Shown one piece after another: positions 1-64,000 of a DNA stretch of 64,000 nucleotides. The translations under genes were made by a program, and so were the position numbers. The notes beneath the pieces are model-generated. The model was not told where the DNA came from and did no database searches. It saw only the letters and a program-made list of their open reading frames with translations. Positions within the stretch are counted from its first letter, which is position 1; every line of letters begins with the position of its first letter. Location: the NCBI GenBank assembly GCA_027365225.1, contig DAHXNV010000007.1, positions 1 through 64,000 of the forward strand. The letters run 5' to 3'. Source of the DNA: Gammaproteobacteria bacterium. GTDB lineage: Bacteria > Pseudomonadota > Gammaproteobacteria > Steroidobacterales > Steroidobacteraceae.

Positions 1-658
1 GTCCGATGTCGTAGATGCCATAGGGATAGGCTCGAGGCACCGCGGGGCTCGGGAAATCGTGGCCTTGAACGTGCAGCGGCTGCTTCGCAGGCAGCCACTG
101 CTGGCCCTTGTTCTCGTAGCCGCCGAGGATTTCCTTCTTCTTCGTGTCAACCGAGATGACCGGCAGGCCCTCGCGCAGGTACTTATTCACCTCGGCGCTG
201 ATGTGGCGGAACTGCGCATCCCGGTCGGGATGATCCGCCCCTTCCTCGGTCTTGCGGTTGCTCTGCAAGCTGTAGTGCTGAGCGTGCAGCAGTTGCGCCA
301 CCTTCATGTGACTGACCGGATGGTGACGTGCGCTCAAGCTGCCGGCAATCACCCGCGTGCTTTTGCAGATCCAACGCAGCGGCGGCTCCGGATCCCCTCG
401 GGTGTGCCCCTCTATCATCTTGTCCAAGGATTCGAGCAGCTCGGGATCGGAAACCGTAATGGACTTTCGTCCCGCTCCGGGTCGGCGAATCCGCCCCGGC
501 ATCAGCGCTTCGCCCGTACGGATCTCCCGCATACCCTTGAGGATCGCTTTGCGCGACAGGCCGCTCGCCCGGTGTACCAGCGACACTCCGCCGTAGCCCA
601 GGCTCATCGCTTCATTCGCCGCCGTCAGGCGCCGAGTGCGCTCGTCCAGGTGTGGCCA
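1..658 (-). CDS. ISAzo13 family transposase, partial
   Basis: DDE-type transposase that would catalyse movement of the element. The frame stays open to the left edge, so the C-terminal part is missing. Recognisable family segments, in order: HLDERTRRLTAANEA (about 656-608), LGYGGVSLVHRASGLSRK, GAGRKSITVSDPELLESLD, HPVSHMKVAQLLHAQHYSLQ, and the catalytic-core block PVISVDTKKKEILGGYENKG (about 180-120). The start is unresolved: the first in-frame ATG is at 607, but family-like residues continue upstream to about 658 and I found no ATG, GTG or TTG there. The N-terminus may therefore be degenerate or use an unusual start. Confidence 0.75.
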
Positions 659-941
659 GATCGAACACTGGGCGGCGTCGCCTGCCGCGTGAGCGATGAC
701 GGCACTTGCATCGCTTTGCGCAGCTGTATAAAATATCAGACAGGTGAAAATCTCTACCGCCGGACAGGCGGGACGCGAAGCGCGTGCAGCGGGTCCGAGA
801 CGCCGCTCGTTTCGACCGAGCGAGGCAAGTCCGACCGCTCAGAAGCGTGAACCGGATGGAAGGTCCCACGGGACCAAGACCCTATGCGTGCGATCAGGAA
901 CAGCTCAGCGCAGGGTCAAGTTTTGGGTGCTAAAACATCCC
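1..941 (-). mobile_element. ISAzo13-like insertion sequence, right part only
   Basis: The left 0.9 kb is the 5' part of an insertion sequence whose 3' end lies outside the window. The minus strand encodes an ISAzo13-type transposase. The outer boundary is inferred at about 941, where the minus strand begins GGGATGTTTTAGCACCC. This resembles the left end of ISAzo13-type elements as I remember them, and the ABC ATPase homology starts immediately beyond it. The second terminal repeat is not in the window, so neither the repeat nor a target duplication could be confirmed. Confidence 0.6.
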
Positions 942-2464
942 GTTTCATCGAAGCGCGTGTGCGCGGTGCGCGCCTCGAGCGCGGGGGCCGCGCCATCCTG
1001 CGCGAGGTAAGCTGGACGATCCGTCCGGGGCAGCGCTGGGTCCTGGTAGGCGCGAACGGGGCCGGCAAGACGCAGCTGCTGAAAGTCGTGGCGGGGTTGG
1101 TGTGGCCGACGCCCGATCGGCCTGGTGTGCGCGAGTATCTCTGGCGGGGGGAACGGTGGCGCACGCCTCAGCAGGTGCGCGAGGAGATCGCGTATCTCGG
1201 CCCGGAACTCCAGGACAAGTACGCGCGCTATGGCTGGAATCATACCGTCGATCAGGTGGTGGCCACCGGCGTGCATCGTTGCGACATTCCATTGCGGCCG
1301 CTCGATGAGCGTGAGCGCCGGCTCGTGACGCGCACGCTGCGGCGCCTGCGCATCGAGTCGCTGGCCACGCGCCGATTCCTGACCCTGTCCTATGGTGAGC
1401 GCCGTCTGGCGCTACTTGCGCGCGCGCTCGCCTCCCGGCCGAAGCTGTTGTTGCTCGATGAGCTGATGAGCGGGCTCGACGAGCACAACCGCGCCCGGGC
1501 GCTGTGCTGGTTGCAGAGCACGGCCGGGACCGCGCTGCCTTGGGTGTTGGCCACCCACCGTGTGGAAGAGGTGCCCTCGTCGGCTACGCACGCGTTGATT
1601 CTGGAGCGTGGCAGGGTCCTCTACAGCGGTCCGCGCCGGCGCGCGCCGCTCGCCCGCCGGTTGCAGACGGAAGTCCGCCGAGCGGCGCCGAGTCCGTCGT
1701 CGCGCTTGCGCTCGCGCGCCGCCCGGCCGCCCGGCCGGGTGCTCGTGCGTTTGAGGGATGCGAGTGTCTACCTCGACGAGCATGCCGCGCTGCAGGAGGT
1801 GACGCTCACCATACGCGCAGGCGAATGCTGGGTGGTGCACGGTCACAACGGCTCGGGCAAGACGACGCTGCTGCGAACGCTCTACGGCGACCACGGAGTT
1901 GCCGCGCATGGGCGGATCGAGCGGGCCGGTATCCGCCCCGGGGTTGCACTGCACAGCTTCCAGCGGCGCGTTGGCCTGGTCGCACCGCATCTGCAGACCG
2001 ATCATCCGCAGTATCTGACCGTCGCGGAGGTCGTTCAGTCAGGCCGTCACGCGAGCATCGGGCTGAATGAGACCCCCAGTGCGGCCGATCGTGCCGCGGC
2101 CCGCCGCGCCATGCGCGAATTCGATCTCCTGGCGCTCGCGACCCGCACGCTTCGCGAACTCTCGTATGGGCAGCTGCGCCGGGCGTTGTTCGCGCGTGCC
2201 TGGGTGCGCAGGCCGGCTCTGCTGGTGCTCGATGAGCCGTTTGCGGGCTTGGATGTGTCCACGCACGAGGACTTGCGCGCCCGCCTCGAGCGGCTGGCAT
2301 CCAATGGAATTACCGTGGTCATGACGGCGCATCGACGGTCCGAGTGGCCCCACTGTGCGACCCACGAGCTGGAGCTGGCCGGCGGCAAGGTGCGCTATGT
2401 TGGTCCGGTGCGGCTCAGTCGAGCGTCATCTCGGTCTCGAAGACCGACACGGCCTGCCCGATGA
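884..2464 (+). CDS. duplicated ATP-binding ABC protein, ModF-like
   Basis: Cytoplasmic ATPase with two ABC cassettes and no membrane domain, the architecture of ModF/PhrA (molybdate-associated, role poorly defined). Cassette 1 has Walker A GANGAGKTQLL, signature LSYGERR and Walker B LLLLDELMSGLD. Cassette 2 has GHNGSGKTTLL, LSYGQLRR and LLVLDEPFAGLD. At 526 residues it is slightly longer than typical ModF. The first 19 codons appear to be donated by the adjacent insertion sequence (boundary about 941), so the native start may be lost; an in-frame GTG at 959 is an alternative. Its 3' end overlaps the convergent PhzF gene by 50 bp. No transporter permease is nearby, so the substrate is unknown. 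Confidence 0.8.
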   Translation: MRAIRNSSAQGQVLGAKTSRFIEARVRGARLERGGRAILREVSWTIRPGQRWVLVGANGAGKTQLLKVVAGLVWPTPDRPGVREYLWRGERWRTPQQVREEIAYLGPELQDKYARYGWNHTVDQVVATGVHRCDIPLRPLDERERRLVTRTLRRLRIESLATRRFLTLSYGERRLALLARALASRPKLLLLDELMSGLDEHNRARALCWLQSTAGTALPWVLATHRVEEVPSSATHALILERGRVLYSGPRRRAPLARRLQTEVRRAAPSPSSRLRSRAARPPGRVLVRLRDASVYLDEHAALQEVTLTIRAGECWVVHGHNGSGKTTLLRTLYGDHGVAAHGRIERAGIRPGVALHSFQRRVGLVAPHLQTDHPQYLTVAEVVQSGRHASIGLNETPSAADRAAARRAMREFDLLALATRTLRELSYGQLRRALFARAWVRRPALLVLDEPFAGLDVSTHEDLRARLERLASNGITVVMTAHRRSEWPHCATHELELAGGKVRYVGPVRLSRASSRSRRPTRPAR

Positions 2465-3320
2465 TCCAGACCGCGGAGACGGCACTGCCCGTCATCTCGA
2501 GTTCTATTTCCACGCGTCCGGGCCGGTGAAGCCAGCGGCCCTGAATCCCGGTGAAGGCCGCCTTGTGCCCATCGTGCGCGAGCAGTCCCAGCTGGACGAG
2601 GTAGACCCCGAGGAGCCCGTGAGCGTTGCCGCTCACCGGATCCTCGCCGATCCCGAGCGCCGGGCAGAACATGCGCGCCTCGGTCAGCGGCTCGCTGCCC
2701 GGCGGATTCAGTGCGAACACGAAATAGCCCGCGGTGCCGATCTGCGCCGACAAGGTGGTCAGGCGGGACATGTCGGGCTTGAGTTGAGCGAGCGGCCCCG
2801 CGCCGCGCACGCCGATCAGCAGCCGCGTACTGCTCGCGCCGGCGATGGTCAGTGGACAGCGCGGGTCCAGATCGTCGCTGGCGAGCGCCAGCGCATCCAG
2901 CACGGCGAGCCGCTCGCGGGTGTTCAGTTCGCGCCCGAGCGGCGGCGGATTCTGGCGGATCGCGATCTTGCGCTCGGCATCCCGGCCACGGACTTCGATC
3001 TCGACGATGCCCGCCTTGGATTTCTGCCGCGTTCGCGTCCGTCCGCCGGCGCGCATCGACAGTACGTAATGGGCGGCAACGGTTGCGTGTCCGACGAACC
3101 CGGCCTCGGTCCGCGGGGTGAAGAAGCGCGCTCTGATGTCGTGGTCCGGACCTTCGGGCGCGAACAGGAACGCCGTATCCGCATTGTTCAGCTCGCGCGC
3201 GATCGCCAGCATCTGGGCATCGGTCAATCCATCAGCCTCGAGCACGACTCCGGCCGGATTGCCCGTGAAGCGCCCGAGGGTGAAGGCGTCCACTTGGTGG
3301 ATCTGGATCTTGCGAGTCAT
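2415..3320 (-). CDS. PhzF family isomerase/epimerase
   Basis: A 301-residue member of the PhzF/YddE family, cofactor-independent isomerases with a diaminopimelate-epimerase fold. The family carries out proton-shift isomerisation, in phenazine synthesis for PhzF itself; most members have unknown substrates. Family blocks visible: QVDAFTLGRFTGNPAGVV at the N-terminus, FFTPRTEAGFVGHATVAAHY, and GEDPVSGNAHG near the C-terminus. The usual catalytic Glu of the NLSETxF block appears as Asp here (NNADTAF). I chose the ATG at 3320; an upstream in-frame start at 3371 would add 17 basic residues not seen in the family. No phenazine genes are nearby. Confidence 0.85.
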   Translation of the reverse strand: MTRKIQIHQVDAFTLGRFTGNPAGVVLEADGLTDAQMLAIARELNNADTAFLFAPEGPDHDIRARFFTPRTEAGFVGHATVAAHYVLSMRAGGRTRTRQKSKAGIVEIEVRGRDAERKIAIRQNPPPLGRELNTRERLAVLDALALASDDLDPRCPLTIAGASSTRLLIGVRGAGPLAQLKPDMSRLTTLSAQIGTAGYFVFALNPPGSEPLTEARMFCPALGIGEDPVSGNAHGLLGVYLVQLGLLAHDGHKAAFTGIQGRWLHRPGRVEIELEMTGSAVSAVWIIGQAVSVFETEMTLD

Positions 3321-3409
3321 CTGCGGCCTCTGTCGCTTCGCCTGGCGGGGCTTGTGGCGAAGGGGCGCCATTCTAGCTCATCGCTCGCGGATGGGTAGAA
3401 TGAGCGCCG

Positions 3410-3661
3410 ATGGACATCGGCGTCGAAATCAGCCTGTATCCGCTCACGGAGCGCGCCGCGCCCCTGATCCATGATTTCATCGAGCAGCTGTCGGCCCGCA
3501 CGGAGCTGAAGGTGGTGCCCGGCAGCCTCGGTACGCAGGTGTACGGGGAATTCGAGCAGGTCTTCACGGCCGTGCGCGAGGCCGTACGCGGGACGCTCGA
3601 GGCACGGCAGGCCGCGAGCGGCCGGGCGGCGATCGTGCTGAAGGTGCTCGGGCCGCTCTAG
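3410..3661 (+). CDS. thiamine-binding (YkoF/MTH1187-like) protein
   Basis: Small 83-residue protein of the thiamine-binding/DUF77 family, which folds as a ferredoxin-like domain and binds thiamine or its pyrimidine moiety. Typical features are the opening VEISLYPL, the segment IHDFIEQLSARTELKVVPGS and TQVYGEFEQVF in the middle. It is divergent from the PhzF gene. No thiamine transporter or riboswitch is visible nearby, so involvement in thiamine salvage is only a family-based inference. Confidence 0.75.
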   Translation: MDIGVEISLYPLTERAAPLIHDFIEQLSARTELKVVPGSLGTQVYGEFEQVFTAVREAVRGTLEARQAASGRAAIVLKVLGPL

Positions 3662-3906
3662 CGCCGATCGCGCGACCCATCGCTCGCGCTGTGCCGCGGC
3701 GGGGCGTCTCGCCCGGCAGCCGCGCTCGGCACCCGGGTCCGGCCTGGCGCCCGCCACGCTGCGCGTTGGACTCGGGGCACGCCGTGCCGCCCGGCCGCTT
3801 GCCGCGCGCGGCTCATCCGGCCGGTGGCGCAAGCGGCGCCGACCCGGCACACTAGCACATTCAAACCTGTGGTTTTCCTGGACGAGTCCTGGCGAGAGGG
3901 GGTTGA

Positions 3907-4221
3907 ATGGCGCTGCTGAGAGTGATCGATCGCGACGGCACGGAGCATCAGGTCGATGGCAAGGTCGGCTTGAAAGTCATGGAGACGCTGAGGGAGCTGG
4001 AGTACGGCGTGGCCGCGATCTGCGGCGGCATGTGCTCGTGCGCCACGTGTCACGTGTATGTCGATCCGGAGTGGCGGGATCGTCTGGCGCAGCCGCTGGC
4101 CGAGGAGCGCGAGCTGCTGAGCGATCTTACGCACTATGAAGAAAATTCACGGTTGTCCTGCCAGATCGAGTTCACACTCGAGCTCGATGGTTTGCGGGTC
4201 ACTATCGCGCCGGATGAATGA
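3907..4221 (+). CDS. 2Fe-2S ferredoxin, adrenodoxin type
   Basis: Soluble 104-residue electron carrier. The cluster ligands follow the Cx5CxxC...C pattern of vertebrate-type ferredoxins: Cys39, Cys45, Cys48 and Cys85, with an extra Cys43 in the CGGMCSCATCH block. Such ferredoxins usually serve cytochromes P450 or Rieske oxygenases (adrenodoxin/putidaredoxin/terpredoxin group). No P450 or ferredoxin reductase is in the window, so its partner is unknown. It is followed after 24 bp by the RraB-like gene. Confidence 0.9.
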   Translation: MALLRVIDRDGTEHQVDGKVGLKVMETLRELEYGVAAICGGMCSCATCHVYVDPEWRDRLAQPLAEERELLSDLTHYEENSRLSCQIEFTLELDGLRVTIAPDE

Positions 4222-4245
4222 GGGCGTCTCACTGGAGGATCTATC

Positions 4246-4653
4246 GTGGTCGAGATAATCGCCGCGCTCGCGCTCGGTGGGGCGATCGTGCTCGCCATTC
4301 TCTACGTGCGGGTGCGCGGGGCGCTGCTGCAGGGAAGGCGCCACCACGACGACTGGGACGAGATGATGATCAAGCGGCTGCGTGACCAGGGCTATCATCC
4401 CTTCAACGAGTACCCGGTCGACTACTTTCTCGCATTGCGCGACCAGGCCACCTGCGACCGGGTGCGCGCGCGGCTCGAGGCGGAAGGCTTCGCCGTGGAC
4501 GTCAAGCCGATCGAAGGAGAGAGCGATCTGCCCTACAGCCTGCACGCCTCGCGAATCATGCGGCTGATCGTGCCGGACATCCAGGCACTCAGCCAGCGGA
4601 TGCGCTCGCTGGCCGAGGAGTTCCAGGGACGTTACGACGGCTGGGCCGCCTAG
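4246..4653 (+). CDS. RraB-like protein with N-terminal membrane segment
   Basis: A 135-residue protein. Residues 4-22 (EIIAALALGGAIVLAILYV) form one membrane helix, and the rest matches the RraB/regulator-of-RNase-E fold: RLRDQGYHPFNEYPVDYFLA, a central YSLHASRIMRL, and the terminal LAEEFQGRYDGW, very typical of RraB. E. coli RraB is a soluble inhibitor of RNase E; here a membrane anchor is added, so the role is less certain. Starts with GTG, preceded by GGAGG at about 4234. Confidence 0.7.
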   Translation: MVEIIAALALGGAIVLAILYVRVRGALLQGRRHHDDWDEMMIKRLRDQGYHPFNEYPVDYFLALRDQATCDRVRARLEAEGFAVDVKPIEGESDLPYSLHASRIMRLIVPDIQALSQRMRSLAEEFQGRYDGWAA

Positions 4654-4668
4654 GCCCTCAGGCCGGCG

Positions 4669-5421
4669 TCATTTCTTCTTTTCCGCCTGACGCTTGACGG
4701 CCTCGGCTGCCGCCGCGGCCACCGCGGGATCGCCGAGATAGCGGCTGCCGCGCGGGTTGAGCGCATCGTCGAGCTGGTAGAGCAGGGGAATCCCGGTCGG
4801 GATGTTGAGTTCGACGATATCCTGATCGGAGACCTTGTCGAGCATCTTGACCAGGGCGCGCAGGCTGTTGCCGTGCGCGACCACGAGCACGTTGCGCCCG
4901 GCGCGCAGCTCCGGGGCGATCCGTGTGTTCCACATGGGTGCCACGCGCGCGAGCGTATCCTTCAGCGCCTCGGCCGAGGGCAGCTCTGCGGCCGGCACGC
5001 CGGCATAGCGCTCATCGAAGCGCGGGTGACGCGGGTCCTCGAGCGGCAGCGGCGGGGGCGGTATGTCGTAGCTGCGTCGCCAGATTTTGACCTGGGCTTC
5101 ACCGTGGCGCTCGACCGTCTGAGCCTTGTCCAGTCCCTGTAACGCCCCGTAGTGCCGCTCATTGAGCCGCCAGGAGCGCTCGACCGGGATCCACATGCGG
5201 TCCATCTCATCGAGCATGAGCCACAGCGTGCGAATCGCCCGCTTGAGGACCGAGGTGAATGCGATGTCGACCGTGAGCTTCTCTTCGATCAGCTGACGGC
5301 CCGCCCGCATCGCCTCCTCGCGCCCGGCCGGGGCCAGATCGATGTCCGTCCAGCCGGTGAACAGGTTTTCCAGGTTCCAGAGGCTCTGTCCGTGACGGAC
5401 GAGGATCAACTTGCCGGGCAT
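4669..5421 (-). CDS. gpmA: 2,3-bisphosphoglycerate-dependent phosphoglycerate mutase
   Basis: Glycolytic enzyme that interconverts 3- and 2-phosphoglycerate. At 250 residues it has the normal length. Key features are the phospho-histidine motif LVRHGQS with His10, [10 protein letters not shown], the [11 protein letters not shown] block with the catalytic Glu, IPPPPL, and the second histidine in [13 protein letters not shown]. The C-terminus ends in a Lys/Glu tail. I start it at the ATG at 5421 because the family begins right before the KLILVRHG strand; an upstream frame to 5466 adds unrelated residues. It follows the NAD-GDH gene on the same strand after 108 bp. Confidence 0.95.
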
Positions 5422-5529
5422 GGGGGTACCTCCATCGTGACGTGGACCGATCGCCGGGGCGCGCATGCGAAGAACGCCGGCCCCGCGGCGCGTACCGGCC
5501 GCGGGGGCGCACGAGTATAGCGAAGTGCG

Positions 5530-8500
5530 TTAGTCGGCGAGCTTGCGCAGTGTCTCGACACCCACGGTGAGCGTGGCGAAATCGGCGGCGCCGGCCGCGC
5601 GCATCTCCGTGAGCGCGCGCTCCCAATGGGCGAACCGGCGCGCTTCGCTCCGTTGCCATGCATCGACGCGCGCGGTGGCGCCGCCGCGTGCGGTCCGAGT
5701 GAGCACGCGCTCGGTGAGGGTTCGATGAATGCGCATCGCCGCATCGCGTACCCCGGTTCGGGCGGTGGCCTGCCACGGACCCTCGACCGACAGTCGCTCG
5801 ATCTGCTCACGCAGCCAGTCGATGCCGGTGCGAGCCCCGACCTCGAAGTAGATGCGGGCCGTTTCCGCGATCGTCCTGGAGTGGACGGCCGAGATCTCCG
5901 CGATATCGAGCGACGCATTGTGGGACTCGAGGCTCGCGAGGCGCTCGGCCAGCCCATGCGGCAGCCCCGCCTCGGCCAGCTGGGCGCGGCTCGAGTCGAA
6001 GTGCGCGCGCCACGCGCCGCTCAGTACCTGCGGAAGGTGCGCGCCGATCTCGTGTACGGCGGCGCGAAACTCTCCGACCGCCGCGGCGACTTTGAGGGCC
6101 GGCCGGTGCGCGAGCAGCCAATACGTCGCATGGCGCAGCAGGCGGCTGGTCTCGAAGGCCGCCAGGTACTGGATTTTCGCCGGTGCGTGATTGTCGAGCG
6201 CTTCGATGGCCTCCCAGAGATCGCGCATCCGGAAGATCTCCCGGGCGGCGGAGTAGGCGCGGGCGATCTGCGCCGGCTCGGCGCCGGTGTCTTCCTGCGC
6301 GCGCAGCACGAATGTGGGGCCCATCCGGTTGATCAGGCCGTTGGCCGTCGCGGTGGCGATGATCTGGCGGCGCAGCCGGTGCTGCTCGATCGCGCGCGCG
6401 AAGCGTGCGCGGACCGGCGCGGGGAAGTAGCGCTCGAGCTCGCTAGAGAGGTACGGGTCCTCGGGCACGTCCGAATCGAGCAGATGGCTGTTGAGCCAGA
6501 TCTTGCTGTAGGAGAGCAGAATGGACAGCTCGGGGCGGGTCAGGCCCTCGCCGCTCTTGCGCCGCTCGCCGATCTCCTCGTCGCTCGGCAGGAACTCCAG
6601 GGAGCGGTTCAGACCGCCGGAGCGCTCGAGCAGGCGGATCAGATGCTGAAATTCCGCCAGCCGCGCCGTGCTCTGCTGTTCGAGCGTACTGATCGCTTGG
6701 CTCTGCAGGTAGTTGTTGCGCAACACCAGCGCGCTCACCTCGTCCGACATGCGCGCGAGCAGCCGGTTGCGCGCGGCAAGCGACAGCTTGCCGGCGTGCA
6801 CCAGCGGGTTGAGCAGGATCTTCAGGTTGACTTCGACGTCCGAGGTGTTGACGCCGGCGGAGTTGTCGATGAAGTCGGTGTTGAGCCGACCGCCGCCGCG
6901 GGCGTATTCGACGCGTCCGCGCTGGGTGAAGCCGAGGTTGCCGCCTTCGCCCGCGACCCGGGCGCGCAGCTCCCGGCCGTTGACGCGCAGCGTGTCGTTG
7001 GCGCGGTCACCGACTTCCGCGTTGGATTCCTGGGTCGCCTTGACGTAAGTGCCGATGCCGCCGTTCCAGAGCAGATCGACCGGCAGGCGCAGAATCGCGC
7101 GGATGACCTCGACGGGTGCGGCCGCGGCGCTCTCCAGTCCGAGCAGGGCGCGCGCCTGCGCCGAGAGCATGATGGATTTGGCGCTGCGGGGAAACACGCC
7201 GCCGCCGGCCGAGATGCGCTTGCGGTCATAGTCGTCCCAGCTCGAGCGCGGCAGCGCGAACAGCCGCTGCCGCTCCGCGAAGCTCACGGCCGCATCGGGC
7301 TTGGGATCGAGAAAGATATGCCGGTGATCGAAGGCCGCCTGCAGGAGGATGTGCCGGGAGAGCAGCATGCCGTTGCCAAACACGTCTCCGGACATGTCGC
7401 CGATGCCGGCAACCGTGAACTCCTCCTTTTGAATGTCGCGACCGAGCTCGCGGAAGTGGCGCTTGACGCACTCCCAGGCGCCGCGCGCGGTGATGCCGAG
7501 GCCCTTGTGATCGTAGCCCGCCGAGCCGCCGGAGGCGAACGCGTCGCCGAGCCAGAAGCCGTACTCGGCCGCAATGCCGTTGGCCGTGTCGGAGAAGGTC
7601 GCGGTGCCTTTGTCCGCGGCCACCACCAGGTAGGGATCATCGCCATCGCGGCGGACTACCCGCGGCGGCGCAACGATGCGGCCGGCGACGATGTTGTCGG
7701 TCAGATCGAGCAGTCCGCGGATGAAAGTCCGATAGCAGGCGATTACCTCGGTCTGAATCTCCGCCCGGCCCGCCTGCGGGAGGCACTTCGGCACGAAACC
7801 GCCCTTGGCTCCGACCGGCACGATCAGGGTGTTCTTGACGTTCTGCGCCTTCATCAGACCGAGGACCTCGGTGCGGAAGTCCTCGCGCCGGTCGGACCAG
7901 CGTATGCCCCCGCGGGCCACCTCTCCCATGCGCAGGTGCACGCCCTCGACGCGCGGGCTGTAGACGAAGATCTCGTACTTCGGGCGCGGCAGCGGCAGAT
8001 CGGCAATGGCCGCAGGATCGAGTTTGAACGACAGATAGGGCAGGGGAGCCCCCGCGGTATCGCGGCAGAAATGATTGGTGCGCAGCGTGGCGTTCACCAG
8101 CGCCAGATACGCGCGCAGGATACGGTCCTCATCCAGGCTGTTGACCGATTCGAGTCCGGCGCGGATGCGCTTGACGATCTGCTCGGCGGCCCGCTCGTGC
8201 CCCGAGTTGCCGCGCGGGCGATCCGGATCGAAGCGTGCCTCGAACAGGTGAACCAGCTCCGCGGCGATGGCCGGATTCGCCCCGAGCGTGCGCTCCATGT
8301 AACTCTGACTGAACGGCACGCCGGTCTGCAGCAGATAGCGGCAATAGGCGCGCAGCACCAGAATCTGCCGCGCGGTGAGATCGGCGGTGAACAGCAGGCG
8401 GTTGAAGCCGTCATTCTCCGCCTTCCCGTCCCAGCCGGCGGCGAGCGCTTCCTTGAAGCGCGCTTCGACGCGCGGCAGGTCGACGGCGCGCCCGTCGCGA

Positions 8501-10377
8501 TGCTCCAGCTCGAAGTCCTGGATCCAGGCGATGCCGCCGTGCGGCCAGGCAAGCTCGTAGGGTCGCTCCGCGATGACACGCAGGCCGAAATTCTCGAGCA
8601 TCGGCAACAGATCGGAGATCGATACCGGCTCGCCGAGCTTGACGATCTTCAGGTGCATCTGCGCGGCGGCCTGGCCCGGCCTGCGGTGCAGGCTCACGCA
8701 GCGCTCCTCGGGCGCGGCGCGCAGCCGCTCCAGATCCGCGACGTCGGCAAGCGCCTCGGCCGCAGCCACGTTCTCTTCGTAGGCCAGGGGGAACGTGTGC
8801 CGATAACGCTCGGCGATCGCGAGGCCGTCCGCCTCGCCGTTGCGCTCGACCAGCGCGTCATGCAGATGATCGCTCCAGGTGAGGGTCGCGGCGGAGATTT
8901 TCCGCTCGATCGCGAGCACGTCGGTCTTGGGTTGCTCGCCGGGCACGGTGCGCACCACGACGTGCACGCGCGCATGACTGGAGCTGGAGATCTGTACCTG
9001 ACTTTCGACCGAGGTTCCGCCGAAGCCCTCGAGCACGATCCGTTCGATGCGCTCGCGAACGTCGGTGTTGTAACGGTCGCGCGGAACGTAGACGAGGCAC
9101 GAGAAGAACCGGTGATACGGATCGCGCCGCGCGAGCAGGCGCACGGTGCGCCGCTCGTACAGGTTGACGACGCCCCGGCAGATGCGGACCAGATCGCGCG
9201 TGTTGGCCTGGAAGAGCTCGTCGCGCGGATACGTCTCGAGCACGTTGAGCACGGCCTTGCCGTCGTGGCTCTGCGGATCGAGCCCGAAATATTGTATGAC
9301 CCGTGCGACCTTCAGGCGCAGCACCGGGATGTCGCGCGGGCTGCGATGGTAGGCGGTGGAGGTCCACAGGCCGAGAAATCGGTGCTCGCCGTCGACTTCG
9401 CCGCGCGCATCGAAGGTCTTCACACCGACGTAATCGAGGTACTCCGAACGGTGCACGGTGGCGATGGAGTTGGCCTTGGTCAGCACCAGCAATTCGCGCT
9501 CGCGGGCGCGCTCGCGGATCTCCCCGCGCAGTGCGGTCGCGGCCGGCCGGCGCGTGCCCGCCGCGGCGCGCAAGATGCCGAGGCCGGTGCGGGGCTGAGA
9601 TTTCAGCAGATCCTGCCGGGCGCCGCGCTGGAGCCGGTATTGGCGATAGCCGAGGAAGACGAAATTGCGCTCTTCCATCCACTGCAGCAGTTGGCGCGCC
9701 TCGGAGATCTCCTCGCCCGGCAAGGGCGGGGGTCGCTGATCGAGATCGGCGATGACGGCCTGCACGCGCTCGCGCATCGGTGTCCAGTCGTCCACGGCGA
9801 GGCGCACGTCGCGCAGCGTCGAGTCGATGTCGCGGCGCAGGCGCGCGAGGGTCTGCGGATCGGTGCGCCGATCGATTTCGAACATCTCCCAGGACTCGAT
9901 CCGCGCCGGGCGCGCCCCCTGCGCGCCGATGCCCCGCAGTATCCCGCGGGAGTCGCGGCGGATCTCGAGCACCGGGTGCACGATCACGTGCACGGCAAGA
10001 CCGACGCGCGCGAATGCCAGACTGATCGAATCGATCAGAAACGGCCGGTCATCGGTGATGATCTGTACTACGGTATGAGCGGTTTCGAAGCCGTCCTTGC
10101 CGGGATCGGGATTGAAGATCCGCACCAGCGATTGACCCGGAGCGCGACGGCGGCCGAGCTCGAGGTGGCAGCGTGCCGCATGGGCCAGCGACGCCGGCGT
10201 GCGTGCCGCGAGGTCTTCCTCGCCCACGCCGCGGTAATAGGCGCGCAGAAACTCCTGCGCTACCCGTGCGCCGCGCGGCAGGCGGACGCGCACGATGCGG
10301 TCGATCAGGACGAGGCGCGCGGGTGGAATGCTGCGCAAGTGGCGGCCCTCGCCGGCCGGGAAGGATGGGGCGTGCAT
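5530..10377 (-). CDS. NAD-specific glutamate dehydrogenase, large (180-kDa) type
   Basis: Huge 1615-residue catabolic enzyme that oxidises glutamate to 2-oxoglutarate and ammonia with NAD. It belongs to the L-GDH180 family, with a long N-terminal ACT-like regulatory region, a central catalytic core and a C-terminal helical region. Seen in the sequence: VVQIITDDRPFLIDSISLAF near the N-terminus, the core block GGIRWSDRREDFRTEVLGL, the substrate-binding GAKGGFVPK, and the nucleotide-binding IGDMSGDVFGNGMLLS. Start chosen at the ATG at 10377; an alternative TTG lies at 10389. A TATAAT-like -10 reads out of 10388-10396, so the transcript may be nearly leaderless. It is divergent from HPPD. Confidence 0.95.
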   Translation of the reverse strand: MHAPSFPAGEGRHLRSIPPARLVLIDRIVRVRLPRGARVAQEFLRAYYRGVGEEDLAARTPASLAHAARCHLELGRRRAPGQSLVRIFNPDPGKDGFETAHTVVQIITDDRPFLIDSISLAFARVGLAVHVIVHPVLEIRRDSRGILRGIGAQGARPARIESWEMFEIDRRTDPQTLARLRRDIDSTLRDVRLAVDDWTPMRERVQAVIADLDQRPPPLPGEEISEARQLLQWMEERNFVFLGYRQYRLQRGARQDLLKSQPRTGLGILRAAAGTRRPAATALRGEIRERARERELLVLTKANSIATVHRSEYLDYVGVKTFDARGEVDGEHRFLGLWTSTAYHRSPRDIPVLRLKVARVIQYFGLDPQSHDGKAVLNVLETYPRDELFQANTRDLVRICRGVVNLYERRTVRLLARRDPYHRFFSCLVYVPRDRYNTDVRERIERIVLEGFGGTSVESQVQISSSSHARVHVVVRTVPGEQPKTDVLAIERKISAATLTWSDHLHDALVERNGEADGLAIAERYRHTFPLAYEENVAAAEALADVADLERLRAAPEERCVSLHRRPGQAAAQMHLKIVKLGEPVSISDLLPMLENFGLRVIAERPYELAWPHGGIAWIQDFELEHRDGRAVDLPRVEARFKEALAAGWDGKAENDGFNRLLFTADLTARQILVLRAYCRYLLQTGVPFSQSYMERTLGANPAIAAELVHLFEARFDPDRPRGNSGHERAAEQIVKRIRAGLESVNSLDEDRILRAYLALVNATLRTNHFCRDTAGAPLPYLSFKLDPAAIADLPLPRPKYEIFVYSPRVEGVHLRMGEVARGGIRWSDRREDFRTEVLGLMKAQNVKNTLIVPVGAKGGFVPKCLPQAGRAEIQTEVIACYRTFIRGLLDLTDNIVAGRIVAPPRVVRRDGDDPYLVVAADKGTATFSDTANGIAAEYGFWLGDAFASGGSAGYDHKGLGITARGAWECVKRHFRELGRDIQKEEFTVAGIGDMSGDVFGNGMLLSRHILLQAAFDHRHIFLDPKPDAAVSFAERQRLFALPRSSWDDYDRKRISAGGGVFPRSAKSIMLSAQARALLGLESAAAAPVEVIRAILRLPVDLLWNGGIGTYVKATQESNAEVGDRANDTLRVNGRELRARVAGEGGNLGFTQRGRVEYARGGGRLNTDFIDNSAGVNTSDVEVNLKILLNPLVHAGKLSLAARNRLLARMSDEVSALVLRNNYLQSQAISTLEQQSTARLAEFQHLIRLLERSGGLNRSLEFLPSDEEIGERRKSGEGLTRPELSILLSYSKIWLNSHLLDSDVPEDPYLSSELERYFPAPVRARFARAIEQHRLRRQIIATATANGLINRMGPTFVLRAQEDTGAEPAQIARAYSAAREIFRMRDLWEAIEALDNHAPAKIQYLAAFETSRLLRHATYWLLAHRPALKVAAAVGEFRAAVHEIGAHLPQVLSGAWRAHFDSSRAQLAEAGLPHGLAERLASLESHNASLDIAEISAVHSRTIAETARIYFEVGARTGIDWLREQIERLSVEGPWQATARTGVRDAAMRIHRTLTERVLTRTARGGATARVDAWQRSEARRFAHWERALTEMRAAGAADFATLTVGVETLRKLAD

Positions 10378-10387
10378 GGTGGGCGGC

Positions 10388-10444
10388 AATTATATACGTC
10401 TGTGCACTCGGGGATCGTCAGGGTATAATAGTTGCGGACGCAAC
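10388..10444. promoter_or_regulatory. divergent promoter region of NAD-GDH and HPPD with palindrome
   Basis: Toward HPPD, TATAAT at 10424-10429 is a perfect -10 box. Directly after it a perfect inverted repeat, GTTGCG-GA-CGCAAC (10431-10444), covers the expected transcription start, a natural position for a repressor operator. Toward GDH, the reverse strand reads TATAAT within 10388-10396, only about 12-17 bp before the GDH ATG. No convincing -35 box was found for either. The binding factor is unknown. Confidence 0.5.
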
Positions 10445-10484
10445 GAAATGGCCGCCGATCCCGGCCCGCTCCACGGAGCTGCCG

Positions 10485-11537
10485 ATGAGTCAGACTGGCG
10501 AGAATCCAATGGGCACCGATGGCTTCGAGTTCGTCGAATACACCGCGCCCGATCCTCGGCTGCTGCGCGATCTGTTCGAGCGCATGGGTTTCCCGGTCCG
10601 GGCCCGCCACCGGTCCAAGAACGTGACGCTTCATGGTCAGGGTGCGATCAACTTCATCATCAATGCCGAGCCGGATTCGTTCGCGCAGCGCTTCGCCAAG
10701 CATCACGGGCCGTCGGCGTGTGCGATGGCCTTCCGCGTCAGGGATGCCGCCTATGCCTACCGGCGCGCCCTCGAACTCGGTGCGACGCCCGGACCGCAGA
10801 ATGCCGGGCCGATGGAGCTCAACATCCCGTGCATCGAGGGCATCGGCGGATCGCTGATCTATCTGGTGGACCGCTACGGCGGGCCGACGATCTACGACGT
10901 GGATTTCCGCCCGGTGGCCCCGCCTGCCGAGCCACGCGAGGCCGGGCTGACGGTGATCGATCATCTGACGCACAACGTCGCGCGCGGTAACATGGACAAG
11001 TGGGCCGGCTTCTACGCGAAGCTGTTCAATTTCCGGCAGATTCGCTATTTCGACATCGAGGGCCGGCACACCGGGCTGTTCTCGCGCGCCATGACCAGTC
11101 CGTGCGGCAAGATCCGCATTCCGATCAACGAATCGCAGGACGAGAAGAGCCAGATCGAGGAATATCTGCGCGAATACCATGGCGAGGGCATTCAGCACAT
11201 CGCGCTCGCCACCGAGGACATCTATCGCACGGTCGACACGTTGCGCAGTCACGGTGTCGCGTTTCAGGACACCCCCGATACGTACTACGAGCGGATCGAG
11301 GCGCGCGTGCCCGGCCACGGCGAGCCGCTCGAGGCGCTGCGCCGCCGGCGCATCCTGATCGACGGCAATCCGCAGGCAGGCGAGGGGCTGCTGCTGCAGA
11401 TCTTCACCGCCAACGTCATCGGTCCGATCTTCTTCGAGATCATCCAACGCAAGGGCAACGAAGGTTTCGGCGAAGGAAACTTCCGCGCCCTGTTCGAATC
11501 CATCGAGCTCGATCAGATCCGCCGCGGCGTCATTTAG
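10485..11537 (+). CDS. hppD: 4-hydroxyphenylpyruvate dioxygenase
   Basis: Fe(II) enzyme of tyrosine catabolism converting 4-hydroxyphenylpyruvate to homogentisate. At 350 residues it is full length. The three iron ligands are visible: His160 in DHLTHNV, His238 in GIQHIAL and Glu318 in FFEIIQRKG; the C-terminal GFGEGNF block is also present. The ATG at 10485 is chosen because the family begins close to GFEFVEYTAPDP; the open frame extends upstream to 10173 only because it runs antisense to GDH. No homogentisate dioxygenase is in the window. Expression is probably controlled through the palindrome at 10431-10444. Confidence 0.95.
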   Translation: MSQTGENPMGTDGFEFVEYTAPDPRLLRDLFERMGFPVRARHRSKNVTLHGQGAINFIINAEPDSFAQRFAKHHGPSACAMAFRVRDAAYAYRRALELGATPGPQNAGPMELNIPCIEGIGGSLIYLVDRYGGPTIYDVDFRPVAPPAEPREAGLTVIDHLTHNVARGNMDKWAGFYAKLFNFRQIRYFDIEGRHTGLFSRAMTSPCGKIRIPINESQDEKSQIEEYLREYHGEGIQHIALATEDIYRTVDTLRSHGVAFQDTPDTYYERIEARVPGHGEPLEALRRRRILIDGNPQAGEGLLLQIFTANVIGPIFFEIIQRKGNEGFGEGNFRALFESIELDQIRRGVI

Positions 11538-11557
11538 CGGTCGGCGGTGCGGGCCGA

Positions 11558-12835
11558 TCACAGCCGGGCGTCGACCTCGGCCGCTTGAAACGCGTGCTTG
11601 ATGTCGTAGAGCACGTGATTCTTGCGGCACAGCCTGCGGATGGCGGCCGCGCCGAGCTTGCGGAACTGATCGTGTGCGACCGCGAGCACGACCAGGTCGT
11701 AATGCTTGGGCCGCAGCCTGCTCACCGGCCGCAGCCCGTACTCGCGCAGGCATTCGCGGCGGTCGGCCCACGGGTCGTGGACGTCCACCTGCGCCCCGTA
11801 TTTGCGCAGCTCCCGCACCACGTCCACGGCCTTCGAGTTGCGCACGTCGGGACAGTTCTCCTTGAAGGTGATGCCGAGCACGAGGGCGCGCGCACCGTTG
11901 GTGTGGATGCGCTTGCGGTTCATCAGCTTGACGATGTCGGTCACGACGTAGATCGGCATGTTGTCGTTGAGGCGGCGACCGGCGAGGATCATCTCCGGGT
12001 GATAGCCGAGTTCCTGCGCCTTGTGCGTCAGGTAGTATGGGTCGACGCCGATGCAGTGGCCGCCGACCAGGCCGGGACGGAACGGCAGGAAATTCCACTT
12101 CGATCCGGCCGCCTGCAGCACCTCCTCGGTGTCGATGCCGAGGCGCGCGAAGATCAGCGCCAGCTCGTTGACCAGCGCAATGTTGACGTCGCGCTGCGTG
12201 TTCTCGATGACCTTGGCCGCCTCGGCCACCTTGATACTCGAGGCGCGGTGCGTGCCGGCGGTAATGATGGCCCGGTAGAGCGAATCGATGAACTCGGCGG
12301 CCGCCGCGCTCGAGCCGGAGGTGACCTTCTTGATGGTCGTCAGGCGATGCTCCTTGTCGCCGGGGTTGATGCGCTCGGGACTGTAGCCGACGAAGAATCC
12401 GTCATTGAAGCGCAGTCCGGATTCGCGCGCGAGTATGGGCACGCAGACTTCCTCCGTGCACCCGGGATACACGGTCGACTCGTAAACGACCACATCGCCC
12501 TTCTTCAGCACCTTGCCGACGGTGATACTCGCGGCGATGAGCGGGCGCAAATCCGGGCGCTTGTAGATATCGATGGGCGTCGGTACCGTGACGATGAAGA
12601 CGCGGCAGCGGCGCAGATCCGCCGGATCGCAGGTGAATGACAGATGCTCGGCCGCGGCCAGCTCGCGCCGGCTGACTTCGAGCGTGCTGTCGCGCCCGGC
12701 CTTCAACTCGGCGATACGGTCCGGCTTGACGTCGAAGCCGACCGTATCAAAATGCTTGCCGAACTCGACGGCGAGCGGTAGCCCGACGTATCCCAAGCCG
12801 ATCAAGCCTATGCGGCACCTGCGCAAATTCATCAC
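11558..12835 (-). CDS. nucleotide-sugar dehydrogenase (TviB/WbpA type)
   Basis: NAD-dependent UDP-sugar 6-dehydrogenase, 425 residues, making uronic or N-acetylhexosaminuronic acid precursors for surface polysaccharide. It has the Rossmann motif [23 protein letters not shown], the [11 protein letters not shown] block, and the catalytic cysteine in [11 protein letters not shown]. The sequence resembles the Vi-antigen TviB subgroup (UDP-GlcNAc dehydrogenase) more than UDP-glucose dehydrogenase. It lies far from the main polysaccharide genes at 39-44 kb. It is convergent with HPPD. Confidence 0.9.
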
Positions 12836-12961
12836 GTTGAAAGTCTCCGGGTACGGGAGTTGTGCGCGGCGCGAGCCGCAGAGGCGCCGGGAAACAGACG
12901 CTGGGCGGACAGTTTAGCACGGCCCGCGCCGGCGCAGATTCCCGGGGGCGAGTCGGGCCGG

Positions 12962-14080
12962 TCAGGGCATGTGCTCGCGGGCCAGGTACTCGGCGCTCTG
13001 CATTTCGACGAGTCGGCTCGCGGTGCGCTGGAACTCGCCGCGCAGCCGCTCGCCGCGATACAGCGTCTGCGGCGCGCCAGTTGCGCAGATCACCAGCTTG
13101 ACACGCCGGTCGTAGAGCTCGTCGATCAGCGCGATGAAGCGCCGGGCCTCGTCCTCGTGCGCCGCCTCGAGCTGCGGCACCCCCGAGAGCACCACCGCCG
13201 GGTACAGCCGGGCGATTTCGATGTAGTCTTCCTGACTGCGCGGGCCCGCGCACAGCGCCTGGAAGTCGAACCACACGGCGCTGTCGCTGTGGCGGACGAC
13301 CGGAATGGATCGGCCATTGATCTCGATCGGGCCGTCGACCCATGGCGCATGCTGCGCAAGGTCGGCAAACAACGCGCGCAGGCGCGGCTGCCCGTCGGGG
13401 TCGCAGGCGCTGATATAAGTGCCGGCCTGTGTCAGCTGCCGCAGGCGGTAGTCGCGCGGGCCGTCGACGGCCAATATTCTGGTGTTGCGCTCGATCAGGT
13501 CGATCGCGGGGAGGAAGCGCTGGCGCTGCAGGCCGTGGCGATACAGCTCCCGCGGTGGCACGTTGGAGGTCGCGACCAGCGTTACGCCGCGCCGGAACAA
13601 GCCTGCGAACAGCCCGGCGAGGATCATGGCATCGGCGATGTCGGCAACGAACAGCTCGTCGAGGCACAGGATGCGGGTCTGGCGGGCGAGGCGCTCGGCG
13701 ATGATCTCGAGCGGCTCGTCCCGGTCCCGGAGCGTATTGAGTTCGGCATGCACGTCGTGCATGAAGCGGTGGAAATGACGGCGGCGCCGCTCGGGAAACG
13801 GCAGGCTCTGGAAGAACAGGTCCATCAGCCAGGTCTTGCCGCGCCCTACGGGGCCCCACAGGTACAGGCCGCGCTGCGGCCGGGACACGCGCGCGCTCAG
13901 GGGGCGCAGCAGGCGGGCGGCCAACGGATGCGCGGCGGCGCGCCCGCCGGCCGCCAGCCGAGCGCGCAGGTCCTCGAGGCAGTCGATCGCCTTCAGCTGC
14001 GCGGCATCGGCGCTGTAGCCGCGCGCGCGCAGTTGGCGCTCGTAGAGTTCGTGCAGCGTCGGCACGGCGGACCGATCCAC
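12962..14080 (-). CDS. zapE: cell division ATPase ZapE (AFG1 family)
   Basis: P-loop ATPase of 372 residues that acts at the Z ring in Gammaproteobacteria. Seen: Walker A GPVGRGKTWLMDLFF, the HFHRFMHDVH block, Walker B ILCLDELFVADIADAM, LVATSNVPP (sensor 1) and a C-terminal LVEMQSAEYL. It is the last gene of a closely spaced minus-strand run, 13 bp after acetoacetyl-CoA synthetase, so it may be co-transcribed with the acyl-CoA genes even though the functions are unrelated. Confidence 0.95.
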   Translation of the reverse strand: MDRSAVPTLHELYERQLRARGYSADAAQLKAIDCLEDLRARLAAGGRAAAHPLAARLLRPLSARVSRPQRGLYLWGPVGRGKTWLMDLFFQSLPFPERRRRHFHRFMHDVHAELNTLRDRDEPLEIIAERLARQTRILCLDELFVADIADAMILAGLFAGLFRRGVTLVATSNVPPRELYRHGLQRQRFLPAIDLIERNTRILAVDGPRDYRLRQLTQAGTYISACDPDGQPRLRALFADLAQHAPWVDGPIEINGRSIPVVRHSDSAVWFDFQALCAGPRSQEDYIEIARLYPAVVLSGVPQLEAAHEDEARRFIALIDELYDRRVKLVICATGAPQTLYRGERLRGEFQRTASRLVEMQSAEYLAREHMP

Positions 14081-14093
14081 GGGCCCGTGCCGC

Positions 14094-16049
<1,956 letters not shown>

Positions 16050-16054
16050 AGTGG

Positions 16055-17677
16055 CTAGAGCGACTGGTAGTTGGGGCCAGAGCCGCCCTCAGGCGGCGTC
16101 CAATCGATGATGCCGTAGGGGTCCTTGATGTCGCAAGCCTTGCAATGCACGCAGTTGGCGGCATTGATCTGCAGCCGCCGCTGACCCGCATCCTCGACGA
16201 TCTCATAGACGTTCGCCGGACAGAACCGTTGGCAGGGATTGTCGAATTCGCGGGCGCAGCGATCGGTGCAGATCGAGGTATCGCGCACGTGCAGATGCGC
16301 CGGCTGGCGTTCCTCGTGGCTGGTCGCCGCGAAGAACACCGAGGCCAGGCGATCGTTCGGTGGCAGTGTGCGCTGCACCCGGTGGCGCTGCGGCGAGCGA
16401 TAGTCCTCGATGTGGCGCAGCCGCTCGTGGTCGGCTTGCCGGTGGCGCAGCGTCCACGGGGTGTGGCCGCGCGTGAGGACCTCGAGGGCGGCGTTGGCCA
16501 TGCCGAGCCACAAGCCACGATTGAACCCGGGCTTGAAATTGCGTACCGCGCGCAGCTCGCGTCCGCCGGCGGATGCGCGCCAGCGTGCATCGAAACCCGC
16601 CGGCGAGCCGGTCTCGGCAAGATGCTCCGCGGCCAGCATTCCCGAGCGGATCGCCTGGTGGACGCCCTTGATTTTCGGCACGTTCACCCCGCCGGCGGCA
16701 TCGCCGATCAGAAGGGCACCGGGCATCTCCAGGCGCGGCAGGCACTGCCATCCGCCCGCAGCGATCGCGCGCGCGCCCGCCGCCAGGATCTCGCCGCCCT
16801 CGAGCAAGGGCCTGACCGCCGGATGATGCTTGAACTGCTGGAACGCCTCGAATGGCGAGAAGCGCGGGTCGCGGTAATCGAGTCCGACGACGAACCCGAT
16901 ATACACCCGGTCGTGATCCAGGTGATAGATGAAGCTGCCGCCGTAGGTGCGGCTATCGAGCGGCCAGCCGAGGGTGTGCTGGATCAGGCCAGGCTGCACG
17001 CGCCCCTCGGGGAGTTGCCAGAGCTCCTTCAGTCCAAGTCCGTAGGTTTGCGGGTCGCGGCCTGCGTCCAGCTCGAACCGTCGAATCAACTGCTTGGCCA
17101 GGCTCCCGCGGGCACCTTCGGCGACGACGGTCGTGCGGGCGTGAATCTCGGCGCCCGGGGTGAAATTCGGGCCCGGTTTGCCTTCCTTGTCGAGGCCGGC
17201 GTCGCCGAGGCGCACGCCGCGCACCGAGCCGTCGGAACCCAATACCGGCTCGGCCGCCGCGAAGCCCGGGAAGACGTCCACGCCGAGGGCTTCGGCCTGC
17301 TGCGCAAGCCACGCGGCCAGCAGCCCCAGAGAGACGATGAAGTTGCCGCGATTGTGCAGTTGCGGCGGCAGCGGCAGACGGAACTTGGCGGTACGCGTGA
17401 GCAGATGCATCTCATCGTGCGTCGCGGGCACACAGATCGACGGCGGGGATTGGCGCCACTGCGGGGCCAGCGCATCGAGCGGTCCGGGCTCGATGACGGC
17501 CCCGGACAGGGCGTGCGCCCCCACCGCGGCGCCTTTCTCGAGCAGACAGACGTTGAGATCCGGCTGCAACTGCTTCAACCGGATCGCGCACGCCAGTCCT
17601 GCCGGGCCGCCTCCGATGATCGCGATGTCATACTCCATGACGTCGCGCTCGACCGCCTCGGGTGCTGGCGCGCTCAC
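16055..17677 (-). CDS. electron-transfer flavoprotein-ubiquinone oxidoreductase
   Basis: Membrane-associated FAD and 4Fe-4S enzyme passing electrons from ETF to ubiquinone during acyl-CoA oxidation. About 540 residues. It has the FAD motif IAIIGGGPAGLACAIRLKQL, YGGSFIYHL, LLIGDAAGGVNVPKIKG, and the C-terminal 4Fe-4S ligands in NCVHCKACDIKDPYG. Start choice: GTG at 17677 gives a 4-bp GTGA overlap with the stop of the upstream SDR and a normal 13-residue leader before MEYDIAIIGGG; the ATG at 17638 is the alternative. ETF subunits themselves are not in the window. Confidence 0.93.
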   Translation of the reverse strand: MSAPAPEAVERDVMEYDIAIIGGGPAGLACAIRLKQLQPDLNVCLLEKGAAVGAHALSGAVIEPGPLDALAPQWRQSPPSICVPATHDEMHLLTRTAKFRLPLPPQLHNRGNFIVSLGLLAAWLAQQAEALGVDVFPGFAAAEPVLGSDGSVRGVRLGDAGLDKEGKPGPNFTPGAEIHARTTVVAEGARGSLAKQLIRRFELDAGRDPQTYGLGLKELWQLPEGRVQPGLIQHTLGWPLDSRTYGGSFIYHLDHDRVYIGFVVGLDYRDPRFSPFEAFQQFKHHPAVRPLLEGGEILAAGARAIAAGGWQCLPRLEMPGALLIGDAAGGVNVPKIKGVHQAIRSGMLAAEHLAETGSPAGFDARWRASAGGRELRAVRNFKPGFNRGLWLGMANAALEVLTRGHTPWTLRHRQADHERLRHIEDYRSPQRHRVQRTLPPNDRLASVFFAATSHEERQPAHLHVRDTSICTDRCAREFDNPCQRFCPANVYEIVEDAGQRRLQINAANCVHCKACDIKDPYGIIDWTPPEGGSGPNYQSL

Positions 17678-18441
17678 TGCGGTTGCATCCTTACGGCCCC
17701 ATCGAGCCGAACCGTCGTGCCGTTGAGCATGGGAATCTCGAAAGCCGCCGCGACCAGCTGGGCGAACTCCGCGGGCTCGCCGAGCCGATGCGGGAAGGGG
17801 ATTTGAGCGGCAAGCGAGGCTTGTACCTGCGCGCTGAGGGTGTCGATCATGGGGGTGTGGAAGATGCCGGGCGCGATGGCGATGCAGCGAATGCCGAAGC
17901 GGGCGAGCTCGCGGGCAATCGGCAGCGTCATCCCGGCGAGCGCCGCTTTGGTGGCCGCGTAGGCGGCCTGACCGATTTGTCCTTCGAATGCCGCGATCGA
18001 CGAGGTATGCACCAGCAGGCCGCGTTCCCCGTCCTCGGTGGGCGCATTGTGCTGCATCAGGCTCGCTGCCGCCTTGTCGCACAGGAAGCTGCCGATGAGA
18101 TTGATGTGCACGACCCGCGTGAAGAACTCACCGCTCATCGGCCCCTGTTTGCCGAGCACGCGACCCGCGCCGATGACTCCCGCGCAGTTGACCAGCAGAT
18201 TCAGGCCATCGAGGCGTTTTGCGGCACTGGCCATCGCGGCGTTGACTTCGGTTTCCGACGCGACGTCGCAGCGTAGGAAATGCGCGTTGCCGCCCAGTTC
18301 CTCGGCCGCTGCGTGTCCTTGCTCTTCCTGTACGTCCAGCAATACCGCGCGCGCGCCCTGTGCAATGAGATGGCGGGCCGTGGCTTGACCGAGTCCCGAA
18401 GCGCCGCCGGTGATGACGGCCCGGGCATTCTGGATCTTCAT
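17674..18441 (-). CDS. SDR 3-hydroxyacyl-CoA dehydrogenase (HSD17B10-like)
   Basis: Short-chain dehydrogenase of 255 residues resembling type II 3-hydroxyacyl-CoA / 2-methyl-3-hydroxybutyryl-CoA dehydrogenases. Nucleotide-binding motif TGGASGLG, NCAGV, catalytic Ser in HTSSIAAFEGQIG and the YAATK dyad are visible. Between thiolase and ETF-QO it would supply 3-oxoacyl-CoA for thiolysis. Spaced 27 bp after thiolase and overlapping ETF-QO by 4 bp, so almost certainly in one operon. The exact acyl chain is not determinable here. Confidence 0.88.
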   Translation of the reverse strand: MKIQNARAVITGGASGLGQATARHLIAQGARAVLLDVQEEQGHAAAEELGGNAHFLRCDVASETEVNAAMASAAKRLDGLNLLVNCAGVIGAGRVLGKQGPMSGEFFTRVVHINLIGSFLCDKAAASLMQHNAPTEDGERGLLVHTSSIAAFEGQIGQAAYAATKAALAGMTLPIARELARFGIRCIAIAPGIFHTPMIDTLSAQVQASLAAQIPFPHRLGEPAEFAQLVAAAFEIPMLNGTTVRLDGAVRMQPQ

Positions 18442-18468
18442 GCGTCCCCCTGCAGGTCGGTTGACAGT

Positions 18469-19650
18469 CTAGCCGATCATTTCCACGGCCACAGCCACGG
18501 CTTCGCCGCCGCCGATGCACAGCGCGGCGATGCCGCGCCGGCCGTTCCGGGCGCGCAATGCGTGCAGCAGCGTCGTCAGAATGCGTGCGCCGGTGGCTCC
18601 GAGCGGATGACCGAGCGCGCATGCGCCACCGTTGACGTTGACACGGGCCTGATCGAGGCCGAGATCGCGCATGGCCACCATGGTGACGGCCGCGAATGCT
18701 TCGTTGATTTCGTACAGGTCGACATCGCCGGGCTGCCAGCCGAGCATGCCCAGGACTTTGCGCACGGCGCCGACCGGGGCGGTCGTGAACCATTCGGGCT
18801 CCTGCGCGTGGCTTGCGTAGGCGACGATGCGCGCGAGGGGCGTGACGTCGCGGGAGCGCGCGGACCGTGCGTCCATGACCACCACCGCCGCCGCACCATC
18901 GGCAATCGAGGAGGCGCTGGCAGCGGTTACCGTGCCGTCCTTGCTGAATGCGGGCCGCAGTGTGGGGATCTTGCTCGGATCGCAGGTCTGGGGCGTCTCA
19001 TCGTGCGTCACGATCCGCTCGGCCTTGCGGTCCTTGACGGTCACGGGAACGATCTCGACCTCGAACGCTTGTGCTTGAGCGCGCACGGCGCGGCGGACCG
19101 ATTCGGCGGCGAAGGCATCCTGCTGCTCGCGCGTGAGGCCGTAGCGCGCGGCGGTGGCGTCGGCGAAGCAGCCCATGAGCTTGCCGTCGAAGGGGCTTTG
19201 CAGACCGTCGAAGAACATGTGATCGATGATCTCGCCGTGGCCCATGCGGTAGCCGCCGCGCGCCTTGGGTAGCAGATACGGTGCCCGAGTCATCGATTCG
19301 AAGCCCCCTGCGAGCACGATCTGCGCGCCGCCGGCCCGGATCTGATCGGCGGCCATCATGACCGCCTTCAAGCCCGAGCCGCACATCTTGTTGAGGGTTG
19401 TCGCCGGCGTGGCGAGCGGAACGCCGGCGGCGATGGCGGCCTGGCGGGCCGGCGCCTGCCCCAGCCCCGCTGCGAGTACGCAGCCCAGGATGACCTCATC
19501 GACCGCGGCGGGGGCGATGCCGGCTGCCTCGAGGGCGCCTTTGAGCGCCGCGGCCCCGAGCTGCGGGGCGCTCAGCCCCGACAGCGCGCCCTGGAACGCC
19601 CCGAGCGGGGTCCGTCGGGCCGAGGCGATCACGATTTCGGTCGAGGACAT
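18469..19650 (-). CDS. acetyl-CoA C-acyltransferase (thiolase)
   Basis: Thiolase of 393 residues that cleaves 3-oxoacyl-CoA or condenses acetyl-CoA. The nucleophile Cys90 sits in NKMCGSGLKAV; the other catalytic residues are in NVNGGACALGHPLGATGAR and the terminal CIGGGEAVA. Start at ATG 19650, since the family begins right at EIVIASARRTPLGAF; the open frame upstream to 19755 is spurious. It is the first enzyme gene after the TetR regulator (28 bp), heading the acyl-CoA operon. Confidence 0.94.
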   Translation of the reverse strand: MSSTEIVIASARRTPLGAFQGALSGLSAPQLGAAALKGALEAAGIAPAAVDEVILGCVLAAGLGQAPARQAAIAAGVPLATPATTLNKMCGSGLKAVMMAADQIRAGGAQIVLAGGFESMTRAPYLLPKARGGYRMGHGEIIDHMFFDGLQSPFDGKLMGCFADATAARYGLTREQQDAFAAESVRRAVRAQAQAFEVEIVPVTVKDRKAERIVTHDETPQTCDPSKIPTLRPAFSKDGTVTAASASSIADGAAAVVVMDARSARSRDVTPLARIVAYASHAQEPEWFTTAPVGAVRKVLGMLGWQPGDVDLYEINEAFAAVTMVAMRDLGLDQARVNVNGGACALGHPLGATGARILTTLLHALRARNGRRGIAALCIGGGEAVAVAVEMIG

Positions 19651-19678
19651 GACAGGTTCTCCGTACGGGAATGGGCGC

Positions 19679-20446
19679 TCAGCGCTCGAGCCGGTGGGTC
19701 GTCCGCTGCGCCGCGCGGCGGCCGGCCGGCGCGGCGGCGCGCGGCTTGAGCCCATTCTCGAAAACGCTGATGAAGGCGGCGGCGATCTCGGCGCCGGTCA
19801 TGGATTGATTCTCACGGTACCAGTGCGCGATCCAGTTGAGCGCGCCGGCGAGGGCGAACGCGGTCATCTTCGGATCGCACGGGTGGATCGAGCCGTCTTG
19901 AGCGCCCTCGCGCAACAATCGGCGGATGCCTTGATCGATCTCGGATTTCAGCGACTTGATGTGTGCGCTCATCGCCGGGGAGAGATCCTGGTCCTCGGCG
20001 CGCACCATGCACCAGCCGAACTCCGAGGCGACCGCCTGGCCGTAATGGCCGAGCACGGTCTTCAGCCGCTCGCGCGCCGGGGCGCGCTGCGAGCGCGCGT
20101 TGCGAAACGCCGCGCGGATCGGCTCGATGCCCGCGACGAAACACTCGAACAGGAGTTGTTCCTTGTTCGATACGTAGTAATACACGGTTGGCTTGCTGAC
20201 CTCGAGCGCCGCGGCGATGTCATCGAGCGAGGTGTTGTGATAGCCCTTGTGGTTGAAGGCATGGGCCGCGGCGCGGATCACGGCCTCGCGCTTGATCTGC
20301 CGGTCGCGCACCCGCTCGCGGCTGGCGCGCCACGGCGAGCCGCGCACGGCGGCGCTGGGTGTGGCGGCAGCGCTCGCGGCGAGGTGCGTTCGCCCGGGCG
20401 CCGTTTTGCGTCGACTGGTCGGCATGCCGGTTCGGGAAGGGTCCAT
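19679..20446 (-). CDS. TetR family regulator of the acyl-CoA operon
   Basis: One-component regulator, 255 residues. The helix-turn-helix is at about residues 55-100 (VIRAAAHAF, TSLDDIAAALEVSKPTVYYY, NKEQLL), preceded by an unusually long, basic and Ala-rich N-terminal extension of about 50 residues. The ligand-binding C-terminus is generic, so the effector is unknown; acyl-CoA or a related metabolite is an inference from neighbours. It is first in the minus-strand run with thiolase, SDR, ETF-QO and AACS, and divergent from IcmF. An in-frame ATG at residue 8 is an alternative start. Confidence 0.85.
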   Translation of the reverse strand: MDPSRTGMPTSRRKTAPGRTHLAASAAATPSAAVRGSPWRASRERVRDRQIKREAVIRAAAHAFNHKGYHNTSLDDIAAALEVSKPTVYYYVSNKEQLLFECFVAGIEPIRAAFRNARSQRAPARERLKTVLGHYGQAVASEFGWCMVRAEDQDLSPAMSAHIKSLKSEIDQGIRRLLREGAQDGSIHPCDPKMTAFALAGALNWIAHWYRENQSMTGAEIAAAFISVFENGLKPRAAAPAGRRAAQRTTHRLER

Positions 20447-20529
20447 GCAGTACGGAGCCCGTTGTCGCGCAGTATAACCGCACCCGCACCGATGTGCGCG
20501 CGCGGGGCGGTGGGTGCGGGCCGACGCGT

Positions 20530-20572
20530 TGACCGTCCGGGTCCGTATGGATCATACTCATTAGTAGCTATC
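20530..20572 (+). promoter_or_regulatory. putative promoter/operator upstream of icmF
   Basis: In the divergent region, a TTGACC -35-like box (20530-20535) is followed after about 17 bp by a weak TCATAC/CATACT -10. Immediately downstream, TACT-CATT-AGTA (about 20556-20567) is a short imperfect palindrome that could be a TetR-type operator. The assignment is tentative and the arms are only 4 bp. Confidence 0.3.
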
Positions 20573-20622
20573 CTACCGGCGCGTAAAGACTTTCTTCCCG
20601 CCCAGCGCCCAGCGAGCGAGCC

Positions 20623-23600
20623 ATGCTTCCCAAGCACTCGAGTGCCGTGCAGTCCGCCCATGCCGAGGATCCGGGGTCCGTCCGGCTCAGTCCGCCGCTG
20701 AGGTTCGTATCGGCCGCTTCGCTGTTCGATGGACACGACGCGGCGATCAATATGATTCGGCGCCTGCTGCAGGCCCATGGCGCCGAGGTGGTGCACCTCG
20801 GACACAACCGCAGCGTCGCCGAGATCGTGCGCGCGGCGATCCAGGAGGACGCGGACGCGATTGCTGCGACCTCCTACCAGGGCGGCCACAACGAATACTT
20901 CGCCTACATGGTGGACATGCTGCGCGAGCGCGGCTGTCCGCACATCCGCGTGGTCGTCGGCGGCGGCGGCACGATTGCCCCTCAGGAGATCGATGCGTTG
21001 CAGCGCTACGGGGTCGAGCGCATCTATACGCCCGAGGACGGGCGCCGGATGGGTCTCGAGGGCATGATCGAGGACGTGTTCGCGCGGGTGCGCGCTGCCC
21101 GCAAGCCGGCATTCGAGACGCGGCCGCTCACTACGCGAGATCCGGTGCAGATCGCGCGCGCCATCACGGTATTGGAAAACGCCGGCCCTGCCGACGCGCC
21201 GGCCGAACAGATCCGTCGCACGACGCAGCGCTCGCCGAACCGGGTGCCGGTCATCGGGATCACCGGCAGCGGAGGGGCCGGCAAGTCGAGCCTCACCGAC
21301 GAGCTGCTGACGCGACTGCTGCGGCAATTTCCGGATTGCCAGATCGCGGTGGCGGCGATGGATCCGACCCGCGGGCGCAGCGGCGGGGCGCTGCTCGGGG
21401 ACCGCATACGCATGAACAGTATCGATACCGACGCCGTGTTCATGCGTTCGCTCGCCACACGGCGACGGCACATGGCGACCGCGGCGGTGCTGAAGGACGT
21501 GATCCAGCTCTACCGTGCCGCCGGGTTCGATCTGATCCTCGTGGAGACCGCCGGCACGGGCCAGGCGGACAGCGAGATCGTCGATCTGGTGGACCGATCC
21601 GTGTACGTCATGACCGGCGAATACGGCGCGGCGAGTCAGCTCGAGAAGATCGAGATGCTCGATCACGCCGACCTGATCGTGCTGAACAAGAGCGACAAGC
21701 GCGGCGCGAACGACGGTCTGCGCGACCTGCGCAAGCAATGGCGGCGCAATCACCCCGAGGCCAGAGACCTGGCCGACGCCGATGTGCCGGTGTTCCCGAC
21801 CGTGGCCAGTCGCTTCAACGACCCGGGTGTGAATCGGCTGTTCACGGCGCTGTGCCGACTGATCGGCGCGCAACGCCTCGGCTCGGTCGCTTGGGAGACG
21901 GCCGATTCCGCGCAGCTCGAGCCGCAGGCGCGCGAGCCGCTGATCCCCGGCTCGAGGGTGCGCTACCTGGCCGAGATCGCGCACAACGGCCGCGGCGTGC
22001 GTGCGCAGATCGAGCGCCAGGCGCAAGCCGCGAGCCGTGCTCAGGGACTGTATCAGGCGCTGCAGGTCGTCGACGCGGACGCGGTGCCGGCAGCGCTCGA
22101 ACCGTGCCCGGCCGCGGTGCGCGGGGACGGCGACGCCACGCGCCAGGCGCTGCGGGCTGCCTACAACGAGGCGCTGGATGGGATCGGCGCCGAGGGGATC
22201 GGTGCGCTCAAGGCGTGGCCGGAGCGGGCGCAGGCGGCGAGCGCTGCCACCTATTCCTACCGGGTGCGCGGCCACGAGGTGAGCGGGGAGAACTACAGCG
22301 AGACACTCGCGCACGAACGGGTGCCGAAGCTCGCGGTGCCGAAGCTGCGCGACTGGGGTGAGCTGCTGCGCTTCATCCGCAGCGAGAATCTGCCCGGGGC
22401 CTTTCCCTACACCGGCGGGGTCTATCCGTACCGCCGCGAGGAGGAGGATCCGACCCGGATGTTCGCCGGCGAGGGCGCTCCGGAGCGTACCAACCGCCGG
22501 TTTCATTATCTGGCCCGGGGACACGGGGCGGTGCGCCTCTCGACGGCGTTCGACTCGACGACGCTCTACGGCGAGGATCCGGATCTGCGCCCCGACATCT
22601 ACGGCCGCACGGGCAACTCCGGGGTGTCGGTTGCGACCCTCGATGACATGAAGAAGCTCTACTCGGGCTTCGATCTGGCTCGGCCGTCGACCTCGGTGTC
22701 GATGACCATCAATGGTCCGGCGCCGATGATTCTGGCGATGTATCTCAATACGGCGATCGATCAGGGCGTCGAGCGATATCTGCGCGCCGAGGGACGCTGG
22801 CGCGACGCCGAGCGGCGCATCGAGATGCTGCGGCGCGAGGCCGCCGAGGGGGCGAGCGAGCCGCTGGCGTATCACGGCGAGCGTCCGCAGGGACACGATG
22901 GTTCGGGCCTGGCCTTGCTCGGGGTGACCGGGGATCAGTTGCTCGAGCCGCAGGTCTACGAGCGCATCAAGGCCGAAACGCTGAGCGCCGTGCGGGGCAC
23001 GGTGCAGGCGGACATTCTGAAGGAGGATCAGGCCCAGAATACCTGTGTCTTCTCCACGGAGTTCGCGCTGAGGATGATGGGCGACGTGCAGGAGTATTTC
23101 ATCGCGCACCAGGTGCGCAATTTCTACTCCGTCTCGATCTCCGGCTACCACATCGCGGAAGCCGGCGCCAATCCGATCACGCAGCTCGCCTTCACGCTCG
23201 CCAACGGCTTCACCATCGTCGAGTACTATCTGGCCCGCGGCATGAAGATCGACGACTTCGCGCCCAATCTGTCGTTCTTCTTTTCCAACGGCATGGATCC
23301 GGAGTACGCGGTGATCGGCCGGGTGGCGCGGCGCATCTGGGCGCGTGCCATGCGCGATCTTTACGGCGGCGGTCCGCGCAGCCAGATGTTGAAATATCAC
23401 GTGCAGACCTCGGGACGGAGCCTGCACGCGCGCGAGATCGGGTTCAACGACATCCGTACCACGCTGCAGGCGCTGTACGCGCTGTTCGACAATTGCAACA
23501 GCCTGCACACCAATGCCTACGACGAGGCGCTCACCACGCCGACCGAGGCGAGCGTGCGGCGGGCGGTGGCGATTCAGCTGATCATCAATCGCGAGCTCGG

Positions 23601-24096
23601 TCTGAACAAGATTCAGAATCCTTGGCAGGGATCGTTCGCCATCGAATACCTCACCGACCTGGTCGAAGAAGCCGTGTATCGGGAATTCGACGCGCTGACC
23701 GAGCGCGGCGGGGTGCTCGGGGCGATGGAGACGATGTACCAGCGCGGCAAGATCCAGGACGAGTCGCTCTACTACGAGACCCGCAAGCACGACGGGAGTC
23801 TGCCGATCGTCGGGGTGAATACCTTCCTGTCGCACTCCGATGCCGAGGCTGAGCATGCGCACGCCGAGCTGATCCGCTCGAGCGAGCAGGAGAAGCAGAC
23901 GCAGGTGGCGGCGGTGCGCGCCTTTCAGGCGCGCAATGCGCCGCGCGCGCCCGCGGCGTTGACTCGCTTGAAGCAGGTTGCGGGCACGGACGGCAACGTG
24001 TTCGCCGAGTTGATGGAGACCGTCAAGAGTTGCTCACTCGGACAGATCACCCATGCTCTGTACGAGGTCGGCGGACGCTACCGGCGCAACATGTGA
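20623..24096 (+). CDS. icmF: fused isobutyryl-CoA mutase IcmF (B12-dependent)
   Basis: Single-chain 1157-residue adenosylcobalamin enzyme interconverting isobutyryl-CoA and n-butyryl-CoA; IcmF homologues also have pivalyl-CoA mutase activity. Order: N-terminal B12-binding domain with DGHDAAINMIRR; a MeaI-type G-protein chaperone domain with P-loop GSGGAGKSS (about residue 212-222) and LNKSDKRG; then the mutase core from about 560. The core contains FPYTGGVYPYRREEEDPTRM, where Phe593 replaces the Tyr of methylmalonyl-CoA mutase, the signature separating IcmF from MCM. Divergent from the TetR gene. Its 3' end overlaps the convergent acyltransferase gene by 63 bp. Confidence 0.93.
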   Translation: MLPKHSSAVQSAHAEDPGSVRLSPPLRFVSAASLFDGHDAAINMIRRLLQAHGAEVVHLGHNRSVAEIVRAAIQEDADAIAATSYQGGHNEYFAYMVDMLRERGCPHIRVVVGGGGTIAPQEIDALQRYGVERIYTPEDGRRMGLEGMIEDVFARVRAARKPAFETRPLTTRDPVQIARAITVLENAGPADAPAEQIRRTTQRSPNRVPVIGITGSGGAGKSSLTDELLTRLLRQFPDCQIAVAAMDPTRGRSGGALLGDRIRMNSIDTDAVFMRSLATRRRHMATAAVLKDVIQLYRAAGFDLILVETAGTGQADSEIVDLVDRSVYVMTGEYGAASQLEKIEMLDHADLIVLNKSDKRGANDGLRDLRKQWRRNHPEARDLADADVPVFPTVASRFNDPGVNRLFTALCRLIGAQRLGSVAWETADSAQLEPQAREPLIPGSRVRYLAEIAHNGRGVRAQIERQAQAASRAQGLYQALQVVDADAVPAALEPCPAAVRGDGDATRQALRAAYNEALDGIGAEGIGALKAWPERAQAASAATYSYRVRGHEVSGENYSETLAHERVPKLAVPKLRDWGELLRFIRSENLPGAFPYTGGVYPYRREEEDPTRMFAGEGAPERTNRRFHYLARGHGAVRLSTAFDSTTLYGEDPDLRPDIYGRTGNSGVSVATLDDMKKLYSGFDLARPSTSVSMTINGPAPMILAMYLNTAIDQGVERYLRAEGRWRDAERRIEMLRREAAEGASEPLAYHGERPQGHDGSGLALLGVTGDQLLEPQVYERIKAETLSAVRGTVQADILKEDQAQNTCVFSTEFALRMMGDVQEYFIAHQVRNFYSVSISGYHIAEAGANPITQLAFTLANGFTIVEYYLARGMKIDDFAPNLSFFFSNGMDPEYAVIGRVARRIWARAMRDLYGGGPRSQMLKYHVQTSGRSLHAREIGFNDIRTTLQALYALFDNCNSLHTNAYDEALTTPTEASVRRAVAIQLIINRELGLNKIQNPWQGSFAIEYLTDLVEEAVYREFDALTERGGVLGAMETMYQRGKIQDESLYYETRKHDGSLPIVGVNTFLSHSDAEAEHAHAELIRSSEQEKQTQVAAVRAFQARNAPRAPAALTRLKQVAGTDGNVFAELMETVKSCSLGQITHALYEVGGRYRRNM

Positions 24097-24867
24097 GGGC
24101 GGGTCTGGCGAGCCCAGGTCCGGCTCCCCGAGCGCGGCCAGAATCGCCGCGCGCGCCCGATCGCGCAGGAGTGCGGCGGCGCGCCCGCCCGGCGGCGGCT
24201 GGATCGGCTCGAGGATCTCGATCTCTATGCGGGCCGGCCGCGGCAGCCCGCCGTGCGGAGAGAGCGCGATACGGGTGCCGCGCACCACGGCCGGAACCAC
24301 CGGGCAGCCGGCGCGCACGGCGGTGGTGAACGCGCCGCTGTGGAAGCGCAGCAAGCCGGGGGTCGTGGTGAAGGTGCCCTCGGGAAAGAACACCAGGGAG
24401 TGACCCCGAGTCGCGCTGCGCAGTACGCGCAGGGCGTCCGCGGCCCCCCGCCGGCGATCGAAGCGCTCCACGAAGTGCGCGCCGATTCGGCGCAGGAACA
24501 TCCCGGCCAGCGGCACACTGGCCATCTCGCGCTTGATGACGAACGCGAAGCGGGCCGGCAGAACCGCGGTGAACACCGGACCGTCGAGGTAACTGGCGTG
24601 ATTGGCCACGATGACACACTGTCCGCTCGGCAGGTGTTGCAGGCCGCGCACCGAGACGGGCATGCCGGAGCAGGCGAGCAGCGCACGGGCGAGGCGGCGC
24701 GTGGCCGCCCGCCGGCGTGCCAGTGCCGGTAGCGCGAGCGCGGCCAGCAACGCGGCGCAGCCGAAGATCAGGAAGACCAGCGCCGCATACACGCTGAATG
24801 CGAGCCTCAGCGGCAGCAGGGCCAGGGAACGGAACGAGAATGAGTGTGTCGGCAGATTCTGTGGCAT
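24034..24867 (-). CDS. 1-acyl-sn-glycerol-3-phosphate acyltransferase (PlsC family)
   Basis: Membrane-bound lysophospholipid acyltransferase, 277 residues. An N-terminal hydrophobic segment (about residues 17-50) anchors it. Catalytic motif I NHASYLD is the NHx4D box, and motif III FFPEGTF is clear, with KREMASVPLAGMFLRRIGAHFV between them. The C-terminal 21 codons are antisense to the end of icmF. Substrate could be lyso-PA or a lipid of a specialised pathway. Confidence 0.88.
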   Translation of the reverse strand: MPQNLPTHSFSFRSLALLPLRLAFSVYAALVFLIFGCAALLAALALPALARRRAATRRLARALLACSGMPVSVRGLQHLPSGQCVIVANHASYLDGPVFTAVLPARFAFVIKREMASVPLAGMFLRRIGAHFVERFDRRRGAADALRVLRSATRGHSLVFFPEGTFTTTPGLLRFHSGAFTTAVRAGCPVVPAVVRGTRIALSPHGGLPRPARIEIEILEPIQPPPGGRAAALLRDRARAAILAALGEPDLGSPDPPSHVAPVASADLVQSMGDLSE

Positions 24868-25065
24868 CGTGACGATGGCCGGTGAAAGTGTCGGGTATTG
24901 TGATCAGGTTCTCTATTACGTTAACAAGCGGTTCCAATTGTGATGATCGTCACACCGGCGCAGCGCCGGTGGTCACCATACTGCGATCGGCACCGTGACG
25001 CCGGAATTTCGTCAACGGCTCGACGCTCGTTGAGCGGCACGCACGGACCTGCAGCGAGACATAAA

Positions 25066-25995
25066 TTGTCCAACGAATTGGCCGCAACCAGCCTCCCAAC
25101 CCAGCCGGACACGGATCCGACCGTCGGCCGCTTCCTCGATGCCGTGTGGATGGAGCGCGGCCTGTCCACCAATACCCTGGCGGCCTACCGCGCGGATTTG
25201 ACCGCGCTGATGCGCTGGCTGAGCCTGCGGCAGATACCGGTTCTGCGGACTTCACGCCAGGATCTGCAGGATTTCATCGCGTGGCGCGTGGCCGCCGGCG
25301 CCCGGCCACGCTCGACCGCGCGCCAGCTCTCGAGCTTCCGGCGCTTCTTCCGATTCTTGTTGCGCGAAGGCCTGATTCAAGAGGATCCGACGGCACAGAT
25401 CGCGATGCCCAAGATCGGGCGGTCGCTGCCGAAGTCACTGAGCGAGGAGGAGGTCGAGGCGCTGCTTGCCGCGCCCGTCGTGCGCGACCCGCTTGGCAAT
25501 CGCGACCGCACCATGCTGGAGGTGCTCTACGCCACGGGACTGCGGGTGTCGGAGCTGGTCAATCTGCATTATGCGCAGATCAATCTCAACCAGGGCGTCA
25601 TCCGTATCATCGGCAAGGGCAACCGTGAGCGGTTGATTCCGCTCGGGGACGAGGCGGTGCGCTGGCTGACGGAATTCGTGCGCGGCGCGCGCGATGAGAT
25701 TCTGCTCGAGCGGCAGACGGATTACCTGTTCCCGACGCGCCGCGGGGATCGCATGACCCGCCAGGCGTTCTGGCACATCATCAAGCGCTACGCGCGCAAG
25801 GCACGCATCAGCAAGGGGCTCTCGCCGCATACCCTGCGCCACGCGTTTGCGACGCACCTACTGAATCATGGCGCGGACCTGCGCGTCGTGCAGATCCTGC
25901 TCGGGCACAGCGACCTGTCGACGACCCAGATCTACACCCACGTGGCGAGCGAGCGCATGAAGGATCTTCACGGGCGCCACCACCCGCGCTCCTGA
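25066..25995 (+). CDS. xerD: site-specific tyrosine recombinase XerD
   Basis: Chromosome-dimer resolution recombinase acting with XerC at dif, about 309 residues. N-terminal SAM-like core-binding domain includes FLDAVWMERGLSTNTLAAYR; the catalytic domain carries Arg in ATGLRVSELV, Lys in KGNRERLIPL, HTLRHAFATHLLNHGADLR, GHSDLSTTQ and Tyr in IYTHV. There is no ATG near the family start. I use TTG at 25066; TTG at 25078 is equally possible, and the longer frame from 24940 adds non-homologous residues. It is not phage-like: the neighbours are housekeeping genes. Confidence 0.93.
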   Translation: MSNELAATSLPTQPDTDPTVGRFLDAVWMERGLSTNTLAAYRADLTALMRWLSLRQIPVLRTSRQDLQDFIAWRVAAGARPRSTARQLSSFRRFFRFLLREGLIQEDPTAQIAMPKIGRSLPKSLSEEEVEALLAAPVVRDPLGNRDRTMLEVLYATGLRVSELVNLHYAQINLNQGVIRIIGKGNRERLIPLGDEAVRWLTEFVRGARDEILLERQTDYLFPTRRGDRMTRQAFWHIIKRYARKARISKGLSPHTLRHAFATHLLNHGADLRVVQILLGHSDLSTTQIYTHVASERMKDLHGRHHPRS

Positions 25996-26021
25996 GCGGC
26001 GCGGGTCCACGAAACGGGCGC

Positions 26022-26345
26022 TCAGCGCTCGAGGAGCTTGAGCTTGTCCGGCTTGCCATCCCACTCCTTGGCGTCCGCCGGCGCGTCTTTCTTTTCCGTG
26101 ATGACCGGCCACTGCTTGGCGAGTTCGGCATTGAGCGTCTTGAAGGCCGCCTGCCCGCCGGGCAACTCCTCCTCGGAGAAGATCGCTTCCGCGGGGCACT
26201 CCGGCTCGCAGAGGGTGCAATCGATGCACTCGTCCGGATCGATGACGAGAAAATTCGGGCCCTCGTGAAAGCAATCGACCGGACAGACTTCCACGCAGTC
26301 CATGTACTTGCACTTGATGCAGTTTTCAGTCACCACGAAAGTCAT
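26022..26345 (-). CDS. fdxA: 7Fe ferredoxin FdxA
   Basis: Small 107-residue electron carrier with one 3Fe-4S and one 4Fe-4S cluster, like Azotobacter ferredoxin I. Cysteines are at 9, 12, 17, 21, 25 and 40, 43, 46, 50; by analogy 9, 17 and 50 bind the 3Fe cluster, and 21, 40, 43 and 46 the 4Fe cluster. The start [12 protein letters not shown] fits the family exactly. Convergent with xerD, 26 bp apart. Confidence 0.95.
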
Positions 26346-26464
26346 CGAATTTCCTTCCAGAACAACGGGCGGTAATACTGCCCGCGGTTGGCGGGGAGCG
26401 CCGCGCCGGGGGTCGCATTCTGCCACGCGAGGTGCGCGGCCGGCAAAGCCGCGCGGCCCCGGGG

Positions 26465-27004
26465 CTAGGTGAGCCGGCGCTGCAGGGTCGCGAAGTGGTG
26501 CGTCTCGCGCTGTTCGGCGCGGTCTTCCAGGTAACGGCGCAAGCTGAATTCCGTGCTTGGAAACGCAAGGTCCGCCCACGGGATGTCCTGCACCGGGACC
26601 AGGGCCGTCTCCAGGCTCTCGGGTCCGGCGCCGTGCTCGTCCGCTCGCATGTCCGCGCGGAAAAACACATGGACCTGATGGGCATCGAGCACGTGCACGA
26701 TAGATAGCAGCGAGCCGATCTCGACCTCGACCAGCGCCTCCTCGCGGGACTCGCGGGCCGCGCCGTCCTGCAACGTCTCCCCGTTTTCCAGGAAGCCGGC
26801 CGGTACCGTCCAGTAGCCTCGCCGCGGCTCGATCGCCCGCCGGCACAGCAGGATGCGACCGGCGTGCACCGGAACACAGCCGACCACCAAGCGGGGATTC
26901 TGATAGTGGACGGTGCCACACGCCTCACAGAGGTAGCGCGGCAAATGGTCGCCGGGCGGCACGCGCACGGTCAGCCGCGCGCCGCACTGGCTGCAGAAGC
27001 TCAT
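26465..27004 (-). CDS. Nudix hydrolase with zinc ribbon
   Basis: A 179-residue pyrophosphohydrolase. N-terminal zinc ribbon CSQC...CEAC (about residues 4-30) precedes the Nudix domain with the box [20 protein letters not shown]. This layout (ribbon plus Nudix) occurs in the NudC-like/ADP-ribose-type group, but the protein is too short to be full NudC. Start at ATG 27004 rather than 27028 because the ribbon begins right there. Substrate unknown. Confidence 0.88.
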
Positions 27005-27229
27005 GGTGTGGGGTGAGGGGTGGGGCACCGCGCAAGAGGGACGGTTGGGGAACTCTCGGGAGCATAAGCGGCGCTGCGTCCTTTGTCGACCAGACCGCCG
27101 CGGCTGCGAGCAAGCGGGCTTTGCCCGGCCATACCGCCTGGCCGCGATGTTGGGATCTCGAGGCGGACCGCCGAGCGGACAATCGGCGCGGCGCGGCTCC
27201 GCCGGTACAGCCGCGCGCCACGGCGTGGA

Positions 27230-29155
27230 TCAGCCCGGTCCCAGCACCGCGCTGGCAGCGCGGCTGATGCGCACCGCGTCGCGGCCGGCGTCCTTCGCCT
27301 CGTAGAGGGCTGCATCGGCGCGCGCAACGAGCTCATCGAGTGTGCGCACGCCTTCCGCCGTGGTGGCCAGGCCGGCGCTGAACGTGACACGCAGGCCGGC
27401 TCGGATATCGATGCGCGACACCAGCGCGCACAGCCGTCCGACCGTGAGCAACGCGCTATCGAGTGTCGTCTCCGGCAGCACCAGGAGAAATTCCTCTCCG
27501 CCCCAGCGTCCGAGGATGTCGCCTCCCCGCAGCGCCTCGTGCGAGACACGCGCGAACTCGCGCAGCACGTGATCGCCGGTGGCGTGACCGTACTGGTCGT
27601 TGATGGTCTTGAAGTGATCGAAATCGAGCAGCGCCACGGTGAGCGGCCGGTTGTGCTCGAGTGCCGAGCCGAGCGCCAGGGTGGCTCGCTGCGCAGTGTG
27701 TCCGCGGTTCGGCAGGCTCGTCAGCGGGTCTGTGTTCGCCAAGACCACCAGTTGCCGGCGGTGGCGTCGGCCCGAGATCAGGATATAGGACAGCAGGATG
27801 ATGATCAGGCCGCCGGCCACGCCGGCAGTCCCCATCCAGTGCAGCAGCTGGCGCTGCTTGGCGGCCTGGTAGGCAGCGGCCTGAAGCTTGCGCGTCAGTA
27901 CGGCATTGCGCAGGAACTCCTCCGAGGCCCGAAAATGCATCTCCAGAGCGGCTTTCAGGCGGGATTGATTGATTCGGTTCTGCGCTTTGAAGCGGCGCAA
28001 GTACTGGCTCTGGTCGCGATACGCGACCGCATACCGGTGCAGCGCCGCCTCGGCCCGAGAGCGGGCGAGATAGGCGGGAGCGATGGTGGTTGCCGCCAGG
28101 TCCGCGCCGGAGTGATCGAGCACCCTGTTGAGCAGCGCGAGTGCGTGCCGGGGATGCTGCTCGCCGAGCGCAATTCGCGCGCGCAGCACGTTGGTTTCAT
28201 TGACCATGGCGTGCGCGTTGCCGGCCGCGAGCACTGGCGCGGCACGGTTGCACGCTCGGCGCGCGGCGGCGAATCGTTTTAGTGCGATCTCGGCCTGACA
28301 GATGCTCAGATTCGCGTAGGCGACTCCCTGGCGATCGTCGATTGCGGTGCTGAGGGCGCGATCGGAGCGATAGGCGGCGATCGCACGATGATAGTGCCGC
28401 ATGGCGCGCAGGATCCCGCCCTCGAAATACTGGTCCGTGGCCAGATAGTTGGTCGAATTGTGCGCCTTGTCCCAGCCGATCGTCTGCCGGAGCAGGTCGA
28501 GCGCCTGCTTGTAGTCGCCCATCTTGGTCAGCACCCTGGTGAGCACGATGCCCGCGTCGATTCGCGCCGTGGGCAGGCCCAGCGACTGTGCCCGCAGGTA
28601 CGACTGGGTGAGTTCGCGGATCGCAAGGTCGGAGCGATTGCGCAGGATGTTCAGGTCGCCTGCGGTGATTTTCAGGCACAGAGCGCTCGGGGAGTTCGCC
28701 GGCAGTGAGGCGCGGGCCTGCTTGATCCGCCGCAGCGCCCGGGCGATCCCGGCCGGCGAGTCGAAACTGAGCGCATAGCTCGAGAGGATCTGCTCGCGCA
28801 GCGGGTCGACGGCGCCGCCGAGCAGTTTGAGGCCGCGGCGCGCCGGGGCGCGGGAAGCGTGATACAGGGCCAGCGCGCGATAGGCGGACGCCTGGATGGC
28901 GTACAGCGCCGCGAGACGCCGCGGGTCGCTGCGCGCACTGCCGGGCGGCAGCCGGGCGATGCGTGCCTCGGCCTGCGCCAGGGCCTGGCTGGCATCGCGC
29001 GAGACCAGGGGGCGCAGTGCGACGAACTGCGGCGCGCGCACGGGGAAGCAGCCGGCGTTCGCGGGCTTCCCAATGCCCATGCCCGCCAGCGCCAGAACCA
29101 GCAGTCCCGCGCACCATCTCAGTGTCGTACGCCCTATTGCCGCTATATCGGACAT
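27230..29155 (-). CDS. diguanylate cyclase with periplasmic helical-repeat sensor
   Basis: Membrane protein of about 641 residues that should make c-di-GMP. An N-terminal signal segment (TTLRWCAGLLVLALAGMGIG, then a likely cut after KPANA) leads to a long helical, TPR-like periplasmic region. One transmembrane helix follows (GVAGGLIIILLSYILIS), then a cytoplasmic GGDEF domain. The active site reads GGEEF and the product-inhibition site RGGD lies five residues before it, so the domain looks active and feedback-regulated. Start at ATG 29155, which has AGG six bases upstream; the longer frame reaches 29218. Confidence 0.88.
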   Translation of the reverse strand: MSDIAAIGRTTLRWCAGLLVLALAGMGIGKPANAGCFPVRAPQFVALRPLVSRDASQALAQAEARIARLPPGSARSDPRRLAALYAIQASAYRALALYHASRAPARRGLKLLGGAVDPLREQILSSYALSFDSPAGIARALRRIKQARASLPANSPSALCLKITAGDLNILRNRSDLAIRELTQSYLRAQSLGLPTARIDAGIVLTRVLTKMGDYKQALDLLRQTIGWDKAHNSTNYLATDQYFEGGILRAMRHYHRAIAAYRSDRALSTAIDDRQGVAYANLSICQAEIALKRFAAARRACNRAAPVLAAGNAHAMVNETNVLRARIALGEQHPRHALALLNRVLDHSGADLAATTIAPAYLARSRAEAALHRYAVAYRDQSQYLRRFKAQNRINQSRLKAALEMHFRASEEFLRNAVLTRKLQAAAYQAAKQRQLLHWMGTAGVAGGLIIILLSYILISGRRHRRQLVVLANTDPLTSLPNRGHTAQRATLALGSALEHNRPLTVALLDFDHFKTINDQYGHATGDHVLREFARVSHEALRGGDILGRWGGEEFLLVLPETTLDSALLTVGRLCALVSRIDIRAGLRVTFSAGLATTAEGVRTLDELVARADAALYEAKDAGRDAVRISRAASAVLGPG

Positions 29156-29651
29156 GACCTGTCGCAACATAGATCGTCGCGGGATTCGGGGGGCACGTGA
29201 TTTCACGTTTTCGCGCACTGTCGCCGCGTGGAGACGATGCGCCGGGCTCAGCTGTGCGGTCCGTCACACTTGCGCGAGCCGATGGGTGCGGCGCGCCGTA
29301 CGCGCGTGCGAGGGTCGTGGCGAAGAATCTTCGGGCGAGGGGTCTGCGCATCATCACGGCCTGCGGCCCGCCGCCACGGGCGCGCGGCCCGGCGTGACGC
29401 GGGGACCTCGCGCGCCGGCGAGCGCACCGGCAACGCTCGTCTGACTTCAGCGCCGCCGCACGCAGAGCCGCGAACCGGCGCCACGAGGCCTGCAAGTGCC
29501 GAGACACGACCAGCGCCGTCAGGAACGGTGCGAAGACGTATCGGGGCAGGACTGATGGCGAGCTGCGCCATGGTGTCGAACGAATCCGTTGTCGCGGGGG
29601 GATAGGCCACGGGCGCACGGACTGGAGCGGCGGCTTCTTCGACTTGCCACC
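29156..29651. other. non-coding or decayed stretch
   Basis: About 500 bases between the diguanylate cyclase and the PIN-toxin remnant. Several open frames cross it, but none shows a recognisable domain. Together with the next 1.2 kb it appears to be a zone of gene decay. Confidence 0.5.
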
Positions 29652-29847
29652 GTATACGAGGATCGAATTCTAGCCCTGGATGAGGAGACCGCCCAGGTGT
29701 GGGGGTAGGCTTCGTGTACCGAATGCCGAGAACCCTCTGGACAAGCAAATTGCGGTGACGGCACTGATTCACGATCTCGCCGTCGTTTCTGGAAACGTCG
29801 ACCACTTCGCGCCCACGGGCGCACGAGTGCTCAATCCGCTCACGTAA
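29652..29847 (+). pseudogene. VapC/FitB-like PIN toxin remnant, frameshifted
   Basis: C-terminal part of a PIN-domain ribonuclease toxin. Frame 1 reads VYEDRILALDEETAQVWG and then hits TAG at about 29706. After a small indel, frame 2 continues RVPNAENPLDKQIAVTALIH, DLAVVSGNVDHFAPTGARV, LNPLT and stops at 29845-29847. The two pieces join into a typical FitB/VapC C-terminus with acidic residues D, D and the terminal FAPTGVRVLNP-like block. The N-terminal part and any VapB partner are missing, so it is non-functional. Confidence 0.7.
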
Positions 29848-30014
29848 CGGCCATCCCCGATGCGGCGGTCATGCAGTGGTCCGGTGGAGCACACACCGAG
29901 CCGGCGCTGTGGACCACAGGCCGACGTTCAATGCCGCGTTGACCGGCGCGAACCTGCGGTGACGCTAATGTGTCGCAAGCGCGCCGCCCAGCGCCAAGAC
30001 CGACGCGAGGAATT

Positions 30015-30260
30015 TCACGCGTCGAGAAATTGCCAGGTATCCGCCCCATCGAAGCGGCGCACGCGCACTGAGGCCATGCGTTTTGGATCGAAGTTGCCGA
30101 GATTGACGCCACGCCTCGAGCCTGGCTTGCGGTCCAGGGGTTCCCAGTCTGTGACGCGGCTGCAGGTCTTGCGGTGAATGGTGCGAATCCTCCGGTCGCC
30201 CCAGATGTACTCGGCCGTGGCGTTCGGATGTGCCTCGATCTTGACCGAGCCGAACGCGAA
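30015..30260 (-). pseudogene. unidentified C-terminal gene fragment
   Basis: An 82-codon minus-strand frame bounded upstream by TAA (30261-30263) and ending in TGA at 30015-30017, without a start codon. It reads like genuine protein (KIEAHPNATAEYIWGDRRIR, TIHRKTCSRVTDWEPLDRK, NLGNFDPKRMASVRVRRFDG, WQFLDA), with balanced composition unlike the Ala/Arg-rich shadow frames around it. I do not recognise the family. Probably the surviving end of a broken gene. Confidence 0.4.
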
Positions 30261-30385
30261 TTAGACCCACGGGCCGCACGCTCGGGGCGATCGCTTGCGC
30301 CCGGAGGACTTCTGCTTTCCGCGGGGCGGGGGCGAGCAATCGGCCTGCGGCGCAAGAGCGGCTCCGTCCCCTCGCGCCCGGCGCA

Positions 30386-31240
30386 TCAGCCGCGCAGCCG
30401 CCTGCGCAATTCCGCCGGGGAACATCCGAGCTCGCGCTGGAAGACTCGCCGGAAGGAAGTCACGTCGCTCACGCCGAGCTCCGCGAGGATCTGCCCGATG
30501 CTGCGGCGGCTTTCGCCCAGGCGCTGCCGCACGGCTTGCACCCGCTTCAACTGCAGGTACTTGCGCGGAGTGACCCCGTAGGCCTCCCGGAACCTGCGGT
30601 GGAAGGACCGCAGGCTCATGTTGCAATGGTTCGCCATCTCGGCGGCGGTGGGCGCGGATCTCAGCCGGCCATCCAGCCAGGCCTCAGGGCCGCTCAGGGG
30701 GCCGCCGGCCGCGGCCGGATCGGCCAGCCGCAGCGCATAGATCGACTGGTGCTGCCGTGCGCTGGCGGCGAGCATCATCCGGCCGAGCTCGTGCGCGAGC
30801 GCGCGCGAGCTGTTGGTGGCAATGATGTGCAGGGCGAGATCGACGGTGGCCAGGTAGCCTGCGGCGGTGATCACGGTCCCCTGATCGCAGACGATTCTGC
30901 GAGTGTTCCAGGCCACGCGCGGATATCGACCCCGAACGTAACCGGCCCAACTCCAATGTGTCGTCGCCTCCCGCCGCTCCAGCAGCCCGGCTTGCGCCAG
31001 CGTGAGCGCTCCGAGGCACGACGAAGCAACCACCGCCCCACGCACGTGCTGGCGCTTTACCAAGGCGAGGTCGGCCGGAGCGCTTCGTCCGCGACACTGC
31101 CGGGTGTGCTGGGTCGAGGTCGGAGTCGAATCTCGCGCGCAAGTGCCTGCAATTGCTATGGGTCGTCTGACCACTGAGAACAAGTACCCCCAGTCATACC
31201 CCCACGGCGCTGGGGGTAGACTGCGCGGTAAATGAGCCAC
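30386..31240 (-). pseudogene. GlxA-like AraC family regulator lacking the start of its sensor domain
   Basis: From about residue 65 it matches GlxA-type regulators: second half of a DJ-1/PfpI domain (GAVVASSCLGALTLAQAGLL, THWSWAGYV, CDQGTVITAAGYLATVDLAL) and then an intact AraC helix-turn-helix pair (AEMANHCNMSLRSFHRRFRE and VSDVTSFRRVFQRELGCSPAEL). The first half of the DJ-1 domain, about 90-100 residues, is absent. It is replaced by about 60 unrelated residues rich in Arg, Pro and Ser. The DNA-binding half might still be made; sensing is probably lost. It lies in the decayed zone next to other gene remnants. Confidence 0.65.
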
Positions 31241-31336
31241 TGATTCGCCGCACGATTTACGGCGATTGCCGCTCCGAGATCACGGACCTAGAACCGGACT
31301 CAAAGTGGGGTCATTCGTCCTATTGTCCATTTGTAA

Positions 31337-31351
31337 CTATATGAAATATAG
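31337..31351 (+). promoter_or_regulatory. inverted repeat just upstream of the Fic gene
   Basis: CTATA-TGAAA-TATAG is a perfect 5-bp-arm palindrome ending 6 bases before the Fic ATG, in an AT-rich stretch where the surrounding sequence is GC-rich. It occupies the place of a -10 box or ribosome site; no purine-rich Shine-Dalgarno sequence is visible. It could be an autoregulatory operator. Confidence 0.4.
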
Positions 31352-31357
31352 TGCTCT

Positions 31358-32593
31358 ATGGCCGAGTATAAAGCGGACACCAAAGCGGACATACAAAGGG
31401 CGGAAGACCGGGGCGAGGCGACCGGCCTGATGGAGCCGCTTGTCCTGGGGGAAGGCTCTCGCCACCGTGTGGAATTGACCGATCTTGCGCTGGAGCTCGC
31501 GCAACGGAGTGCTGGCTTCCGCCGCTCACTGCCGGAAAGCCTGCTGTCGTCGCTCGCGACGCTCGTGCGCGCGATGAACTGTTACTACAGCAACTTGATC
31601 GAGGGGCATGACACCCACCCCATCGATATCGAGCGCGCCCTGCAGGGCGACTACAGCAAGGATGCGAAGAAGCGCAATCTGCAGCTCGAAGCCATGGCGC
31701 ATATCGCCGTCCAGCAATGGATTGACGAAGGCGGTCTCAGGGGCCGGGCAGTTGCCGCGGACTCCATCCGCGAGATTCACCGTCGGTTCTGTGAAGCGCT
31801 GCCCGAAGATCTGCTGTGCGTTGAGGACCCGGCCACACCCGAACGCATACGGATCATCCCGGGCGAACTACGCACCCGTGACGTCGCGGCGGGCGATCAC
31901 ATCGCCATCAGCGCGTCGGCGGTGCCCCGCTTCCTCGGGCGCTTTGAAGGGGTCTATAGCCGCCTCGGCAAGACCGAAACCATCCTCGCCGCGGCGGCGG
32001 CCCATCACCGCCTGGCTTGGATTCACCCGTTTCTCGACGCTAATGGCCGCGTCGCGCGGCTGATGTCACATGCAACGTTGCTTGATGCGCTTGACACCGG
32101 CGCGGTCTGGTCTGTCGCGCGCGGCTTGGCCCGCAACGTTGCTGCATACAAGGGTCACTTGGCTGCGTGCGATATGACCCGTCGAAACGATCTCGACGGT
32201 CGCGGTAACCTGAGCGAGGAAGCCCTGGCGGAATTCACGCGATTCTTCCTGGCCACGTGTCTCGATCAGGTCACGTTCATGGAAGGGCTGATGCAGCCGG
32301 ACTCCCTGCGCGCCCGTATCCTGCTGTGGACCGAAGAGGAAATTCGTCTCCATCATCTGCCGCCGAAGTCGGGTGCCATCCTCGAAGCCGTGCTCTACCG
32401 CGGCGAGCTGCCGCGCGGTGATGCAGCCGGCATCGTTGGCACCGGAGACCGTCAGGCGCGCCGCGTCGTGTCGGCGCTGATCGAGAGAGGGGTGGTGATT
32501 TCCGCGAGCAGCCGCGCGCCGCTTCGGCTTGCCTTCCCGGCGGCGCTGGCATCACGCTGGATGCCGGGCCTATTTCCAGATCAACGTGGTTAA
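31358..32593 (+). CDS. Fic/DOC family AMPylase with inhibitory helix
   Basis: A 411-residue Fic-domain protein, expected to transfer AMP from ATP to a target protein. The active-site loop is HPFLDANGRVAR with His223; the common Gly of HPFxDGNGR is Ala here. The inhibitory motif SxxxEG is present before the core as Ser78...Glu82-Gly83, so this is a class II, self-inhibited Fic protein. The C-terminal roughly 100 residues form a winged-helix-like domain (RGDAAGIVGTGDRQARRVVSAL). No separate antitoxin is adjacent. It stands alone in a decayed accessory zone, suggesting horizontal acquisition. Confidence 0.88.
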   Translation: MAEYKADTKADIQRAEDRGEATGLMEPLVLGEGSRHRVELTDLALELAQRSAGFRRSLPESLLSSLATLVRAMNCYYSNLIEGHDTHPIDIERALQGDYSKDAKKRNLQLEAMAHIAVQQWIDEGGLRGRAVAADSIREIHRRFCEALPEDLLCVEDPATPERIRIIPGELRTRDVAAGDHIAISASAVPRFLGRFEGVYSRLGKTETILAAAAAHHRLAWIHPFLDANGRVARLMSHATLLDALDTGAVWSVARGLARNVAAYKGHLAACDMTRRNDLDGRGNLSEEALAEFTRFFLATCLDQVTFMEGLMQPDSLRARILLWTEEEIRLHHLPPKSGAILEAVLYRGELPRGDAAGIVGTGDRQARRVVSALIERGVVISASSRAPLRLAFPAALASRWMPGLFPDQRG

Positions 32594-32887
32594 GATGGCA
32601 AGGTTCTGCGTGGCGTATTCGCAACGCTCAGGCACTCGGAGGGAACAACGCTTCATTCTCCATTGCGCACACGTATCTGTCGTGCTCGATGCGTCTGCGC
32701 CAGCGGTTGCTCTCTTGGTGCCAAAAAAACGGCTAAAAGTTGATCGACTTAGTCAGGCTGGCGAGTCCGGATTTTCAGTCGCAGACTTCGAAGAGTAGTT
32801 CGCTGGCATAAAGTCGATCAGCGATTTTCCCTGTGTCTGCTCGTTGAGGGGAATCGGTCAATGACTTTCCCGCTGGCGTCGAAAAAC
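32594..32887. other. intergenic, no recognisable gene
   Basis: Nearly 300 bases of mixed composition after the Fic gene. A frame from 32529 to 32798 yields an 89-residue product without any recognised motif. Nothing else is supported. Confidence 0.4.
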
Positions 32888-33200
32888 GGGCTATATCCGG
32901 ATTTCCCAATGAACAAAGTGCATAAATTCCAGGGAATTACAGCTGTGCCCCGCAGTCCGGCCTGTTCAAATTTCCGCCAAAATGGGTTTTCCCCGTGGGT
33001 CCACCGGCGCTCGCTGGGCTCGCCCGCTTGTCTGGCCCGGCAAATAAGGATGCGCCCGGCCGACAAGCGGCTTCGGCCCGTGGACTACGGGGAAAACCTC
33101 GCTGGGTACGCCGCAGGTGATCTTTCGGAGCCATGCGGGGATCAACAGAATCAACTACTTGGATCCGCCAAATTGTCATTGGGAAATCCGGATAGAGCCC
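32888..33200. mobile_element. MITE-like element with 23-bp terminal inverted repeats
   Basis: The left end 32888-32910 (GGGCTATATCCGGATTTCCC followed by AAT) is the inverted copy of the right end 33178-33200, matching at 22 of 23 positions, and a few more bases match inward. The 313-bp unit has no transposase, as in miniature inverted-repeat elements moved in trans. A target duplication is not obvious. It lies between the Fic gene and an AT-rich glycosyltransferase. Confidence 0.6.
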
Positions 33201-33359
33201 TGAGATTAAGCAGTCAGAACTCATGACTCCATTGCAGCGTGTGGCAGTGGCAGAAGTCCTTGAGTTCTGGTGGCGCGTCGCTGCAGGGCGTTCCGGGCAG
33301 CGCTTCTTTGCCCGAGGGACGTTCCGCGCCGATGACATTCTGTATTGCGACAATAGTCA

Positions 33360-34436
33360 ATGACCCGCGCTGATCACATCAAAATGGTCCAGGGGATCTC
33401 TGCGATGCGTGAAAATCATCGCAGGAGCGCAAACATCATTGCTTTCGTCTCAAAATTTGACCTTCGATGCGATAGTTCGGATTCGATTACGCAAATCGCT
33501 TTTCATGTACCGAGATTCTTCAGTTTTGCGTTTCCATTGGCAATTCTCAGACTTTCTTGGAGAGTCCGTCGTGCGCAAGCACTCTTTGTATCTAATCCGC
33601 ACAATGAAGAGCTGCTATTCATATATCTATCCAAGCTGCTATACGGAGACGCTCTGAAAGTCATCGTATTTGATTTGATTCTTCGGTCTCCAACTAGAAT
33701 GCGCGATAAAGTCTTGTTGCCGATCAAGAAGAAGTTTTTATCGGTTATAGATACATTCATTGTCATACATAGAGATACGCGTGGCTACGAGCGCTACTAC
33801 GGTGTCCCGCGAGCGCGCTGCGAGTATGTGGCATTCAAGGCAAACAATATTGATTTAATCGGAACAATTCCGGAGGTGGACCGGGGCTACGTTCTGGCGC
33901 TTGGGGCGAGCCAAAGAGATTACGAACTATTGATCAGCGCAGTGTCTGGCTTGGAATATCCTGTGAAACTGATTCTATCCAGGGCGAGGGCCGATGCGCA
34001 TAATTCCAAATTAAGCAGCGGTCCACTTCCTCCTAATGTCGAACATATCGAGGGGGATGTGAATCGGCAGGAGTGGAATAAGTGCATTGCCGAAAGCCGG
34101 CTAGTAGTTGTGCCGATTCTCCCGGATGCCATACAGCCGGCGGGAATTAGTGTCTACCTAGAGGCGATGGCATTTGGAAAGCCCGTAATTGTCACGCGTG
34201 GCGCGTCAACGGAGGGTCTTCTTGATGATGGAAGGGTTGCCTATGTCATCCCTCCCGGAGACAGCGCTGCGTTGCGCGCTGCGATAAATCAAGTATGGTG
34301 TGATGAAAGTGTTCGCGAGAGATTATCGATGAACGGCAGAAGTTATGCAATGTCTCTTGGTACGCACGAGAGATTGGTGAGAGATATCAAGCGAGTCATT
34401 CAAGAGACGTGCTCGGGAAGAAAAGTCCCGGGATGA
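33360..34436 (+). CDS. GT4-type glycosyltransferase, AT-rich
   Basis: A 358-residue protein whose C-terminal half is a GT-B/GT4 donor-binding domain: RGYVLALGASQRDYELLISA, VNRQEWNKCIAESRLVVVP, and the E-x7-E-like region SVYLEAMAFGKPVIVTRGAS with GLLDDGRVAYVIPPGDSAAL. The N-terminal half is poorly conserved. It probably adds a sugar in surface polysaccharide synthesis. Codon third positions are clearly more A/T-rich than in flanking genes (many aat, att, gat, aaa), a sign of recent transfer. The acceptor is unknown. In-frame ATG codons at 33384 and 33405 are alternative starts. Confidence 0.8.
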   Translation: MTRADHIKMVQGISAMRENHRRSANIIAFVSKFDLRCDSSDSITQIAFHVPRFFSFAFPLAILRLSWRVRRAQALFVSNPHNEELLFIYLSKLLYGDALKVIVFDLILRSPTRMRDKVLLPIKKKFLSVIDTFIVIHRDTRGYERYYGVPRARCEYVAFKANNIDLIGTIPEVDRGYVLALGASQRDYELLISAVSGLEYPVKLILSRARADAHNSKLSSGPLPPNVEHIEGDVNRQEWNKCIAESRLVVVPILPDAIQPAGISVYLEAMAFGKPVIVTRGASTEGLLDDGRVAYVIPPGDSAALRAAINQVWCDESVRERLSMNGRSYAMSLGTHERLVRDIKRVIQETCSGRKVPG

Positions 34437-34461
34437 AAAGTTTTGTTGAAGTGTTTTGTTC

Positions 34462-34557
34462 GTGACGAAAAATCCTGCTGCGCGGATGCGCATTTATGAT
34501 GGTCCAGGAAAGATGCTGAGGTTTGTAGAAGACCGCGAGAATGAGGAATCCGGGTAA
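34462..34557 (+). CDS. possible 31-residue leader ORF coupled to the ACP gene
   Basis: Starts with GTG at 34462 and ends in TAA at 34555-34557, sharing its last base with the ATG of the acyl carrier protein (TAATG). The product contains ARMRIYDGPGKMLRFVEDRE. The overlap suggests translational coupling, but no homologue is known to me and the frame could equally be the tail of a lost gene. Confidence 0.3.
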   Translation: MTKNPAARMRIYDGPGKMLRFVEDRENEESG

Positions 34558-34802
34558 TGAACGTCCGATCGACGATTGCCGATACCTTTCAGGCCGTGGC
34601 CCGCGAGCAGCAGCGGCAGCTTGCCGCGCTGAGCGATGAGCTGAAGCTGCTCGAGAGCGGTCTGGATTCGCTCAGCTTCGCGCTGATCGTCGCGCGCCTG
34701 GAGGAGACCCTCGGCTACGATCCGTTCGAGAGCGCGGCGAGCTTTCCGGTCACCTTCGGCGATTTCGTGCGACTCTACGAGTCATTCGCCCGAGAGTCAT
34801 GA
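34557..34802 (+). CDS. acyl carrier protein, free-standing
   Basis: An 81-residue helical carrier protein. The phosphopantetheine attachment serine is in the LDSLSFALIVARLEE segment (DSL signature), and the end FGDFVRLYESF resembles helix 4 of ACP/PCP proteins. It overlaps the ligase gene by ATGA, so the two are translationally coupled and the ligase most likely loads this carrier. A GAGG ribosome site precedes the ATG. It is unlike housekeeping AcpP (no FGVEIPDE-type region). Confidence 0.85.
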   Translation: MNVRSTIADTFQAVAREQQRQLAALSDELKLLESGLDSLSFALIVARLEETLGYDPFESAASFPVTFGDFVRLYESFARES

Positions 34803-36175
34803 CGCTCTGGGACTCGCTGGCCCGAGACGGCGGGCGGCCGTCCGGAGCGTTGAGCGATGCGGTGCGAACGGTGTCGCTGACCGCGCTCGAGAGCGGCTCG
34901 ACGCTCGGCGGGCGGCTCGAGTCCCTGCGCGGCCGGTCCGTCGTGTTGGCAATACCGGATCAGTTGGCCGCGAGCCTGGCGATGATCGAGCTCGATGGCG
35001 TGGCGCGGCGCATGGTGTTGTGTCCGGCGGGCGTCGCGCCCGAGCACACGTCCCACGTGGCGCGAACCGCCGAGGCGGACGCGTGGGTGAGCGGGGCGGG
35101 CGGCGAGCCTCCGAGTGTCCCTGTGCCGGTGCACGTCGAGGCTTGCCGCGAGCCGCAACCCTGCGCGGTCACGCGAGGCGGCGGCGCGACCGAATGGGTG
35201 CTCCTCACCTCCGGCACCACCGGGGCGCCGAAACTCGTGGTGCACAATCTCGCCAGCTTGCTCAGCGCTTTTGCCGGCTGCGCCGAGGAGCTTGTGCCTG
35301 GGCGGGTGTGGAGCACGTTCTATGACGTCCGCCGCTACGGTGGGCTGCAAATCCTGCTGCGGGCCTTGCTCGGCGGCTCGCTGGTGCTCTCGAGCCCCGG
35401 CGAGCCCGTCCCGTCTTTCCTCGATCGGGTTGCGGCGGGCGGGGTGACGCACCTCTCGGGTACGCCGTCCCACTGGCGGCAGGCGGTGATGAGCGGCGCG
35501 GCGCAGCGCTGCGCGCCGGCCTATGTGCGCCTGTCGGGGGAGATCGCCGATCAAGGCATTCTGGATGCGCTCCGGGCCGCGTTTCCCCGCGCCACCGTGG
35601 CGCATGCGTTCGCCTCGACGGAGGCGGGTGTCGCGTTCGAGATCCGCGATGGGAAGGCCGGTTTTCCGGTTACATGGGCTGGCCTGTCCGTGCAAGGCGT
35701 CGAGATCGACGTCAGCCGCGGCACGCTGAGACTCCGGTCGCCCGGGAACGCGCAGCGCTATCTCGGTGATGCTCTGGCGCTGAAGGACGAGGACGGATTC
35801 GTCAACACCGGCGACCGGCTCGAGCTGCGCGAGGGGCGCTATCACTTCGTCGGCCGCGCCGGCGGCATCATCAATGTAGGCGGTCTGAAGGTTCATCCGG
35901 AGGAGGTGGAGGCCGTGATCAATGCGCATCCGGCGGTGCGGATGTCGTTGGTGAGCGCCCGGCGCAATCCGATCTCCGGGGCGGTGGTGGCGGCCGACGT
36001 GGTGCTGGAGCGGCCGGTCGCCGAGGGGGACGACGCGGCGGGTGCATCGCTGCGCCAGGACATTCTCGCGGCGTGCCGCGACAAACTGGCGCCCTACAAG
36101 GTGCCGGCGGTGATTCACTTCGTCCCATCGCTGAAGATGTCCGCCTCCGGCAAGCTGGTGCGCCCCGATGCGTAA
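34799..36175 (+). CDS. AMP-dependent acyl/aminoacyl ligase
   Basis: Adenylate-forming enzyme of 458 residues, shorter than typical acyl-CoA ligases (500-550). Core motifs: [15 protein letters not shown] (P-loop), ASTEAGVAF, NTGDRLELREGRYHFVGRAG, GGLKVHPEEVEAVI, and C-terminal catalytic Lys in KMSASGKLVRP. The truncated N-terminal subdomain resembles ligases paired with discrete carrier proteins. Overlaps the ACP gene by 4 bp and the following reductase by 8 bp. The activated acid cannot be read from the sequence. Confidence 0.88.
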   Translation: MTLWDSLARDGGRPSGALSDAVRTVSLTALESGSTLGGRLESLRGRSVVLAIPDQLAASLAMIELDGVARRMVLCPAGVAPEHTSHVARTAEADAWVSGAGGEPPSVPVPVHVEACREPQPCAVTRGGGATEWVLLTSGTTGAPKLVVHNLASLLSAFAGCAEELVPGRVWSTFYDVRRYGGLQILLRALLGGSLVLSSPGEPVPSFLDRVAAGGVTHLSGTPSHWRQAVMSGAAQRCAPAYVRLSGEIADQGILDALRAAFPRATVAHAFASTEAGVAFEIRDGKAGFPVTWAGLSVQGVEIDVSRGTLRLRSPGNAQRYLGDALALKDEDGFVNTGDRLELREGRYHFVGRAGGIINVGGLKVHPEEVEAVINAHPAVRMSLVSARRNPISGAVVAADVVLERPVAEGDDAAGASLRQDILAACRDKLAPYKVPAVIHFVPSLKMSASGKLVRPDA

Positions 36176-36890
36176 CGTGCTGGTGAGCGGCGGCAGCCGG
36201 GGGCTCGGCCTCGCGAGCGTGCTGCGGCTGGCCGACAGCGGCTATCGGGTGATTGCGCTGGCGCGCGCGCCGAGTGATGCGTTGCGGGCGGCGATGGAGT
36301 CGCGGCCGGAGCGCATCGTGTTCACGGCCTGCGACCTGGCGGACACGGCCGCGATCGGTCCGCGGGTGGGTGAAGTGCGCAAGACGTACGGGCCCCTGTA
36401 CGGTCTCGTCAACAACGCGGGGCTGGGCACCGGCGGGCTACTGTCGATGATGCGCGATACGGACATCGAGATGCTGCTGCGCGTGAACACGCTCGCGCCG
36501 CTCGTGCTCACCAAGCACGTGCTGCGCTCGATGATGAGCGCCGGTGCGGGCCGTATCGTCAATATGAGCAGCATCGTGGCCACGCACGGCGCCAAGGGAC
36601 TGTGCGCGTATGCGGCGACCAAGGCCGCGCTAGAGGGGCTGACGCGCTCGCTCGCCCGCGAGGTGGGACCGCTCGGCATCACGGTCAACGCCGTGGCGCC
36701 GGGGTTCGTGGATACGACGCTGACCGAGGCGCTGGGCGAGGCCGCGCGGGAGCGGATCGTGCGGCGCAGCGCGTTGCGCCGCATGGCGGAGCCGGCCGAT
36801 ATCGCCCAGGCGGTGGACTACCTGCTGAGCGATGCCGCACGCAACATCACGGGCGTCACGCTGACCGTGGACGCCGGCAACACGGCATGA
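36168..36890 (+). CDS. FabG-like short-chain reductase
   Basis: A 240-residue SDR, probably a 3-oxoacyl-carrier-protein reductase or related ketoreductase. Cofactor motif VSGGSRGLGLAS near the N-terminus; NNAGLGTGG; catalytic NMSSIVATHGAKGLCAYAATKAAL split around Ser and YxxxK; PGFVDTTLTE; terminal GVTLTVDAGNT. Its start overlaps the ligase by 8 bp, pointing to one transcript and a shared substrate, perhaps the acyl group on the upstream ACP. Confidence 0.87.
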   Translation: MRNVLVSGGSRGLGLASVLRLADSGYRVIALARAPSDALRAAMESRPERIVFTACDLADTAAIGPRVGEVRKTYGPLYGLVNNAGLGTGGLLSMMRDTDIEMLLRVNTLAPLVLTKHVLRSMMSAGAGRIVNMSSIVATHGAKGLCAYAATKAALEGLTRSLAREVGPLGITVNAVAPGFVDTTLTEALGEAARERIVRRSALRRMAEPADIAQAVDYLLSDAARNITGVTLTVDAGNTA

Positions 36891-36897
36891 GGCATTC

Positions 36898-38178
36898 ATG
36901 AAGCCCGAGACCATTGCGCTGCACGGGGGGTTCGATTGCGATCCGGCGACGAAATCCGTGGCCGTGCCCATCTATCAGACCGTGGCCTACGCGTTCGACA
37001 GCGCCGCGCACGGCGCGGCGCTGTTCGATCTGGAAGTCGAGGGCTTCCGCTATACCCGCATCGGCAATCCCACCACTGCCGTGCTCGAGAAGCGCGTGGC
37101 GCAACTCGAGGGCGGAATGGACGCGCTGTGCGTCAGCTCCGGGCAGGCGGCGCTGCACTATGCGGTGCTGACGGTGACGGAGGCGGGCCGCAACATCGTG
37201 TCGGTGCCGCAGCTGTATGGCACGACGCACACGTTGTTCGCGCACATCCTGCCCAAGCTCGGCATTCGGACCCACTTCGCGAAGGACGATCGGCCGGAAT
37301 CCCTCGCGGCGCTGATTGACGCCGATACCCGGGCGGTGTTCTGCGAGACGGTCGGAAACCCGGCCGGCAACGTCTGCGACCTCGAGGCGATGGCCGCGGT
37401 TGCGCATCGCGCGGGCGTGCCGCTGATCGTCGACAACACGGTGGCGACGCCGATCCTGGTGCGTCCGATCGAATTCGGAGCCGACGTCGTGCTCCACTCG
37501 CTCACCAAGTTTCTTGGTGGGCACGGCACGACGCTCGGCGGGGCGATCGTGGACAGCGGCCGCTTTCCCTGGCGCGAGCATGCGGCGCGCTTCCCGATGC
37601 TGACCGAGCCGGACGAGTCTTACCACGGCCTGGTGTACACCGATCACTACGGGCCAACCGCCTACCTCGGCCGTTGCCGCAGCGCCTTCCAGCGCACCAT
37701 GGGCGCGGTGCTCGCGCCGCTGAGCGCATTCCTGCTGCTGCAAGGGATCGAGACGGTGGCGCTGCGCATGGAGCGTCATGTCGAGAATGCGCGGCGCGTG
37801 GCCGAGTTCCTGCAGGCGGATCCGCGGGTGGTTTCGGTGAGCTATGCGGGCTTTCCCGACAGTCCGTATTATCCTCTGGTGCAGAAGTACCTGCGCGGCA
37901 AGACCTGCTCGCTGATGACCTTCACGATCCGGGGGGGATATGATGCTGGCACGCGCTTCTACGATGCGCTGAAGCTGTTCAAGCGCCTCGTCAACCTTGG
38001 CGATGCGAAGTCGCTGGCCTGCCATCCGGCCTCGACCACGCACCGGCAGATGTCGCCCGAGGAGCAGCGGCTCGCGGGCATCGGACCGGAGACCGTGCGG
38101 CTCAGCATCGGTATCGAGCACATCGACGATATTCTCGCCGACCTCGACCAGGCGCTCGCCGCGGCGGTCGGCTCCTGA
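36898..38178 (+). CDS. Cys/Met-metabolism PLP enzyme (O-acetylhomoserine sulfhydrylase-like)
   Basis: A 426-residue fold-type I PLP enzyme. Typical MetY-group features: ETIALHGGFDCDPATKSVAV with PIYQTVAYAF at the start, RIGNPTTAVLEKRVAQLEGG, SSGQAA, TVGNPAGNVCDLEA, IVDNTVATP, and PLP lysine in HSLTKFLGGHGTTLGG. Family members replace an O-acyl group on homoserine with sulfide or thiol. Seven bases after the reductase, it looks operonic; whether it is a dedicated biosynthetic enzyme or a housekeeping neighbour is open. Confidence 0.9.
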   Translation: MKPETIALHGGFDCDPATKSVAVPIYQTVAYAFDSAAHGAALFDLEVEGFRYTRIGNPTTAVLEKRVAQLEGGMDALCVSSGQAALHYAVLTVTEAGRNIVSVPQLYGTTHTLFAHILPKLGIRTHFAKDDRPESLAALIDADTRAVFCETVGNPAGNVCDLEAMAAVAHRAGVPLIVDNTVATPILVRPIEFGADVVLHSLTKFLGGHGTTLGGAIVDSGRFPWREHAARFPMLTEPDESYHGLVYTDHYGPTAYLGRCRSAFQRTMGAVLAPLSAFLLLQGIETVALRMERHVENARRVAEFLQADPRVVSVSYAGFPDSPYYPLVQKYLRGKTCSLMTFTIRGGYDAGTRFYDALKLFKRLVNLGDAKSLACHPASTTHRQMSPEEQRLAGIGPETVRLSIGIEHIDDILADLDQALAAAVGS

Positions 38179-38193
38179 GGGGATGGGGGCGGT

Positions 38194-39618
38194 ATGTCCG
38201 CGGATGAGCTGCCGCAACCGGTTGCCGCGCTGTTTCCGGAGCGCGAGGCGCGCGAACGCATCGATGACGGTCTGACGCGTGCGCTTGCGGCTGCCACCGA
38301 GCGGGTGAAGCGCGGTCCGGTCATGCCGGATCTTGATCTGGCGGAGTTCCGCCGGCAGCTCGCGGTGTTCGACTTCGAGCAGCCGCGCACGCTGGAGCCG
38401 GTGATGGAGTGGGTGATTGGCCAGCTCGAGCACGGCACGGTGCACATGACCCATCCGCGCTACTTCGGATTGTTCAACCCCGCACCCACCTTCCCCGCCC
38501 AATGCGCCGACCGGATCGCCGGTTGCTTCAATCCCCAGCTCGCCAGCTCAGGCTCCTCGGCGACGCCGGTCGCCATCGAGGCGCACGTGATCCAGGCGAT
38601 CGCGCGGCGTGCGGGCATGCCGGCCGAATCGGCGGGGCATTTCACCACCGGCGGCTCGGAGGCGAACTTCACCGCCCTGGTCTGCGCGCTGACCCGGGCG
38701 CATCCGTCCTTTGCCAAGGAGGGCGCGCGCGCCTTCCGCGGCCCCATCACGGTGTACACCTCGCGGGAATGCCAACCGGCGTGGCACAAGATCGCGCATC
38801 AGGCGGGGATCGGGCGGGAGGCGCTGCGGCTCGTCGCGACCGATGGCAGTGGTCGAATGGATGCCGGCGCGCTGGCCGAGCGGGTGAGAGAGGACCTGGA
38901 TGCGGGCGATATCCCCGTGCTCATCTGCGCCACGGCGGGCACCACCGGCGCCGGGATGATCGATCCACTGGAGTCCTGCGCGCGCATCGCCGAGGAGCAC
39001 GGGATCTGGTATCACGTCGATGCCGCCTGGGGCGGGGCGGTGATCTGTTCCGAGCGGCTGCGCGGCGCGCTGCAGGGCCTGGAGTTCGCCGACTCGGCGA
39101 CCATCGATGCACACAAGTGGTTTGCGACCACCCTGGGCTGCGGCATGTTCATCACCCGGCACGCCCCGCTGCTGCACGACGCCTTCGGGGTGGGGGCGGA
39201 CTTCATGCCCTCCACCGCCGCCAGCATCGATCCGTATCTGAACACCGTGCAGTGGTCGCGGCGGTTCATGGGCCTGCGCCTGTTCCTGTCCCTGGCCGTG
39301 GCCGGCTGGACGGGCTATGGGGCGCATGTCGAGCGCGCGGTCGAAGTCATCAGTCGCATCCGGGAGCGCCTGCAGAGCCTGGGCTGGTCGGCCGTGAACG
39401 ATTCAAGGCTGGCGGTGCTGTGCGTCGTGCCGCCGACCGGCTCGCCGCCGGTCCGCGAGATCGTCAAGCGCCTGCTGGCATCGGGACGCGCATGGGCGGC
39501 GGTCGCGCAGTTCGAGGGGCACGAGGTGCTGCGGATTTGCGCAACGCATGGTGAGACGACGAGGGAGGACGTTGACGAACTTGTAGCCGCGCTGCAGGCG
39601 GCACGCGCGCAGGGGTGA
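38194..39618 (+). CDS. PLP-dependent amino-acid decarboxylase (AADC/glutamate decarboxylase family)
   Basis: Group II decarboxylase, 474 residues. Visible: HPRYFGLFNPAPTFP, GHFTTGGSEANFTAL, CATAGTTGAGMIDPLE, the aspartate pocket VDAAWGGA and PLP lysine in IDAHKWFATTLGCG. The substrate could be an aromatic or acidic amino acid; family membership does not decide. Starts 15 bases after the previous gene and closes the five-gene cluster. A product amine could be the nucleophile that accepts the ACP-bound acyl group, but that is inference. Confidence 0.88.
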   Translation: MSADELPQPVAALFPEREARERIDDGLTRALAAATERVKRGPVMPDLDLAEFRRQLAVFDFEQPRTLEPVMEWVIGQLEHGTVHMTHPRYFGLFNPAPTFPAQCADRIAGCFNPQLASSGSSATPVAIEAHVIQAIARRAGMPAESAGHFTTGGSEANFTALVCALTRAHPSFAKEGARAFRGPITVYTSRECQPAWHKIAHQAGIGREALRLVATDGSGRMDAGALAERVREDLDAGDIPVLICATAGTTGAGMIDPLESCARIAEEHGIWYHVDAAWGGAVICSERLRGALQGLEFADSATIDAHKWFATTLGCGMFITRHAPLLHDAFGVGADFMPSTAASIDPYLNTVQWSRRFMGLRLFLSLAVAGWTGYGAHVERAVEVISRIRERLQSLGWSAVNDSRLAVLCVVPPTGSPPVREIVKRLLASGRAWAAVAQFEGHEVLRICATHGETTREDVDELVAALQAARAQG

Positions 39619-39788
39619 CGCGCTGAATCTCCGGTCACGGGTCGCGTCGGCCATCAACCGGACTGTTCTGGGTGATCTGCTGGTGCGGGCCGCAGAGCGG
39701 CGCACGACGCCGAGGGCGTTGAGGTTGCCTCCGACCGCCACACTGGGGCTTTCCGGTGCATGCAGGTTGAGTGCAGCGCTGCGGATGG

Positions 39789-41060
39789 TCAGCGGCGGCG
39801 GCTCGTTTGGCCGGGTGTCTCATCACCGATTACGAAGCGCTCGAAGCGCTGCACGACCTGCGCCATGTCGAAGGTTCGATCGACATACGCCTTGCCGCGC
39901 AGGCCCACTTCACGGGCATACTGCGGGTCGCGCAGCAGCGCGCGGGTGTGCGCGCGCAACTCCTCGTCGCTGCGGCCCACCAGGATCTCCTCGCCCTCGC
40001 GGGCACCGACGCTGTTGAGGCAAATTTCCGTGGTGACCACGGGCTTGCCGGCATGCATAGCTTCGAGGATCTTGTTCTGCAGTCCGGCGCCCCCGATCAT
40101 CGGGTAGACGAATATCCCGACATTGGCGATGTGCGGCCAGATGGATTCCACCGTGCCGGTGACCTCCACGTCCGTGCTCGCCAGTGCCCGGATTTTCCGC
40201 ACCGGATCGCGGCCGATGATGGCCAGCTTCAACGCGGTGAATTCGCGTTTCAGCGGCGTGAACACGTCGTGGTGCAGCCGCAGCGCGCCGTCGATATTCG
40301 GCCCGTACGCCATGTGACCGAGGAATCCGATCGACAGCGTGGCCGGGTGCGCGGGGGAGGGCGGAGGCGCGCCGGCGAGGTAGATGCCGTTCGGGATGAC
40401 CTCGGGCGAAGGGCCCGCGCCGTTGGTCGAGGCGGCCGCGTCCGGTGCGGAGATGTAGGCGGCCGCATCGACCCCCGCGAGGAGACTGCGCTCCCACCGG
40501 CGGGTCTTCCACAGGTCGAATACGTTCCAGGCATTGCGGATTCCGCCCGGGGGCGGCTCGCGCAGGTGATGCAGATAGGGCGAGTCGATGCTGTCGTACA
40601 CCGTGCGCGCGCCCTGGAGCTGCGGCTTGAGCCGCTCGAGCAGGTGGCGGTACTCGTGCATGACCCACAGGACGGCATCGTAGCGCCGGTCGGCGATGAA
40701 TTCGCCGAGGTCGCGCAAAGCGAAGTCCGAGTGGTATCGCGCGAACCGGTACGGGCAACCAAAGGGCGAAATTGCCTCTGATATGGTGACGATCCGGTCG
40801 GCAATCGCCGGCGGCCCCATGTTCTTTTGCTGGACCGACACCTTGCGCAGGGCCTGGAGCAGCGGATCATCGGGCACCGTCCTGCGTGGCTCGCCGTGCA
40901 CGTACAGATCGATGTCGTGCCGCTGCGCCAGCGCCTCGATCAACGGATAGTAGCGGATCGAGATGCCATTGTGCCGCGCCGGCCAGGGCGCCACCGGTAG
41001 CACCAGCAAGATCGATCTGCGCGGCGTGCGCCTGTCGAGTTGAGCCGGGTCGGTGCTCAC
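39789..41060 (-). CDS. GT4 glycosyltransferase, PEP-CTERM/exopolysaccharide type
   Basis: About 423 residues, GT-B fold. Strong similarity in layout to the TIGR03087-like sugar transferases found beside EpsB: the opening ILLVLPVAPWPARHNGISIR, then TVYDSIDSPYLHHLREPP, SIGFLGHMAYGPNIDGALRL and GAGLQNKILEAMHAGKPVVT. It likely adds a sugar to the polyprenyl-linked repeat unit. No ATG start: GTG at 41060 best fits the family, TTG at 41123 is an alternative. Upstream on the same strand lies another GT4 gene, 169 bp away. Confidence 0.87.
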   Translation of the reverse strand: MSTDPAQLDRRTPRRSILLVLPVAPWPARHNGISIRYYPLIEALAQRHDIDLYVHGEPRRTVPDDPLLQALRKVSVQQKNMGPPAIADRIVTISEAISPFGCPYRFARYHSDFALRDLGEFIADRRYDAVLWVMHEYRHLLERLKPQLQGARTVYDSIDSPYLHHLREPPPGGIRNAWNVFDLWKTRRWERSLLAGVDAAAYISAPDAAASTNGAGPSPEVIPNGIYLAGAPPPSPAHPATLSIGFLGHMAYGPNIDGALRLHHDVFTPLKREFTALKLAIIGRDPVRKIRALASTDVEVTGTVESIWPHIANVGIFVYPMIGGAGLQNKILEAMHAGKPVVTTEICLNSVGAREGEEILVGRSDEELRAHTRALLRDPQYAREVGLRGKAYVDRTFDMAQVVQRFERFVIGDETPGQTSRRR

Positions 41061-41229
41061 AGGGGCAGCCCGTCGAGGTACGAGGAGTTCCTCACGCCGA
41101 GCTGCGAGCCCTCGGCACGACAACCACAGGCGCTGCTGCCTGCTGCGGTGAAGGCGGTCCGGTAAAGCGTGGTTGCGCAGGACGATCGGCGCTGCGCCGG
41201 AATGCTCATATCGTATGGCGGAGCGCCGC

Positions 41230-42417
41230 TCATGCCTTCACCGCGGCGACGTGTGCCAGCAGCTGCGCATTGATACTGCGGATATCATAGTGATCGATTA
41301 CGAACTGGCGCCCGGTCTGACTGAGCGTGCGCAGCGTCGCGCTGTCGTCGGTCATCATGGAGCTGAGGCGCGCCAGCAGTTCGTCCTGGGATCCCGGCGT
41401 GTACAGGTACGGGTGGAATATCGTCGGCAGCGATTCACGGATCCCGCCGATATCCGAGGCAATGACGCTAGCGCCCATCAGCATGGCCTCCTGCATGACG
41501 GTGGCCTGGGTATCTTTGAAGTTGCTACCCGGCACGGGCAGACTGGAGAAGATGAGGACATCGACCATGGCCAGGTGAGCGATCATGGCTTGGTAAGATT
41601 CGATGAACCCCGCGAATGTCACGTGCTCGCCCAAGGCCAACTGCGCGGCGAGCGCCTTCAGGGCGGTGAGCTCGGGCCCGCCCCCGATCAGGGTGAGATG
41701 AAAATCCTGACGTTGCTTGCGCAGCTCGGCGAACGCGTGCAGCACAACATCAAAGCCCTTCTCGCGGGCCATCCGGCCGAGACACACGAACCGCCAGCAA
41801 TTGTCGGGCAGGTACGTGCGGTTTGGCGGCGGCGCGAAGCGCTCGAGCGGAAAGCCGACCGGGATGCGCACGGTGCGCTCGGGCGCGGCGCCCCGCGCAA
41901 TCACCTCGTCGACGGAGGCCTGAGTATTCGAGAACACGATGTGCGCTCGTCGCAGTGCGCGGACGGACTCCTCGGGCGGAATCTGCCGCACGCCGGGAAT
42001 CTCCCCGCCATGGTAGTAGATCGCCAGCGTCGTGTGGGGTGCCGCCAGCCGCAGGTAGGAGAAGTGCACGGCGGTGGCGAGATTGTGCACGAAGTACACA
42101 TCCGGCGGATCCGCCGGCAGCTGCGCGTCGGTGGCCAGGCGCTTGGCGATCGCCAGCGGTTGTCGCTCGGAGCGCATGACCCGCCAGCTGCGTGCGGGGT
42201 TTCGCGCCAGCCGCCAGAGGATCGTGCCGAGCAGTCGCAGCGGCGCCTGCCGCAGGGTGCGGATGAAGGAAATCGGAAATTCCGACGTGCCGCCCGGGAT
42301 CTGCCCCAGCGAGTAAATGCGCAACACATGGCCCTGGCGGCGCCACTCGGAGAGCTGCGACTCGAAGTAGGGCTTGGAGGGATGCGGATAGACGTCGAAG
42401 AATACGTCGATTCTCAT
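41230..42417 (-). CDS. GT4 glycosyltransferase
   Basis: A 395-residue GT-B transferase. The N-terminal acceptor domain starts RIDVFFDVYPHPSKPYFESQ; the C-terminal donor domain has RFVCLGRMAREKGFDVVLHA, LTLIGGGPELTALKA, VTFAGFIESYQAM and the E-x7-E region TVMQEAMLMGASVIASDIGG. Likely part of exopolysaccharide assembly with the neighbouring GT and EpsB genes. ATG 42417 fits the strand start best; ATG 42465 would add 16 residues. Confidence 0.88.
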   Translation of the reverse strand: MRIDVFFDVYPHPSKPYFESQLSEWRRQGHVLRIYSLGQIPGGTSEFPISFIRTLRQAPLRLLGTILWRLARNPARSWRVMRSERQPLAIAKRLATDAQLPADPPDVYFVHNLATAVHFSYLRLAAPHTTLAIYYHGGEIPGVRQIPPEESVRALRRAHIVFSNTQASVDEVIARGAAPERTVRIPVGFPLERFAPPPNRTYLPDNCWRFVCLGRMAREKGFDVVLHAFAELRKQRQDFHLTLIGGGPELTALKALAAQLALGEHVTFAGFIESYQAMIAHLAMVDVLIFSSLPVPGSNFKDTQATVMQEAMLMGASVIASDIGGIRESLPTIFHPYLYTPGSQDELLARLSSMMTDDSATLRTLSQTGRQFVIDHYDIRSINAQLLAHVAAVKA

Positions 42418-42517
42418 CGCTGTTCCGGTGTGCTCGGTGCCGTGGGTGATTGCAGTAGAGGTCATCGTCCGTTGCGCCGGTGGCAGCGAGGATTTCTGGA
42501 GCTGATTTCGTCCGTGA

Positions 42518-42892
42518 GTAGCATACCGGATTGAGCGGCGCGCGCCCGGAGTCGCCGTTCCGCCAATCGGCGGGTGGAGGTATGAGTCGAGCTCCGGCGC
42601 CTTCGGCGCTCGCAACGAAGAGGCTCGCTGGAGCCAAATTCCGAACCGGCGCGGTGGCACGGGCAACGCCGGCTGGAGCTGGAATTGGAATCGACACGAT
42701 CAGGAAGGCTGGGGCGCCGAGGGATGGAAGTTCGGCCAGAATGGCGGTCCGGGCGGCCAGACCCGTGACGAGAACCGTAATGGCTGGAACTTCGGCCAGT
42801 ACCCGCACTGGAATCATTGCGCGGCTCGCTCCCCGAGCCGGGCTCCCCGGCGCTGTTCAGTGCCGCGCCGGGGCGGCTGGGTGCGGCCGTGA
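42518..42892 (+). other. Trp/Asn/Gly-rich open frame without a start codon
   Basis: From the TGA at 42515 to the TGA at 42890-42892 one plus frame stays open and, unlike the Ala/Arg-rich frames around it, encodes a patterned low-complexity product. It contains GGTGNAGWSWNWNRHDQEGW followed by an imperfect repeat, GWKFGQNGG and GWNFGQYPHWN. No ATG, GTG or TTG occurs before the end, so it is a fragment, a frameshifted gene or a coincidence. A terminator-like hairpin on the same strand follows at 42971. Confidence 0.3.
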
Positions 42893-42970
42893 TCGCCCGC
42901 CGGCGCTCCCGCACGTAGCCCGCGTTCACACACCCGCGCGCGATCCGGCTAAACTTCGATCCCGACTGTG

Positions 42971-43003
42971 ATCCTGCGCATGGCGCAGGCGCAGGATTAT
43001 TTT
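42971..43003 (+). terminator. hairpin terminator upstream of the EpsB-like gene
   Basis: Perfect 9-bp stem ATCCTGCGC / GCGCAGGAT with a 9-base loop, followed by TATTTTA. This would end plus-strand transcription coming from the Trp/Asn-rich frame at 42518-42892, or attenuate transcription entering the EpsB-like gene 104 bases downstream. Confidence 0.55.
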
Positions 43004-43106
43004 ACATTGGCCTCTGCCATCGGCTCGCTGAGCCGCGGGGGTTCCGTCGACTCTGATCGGTTGCGGGACAGCGGCACGTATTCGTCTTTCCGGGACTGCA
43101 AACGCC

Positions 43107-44510
43107 TTGCGCATCCGGCTGTTTGGACATTATGTTTACCTAGCGGTCGCGCTGCTGTTCGCGGCGGAGGCGATCATGTTCTTCGCCGCCGTCTATGCGG
43201 CGGTGCTGGTGCGTTTTCACGGCTCGCTCGGGAGCATTCCCGATGCGCCCGATCTGGTCGGCGCGCTCTGGCCGCGGGCGCTGCTGTTCAGCCTGATCAT
43301 GCTGCTGAGCCTGCTGTCCTTCGGGCTGTACAGCGCCCGGCAGCGGGCCCGGCTGACCGGGCTCGCCGCGCGGCTGATCCTGGCGGTGCTGATGGCCTTC
43401 GGGGTGGCCTCGGCGCTGTTTTATCTGGTCCCCTACCTCTGGATCGGCCGCGGCGTGGTGGGACTGGCGACCGTGGGGGCGCTGCTGGGGATGGTGGTAT
43501 CCCGCTCGATCTTCTCCCGGGTCGTCGATGAGGACGTCCTGAAGCGTCGTGTGCTGGTGTACGGCGCAGGCAAATCCGCCGCGGCCATTGCCGGGATCCG
43601 CCGCCGCGCGGATCGCCGGGGGTTTCTCGTGGTGGGCTATGTGCCGGCCGCCGGCGAGCAGCGGCAGGTCGCGGACGGGCTGCTCGATCCGAGAGTGGGT
43701 TTGGCGCACCTGTGCTCACGTCTCGAGGTGAGCGAAGTGGTGGTGGCCATGGATGATCGCCGGCGCGGCTTTCCGATCGCCGAGCTGCTGCAGTGTCGTC
43801 TGGCCGGTGTGGATGTCACCGAGCAGCTGACGTTCCTCGAGCGCGAGACCGGTCGGGTCCGCATCGACATCCTGAACCCGGCCTGGATGATCTTCGGGGA
43901 GGGGTTTAGGCGCGACCCGATCCGGCTGCTGACCAGCCGGACGCTGGATCTGGCCGCGGGGCTGATCGTCATCACGCTCGCCTCGCCCTTCATGCTGTGT
44001 GCGGCGCTCGCCATCAAGCTGGAGGAGGGCTGGTGCGCGCCGGTGCTCTACCGTCAGCGGCGGGTGGGACTGCTCGGGCACCCCTTCTGGCTGTTGAAAT
44101 TCCGCAGCATGCGCGTGGATGCGGAGGAGGATGGGCAGGCGCAGTGGGCGACCAAGAACGATCCGCGGGTGACTCGTGTGGGGGCGCTGATGCGCAAGAC
44201 GCGCATCGACGAGCTGCCGCAGCTGCTGAACGTGCTGCTCGGGCAGATGAGCCTGGTGGGCCCGCGCCCGGAGCGGCCGGAGTTCGTCGCGGACCTCGCC
44301 GAGCGCATCCCGTACTATCACGAGCGCCACTCGGTCAAGCCCGGCATCACCGGCTGGGCGCAGCTGTGCTATCCGTACGGATCCTCCGAGCAGGATTCGC
44401 TCGAGAAGCTGCAGTACGATCTGTATTACGTGAAGAACAACACGCTGCTGTTCGATCTGACGATCCTGCTGCAGACCGCCGAGGTGGTCTTTCTCGGCAA
44501 GGGGCGCTGA
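43107..44510 (+). CDS. EpsB-type polyprenyl-phosphate sugar phosphotransferase
   Basis: Initiating transferase of exopolysaccharide synthesis, 467 residues, moving a hexose-1-phosphate onto undecaprenyl phosphate. Four to five N-terminal membrane helices, a Rossmann-like middle ([19 protein letters not shown]), a further helix ([20 protein letters not shown]) and the catalytic domain with [43 protein letters not shown] and PGITGWAQ. It matches the PEP-CTERM-associated EpsB subgroup. The start codon is TTG at 43107, immediately before [11 protein letters not shown] as expected in the family. No PEP-CTERM sorting genes are in the window. Confidence 0.92.
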
Positions 44511-44525
44511 GCGCCATCGAGGAGG

Positions 44526-44954
44526 TCAGTCCTGTGCCGGCGCGGCGCCGGGGCGCGATTCGAGCCGTCGCCAGAATCCGCCGGGTTTCAGGATCGGGAT
44601 GCCGCGGAACGTATCGAGCTCGAGAAGGTCTTTGTCGACCGTGATCAGTACCTCGGCGCGGCCGGCTACCGCCGTGCCGAGCACCGGCAAATCATCGGCG
44701 TCGCGGCAAGCTCCCGGCGCGATCTCGGTCGGCTCTACGAGCCCGGCGGCGGCGATCACGCTGTGCCGGACCGCGGCGATGTCATCCGCGGGATAGTTGA
44801 ATTTCCCCCGCAGCTTGCGACACAGCTCCGCCACGATGAACCGGGAGATCACCCACTCGTGGTCATTCAGGACATCCTCGAGCACGCTGGCGCACGCTCC
44901 GGCTCGGCTGATGTAAGCGGCCACCAGCACCGAGGAATCCAACACCGCTCTCAC
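44526..44954 (-). CDS. PIN-domain toxin
   Basis: Putative ribonuclease toxin, 142 residues, of the COG1569 PIN group. Acidic active-site residues are visible in AVLDSSVLVAAY (Asp6), FIVAELCRKL (Glu), DADDLPVLGTA (Asp pair) and the terminal VDKDLLEL. It overlaps the upstream antitoxin by 4 bp (ATGA), the usual coupling in type II modules. Convergent with the EpsB-like gene at 15 bp. Confidence 0.88.
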   Translation of the reverse strand: MRAVLDSSVLVAAYISRAGACASVLEDVLNDHEWVISRFIVAELCRKLRGKFNYPADDIAAVRHSVIAAAGLVEPTEIAPGACRDADDLPVLGTAVAGRAEVLITVDKDLLELDTFRGIPILKPGGFWRRLESRPGAAPAQD

Positions 44955-45172
44955 GGCTCGCCGAGCTTGCGGAACACGTCCTCGTCGGTGTGAATGTCCT
45001 GGGCCTGGGCTCGCGGGACGAGCCGCGCGCGCAGGCGATGAAACCTCATGACCCGCAAATAACGCTGCAGCGCCTCGCGGGCGAGGTCGCTCTTGGACAG
45101 ATGGCTGGCAGCGCTCTCCTGTTCGAGCGCCCGGTCGAGCTCATCCGGGATGCGCAGCGTCAGTGTTGCCAT
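44951..45172 (-). CDS. ribbon-helix-helix antitoxin
   Basis: A 73-residue antitoxin. N-terminal ribbon-helix-helix (ATLTLRIPDELDRALEQES, then LSKSDLAREALQRYL) binds DNA; the C-terminal part (RARLVPRAQAQDIHTDEDVF) would bind the PIN toxin. ATG 45172 is chosen; it lies inside a perfect inverted repeat that is the likely autorepression operator. A further in-frame start at 45208 would place the operator inside the coding sequence. Confidence 0.87.
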   Translation of the reverse strand: MATLTLRIPDELDRALEQESAASHLSKSDLAREALQRYLRVMRFHRLRARLVPRAQAQDIHTDEDVFRKLGEP

Positions 45173-45193
45173 GTATTGCAATGTAATACATGG
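45169..45193. promoter_or_regulatory. operator of the RHH/PIN toxin-antitoxin operon
   Basis: CCATGTATT-GCAATGT-AATACATGG: perfect 9-bp arms around a 7-base centre. The ATG of the antitoxin (45172-45170, minus strand) is part of one arm, so a bound RHH protein would block both transcription and start-codon access. Confidence 0.75.
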
Positions 45194-45299
45194 GGGTTCG
45201 AGGCGCAAGCGCGCGGCACCCTCCGCGTGCAGCCTGCGGTGCTCGTTCCCGGCAAGGGGTGCTGCGGCATCAATCCCGGCTCGATCGCCGGGGGGGGCG

Positions 45300-45491
45300 C
45301 TATTTCTTGGTGTTCCCGTCGTCTCCGCTCACGGGTCTGGGTTTGACCCGGGTGCGCCAGACTTCGTACGGATCCCACGCATAGACCCGGCTCACGGCCC
45401 GCAGCTGACGTATCTTCGCCGTCGGCGACGGATCGGCGCCAGAGGGATCCTGCGGCTCGGGAGCATCGTGCGCAGTGCGTTCAGGCTTCAT
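45300..45491 (-). CDS. small hypothetical protein
   Basis: A 63-residue frame with ATG at 45491 and a GAGG about 12 bases upstream. The product is basic with a patterned middle, LRAVSRVYAWDPYEVWRTRV, which looks more protein-like than flanking frames. No known domain, signal or membrane segment. It stands alone between the toxin-antitoxin pair and glrR. Confidence 0.4.
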   Translation of the reverse strand: MKPERTAHDAPEPQDPSGADPSPTAKIRQLRAVSRVYAWDPYEVWRTRVKPRPVSGDDGNTKK

Positions 45492-45774
45492 GTCGGTCTA
45501 ATACCTCAAATCTTCTCAAAGGCGCTTCGTGCGCCGGTCCTTACGCGTACGCGACATCGTGTCGCGCCGACCGGACTGAGAAGTGTAGTCGATTGAAGAG
45601 AGCTTAGGGTACCCCCATGACCGAGGCGTGACAGCTTAGCGCTTGGGGGCGCCTCGCGAGTGGCGCGCTCGAGCTTTGGGTGGGGCTTGCGCGGCACGAT
45701 GTCGCAAAATCGTGACGCAGATCACACTTTGGGCGGCGGCGCGGGCCCCGGCGAGGGGCCCGCCGGGGGCCGGA

Positions 45775-47172
45775 TCAATATTTCTGCTTGAACTCGTCGG
45801 CGGTGAGCTGGTGCCGGGAGAGCAGCTTGTAGAAGTCCGTGCGGTTGCGCTTGGCCAGGCGCGCCGCCTGCGTCACGTTGCCGCCGGTGATCTGCAGGAT
45901 CTGCGAGAGGTAGCTGCGCGTGAACTCATCGCGCGCCTCGTCGAAGGACGGCAGATGTCCCGAGGTGCCGCCGAGGGACTGCTGGACCAGCTCCACCGGG
46001 ATGATGGGCGTCTGGGAGAGCGCCACGTTCTGGCGCACCACGTTCTGCAGCTGGCGGATGTTGCCCGGCCAGTCGGCCGTGGCGAGCAGCTCCACCGCCT
46101 CGGGGGCGTAGATCTTGCGCGCGCCGCTCTCCTTGGCGATCTGCGCCAGGAAGTGCGCCACCAGCAGCGGTATGTCCTCGCGCCTGCGGTTGAGCGCGGG
46201 CATCTCGATATGCACCACGTTCAGCCGGTAGTACAGGTCCTCGCGAAACTGTCCGTCGGCGAGCAGCTGGTGCAGGTCGCGGTGCGTGGCGGAGATCACC
46301 CGGACATTCACCGGCAGCGCCTCGGTGCCCCCGACGGGGCGGATGAGGCCCTCCTGCAGAACCCGCAGCAGCTTCACCTGCAGCCGGATCGGCATGTCGC
46401 CGATCTCATCGAGCATCAGGCTGCCGCCATCGGCGGCCATGAACAGGCCGCGATGCTGGCTGGTCGCGCCGGTGAAGGCGCCTTTCTCGTGGCCGAACAG
46501 CTCGGACTCGAGCAGGTTCTCGGCCATGGCCCCGCAGTTGATGGCGACGAACGGCTTGTTGCGCCGCGGGCTGGCCAGATGAATCGCCTTGGCGAGCAGC
46601 TCCTTGCCCGTGCCGCTCTCCCCGGTGATCAGCACGCGCGCGTCGGTGCCCGCCACCATCTGCGCCTGGGCGAGCTTCTCTTCCATGACGGCGCTGCGGG
46701 TGATGATCTCGGCGCGCCAGTTCTCGTCCGAGGCGCCGAAGCCGGAGATGCGCAGCGCCTTTTGCACCTGATCGAGCAGCTCCTGCTTGTCGATCGGCTT
46801 GGTGAGAAAGCCGAATGCGCCCATCTGGGTGGCCTGCACCGCATCGGGGATGGTGCCGTGGGCCGTGAGCATGATGACCTTCAGCCCCGGCCAGCGCACC
46901 TGCAGCTCCTTCAGCAGGCCGATGCCGTCGATCGGCTCCATGCGCAGGTCCGTGATCACCAGGTCCGGACGGAAGCGCCCCGCGGCGCTCAGGGCCTGCG
47001 GGCCGCCCTCCACGGCCTCCACCTCGTAGTTCTCGGCGCGCAGCCGGATGGTCAGCAGCCGCAGCAGCCCCGGATCGTCATCGACGACGAGGATGCGCGG
47101 CTTGTGACGGACGGCATTGGTCGGGATTTTGGGGCGCTCCGCGGCGGGCACGAGTTGCGAGAGCATGTTCAC
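45775..47172 (-). CDS. glrR: sigma54-dependent response regulator GlrR
   Basis: NtrC-type regulator, 465 residues: receiver domain with acidic pocket ILVVDDDPG and phospho-acceptor in LVITDLRM; AAA+ domain with Walker A GESGTGKE, the sigma54 contact loop GAFTGA and Walker B GGSLMLDEIGDMP; C-terminal Fis-type helix-turn-helix (ITGGNVTQAARLAKRNRTDF). GlrR is phosphorylated by GlrK and activates sigma54 promoters, such as that of glmY in enterics. Overlaps the QseG-like gene by 4 bp. Confidence 0.94.
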   Translation of the reverse strand: MNMLSQLVPAAERPKIPTNAVRHKPRILVVDDDPGLLRLLTIRLRAENYEVEAVEGGPQALSAAGRFRPDLVITDLRMEPIDGIGLLKELQVRWPGLKVIMLTAHGTIPDAVQATQMGAFGFLTKPIDKQELLDQVQKALRISGFGASDENWRAEIITRSAVMEEKLAQAQMVAGTDARVLITGESGTGKELLAKAIHLASPRRNKPFVAINCGAMAENLLESELFGHEKGAFTGATSQHRGLFMAADGGSLMLDEIGDMPIRLQVKLLRVLQEGLIRPVGGTEALPVNVRVISATHRDLHQLLADGQFREDLYYRLNVVHIEMPALNRRREDIPLLVAHFLAQIAKESGARKIYAPEAVELLATADWPGNIRQLQNVVRQNVALSQTPIIPVELVQQSLGGTSGHLPSFDEARDEFTRSYLSQILQITGGNVTQAARLAKRNRTDFYKLLSRHQLTADEFKQKY

Positions 47173-47813
47173 CTCGGGGTACCTATTACGCCCAGTTTAC
47201 CCTGGTTGAGGGATTTTTCGATGTTGGCTATCGCGGCGAGTTTGGCGCGCGCCTGATCCAACTGTCGCCGCAGGGCGACATTGCGATCCGTCGCGGCGTC
47301 GAGTTGGGCATTCAACTGCGTGATCTCGGAGGCATTCGAGGCTTGCAGAGTGCTGTTTTTTTCCTCTTCGGTCAATCGTTGCGTGATCAAAGTGAGATCG
47401 AGTCGCGCCACGGTCCGATCGGCCGGTGAAAGCTCCGGTGTCGGATCGGCGAGCAGCGTCTGCAGCAGACTCCGCGCCCGCGGCAGATTCTTGCCGGGCG
47501 GGCCGCTCACGCCGAGCAGGATCGCCAGGCGCAGCGTCTCGCGCGGCGCGGCGCGCTTGCGGTAGGCGGCCTCGGCGGCGGCGAGTTGACTCGCCTTCAC
47601 GGCCGGGCTGGCCGCGAGCCAGCGCCCGAGCCAGGCGAAATCGTCGGGCGGCGGCGACGGTTTGCGCGCCGCCGGCGCCGCGACGTGCGCCGCCCGGGTC
47701 ACCTTGCGCACCAGCATTCGGCTCGTCTGGCAGGCGCTCAAGGCGAGGGCGGCGAGCGCGAGCGCCACGAGCGCGCCGCGGCGGATCACTGACACTTCGA
47801 CATCAGGCGGCAT
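47169..47813 (-). CDS. qseG: QseG-like lipoprotein
   Basis: A 214-residue outer-membrane-type lipoprotein between glrK and glrR, the position of qseG in enterics. Lipobox LALSAC with Cys at about residue 28; then helical repeats (LGRWLAASPAVKASQLAAAE) and a C-terminal coiled coil (QLNAQLDAATDRNVALRRQL). Enteric QseG stimulates GlrK. Sequence resemblance is loose, so the assignment rests on context. Start ATG 47813 places the signal peptide correctly; it overlaps glrK by 11 bp. Confidence 0.75.
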   Translation of the reverse strand: MPPDVEVSVIRRGALVALALAALALSACQTSRMLVRKVTRAAHVAAPAARKPSPPPDDFAWLGRWLAASPAVKASQLAAAEAAYRKRAAPRETLRLAILLGVSGPPGKNLPRARSLLQTLLADPTPELSPADRTVARLDLTLITQRLTEEEKNSTLQASNASEITQLNAQLDAATDRNVALRRQLDQARAKLAAIANIEKSLNQGKLGVIGTPR

Positions 47814-49278
47814 GGGCTTGCTTCCCTTGCTCCGGTGGCTGGTTGCGAGCGACGCGCGGCATGCGGATGCGAAAGTGCGCGCCGGGGAATTCCCCATCGA
47901 CGATCTGCACGGTGCCGCCGTGGGCGGTGACGAACTCCAACACCACCGACAGCCCGATGCCGGTGCCCTTCACCGAGATGCCGACGGCGGCGCGGCCGGT
48001 GTAGAAGGCGCGGAACACGTTCTCGCGCTCGTCCTTGGGGATGCCCGGCCCGTTGTCGGCCACGTCGATGATCAGATGTGTCCCGGAGATGAGCGCGCGC
48101 AGGTGCAACGTTCCGCCCTTGGGCGAGTATTTGACCGCGTTCGAGACCAGGTTCTCCAGGATCAGGCGCATCTTCGCACGGTCGGCCACCAGCGTCACGT
48201 CATCGACCTGCACATCGAGGCGCATCCGCTGGGCGAGCACGGTGAGTTGCTGGGTCTCGAGCACCTGTTTGACCAGCGGCCGCAGCCGGAACTCGCTCGG
48301 CTCGAGACCGACGCTCGAGGTCTGCCAGGCGCTGAAGGAGAGCAGATTCTCGATCATGCGCTGCAGCTGCAGGCCGTTGTCGCGCAGGATGGCCATGACC
48401 TCGCGCTGAGCGGCATCGAGCGGCCCGACCGCGCCGTCCATCAGCAGCTCGGTGCCCTCGCGGATGTTGGCGAGCGGGGTTTTCAACTCGTGCGACATGT
48501 GGCGCAGGAACCGGTTGCGCTCCTCGGCCAGCTCGAGCAGCCGCAGCCGCAGCCACTCGATCTGTCCGCCCAGGCGCTCGAGGTCGTGCGGCCCGCGGAC
48601 AGTGATGCGCTGATGCAGCCGCCCGTGGCCGAGCTCGCTGATGGCGCGGTCGATCTGGCGCAGCGGCCGGCCGATGACCAGGGTGAGCACGAACACGGCG
48701 AGCAACATCAGCGGCACCAGCAGTCCGGCCTGCCAGAACAGGTGCGCGCGGGCCCGCGCGGTGAGACTGCGGAACGTCGCGACGTCGGCGTCGATCTGTT
48801 GAGTGCTCTGCGCGGCGACGCGATCGACCAGCGCCCCGAGGTGCGCGAACAGCGTGGACAGCCCGGCGGCATCGGCCGCCTGGGTGCCCGGTGGCGTGGT
48901 GAGCACGCGGGTGCGGATCTGGTTCTGCACCGCGGCGAGCTTCAGCAGAGTCTGGCGCGCCGCCCGGCTCGCCTGCGCATACAGCTGGTTGCGGGTCGCG
49001 GACAGCTGGTGGTTCTGCCGCTCGTAGAGTTGCAACAGGCGCGGATCGTCCAGTACGTCGTACAGGCGCGCCGTGCGCTCGAGGGAGTCGATTTCGCTGA
49101 ACAGCCGTTGGCTCTCGCGCGCCGCGTTGACGCTCTCGTTGACGATGCTCTGGCCCGTCGCCGAGATCGTGCTGAACTGAACCGCCGCGGTGACGATCGC
49201 GACGAGCAGCAGCAGTGCGAGCAGCCCGACGCCGAGGAGCATCAGGCCGCTCAAGGACTTGGGGCGCAGCCACCGCAT
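47803..49278 (-). CDS. glrK: sensor histidine kinase GlrK
   Basis: Membrane sensor kinase, 491 residues. TM1 is LMLLGVGLLALLLLVAIV, followed by a helical periplasmic domain of about 150 residues; TM2 is GLLVPLMLLAVFVLTLVI, followed by a HAMP-like linker. The HisKA box FLRHMSHELKTPLANIREG carries the phospho-His. ATPase boxes: NLVSNAVKYSP (N), VADNGPGIP (G1) and GTGIGLSVV (G2). Partner of GlrR. Confidence 0.94.
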   Translation of the reverse strand: MRWLRPKSLSGLMLLGVGLLALLLLVAIVTAAVQFSTISATGQSIVNESVNAARESQRLFSEIDSLERTARLYDVLDDPRLLQLYERQNHQLSATRNQLYAQASRAARQTLLKLAAVQNQIRTRVLTTPPGTQAADAAGLSTLFAHLGALVDRVAAQSTQQIDADVATFRSLTARARAHLFWQAGLLVPLMLLAVFVLTLVIGRPLRQIDRAISELGHGRLHQRITVRGPHDLERLGGQIEWLRLRLLELAEERNRFLRHMSHELKTPLANIREGTELLMDGAVGPLDAAQREVMAILRDNGLQLQRMIENLLSFSAWQTSSVGLEPSEFRLRPLVKQVLETQQLTVLAQRMRLDVQVDDVTLVADRAKMRLILENLVSNAVKYSPKGGTLHLRALISGTHLIIDVADNGPGIPKDERENVFRAFYTGRAAVGISVKGTGIGLSVVLEFVTAHGGTVQIVDGEFPGAHFRIRMPRVARNQPPEQGKQAHAA

Positions 49279-49315
49279 CGGAGGGGGATTCTACTCTGGT
49301 GTTGACTGGAGCGGA

Positions 49316-50311
49316 TCAGCTCCAGGGTGTGCGCTGCAGGCGCTGCTCCCAGGCAAGGGCGGTGCGTACGATGGTGTCGAGATCGTCCAGGCGCGGCGTC
49401 CAGCCGAGCTCGCGCCGGATGCGGTCGGCCTGCGCCACGAGCGCCGGGGGATCGCCGGCCCGGCGGGGCATCTCGCGCACCGTCAGGCGCTTGCCCGAGA
49501 GGCGCGCCACGCTCTCGAGGACTTCCCGCACGCTGTAGCCATGTCCATAGCCGACGTTGAGCACGGTCGATGCGCCGCCCTCGCGCAGGTAATCGAGCGC
49601 ATCGAGGTGAGCCGTTGCCAGGTCTTCCACGTGGATGTAGTCGCGCACGCCGGTGCCGTCGGGGGTCTCGTAGTCGGTCCCGTAGATGAGCACCTCGGGC
49701 CGCTTGCCCACGGCATGCTCGCAGGCCACCTTGACGAGCAGCGTTGCCTTTGGCGTTGCCTGTCCGACCCGGCCCTGCGAGTCCGATCCGGCGACATTGA
49801 AGTACCGCAGCGCCACGTGTTTGAGCGCCGAGGCCGCCGAGACGTCGCGCAGCATCCATTCGGACATCAGCTTGGAGGTGCCGTAGGGGTTGATGGGCGC
49901 GGTCGGGGTGTCCTCGGCGGCCACGCCGCCGGCGGGGGTGCCGTACACGGCCGCGCTCGAGGAGAACACGAAGTGCTTCACGCCCGTCTCGAGACAGCAC
50001 GCCAGCAGCGAGCGGGTCGAGCAGGTGTTGTTGCCGTAGTACTTGAGTGGCTCGCTGACCGATTCCGGCACGATGGTGTACGCGGCGAAGTGCATCACGG
50101 TATCCACCCGATGCTCGCTGAGCACCTGCAGCACGGTGTTCCGGTCCCCGACCGCCCCGACCACCAGGGGCGCATCGAGCACCGCCTGAGGGAAGCCGCG
50201 CGACAGATCGTCGAGCACGACGACCCGCTCGCCCCGCGCCCGCAGCTGCAGCGCCACGTGGCTGCCGATGTAGCCGGCGCCTCCGGTCACCAGGATGCTC
50301 GTATCTTTCAT
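49316..50311 (-). CDS. galE: UDP-glucose 4-epimerase
   Basis: NAD-dependent extended SDR of 331 residues interconverting UDP-Glc and UDP-Gal, feeding polysaccharide synthesis. Rossmann motif TGGAGYIGSHVALQL, the Ser/Tyr/Lys catalytic set with FSSSAAVYG and NPYGTSK (YxxxK), and LRYFNVAGSD, all standard for GalE. Start ATG 50311 lies only 22 bases from the divergent srkA start. It is upstream of glrK on the same strand (37 bp), so the four genes may share a transcript. Confidence 0.94.
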   Translation of the reverse strand: MKDTSILVTGGAGYIGSHVALQLRARGERVVVLDDLSRGFPQAVLDAPLVVGAVGDRNTVLQVLSEHRVDTVMHFAAYTIVPESVSEPLKYYGNNTCSTRSLLACCLETGVKHFVFSSSAAVYGTPAGGVAAEDTPTAPINPYGTSKLMSEWMLRDVSAASALKHVALRYFNVAGSDSQGRVGQATPKATLLVKVACEHAVGKRPEVLIYGTDYETPDGTGVRDYIHVEDLATAHLDALDYLREGGASTVLNVGYGHGYSVREVLESVARLSGKRLTVREMPRRAGDPPALVAQADRIRRELGWTPRLDDLDTIVRTALAWEQRLQRTPWS

Positions 50312-50333
50312 GCGAGAATACGTCCGTAAGTTC

Positions 50334-51365
50334 ATGAAACCCGAAATCATAAACAAATCGCGCCGCGCTCACCCGAGACTTCGGGCCACGCCCAAGCCCT
50401 TCGCCGCGCTCACGCCCGAGCGGGTTCTGGAGGCCGCCGAGGCCGTGGGCTTCGAGCCCGACGGGCGGCTGCTCGCGCTGAACAGCTATGAGAACCGGGT
50501 CTATCGCCTCGGCTCGGCCGAGGGGATGCGGGTGTTGAAGTTCTACCGGCCGGGGCGCTGGAGCGATGCGCAGATCGAGGAGGAGCATCGTTTCGCGCTG
50601 GAGCTGGCCGCCGCCGAGCTGCCGGTCGCCGCGCCGCTTGAGCTCAAGGGGCGCACGCTGTTTCGCCACGCGGACTTCCGGTTCGCGGCCTTCGTCTGTC
50701 TCGGCGGGCGCGAGCCGGAGCTCGATCTGCCCGGGGCGCGCGAGATCCTCGGGCGCACGCTCGCCCGGGTGCACCAGATCGGCGCCCGCGCCCGCTTCGC
50801 GCACCGGCCGCGCATCGATGTCGAGCGTTACGGGCATCGATCCCGGACCGTGGTGCGGGCCTCCCCGCTGCTGCCCGAGGCGCTCGCCGAGCCGTACGCG
50901 CGCCTCTCGGCCCTGGTGCTCGAGCGGATCGAGCGGGTGTACGGCGAGGTCGGGCCCGTGGAGGGGATCCGGGTGCACGGGGACTGTCATCTCGGCAATC
51001 TGCTGTGGGTCGAGACCGGCCCGCAGTTCGTGGATCTCGATGACTGTGCGATGGGCCCGCGCATCCAGGATCTGTGGATGCTGCTGTCGGGAGCGCCCGA
51101 GGCCCAGCAGACCCAGTGGGCGGAGCTGCTCTCGGGCTACGAGTCGTTCGGATCGATCGACCCGCGGACGCTGCGCCTGATCGAGCCGTTGCGCGCGCTG
51201 CGCATGCTGCATCATGCCGCCTGGGTCTGCGAGCGCTGGGAGGACCCGGCTTTCCCCCGGGCCTTCCCGTGGTTCGGGGAGGCGCGTCATTGGGAACGGT
51301 ACCTCGCGGATCTGGCCGAGCAGATGGCCAATATCGACACTCCGCCGCTGCTGGAGCGCGACTGA
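50334..51365 (+). CDS. srkA: stress response kinase A (YihE/SrkA)
   Basis: Serine/threonine protein kinase of the APH/ChoK fold, 343 residues, known to protect against MazEF-type and oxidative stress death in E. coli. Key parts: NSYENRVYRLGSAEG (Gly-rich region), VLKFYRPGRWSDAQIEEEH (Lys and Glu), the catalytic loop IRVHGDCHLGNLLW and FVDLDDCAMGPRIQDLW. ATG 50334 is the only start near the family N-terminus; no clear ribosome site. Confidence 0.92.
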   Translation: MKPEIINKSRRAHPRLRATPKPFAALTPERVLEAAEAVGFEPDGRLLALNSYENRVYRLGSAEGMRVLKFYRPGRWSDAQIEEEHRFALELAAAELPVAAPLELKGRTLFRHADFRFAAFVCLGGREPELDLPGAREILGRTLARVHQIGARARFAHRPRIDVERYGHRSRTVVRASPLLPEALAEPYARLSALVLERIERVYGEVGPVEGIRVHGDCHLGNLLWVETGPQFVDLDDCAMGPRIQDLWMLLSGAPEAQQTQWAELLSGYESFGSIDPRTLRLIEPLRALRMLHHAAWVCERWEDPAFPRAFPWFGEARHWERYLADLAEQMANIDTPPLLERD

Positions 51366-51608
51366 CCCGGCCGCGGCTGGGGCGGCGGGGGCGCCGAGGT
51401 GACATTCGTCAAGGTTTTTCAATATCCTGCGTGCGTCTTGCGCGCCGTGCCGTTACTGTCAAATGAATAACGTGCCCCCCGGCGCGTTCCGAAGAAGCGA
51501 TACGACCATGTCCTTAGGAAGAGTCTGTTCACTGCGGGGGCCCGGCCGCCTTCCGCCTGTGATAGGGCGGACCTGAGGTCGGCTGCCCCCGGAGCGTCCC
51601 CGTTCGCA

Positions 51609-54482
51609 ATGTCCGCCCCCGAATCTCAATCACCGCTCCCCGAGGCCATCCCGGGCCTCTCGACGGCCACCACGACCATCGTGCGTGCCGAGCCCGGCTT
51701 GAGCGAACGTGCCGCGCTGCACCCCCACGTGCGCACCCTGGTCAAGGAGGCGGCGCTGCGCAGCGGCCGGGAGGTGCCGGACCTCGAGGTCCTGCTGAGG
51801 CTGGTCAGCCAGCAGTTCGAGGCAATGGACGCCGAGCGGCGCGGCATCGTGCAATCGATGCGGCTGATGGCCGATGAGGCCGCCGAGCTCGCCTACCGGG
51901 CGCGCGAGTCGGAGCTCACCGAGCGCGTGGCCCGCGCCGAGCGCGAGGTCTTCGAGCAGCTCACGGCCAACGTGCCGCTGAGCGAGGCGCTCGCCTCGGT
52001 CACGCACTTCATCGAGGCGGTCGGGGTCGGCACGGCGGGCTCGATCGGCGTGCTCGCCGAGGACGGCCGCAGCTTCGGCCTGCTCATCGCGCCGAAGCTC
52101 CCCGAGCCGCTGCGCGCGGCCCTCGAGCACTGTGCCATCGACATTCAAAACGGCTCGTGCGCCGCGGCGGTGTGTCTGGGCCGGCAGGTGCTGGTGGCCG
52201 ACGTGGCCAAGGATCCGTTCTGGGAGCGGCCGCGCGCGGCGATCCTGGCCGCGGGGCTGAACGCCTCCTGGTCGACGCCCATCAAGGCCACCGACGGCCG
52301 GGTGCTCGGCAGCCTCGGGGTCTATCACGCCGCGGCGGGACTGCCGGGGCAGCGGGAGCTGCGCATCATGGCGCATGCGGCGCAGATCGCCGGCATTGCG
52401 ATCGGGCGGTGCATGGCCGAGTGGGCGCTGCGCGCGAGCGAGGCGAAGTTTCGGGGTCTGTTCGAGACCATCGTCGAGGGCGTGTATCAGAGCGGGCCCG
52501 AGGGGCGCCTGGAGTCGGTCAATCCCGCCTTCGTCAGCATCCTCGGCTACGAGAGCCCCGAGCAGCTCTACGCGCTGCGCGACGTGGGGGTGCTCTACTG
52601 GAATCCCGAGGACCGGGCCCGTTTCACCGAGCAGATCGAGCGGCAGGGCGAGATCCGCAACGCCGAGTTCGTGCTGCGCCGGCGCGACGGGGCGCCCGTG
52701 GTGGTGTTGGAGAACAGCCGCGCGGTGCGCGATGCCGCCGGGCGGGTCATCGGCTACGAGGGCACCATCGCCGATATCACCGAGCGCAAGCGCGCCGAAC
52801 AGGCGGTGTTCGCCGAGAAGGAGCGCGCGCAGGTCACGCTGCAGTCGATCGGCGATGCGGTGATCAGCACCGATGCGGACGGGCGGATCGATTACATCAA
52901 TCCGGCCGCCGAGAACCTGACCGCGTGGCGGCTCGATCAGGCGCGCGGCAAGCCGATCGGGGAGGTGCTGACGCTGATCGATGAGATCTCGCGCGAGCCG
53001 ATCGACAATCCGCTGCTGCGCGTGCTCGGCAAGGGCCGCAGCAACGCCGCGACGGAGCATGCGGTGCTGGTGACGCGCGCCGGACACGAGGTGGCCATCC
53101 AGGAGACCGCCGCGCCCATCTGCGACCGCCAGGGCCGGGTGATCGGCGCGGTGATGGTGTTCCACGACGTCACGCGCGAGCGGCGCCTGAAGCGCGCGCT
53201 GTCGTATCAGGCCAGTCACGATGCGCTCACCGGCCTGATCAACCGCCGCGAGTTCGACAACCGCCTGCAGCAGGCGGTCATGACCGCGCGGCACGGCGGG
53301 CTCACCCACGCGCTGCTCTACATCGATCTCGACCAGTTCAAGGTGGTCAACGACACCTGTGGCCATCAGGCCGGCGATCGGCTGCTGCGCGACATGACCG
53401 GGCTGCTGCAATCGCGCGTGCGGGCCGCCGATACCATTGCGCGCCTCGGCGGCGATGAGTTCGGCGTGCTGCTCGAGAACTGCTCGATCGAGCAGTCGAC
53501 GCGCATCGCCGAGGGCGTGCGTCAGGCGATCCACACGTACCGCTTCTCGTGGGGGACGAGCACGCTGTCGGTGGGCGCGAGCGTCGGGGTGGTGCACATC
53601 GGGGCGGAGACCGAGAGCGTCGCGAGCGTGATGAGCGCGGCGGACATCGCCTGCTACGCGGCCAAGGACGCGGGCCGCAACCGCATCCACTTCTACGAGT
53701 CCGAGGGTCAGAATCACCCGCGCCATCGCGAGATGCACTGGGTGGCGCGGGTGACCCGCGCGGTCGAGCAGAATTGCCTGGAGCTGTACTTCCAGCCCAT
53801 CCGGCCGCTGGCGCAGTCGCAGGAGGCGATCAACTTCAACGAGCTGCTGGTGCGCCTGCGCGATGAGGACGGCCGGCTGGTGCCGCCCGAGGAGTTCATT
53901 CCGGCGGCCGAGCGCTACAACGTCATCTCGGTGATCGACCGCTGGGTGGTGCGTCACGCGCTGGAGTTTCTCGGCGCCTGGCGCCGGGGCGGCGCGCCGC
54001 TGCCGTTGCTTGCGATCAATGTGTCGGGCACCTCGCTCAACGACCAGTCGTTCATCGACTTCACCATGCAGCACGTGGAGGACACCGCGCTCGCCGCCGC
54101 GCTGTGTTTCGAGATCACCGAGACCGCCGCGGTCACCAGCCTCTCGAACGCCGCGTTCGCGATGCACGAACTGAAGGCCCGGGGCTGCAAGTTCGCGCTG
54201 GATGATTTTGGCACGGGGCTCTCTTCGTTCATGTACTTGAAGAGCCTGCCGGTGGATTTCCTCAAGATCGACGGGCAGTTCGTGCGGCGCATCGCCGAGG
54301 ATCCGGTCGATCGCAGCATGGTCGAGGCGATCTGCCAGGTCGGCCGCACCCTCGGCATCGCCACCGTCGCCGAGTTCGTCGAGGCGCAGCCGGTGCTCGA
54401 TGAGCTCAGGCGCATCGGCGTCGACTACGCGCAAGGCTTCCTGCTCGCCAATCCGCTGCCGCTCGCGCAGCTGCGCCCGTAG
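51609..54482 (+). CDS. GAF-PAS-PAS-GGDEF-EAL c-di-GMP enzyme
   Basis: Cytosolic 957-residue signalling protein without membrane helices. Order: a helical N-terminus; GAF (about 110-270, FGLLIAPKLPEPLRAAL to ILAAGLNASWSTPI); PAS 1 (about 275-400); PAS 2 (about 405-530); GGDEF (about 535-700) with intact RLGGDEF; EAL (about 715-955) with ELL in place of EAL, ITETAA, DDFGTGLSSF and KIDGQFV. The diguanylate cyclase site looks intact; most EAL catalytic residues remain, so phosphodiesterase activity is also plausible. The 243 bases upstream show no recognised riboswitch. Confidence 0.93.
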   Translation: MSAPESQSPLPEAIPGLSTATTTIVRAEPGLSERAALHPHVRTLVKEAALRSGREVPDLEVLLRLVSQQFEAMDAERRGIVQSMRLMADEAAELAYRARESELTERVARAEREVFEQLTANVPLSEALASVTHFIEAVGVGTAGSIGVLAEDGRSFGLLIAPKLPEPLRAALEHCAIDIQNGSCAAAVCLGRQVLVADVAKDPFWERPRAAILAAGLNASWSTPIKATDGRVLGSLGVYHAAAGLPGQRELRIMAHAAQIAGIAIGRCMAEWALRASEAKFRGLFETIVEGVYQSGPEGRLESVNPAFVSILGYESPEQLYALRDVGVLYWNPEDRARFTEQIERQGEIRNAEFVLRRRDGAPVVVLENSRAVRDAAGRVIGYEGTIADITERKRAEQAVFAEKERAQVTLQSIGDAVISTDADGRIDYINPAAENLTAWRLDQARGKPIGEVLTLIDEISREPIDNPLLRVLGKGRSNAATEHAVLVTRAGHEVAIQETAAPICDRQGRVIGAVMVFHDVTRERRLKRALSYQASHDALTGLINRREFDNRLQQAVMTARHGGLTHALLYIDLDQFKVVNDTCGHQAGDRLLRDMTGLLQSRVRAADTIARLGGDEFGVLLENCSIEQSTRIAEGVRQAIHTYRFSWGTSTLSVGASVGVVHIGAETESVASVMSAADIACYAAKDAGRNRIHFYESEGQNHPRHREMHWVARVTRAVEQNCLELYFQPIRPLAQSQEAINFNELLVRLRDEDGRLVPPEEFIPAAERYNVISVIDRWVVRHALEFLGAWRRGGAPLPLLAINVSGTSLNDQSFIDFTMQHVEDTALAAALCFEITETAAVTSLSNAAFAMHELKARGCKFALDDFGTGLSSFMYLKSLPVDFLKIDGQFVRRIAEDPVDRSMVEAICQVGRTLGIATVAEFVEAQPVLDELRRIGVDYAQGFLLANPLPLAQLRP

Positions 54483-54643
54483 CCGCCCGAGATCTGCTCG
54501 ACCGCACATCCGTCACCCTTGGGTGCACGCCGGACAGGTACGCTGCGCGGCAGCGTCGCTCTGCCGCGTCCGCCAGCGGTCGTGATAACCCTCGCGCAGG
54601 CGCCCGGCGGTCTGCGTGGGCAACGGGTGTGCTTGCGACCGGA

Positions 54644-54670
54644 CATTTGTCCTCGTAAGATAGACAAATG
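54644..54670. promoter_or_regulatory. operator of the Xre/RES toxin-antitoxin operon
   Basis: CATTTGTC-N11-GACAAATG: perfect 8-bp arms (10 of 11 if extended to GGACATTTGTC / GACAAATGACC). The right arm includes the ATG of the antitoxin gene (54668-54670). Position and symmetry fit autorepression by the Xre antitoxin. Confidence 0.75.
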
Positions 54671-55075
54671 ACCGACACGGTGTTCAAGTCCTACCCTCTC
54701 GAGAACGATCTCGAGATGGCCGCGCTCATCCTCGTCGGCCTACCCGCGGTCGTGCTGAGACGTGTCGGTACGTTCCTTGATCTGCGCCCGGCGAAGGTCG
54801 GCTCGATCGTCAATATCAATGAGAAGACGCTGGAGCGGCGTCTCAAGGCGCACGCGCGGCTCAAGCCCGACGAGTCCGAGCGCGTCGCGCGCCTCATGCG
54901 CATCATCTCCCGGGCAACGTCGGTCCTGGAGAGCCGGGAGCACGCCCGAGAGTGGCTGAATCGGCCGCTGCGCGAGCTCGGGGGCCACAGCCCGCTGCAG
55001 GTGGCCGCGACCGAGCCGGGTGCGCGGGAGGTGGAACGGGTCCTCGGCCGCATCGAGCACGGAATCTTCGCCTGA
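54668..55075 (+). CDS. Xre/MbcA/ParS-type antitoxin (DUF2384)
   Basis: A 135-residue antitoxin partner of RES toxins. N-terminal helix-turn-helix part (GLPAVVLRRVGTFLDLRPAK, then TLERRLKAH) and the C-terminal toxin-binding domain with SRATSVLESREHAREWLNRP and LGGHSPLQVAATEPGAREVE are the DUF2384 hallmarks. It probably neutralises the RES toxin and represses its own promoter at 54644-54670. Confidence 0.9.
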   Translation: MTDTVFKSYPLENDLEMAALILVGLPAVVLRRVGTFLDLRPAKVGSIVNINEKTLERRLKAHARLKPDESERVARLMRIISRATSVLESREHAREWLNRPLRELGGHSPLQVAATEPGAREVERVLGRIEHGIFA

Positions 55076-55548
55076 TCACGGCGTGGCGCCTCTGCAAGCG
55101 CTCGCGCCTCGCCGGTGCGTTCGATGGCCGCGGCGCCGCGCACAATCCCGGGCGCTGGAATGGGCCGGGCGTCGCGCTGGTCTATACCGCCGAGAGCCGC
55201 TCGCTCGCCTCGCTGGAGGTGTTGGTGCACAGCGAGGACACGCGGGTGCTCGCGGCCATCCGGTGGGTGGCGATTGCCGTGCGCATCGAGGACTCGCTCA
55301 TCGAGATCCCGCCGTCCCTGCCGGAGGATTGGCGCCGCTTGCCCGCGCCGCCGTCCACCCGGGAGTTCGGGTCGCGGTGGGTCGCTGCAGCACGCTCCGT
55401 CGTGCTCCGGGTGCCAAGCGCCGTCGTGGACGGTGAGTTCAATTACCTGCTGAACCCCCGTCACCCGGACTTCGCCCAGCTCGAATTCGCGCCACCTCGA
55501 CCCTTCTCATTCGATTCGCGGCTGAGCCCATCGAAGCGACCCCCGTAG
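55072..55548 (+). CDS. RES-domain toxin with a non-standard start
   Basis: RES family toxins degrade cellular NAD+. Recognisable: TAWRLCKRSRLAGAFDGRGA at the N-terminus, PGRWNGPGVALVYTAESRSL (the conserved Arg, Trp, Tyr and Ser set) and LEVLVH. About 158 residues, full length. There is no ATG, GTG or TTG between 54952 and the family start. The only candidate is CTG at 55072-55074, overlapping the antitoxin stop as CTGA where ATGA would be expected. Either CTG initiates at low efficiency or the start has been lost. Confidence 0.82.
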   Translation: MITAWRLCKRSRLAGAFDGRGAAHNPGRWNGPGVALVYTAESRSLASLEVLVHSEDTRVLAAIRWVAIAVRIEDSLIEIPPSLPEDWRRLPAPPSTREFGSRWVAAARSVVLRVPSAVVDGEFNYLLNPRHPDFAQLEFAPPRPFSFDSRLSPSKRPP

Positions 55549-55730
55549 ACACTCCAGACGGGCGGCTGCAACGGCCATACACATGCTCAGCGCCTCACTC
55601 CTAACTACGGTCTTCGCCCGGATGGCCTGGAACGGACTTGCCGTGTTTCGCGAGCAGGATCTTCCACCATCCCGGCATCAATGGTGGACTGCTTTTGGCA
55701 AGCAACACAGGACTAATTCTGGCGAGCGCT

Positions 55731-56585
55731 TCAGAGCCGCACCCTTTTCAAATGGAGAGCACGTCGAATGCGATCACGATTTATACGGACTAATGTTTCG
55801 CGCCCAAACACGAGCACGTCCGAGATACGATTTCGTAAAACGAGTGGTTCATCAATGCGTGAATAGTGGTGTGCTTGGAGTTGTTTATGAGCCCTCCTAT
55901 CCGAGTAAATGCTGTATTGAAGGCCAATGTCGCTAAACGCATCTACAAAGCGATGAGGATGCGCGTTTAAGATTGCGTGAATTGCCAATGTATAAGCAAT
56001 TGGGCCTGTGATAGCGCGAACCGCTCCGCCTCCCACCCCGTGATAATATCGATGATAGTGGTCGATATTTCTGGATACCATTGCGATCACATTTTTGAGA
56101 TACGGGTGACCTGCGCACGTGATGATCATCCACTGCATGTATTCATAGCCCGGAATGTGCGCTAGCTCGGGATGTTGACCCCACGCCCTGCAGTGTGGAT
56201 CCGGCGAATTGTGCCACTGGGAGATCAAGAATCGGTCATCCGGTCGTATGACCTTGCTCAGCGGGATCGTGGCCGTACTCTTTATATCCAGATACACTCC
56301 ACCCAATTTATAGAGACAAAGGTACCGGAAAAAATCAGCACGGGCGGCTCCATATTTTGCATTTATTTGCCGATATCTCCTTAGCGTACTTACATCAAAA
56401 TTTTTGCTAATGAATTGCTCACACTCCTTATTCCCATACACGCATACCCTCCAGTCGGGATTTGTCGCGGATAATTGTTCAATGTTGGCACGTAATTCTT
56501 GATTCAATTCCTTCGGGTCTTCACATGTGAGGTGGAGGAGCTTGGGAATTGCTTCAAATGGTTGAGGTGTCATTGCAGCGAGCAC
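55731..56585 (-). CDS. GT32 family glycosyltransferase, AT-rich
   Basis: A 284-residue transferase of the Och1/capsular GT32 type. Hallmarks: IPKLLHLTC at the N-terminus and the DXD region RADFFRYLCLYKLGGVYLDI, where Asp-x-Asp binds metal and nucleotide-sugar. Later GYEYMQWMIITCAGHPYLKN and TGPIAYTLAIH fit the family. Codon use is A/T-richer than the neighbours, suggesting transfer. It stands alone between a toxin-antitoxin module and an unassigned stretch. In-frame ATG at 56573 is an alternative start. Confidence 0.85.
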   Translation of the reverse strand: MLAAMTPQPFEAIPKLLHLTCEDPKELNQELRANIEQLSATNPDWRVCVYGNKECEQFISKNFDVSTLRRYRQINAKYGAARADFFRYLCLYKLGGVYLDIKSTATIPLSKVIRPDDRFLISQWHNSPDPHCRAWGQHPELAHIPGYEYMQWMIITCAGHPYLKNVIAMVSRNIDHYHRYYHGVGGGAVRAITGPIAYTLAIHAILNAHPHRFVDAFSDIGLQYSIYSDRRAHKQLQAHHYSRIDEPLVLRNRISDVLVFGRETLVRINRDRIRRALHLKRVRL

Positions 56586-57133
56586 TTTCAGGCGATCAAC
56601 GCGTGTATTTTGGATCCGCCGTACGCACCCCAGACCCCGCTAGACCAGATTATGCGCGAAGCGCCTGTTACGCGCGTATTCAACGCCATCGTGGACACGG
56701 TTTCCACGTGATGGTGAACAGCGTGGGGTGGCTCGGGTCGTTCGGACGGATTTCCGGGTGGGATAAGTGGACGACCCTGCTGAGTTGACCCAATCATTGC
56801 AGAATCTTCCGCCCTCAATTCTCGCAACACCTGAGATTGCACGCAGATTGGGGTTTTGGGGCGGTCCCGCGATCTTCACATGACGTGCGAATTGAAATCC
56901 GGACATTGGATGCTTCCTGCCGTGCATTTTAAGACCGAGAAGCGTTCGAAACACGAAATTTATGCATCTGTCGGGTTGATTAAACCCGGACCCTGCAGAA
57001 TCGGGGCAGCGCGATCGCGTGCGCCGCGAGCGATCCCAGGGCCGGGACCTCGCATATTCCCCTGCAACGTCGCCGGCGTACCCGCACGGTGACGAACTCA
57101 AGCCGCGCCGGCTGGGGCCGGCGCGGCGCGGTA
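56586..57133. other. intergenic, no recognisable gene
   Basis: About 550 bases of mixed composition between the GT32 gene and the DUF433 locus. Short frames cross it, but none has a recognised motif. It could contain remains of an insertion, but no terminal repeats were identified. Confidence 0.4.
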
Positions 57134-57169
57134 TCAGTCCGGCAGATCGAGGTCGAGCAGGATGTTCAT
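57134..57169 (-). pseudogene. 11-residue remnant of a DUF433 partner toxin
   Basis: Directly after the DUF433 gene (15 bp), where a DUF5615 PIN-like toxin gene normally begins, a frame starts MNILLDLDLPD and stops. The first residues resemble the MKILLDENLP opening of that toxin family; the remainder is absent. Confidence 0.4.
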
Positions 57170-57184
57170 GCCGGGCGAGAGGTC

Positions 57185-57409
57185 CTACGCGAAGTGGATC
57201 TCTCGTTCCTCGGCGCGCCAGGCCGCATAGCGAAGAGCCTGCAGAATGTCCTCGCGCTCGAGGTACGGATAATCGGCAAGCAGCTCGTCGATCGTTCGGC
57301 CGGCGCCGATCTGCCCGACGATCATCCCTACGGTGACGCGCCTACCCCGGACGCAGGGCTTTCCGCCCATCACGCGGGGATTCTGGGTGATGCGATCAAG
57401 GCTGATCAT
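57185..57409 (-). CDS. DUF433 antitoxin-like protein
   Basis: A 74-residue winged-helix-like protein of the DUF433 (VapB45-type) family. The core ITQNPRVMGGKPCVRGRRVT and the segment ADYPYLEREDILQALRYAAW are diagnostic. ATG 57409 is preceded by GGAG at 8 bases; ATG 57415 is the alternative. The expected toxin partner is reduced to 11 codons, so this is an orphan antitoxin. Confidence 0.8.
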   Translation of the reverse strand: MISLDRITQNPRVMGGKPCVRGRRVTVGMIVGQIGAGRTIDELLADYPYLEREDILQALRYAAWRAEEREIHFA

Positions 57410-57440
57410 GGACATAGCTCCGAAACGCGGGCGCCACCTG

Positions 57441-57462
57441 AATGAGCCTACCACGGCTCATT
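57441..57462. promoter_or_regulatory. inverted repeat upstream of the DUF433 gene
   Basis: AATGAGCC-TACCAC-GGCTCATT: perfect 8-bp arms, 31 bases before the DUF433 start, next to a CATAAA -10-like box on the minus strand. Probably the operator of this antitoxin-like gene. On the plus strand it is followed by TTAT and could look like a terminator, but no plus-strand gene ends there. Confidence 0.5.
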
Positions 57463-57530
57463 TTATGAATGATAACGTCGGCTATCATGCTCAAGTACCC
57501 GTACACCCCAGGATGTGTATGTTCCGCGCA

Positions 57531-58571
57531 TCACAGCCTGCGCGTCGAGTCGCGCACCACCAGCTCGACCGGGGGTGACTCGGCCTGCGGCCGCCGGCCG
57601 CACACGAGCGCGAGGATCGCCTCCGCGGCGCGCTCGCCGAGGACGCGCACCGACTGGCGCACCGAGGTGAGCGGCGGCAGGCTGTAGGAGGAGGAGGGCA
57701 GATCGTCGAAACCGACGACCGAGACGTCCTCGGGCACTTTGAGCCCGGCGCGAAACAGCGCCAGATATGCGCCGTAGGCCGTCTGGTCGTTGACGCAAAA
57801 GACCGCCGTGAACGCCCGGCCCGATTCCAGCAGTTGCGTCGTGGCGATCAGGCCGCCGCGCTCCTGCCAGTCCCCGTGCGCCACCAGAGGCGGCTCGAAC
57901 GAAATGCGCGCCTCCTGCAACGCCTCGCGATAGCCGGCCAGGCGCTCGAGCGCATCCGGGTGATTCTCCGAGCCGGCGATGAAGGCGATGCGCCGATGCC
58001 CAAGCCCGATCAAGTGGCGCATGGCGAGCGTGGCGCCGAGGCGGTCCTTGATCGGCAGGCTGTAGGTCTGTGGGGCTGGCAGATGGCGCCCGGTCACGAC
58101 GATCGGACAGCGCTGCGCAAAGTCCTTGATCGCGGCATTGGGCAGGCACCCCGAGAACATGATGATCCCATCGACGCCGTGGTCGATGAACTTGCGCATG
58201 CAGCGTTCCTCGTCCGCCACGTTCCAGTTGCCACTCATGAACAAAGCCGCGTAGCCGGCCGCGAGCAGCCGGCGCTCGACCCCGCGCAAGCCCTCCGCGT
58301 AGAACGGGCTGTCGATGGCCTGACTCAACACCCCGATGGTGAGCGTGCGTCCGAGCGCCAGGCCGCGCGCGGCGGCATGGGGCCGGAAATCGTGTTTGGC
58401 GATCGCCGCCTCGACGGACGCCTTGCGCTCCTCGCTCACCTTGACCGTGCCGTTGATGATGCGCGAGACGGTACTGGCCGAAACCCCCGCCTCGCGCGCG
58501 ATGTCGCGCAGCGTGACGAGCTGACGCGGCCGCGGACCGCGCTTGCTCTCCCCCCGGGGAGGCTTCTTCAT
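57531..58571 (-). CDS. LacI family regulator of the glucoside locus
   Basis: A 346-residue repressor. HTH: TLRDIAREAGVSASTVSRII, with the hinge region HDFRPHAAARGLALGRT; then a periplasmic-binding-like effector domain (GVLSQAIDSPFYAEGLRGVE, ending VVRDSTRRL). A basic 18-residue extension precedes the HTH. It overlaps the sugar transporter gene by 4 bp (ATGA) and most likely acts at the operator at 60149-60162. The effector is probably a sugar released by the GH3 enzyme; its identity cannot be read. Confidence 0.93.
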   Translation of the reverse strand: MKKPPRGESKRGPRPRQLVTLRDIAREAGVSASTVSRIINGTVKVSEERKASVEAAIAKHDFRPHAAARGLALGRTLTIGVLSQAIDSPFYAEGLRGVERRLLAAGYAALFMSGNWNVADEERCMRKFIDHGVDGIIMFSGCLPNAAIKDFAQRCPIVVTGRHLPAPQTYSLPIKDRLGATLAMRHLIGLGHRRIAFIAGSENHPDALERLAGYREALQEARISFEPPLVAHGDWQERGGLIATTQLLESGRAFTAVFCVNDQTAYGAYLALFRAGLKVPEDVSVVGFDDLPSSSYSLPPLTSVRQSVRVLGERAAEAILALVCGRRPQAESPPVELVVRDSTRRL

Positions 58572-60001
58572 GCCGGCGGCCTCGGGGCCGCGGGCTGGCG
58601 GGCCTGGAGGTCGGCGGCGGTCGCGGGCGCACGCTGCCGCAGCCCCCGGCCCGAGAGCCGCTGCGCGATTTCCTCGAGCGTCCTGCCGCGCGTCTCGGGG
58701 CCCGCCACCGCGATGAACGCCAGGGCCGCCAGAGCGAGCAGCCCGTAGCCGAGGAACGTGCCGGCCGCTCCCCAGTGCACAAGCTCCCACGTGAACATCA
58801 GCGTCACGCCGGCGCTGATCAGCGAGTTCCAGAAGCACACGGCCGAGAGGGCCACGGCGCGCTCGCGGTCGGGAAAGATTTCGGCCACCATGACCCAGGT
58901 CACCGGCCCGAACGACACGGCGAACGAGGCGACGAACGTCACGATGCCGGCAAGCACCAGCGCCGGATGCGCCACGGGCGCACCCGCGGCGCCCCCGACC
59001 CGGAATGCCCAGGCGATCGTGAGCAGGGCCGCCGCCATGCCGGTTCCCCCGGCAAGCAACAAGGGCTTGCGGCCGACCCGGTCGATCAGGCTCATCGCCA
59101 CCAGCGTCATGCCGACATTGATCAGCCCCACCAACACCGATTGCCGAAAGGCGTTGGCGAGGCCGCCGCCGGCGCGGGCGAGGATGGTCGGCAGGTAGTA
59201 CAGCACCGCATTGATGCCGGTGGCCTGTTGGAAAAAGGCGAGCCCCGCGGCGAAGATCAATGCGAAGCGCAGCCGCGCGGCCAAGAGCCTGCGCCACGAG
59301 CCGAGCGGCTCGGCGGGCGCGGCCGGCGCGATTCGCTCGAGCTCACCGGCCGCCGCCTCCCCGTGCACGGCGCGCAGGGCGGCGAGCGCCGGGTGCCGTC
59401 GGCCGCGCGCGAGCAGCCAGCGCGGGCTTTCCGGTACCGTCAGCAGCAGCGCGAAGAACACCAGCGCGGGGATCGCTTCCACCCCGAGCATCGCGCGCCA
59501 GGCGCCGGCGCCGAGCCCGAGCAGCAGGTCGTTGGATAGGAACGAGGCGCAGATACCGAGGACGATCATCAGCTGATTGGCGGCGACCAGCCGCCCGCGC
59601 CGATCCGCCGGGGCGATCTCGGTGACGTACATCGGCCCCACGAGAATCGCCGCGCCGACGGCGAGCCCGCCGAGCACGCGCGCCAGGATGAGCACGAGAA
59701 AGGTGTGCGCATCGGCCGCCAGGAGCGAGGAGGCGAAGAACACTGCCGCGGTCAGCCGCAGCACCGTGCGGCGCCCGAGCCTGTCGGCGAGCGGCCCGGA
59801 AATGAGGTTGCCGGCCATGGCGCCCCAATCGAGGCAGCTGACCGTCCAGCCGAGCTTGAGGCTGTGGGCCGTGCCTTGCAACCCGAAATACGCGCCGATG
59901 AGGGGCACGGCCCCGGAGATCACCGTGGCGTCGAAGCCCAGGAGAAATCCCCCGAGAGCCGCCACCAAGGCGATGCGCATGTCGCGAGATGTGTCCGCCA
60001 T
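58568..60001 (-). CDS. sugar porter family MFS transporter
   Basis: Inner-membrane sugar/proton symporter, 477 residues, 12 predicted helices. Sugar porter motifs: GGFLLGFDATVISGA (TM1), GPLADRLGRRTVL (loop 2-3), VPESPRWLLARGR (after TM6), FFQQATGINAVLYY (TM7) and PETRGRTLEEI after TM12. Co-transcribed with the LacI gene; imports the sugar produced by the secreted GH3 glycosidase. Confidence 0.93.
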   Translation of the reverse strand: MADTSRDMRIALVAALGGFLLGFDATVISGAVPLIGAYFGLQGTAHSLKLGWTVSCLDWGAMAGNLISGPLADRLGRRTVLRLTAAVFFASSLLAADAHTFLVLILARVLGGLAVGAAILVGPMYVTEIAPADRRGRLVAANQLMIVLGICASFLSNDLLLGLGAGAWRAMLGVEAIPALVFFALLLTVPESPRWLLARGRRHPALAALRAVHGEAAAGELERIAPAAPAEPLGSWRRLLAARLRFALIFAAGLAFFQQATGINAVLYYLPTILARAGGGLANAFRQSVLVGLINVGMTLVAMSLIDRVGRKPLLLAGGTGMAAALLTIAWAFRVGGAAGAPVAHPALVLAGIVTFVASFAVSFGPVTWVMVAEIFPDRERAVALSAVCFWNSLISAGVTLMFTWELVHWGAAGTFLGYGLLALAALAFIAVAGPETRGRTLEEIAQRLSGRGLRQRAPATAADLQARQPAAPRPPA

Positions 60002-60485
60002 GCAGGGTTGACCGCGCTCAGTGCGCCGGCTGGCCTTTTAGCATGATCCGGCGCCGTACACCACGCGCGCGCTGCAGGTCTCGCCCGTGCCGTCACGCCG
60101 GCGCGGTGCGCCGGCGCTTGACAATCCTCAAGTCGGACGGCAGTCTTGTGAAACCGGTTGCAGAACTCATTTGAGCGCGGCGGCCCCAGAGCCGGCACGC
60201 GGCAGGCAGACCATCTGTCGGGGCGACAGCGGGGGATAAGGCGTGATGCGCACGGGGAGAATTCCGACCTCACGCCGGCGCGCATGCTCAGGAAGCGCGC
60301 GCCGCTCGCGCGAACAAAACCCACGCCGCCGGCGGTTCGCCGGCCTTGGATGCGCACCGCCCGCCGCAAGGTGGCGCACGGTGCGCGTCAGCGCAAAGAA
60401 CTACCCCGCGCGCAGCCCGGCCGGCCATTGACCGCCGGACGGCAGCTGCGCCCGGGTTCCTCTCGAGTGTGCCAGGAGTGTGGAT
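60002..60485. other. divergent intergenic region of the glucoside locus
   Basis: Nearly 480 bases between the MFS transporter and the GH3 gene. It contains a TTGACA box (60118-60123) and the LacI-type operator; beyond these only GC-rich sequence without recognised genes. The GH3 transcript would have a long leader if it starts near the operator. Confidence 0.5.
60149..60162. promoter_or_regulatory. LacI/GalR-type operator
   Basis: TGAAACCGGTTGCA is a near-perfect palindrome around the central CG, matching the TGNAANCGNTTNCA pattern of LacI family operators (one mismatch between arms). A TTGACA -35 element at 60118-60123 lies just upstream on the plus strand. Placed between the two divergent sugar genes, it can control both. 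Confidence 0.75.
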
Positions 60486-63389
60486 ATGACGTCTCGATTC
60501 ACCCAACGTCGCCGTGGTGCCCGGCTGTTGCTCATCGCTGCCCTCGGCGCCGCGGCGCTCGGCATGAGCGCGTGCAGCACCAAGACCGAGGCGGCGGAAT
60601 TGCCGGGACCGGTCGGCAACCCCGCGGACTGTCCCTGGCTCAATGCGCATCTGCCGATCGCGCAGCGGGTGGCGCTGCTGATGCGCAAGATGACCCTGGC
60701 CGATGAGATCGGAGTCGTCGAGGGCCATGGTGCGCGACCGTACGTCGGTGACATCGCGGCGAATGCCGCGCTGTGCCTGCCGGGGATCGGGCTGGAGGAC
60801 GGCCCGAACGGTGTCGGGGACGGCATGACCGGTGTGACCCAACTGCCCGCGGGTGCGGCGCTGGCCGCGACGTTCTCGCGCACGCTCGCCTATCAGTACG
60901 GGCGGGTGATCGGTGCCGAACAGGCGACCAAGGGCTCGTCCGTCGATCTGGGCCCGACGGTCAACATCGACCGTGATCCGCGCTGGGGCCGGGAGTTCGA
61001 GAGCCTGTCGGAGGATCCGCGCCTTGCCGGGACGATCGCCGCGGCCGAAATCCGCGGCATCCAGAGCCGGGGGACCATCGCCCAGGTGAAGCATTTCGAT
61101 GCCTACAACCAGGAGACGTACCGCAACACGCCCGAGGACGACGTGCTCGTCTCGCGGCGCGCCCTGCATGAGATCTACATGCCGGCCTTCCGCACCGCGA
61201 TCCGCCGCGGGCAGGTCGGCTCGATGATGTGCTCCTATGCGACGGTGAACGGTCACTACAGCTGCCAGAACCCTTACCTGCTCACCGACGTGCTGCGCCG
61301 CGAGTGGAATTTCGACGGGTTCATCACCTCCGACTGGGGCGCCATCCACAGTGTGTCGGCGGCCGAGGCGGGCGCGGACCTGGAAGAGCCCACCGATCGG
61401 TACTTCGGGCGGCCGCTGCAGCAGGCGGTGCGGGCGGGCAGGATCCCTCGCGCGACGCTCAATGCCATGGTCGCGCCGATCCTCGATCAGTTGTTCCGTT
61501 TCGATTTCTTCAATCATCCGCGACCGGCCACGATCAGCGCGGTGGCGAGCACCGCGGCGCACCGGGCGATCTCGACCCGGATCGCCGAGGCCGGCACCGT
61601 TTTGCTGAAGAATGCCGGCCACCTGCTGCCGCTCGCGACACATGAAAAGATCGTGGTGATTGGACCTGCGGCCTCGGCTCAGGTCACCTCGGGCGGGGGT
61701 GGGAGCGCCGCAGTGATTCCCTCGAGGGTGATCAGCCCATGGGCGGGGATCGAGGCGCTCGCCGGCACCTCCCGCATCCGCTACACCCAGGGCCTGCCGA
61801 CCAATGCCGAACTGATGCCGATCCCGGCCGCGGACCTGGCGTGGGCCCGGGGCGGCACACGCGCCGGCCGGCGCGATTGGGCGGCGCTGACACTGCGAGC
61901 GCCGGCAACCGGCACTTACATCATCGGCTTCACCAACCGCTGCGGGTGCTACAGCGTCGTGAGCGTCGCCATCGACGGCCGGGTGCTGATCAACAATCCC
62001 GGTACGCCACCGAATCCCACCTATTCGGCCGCGGTTCATCTGAACAGGGGGCAGGCTTACCGACTCACGGTGACGGGCGCCATGATGAGCGGTCCGCTGC
62101 CAAAGACGCTGCAGCAAAAGCTCGCGAGAATGCGCAAGCTGATGCGCACGGGCGGGCCGGGGGACGTGCTCACCTGGGCGACTCCTGCGACCGTGCGCGC
62201 CGATATTCACCAGGCGGTGGCGGCGGCCCGGGCGGCGCAGGTGGCGGTGGTCGTGGTGGCCGATGACACCGAGACCGAGGGAGCGGATCGACCCGATCTG
62301 CGCCTGCCGTCCGCTCAGAACGCGCTGGTGCGCGCGGTGGCGCGCGCCAATGCGCATACCGTGGTCGTCGTGCAGGCCGGCGCGCCGATCGTCATGCCGT
62401 GGCTGCGGCAGGTGCCGGCGATTCTCGACACCTGGTATCCGGGACAGACCGACGGGCGGGCGCTGGCCAATATCCTGTTCGGCAAGGTCGATCCGAGCGG
62501 GCACCTGCCGGTGACCTTCCCGGTGAAGCTCGCGGACGTGCCGGCGGCCAAGCCCGCGCGCTTCCCCGGCATCGACGGCAAGGTGCACTACTCGGAAGGG
62601 ATCCTGGTCGGCTATCGCTGGTACGACGCCAAGCACATCAAGCCGCTGTTCCCCTTCGGGTTCGGCCTGTCCTACACGCAGTTCCGCTACAGCGACCTGA
62701 AGGTGAGCCGCACCGCGGTCGATGGCGTGACGCCGATCCGGGTCAGCGCGCGGGTGACCAATGACGGGCACGTGAGCGGCGCCGATGTTGCGCAGCTGTA
62801 TCTGGGCCTGCCGGCCGCCACCGGGGAGCCGCCGCGCAAGCTGGTGGGCTTCCAACGCGTGACGCTCGCGCCCGGCCAGTCGAAAGTGGTGCACTTCAGC
62901 ATCACGCCGCGGCAGGAGTGGTGGTGGGACCATGGCTGGACCGAGACCGCCGGGACCTACCGGGTGTATGTCGGGGACTCCTCGGCACGGGCGGATCTGC
63001 CGCTGCGCGCCGCCTACACGATGAAGACGGCGATTGGAGCGCGGCAGGTCAGGGTCTCGGCCCCGAAGACCTTCAAGCCCGGCACCCGCGCCCTGGTGCG
63101 CGTGACCCTCGGCGCCGGCGGTACCGAGACGCTTCACGATGCGAGTCTGAGCCTGCAAGCCCCCGGCGGCTGGCGGGTCGTGCCGGTCGGTCCGGTGAGC
63201 CGCGGCAAGCTGGCGCCGAACGCGGCGTTCACGGCGCAATTCGCGGTGACCCCGCCGTCCTGGGCAGTCACGCAGTACGTGACGCTTTATGGCACGGCCG
63301 ATCTGTCACACGATGCGCGCGCCCATGGAGGCACGCACTGCGGGGGTGCCCGCCGCGACGGCGGGGTGACGGTGCGCCTCGGCTCATAG
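60486..63389 (+). CDS. GH3 family beta-glycosidase, secreted lipoprotein
   Basis: A 967-residue retaining glycosidase, probably releasing glucose or xylose from oligosaccharides outside the cytoplasm. Signal peptide with lipobox GMSAC (Cys about 30). N-terminal TIM barrel with LGPTVNIDRDPRWGREFESL, KHFDAYNQE and nucleophile Asp283 in FITSDWGA; an alpha/beta sandwich (GTVLLKNAGHLLPL) interrupted by a PA14-like insert (about 460-520, TLRAPATGTYIIGFTNR); a fibronectin III-like domain (RVTNDGHVSGADVAQLYL); and a C-terminal NEW3-like tail. ATG 60486 is preferred over GTG 60480 because AGGAG lies at about 60474. Confidence 0.93.
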   Translation: MTSRFTQRRRGARLLLIAALGAAALGMSACSTKTEAAELPGPVGNPADCPWLNAHLPIAQRVALLMRKMTLADEIGVVEGHGARPYVGDIAANAALCLPGIGLEDGPNGVGDGMTGVTQLPAGAALAATFSRTLAYQYGRVIGAEQATKGSSVDLGPTVNIDRDPRWGREFESLSEDPRLAGTIAAAEIRGIQSRGTIAQVKHFDAYNQETYRNTPEDDVLVSRRALHEIYMPAFRTAIRRGQVGSMMCSYATVNGHYSCQNPYLLTDVLRREWNFDGFITSDWGAIHSVSAAEAGADLEEPTDRYFGRPLQQAVRAGRIPRATLNAMVAPILDQLFRFDFFNHPRPATISAVASTAAHRAISTRIAEAGTVLLKNAGHLLPLATHEKIVVIGPAASAQVTSGGGGSAAVIPSRVISPWAGIEALAGTSRIRYTQGLPTNAELMPIPAADLAWARGGTRAGRRDWAALTLRAPATGTYIIGFTNRCGCYSVVSVAIDGRVLINNPGTPPNPTYSAAVHLNRGQAYRLTVTGAMMSGPLPKTLQQKLARMRKLMRTGGPGDVLTWATPATVRADIHQAVAAARAAQVAVVVVADDTETEGADRPDLRLPSAQNALVRAVARANAHTVVVVQAGAPIVMPWLRQVPAILDTWYPGQTDGRALANILFGKVDPSGHLPVTFPVKLADVPAAKPARFPGIDGKVHYSEGILVGYRWYDAKHIKPLFPFGFGLSYTQFRYSDLKVSRTAVDGVTPIRVSARVTNDGHVSGADVAQLYLGLPAATGEPPRKLVGFQRVTLAPGQSKVVHFSITPRQEWWWDHGWTETAGTYRVYVGDSSARADLPLRAAYTMKTAIGARQVRVSAPKTFKPGTRALVRVTLGAGGTETLHDASLSLQAPGGWRVVPVGPVSRGKLAPNAAFTAQFAVTPPSWAVTQYVTLYGTADLSHDARAHGGTHCGGARRDGGVTVRLGS

Positions 63390-63420
63390 ACCGCGTTGGT
63401 TTTGAGCGGCGATCCGCGTC

Positions 63421-63455
63421 GGCCCCGCCGCAGGCATCCGGCGGGGCCTTGTTTG
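63421..63455 (+). terminator. rho-independent terminator of the GH3 gene
   Basis: Perfect 10-bp stem GGCCCCGCCG / CGGCGGGGCC with an 8-base loop, followed by TTGTTTGT, starting 32 bases after the GH3 stop codon. Confidence 0.85.
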
Positions 63456-63464
63456 TCTCGGGTC

Positions 63465-63611
63465 AAGCGTGGTTGCGGCGCCGGTAGCGAGTACGTGCGC
63501 GAGCTGATCGGACAACATCAGGATCAGCTGCGCCAAGGTATCGATGTGTGGCGCGTGCTGCGCGGCGCGGGCGACGTCCCGGCGTGGATGCAGGGGACGG
63601 ACAGCACATAA
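63465..63611 (+). pseudogene. ParD-like antitoxin fragment
   Basis: The frame ending at TAA 63609-63611 contains GAGSEYVRELIGQHQDQLRQ, which matches the SEYVRELIR core of ParD/CopG-type antitoxins. The N-terminal ribbon (about 30 residues) is missing and the C-terminus (VLRGAGDVPAWMQGTDST) is atypical. No ParE-like toxin follows. Probably a decayed antitoxin. Confidence 0.45.
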
Positions 63612-64000
63612 CCTCTCCCGGTGGCGCATCGCTTCCGGCCATCACCGCGCCGACGCGATACATGTTGTAGTCATGGTTGTGCGCAGTTGCAGCACGGGAT
63701 TGACGGTCGGCCTCGCTCGGGGCGGTGAGTGCCGGGGCGGCGCGCGCGTAGCGCCGATGGGCGTGCGGGTGGCGCCGCTGTGGCGTGCACATTGAGTTGC
63801 AAGAGTGCGCGCTCGGCGGCCGCGTGCGCCGTGCGGCCCGGGCCGATGTGGGCGCGCGCGCAACAGACTCGATCAAGCAGTTGATTCTATTGGGTCGCGG
63901 GCGTTGCCAACGGGCAACGCTGGGTTTTCGAAAGGTGCGATACCTCCACACACAAACAGAGGCGTATAGTCCCGGGCGATGATCCACGTCACATGGGGGG
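63612..64000. other. right-edge stretch without a recognised gene
   Basis: About 390 bases with only short frames. A hairpin GCGTTGCC-AACG-GGCAACGC (63901-63920) followed by TGGGTTTT is terminator-like, but no gene ends close to it within the window. Confidence 0.45.

Follow-up and report, generated by a model that had tools for sequence, protein, structure and literature searches.

A compact carrier protein, ligase, reductase and two-PLP-enzyme gene set conserved in alpha- and gammaproteobacteria: a candidate part of a larger small-molecule pathway

A five-gene unit

The window, by which we mean the whole 64,000-nucleotide stretch of DNA analysed here, carries a run of five genes that combine a carrier protein with an adenylating ligase, a reductase and two PLP enzymes:

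34557-34802, forward strand: ACP, freestanding acyl carrier protein of 81 aa (Pfam PP-binding, 4.1e-05)
34799-36175, forward strand: LIG, short ANL-family adenylating ligase of 458 aa (Pfam AMP-binding, 5.3e-17, and AMP-binding_C, 2e-13)
36168-36890, forward strand: SDR, FabG-like short-chain reductase of 240 aa (Pfam adh_short_C2, 2.6e-50)
36898-38178, forward strand: CYS, Cys/Met-metabolism PLP enzyme (Pfam Cys_Met_Meta_PP, 7.2e-125)
38194-39618, forward strand: DEC, group II PLP-dependent amino-acid decarboxylase of 474 aa (Pfam Pyridoxal_deC, 5.2e-54)

The first-pass annotation described these genes as tightly packed and free of the usual assembly-line domains, and both descriptions hold. 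By their open reading frame coordinates all five share a strand; the first three genes overlap by 4 bp and then 8 bp, and the last two follow after spacers of 7 bp and 15 bp. A Pfam scan of the five proteins returned no ketosynthase, condensation or thioesterase domain. A standard PKS or NRPS was rejected, as the five proteins carry neither ketosynthase nor condensation domain. The family-library scans took in 26 of the window's 51 called genes, and ten neighbour-family representatives from relatives that were also scanned likewise lack both domains. Pairwise NG86 dN/dS values against the orthologues of one relative (G013, locus L030) are 0.11 for ACP, 0.20 for LIG, 0.20 for SDR, 0.07 for CYS and 0.18 for DEC, and all five genes are under purifying selection. 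They are intact, linked and co-inherited among relatives.

Conservation and co-occurrence in relatives

A neighbourhood search bears out the earlier treatment of the five genes as one unit, in that their linkage recurs over 47 related alpha- and gammaproteobacterial loci and is not due to chance. Two of 49 loci had been removed before counting: L031, a fragment whose genome also contributes L032, and L078, at 29% identity. ACP and LIG are present in all 47, a clear SDR in 44, and the CYS subfamily lies within the same locus in 30. The bearers belong to Bradyrhizobium, Rhodopseudomonas, Acetobacteraceae and a gammaproteobacterial family, and several are soil or acid-loving bacteria.

The annotation had named one finding that would speak against a single unit, namely the two PLP genes occurring independently of the ACP-LIG-SDR trio. 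For CYS the data clearly point to dependence. Across 196 relatives, with CYS counted at 72% identity or more, ligase and CYS occur together in 23 genomes, ligase alone in 4, CYS alone in 0 and neither in 169. Where CYS is not linked to the trio (17 loci), 12 of the 15 genomes searched hold it elsewhere at 70-75% identity, the next paralogue lying at 47-50%; the other three have the trio and no CYS above 50%. For DEC the outcome is mixed. Ligase and DEC occur together in 25 of the 196 genomes, ligase alone in 2, DEC alone in 8 and neither in 161 (the p-values for both co-occurrences disregard phylogeny), so that 25 of 27 ligase-bearing genomes have DEC, but eight carry DEC at 50% identity or more without a ligase match. 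Two of these (G052 and G082, both incomplete) match at 74-76% and six, from the same order, at 50-57%. The surroundings of five of the latter (L193-L197, with L197 spanning only 4.5 kb) hold no other cluster gene except a 27% SDR in L195. Moreover, none of 12 Bradyrhizobium and Rhodopseudomonas genomes searched has a DEC above 30% identity, which indicates that decarboxylation is not universal to the cluster. One genome that is 97% complete (G043) has the trio at a contig end; CYS, DEC and the amino acid ligase described below were not found in it at the thresholds used. In Rhodopila globiformis DSM 161, a cultured strain with the DEC version of the cluster, the ligase and a CYS-DEC pair sit on different contigs.

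The larger cluster in relatives

In relatives, the five genes are accompanied by an acyl-CoA synthetase, a MetA-like homoserine O-acyltransferase (META), a second carrier protein, an amino acid:carrier-protein ligase, a flavoprotein and a hydrolase. The whole cluster reaches up to about a dozen genes, and the window holds its five-gene part only. Of the 30 loci in which CYS is linked, 28 also have META, and META adjoins CYS in 9 of 10 additional CYS regions (from nine genomes). In 26 of the 47 loci the cluster has both the amino acid:carrier-protein ligase and the flavoprotein, and a representative of this ligase scores 466 bits against PRK07080, above the cut-off of 357. A further neighbour family of about 213 aa in Acetobacteraceae-type loci folds like the heme-oxygenase-like proteins CADD, PolF and HamA (Foldseek E 8.4e-03 or weaker). 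We hold it very probable that the five genes work together as a single unit within a larger pathway.

The window's assembly is 65.6% complete, and neither the homoserine acyltransferase nor the amino acid:ACP ligase was found in it; the one flavoprotein match that it contains is a 42% paralogue in a different setting. This paralogue, beside unrelated genes, is also all that the remainder of the contig offers (C196, 60,001 through to the contig end at 85,787, less 79,901-80,000). Completion of the cluster beyond the window was therefore rejected. One might read the window copy as the remnant of a broken cluster whose product is no longer made, as partner genes known from relatives are absent in the window, two of them in the assembly too, and as a low-GC stretch containing a glycosyltransferase occupies the place that, in relatives such as L142, the hydrolase, amino acid ligase and flavoprotein genes take upstream of ACP. 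Five intact frames with pairwise dN/dS of 0.07-0.20 argue against such decay, the incompleteness of the assembly weakens the case from absence, and we regard a remnant as highly improbable.

Polysaccharide surroundings

The glycosyltransferases that had been noted on both sides of the five genes were recovered as family matches:

33360-34436, forward strand: glycosyltransferase-family gene (family scan)
39789-41123, reverse strand: glycosyltransferase-family gene (family scan)
41230-42666, reverse strand: glycosyltransferase-family gene (family scan)
43107-44510, forward strand: polyprenyl glycosylphosphotransferase, EpsB_2 (family scan)

Exopolysaccharide-type genes are found again next to the cluster in the closest kin of the window, from which ten flanking proteins of four loci were scanned. 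These include a UDP-sugar dehydrogenase and a glycosyltransferase (L139), a polysaccharide deacetylase and two glycosyltransferases (L142), and Wzz and a sugar transferase (L144); the evidence from L140, a hexapeptide-repeat protein, an FAD oxidoreductase and one protein with no match, is thin. Distant trios with the same ACP-ligase-SDR gene order as the window are found in glycan loci on plasmids of Haematobacter, Azospirillum and Qingshengfaniella. Their ligases differ, being 40-41% identical to LIG over 70-72% of its length, and acyltransferase, hydrolase or ketoacyl-ACP synthase III genes stand where the window has its two PLP enzymes. Acyltransferase and glycosyltransferase genes lie alongside the Haematobacter and Qingshengfaniella trios, and glycosyltransferases, a pseudaminic acid synthase and a ketoacyl-ACP synthase III alongside that of Azospirillum.

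A link to polysaccharide is thus possible from the surroundings of the window's close kin. In its explicit form, ACP, LIG and SDR would supply a (hydroxy)acyl-ACP for transfer to an amino sugar, or to an amine supplied by the two PLP enzymes, as decoration within the exopolysaccharide locus around the window. The flanks of the window and of its nearest kin, together with the plasmid trios, fit this reading. However, the window's five-gene set has no acyltransferase gene, several genomes have CYS and its own acyltransferase at sites separate from the trio, and the support from flanks covers the four nearest relatives. We regard polysaccharide decoration as rather unlikely.

Carrier protein, ligase and reductase

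The phosphopantetheine site of ACP is Ser38 within LESGLDSL, and D37, S38 and L39 are invariant in 14 aligned rows that include the window. LIG qualifies as an ANL adenylating enzyme by its two domains, nucleotide loop and C-terminal catalytic lysine; the T137-S138-G139-T140 loop, K145 and G451-K452 are invariant in 25 rows, as are R178/R179. Its score against the amino-acid adenylation family TIGR01733 (82.9 bits) is below the cut-off of 317.4. The FDxS motif of NRPS adenylation domains carries the aspartate that binds the alpha-amino group, and where it would stand LIG has the acyl-ligase-like STFYDVRRYGGLQ, in an alignment judged by eye. We infer that LIG loads a carboxylic acid onto ACP. 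The nearest solved folds to its AlphaFold2 model (pLDDT 83) are aryl/acyl ligases and adenylation domains, and since many of both stand at similar Z, the substrate of LIG is not readable from the predicted structure. SDR belongs to the SDR superfamily, and almost every one of 69 aligned rows keeps the Y...K motif; its best NCBIfam match, 3oxo_ACP_reduc (TIGR01830), is reached at 199.8 bits, below the cut-off of 297.75.

CYS as a separate clade beside MetY

CYS scores 595 bits against TIGR01326, the O-acetylhomoserine/O-acetylserine sulfhydrylase subfamily (cut-off 495.1), and 645.5 bits against PRK06084, below the cut-off of 790. In the tree, a branch with support 100/99 sets apart 64 cluster-type rows, the window's CYS among them, and on this sequence evidence CYS constitutes a distinct clade adjoining the O-acetylhomoserine sulfhydrylases (MetY). 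Among these rows, R51 and T109 are present in 64 of 64 and H111 in 61 of 64. Paralogue rows instead have isoleucine at 51 and glycine at 109 (15 of 15) and tyrosine at 111 (8 of 15), and the five solved MetY/FUB7 chains also show isoleucine and glycine at CYS positions 51 and 109. The three changes fall at presumed active-site positions.

CYS and META are homologous to the MetY and homoserine O-acyltransferase pair, and CYS together with the MetA-like enzyme could be an ordinary homocysteine synthase, with DEC turning homocysteine or methionine into an amine that bears a thiol or thioether. A sulfur role is indeed possible, given that CYS lies above the TIGR01326 cut-off and that a META-like gene (36-38% identity) also adjoins 62-64% CYS paralogues in other genera. 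Set against such a sulfur pathway are the separate clade, the substitutions at the presumed active-site positions, the strict co-occurrence of CYS with the ligase, and the fact that each of the ten ligase-bearing genomes among the 17 searched for PF01053 has other Cys/Met enzymes as well. We judge the sulfur pathway improbable, and CYS as the sole methionine-type enzyme was rejected because of those other enzymes.

We propose that CYS may instead catalyse gamma-replacement on O-acyl-L-homoserine. PMC10367076 describes CndF, Fub7, AnkD and Mur24 as enzymes of gamma-substitution with non-sulfur nucleophiles. As to the acyl donor, the pattern searched for the donor residue of MetA-like enzymes matched no aligned row.

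The decarboxylase

DEC is a group II PLP decarboxylase by its Pyridoxal_deC domain and the PLP lysine in DAHKW, and at least 97% of 39 aligned rows, the window included, retain TIDAHKW. Its nearest NCBIfam model, L-2,4-diaminobutyrate decarboxylase (NF052646), is matched at 149.7 bits, far below the cut-off of 900.

A proposed pathway

The reading that we favour, at close to an even chance, is that the five genes are a conserved part of a larger pathway to a small molecule of the specialised-metabolite kind, in which steps by LIG, SDR, CYS and DEC are followed by joining. In the first step, a carboxylic acid without an alpha-amino group would be adenylated by LIG and loaded onto ACP, and in the second a carbonyl of the ACP-bound chain would be reduced by SDR. 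In the third, CYS would act on O-acyl-L-homoserine, which the accompanying MetA-like transferase would make in relatives, and swap its gamma-acyloxy group for a nucleophile, probably one other than sulfide, to yield a gamma-substituted 2-aminobutyrate. In the fourth, DEC would decarboxylate this product to a gamma-substituted propylamine, following the logic of the LolC-plus-decarboxylase proposal for fungal loline. These four steps, exactly as written, we hold somewhat short of an even chance. Amine and ACP-bound acid might then be joined or further processed by partners outside the window, in relatives the acyl-CoA synthetase, the amino acid:carrier-protein ligase with the second carrier protein, the flavoprotein and the hydrolase.

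More broadly, we tentatively suggest, with slightly more doubt than belief, an undescribed alpha- and gammaproteobacterial cluster family in which a neofunctionalised homocysteine-synthase relative, supplied by an accompanying homoserine acyltransferase, performs a non-sulfur gamma-substitution that is coupled to two carrier-protein branches. One branch would be that of the adenylating ligase and the other, in relatives, that of the aminoacyl-tRNA-synthetase-like amino acid:carrier-protein ligase.

Comparison with known systems

The exosortase A (XrtA)-associated set comprises a ligase, an ACP, a PLP decarboxylase and hydrolases near exopolysaccharide genes; its decarboxylase is of another fold type than DEC, and we know of no CYS in such sets. 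The resemblance lies in a ligase, a carrier protein and a PLP decarboxylase near exopolysaccharide genes, and in fused hydr1/hydr2-like hydrolase matches in 6 of the 47 loci. Despite the exopolysaccharide genes in the window, this set was rejected as an identity for the cluster, since LIG scores 60.4 bits against the XrtA-associated ligase family TIGR03098, far below the cut-off of 592.35.

In loline biosynthesis of Epichloe, LolC and LolD pair, as here, a gamma-substitution enzyme with a PLP decarboxylase. LolD is of the ornithine-decarboxylase type, and to our knowledge the system has no carrier protein, ligase or SDR. PMC4274035 and PMC10367076 give LolC as proposed to condense proline with homoserine. 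Loline is fungal, whereas in the relatives studied here a MetA-like acyltransferase accompanies CYS.

Keyword searches of the open-licence literature returned no description of the cluster's metabolite. The amino acid:carrier-protein ligase of relatives is of the type of Bradyrhizobium Bll0957. In the available parts of PMC10888616, bll0957 and bll0958 (acd) are consecutive table entries and the wider cluster is not described alongside bll0957, and the available part of PMC3717770 gives no enzyme function. A set co-inherited across these bacterial groups points to a conserved metabolite, and the cluster family suggested above, if real, would give Bll0957-type ligases a biosynthetic home. Since most of the enzymes belong to assayable classes and cultured strains, such as those of Bradyrhizobium or Rhodopseudomonas, carry the cluster, the pathway can be tested directly, and so can the part that the amino acid:carrier-protein ligases play in it.

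Conservation and co-occurrence of the cluster

The cluster is a real, conserved functional unit, apparently undescribed so far, and comprises five genes in the window:

34557-34802, + strand, carrier protein (ACP)
34799-36175, + strand, adenylating ligase (LIG)
36168-36890, + strand, reductase (SDR)
36898-38178, + strand, Cys/Met-type PLP enzyme (CYS)
38194-39618, + strand, PLP decarboxylase (DEC)

Positions, single strand, overlaps and gaps all agree with the first-pass annotation, as do the Pfam assignments of the five proteins. Judged by model scores, the nearest named families are loose fits: LIG falls far below the cut-off of every NCBIfam model among the 25 shown, SDR is FabG-like yet reaches the cut-off of none of its 25 models shown, CYS exceeds the cut-off only for TIGR01326, a broad OAH/OAS sulfhydrylase subfamily, and DEC scores far under the cut-off of its nearest model, 2,4-diaminobutyrate decarboxylase. 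Pairwise dN/dS values against the orthologues of a related genome (G013) are 0.11, 0.20, 0.20, 0.07 and 0.18 for ACP, LIG, SDR, CYS and DEC, and the genes therefore look maintained. The catalytic motifs of LIG are invariant across 25 aligned ligases, as are the stretches TFYD-RRYGG-Q and GTPSHWR; it is predicted to adopt a normal ANL fold (pLDDT 83), for which structure comparison gave no single nearest relative. The DSL site of ACP is likewise invariant in its alignment.

LIG is present in 27 of 196 related genomes (E 1e-40) and, with matches of E up to 1e-60, in 18 of 398 sampled genomes of the phylum, its own included both times. Among the 196, CYS (at least 72%) occurs in 23 of the 27 LIG genomes and in none lacking LIG, DEC (at least 50%) in 25 plus 8 others, and an amino acid:carrier-protein ligase (AAL; at least 59%) in 24 plus 4 others; these counts leave out DEC at 39% (G007) and 49% (G117) and several genomes' AAL matches at 43-51%. 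Of the 58 genomes assigned to the window's genus, 20 have both LIG and CYS, 3 LIG only, 0 CYS only and 35 neither. Fisher p-values for co-occurrence (3e-26 and 1e-12) take no account of phylogeny or genome incompleteness and serve as description only. In G057, one of the four LIG genomes scored as CYS-less, a contig starts with a partial CYS; the ACP-LIG-SDR trio of G043 (97% complete) lies at a contig end, without other cluster genes; and DEC and LIG lie on separate contigs in G018, G024 and G027. G035 holds two cluster versions on different contigs (L140, L141), plus an additional fragment on yet another contig.

Searching genome contigs with LIG yielded 49 loci, of which 47 were counted after L031 (a fragment sharing its genome with L032) and L078 (29% identity) were dropped. 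Loci extend up to 10 kb per side or to the contig end, so that gene-family counts are lower bounds, and neighbour families were named from a single representative each. ACP and LIG occur in all 47 and a clear SDR in at least 44 (including a partial match in L077; absent or partial in L049, L050 and L075). At least 40 loci contain a PRK08279-like acyl-CoA synthetase, 30 CYS, 28 a homoserine O-acyltransferase family gene (META), 24 a second carrier protein (ACP2), 17 a branched-chain-aminotransferase-like gene and 7 DEC, each figure being a minimum; AAL and a flavoprotein (ACAD) share an identical set of at least 26. Of the 17 loci without CYS, 15 had their genomes searched: 12 genomes encode CYS elsewhere at 70-75% (next paralogue 47-50%), and nothing above 50% was found in the genomes of L052, L056 and L070. 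META adjoins CYS in 9 of 10 cluster-type CYS regions from nine of those 12 genomes. When twenty regions surrounding the cluster in relatives were compared for gene content, ACP, LIG, SDR, CYS, DEC, META, ACP2, ACAD, AAL, FATP and LIP (the last two presumably the acyl-CoA synthetase and a hydrolase) were found together in L142, L145, L146, L149 and L150, among others.

A small protein of ~130-150 aa, SnoaL-like by eye, adjoins the hydrolase gene in L139, L140, L142, L144, L145, L146 and L149. A ~213-aa family lies near CYS in Acetobacteraceae-type loci (L058, L067, L069, L071, L184, L188, L189); its representative has no match in Pfam or NCBIfam and is predicted to fold with a weak resemblance to heme-oxygenase-like proteins. 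Among the 47 loci, this family (6) and AAL (26) share none.

CYS and the possible chemistry

The CYS tree holds 79 sequences in groups defined by identity: 64 cluster-type, 8 paralogues at 62-64% and 7 at 48-50%. The tree is midpoint-drawn and carries a long-branch warning; a 100/99 branch separates all 64 cluster-type rows from both paralogue sets. Ten alignment positions distinguish the cluster-type rows from the 62-64% paralogues, among them R51 (64/64), T109 (64/64) and H111 (61/64), where the 62-64% paralogues carry I, G and Y; in the 48-50% paralogues the first two are again I and G and the third is mixed. I and G also stand at positions 51 and 109 in five solved chains of sulfhydrylases or FUB7. 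By comparison with methionine gamma-lyase structures, position 51 would adjoin the phosphate-binding Tyr and position 109 would correspond to the active-site Cys116. Clade and residue changes favour, without proving, a new substrate or nucleophile for CYS rather than plain homocysteine synthesis.

A plausible mechanism, its logic taken over from described enzymes, would be gamma-substitution followed by decarboxylation. Described gamma-substitution enzymes include CndF, Fub7, AnkD and Mur24 (PMC10367076), and the reaction is proposed for LolC without biochemical characterisation (PMC10367076; PMC4274035). Amino acid:carrier-protein ligases are a described enzyme class (PMC9437257). The AAL-ACAD pair of the cluster corresponds to the bll0957-bll0958 (acd) pair. 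The first of these was reportedly identified as an amino acid:carrier-protein ligase in a 2010 paper. The two genes are consecutive table entries in PMC10888616.

The window copy and its surroundings

The window cluster consists of the five genes only, and none of the partner families from relatives was found within the 64 kb. In the window's assembly (65.6% complete), AAL was not found at E 1e-30 and META was not matched at E 0.001; as far as the assembly shows, the window carries a partial copy. A flavoprotein match at 67.4 kb on the same contig was rejected as a cluster partner, being a 42% paralogue with unrelated neighbours.

Genes of exopolysaccharide type lie on both sides of the window cluster. 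When ten flanking proteins were scanned in the loci of the four relatives closest to the window in the CYS tree, such flanks were found clearly for L139, L142 and L144 and weakly for L140. With distant trios sitting in plasmid glycan loci, the cluster may have a polysaccharide role.

GC content is 0.55 at 32-34 kb versus 0.64-0.66 in the adjoining 2-kb steps, which suggests a recent insertion upstream of the cluster. Beside the five genes, the window holds the following, the third and fourth entries being possible toxin-antitoxin pairs:

31358-32593, Fic-domain protein, a short way upstream of the cluster
33360-34436, glycosyltransferase gene, directly upstream of the cluster
44526-45208, PIN-domain protein and small adjacent ORF
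54668-55075, RES/Xre-type antitoxin
14094-16049, acetoacetate--CoA ligase
20623-24096, fused isobutyryl-CoA mutase IcmF
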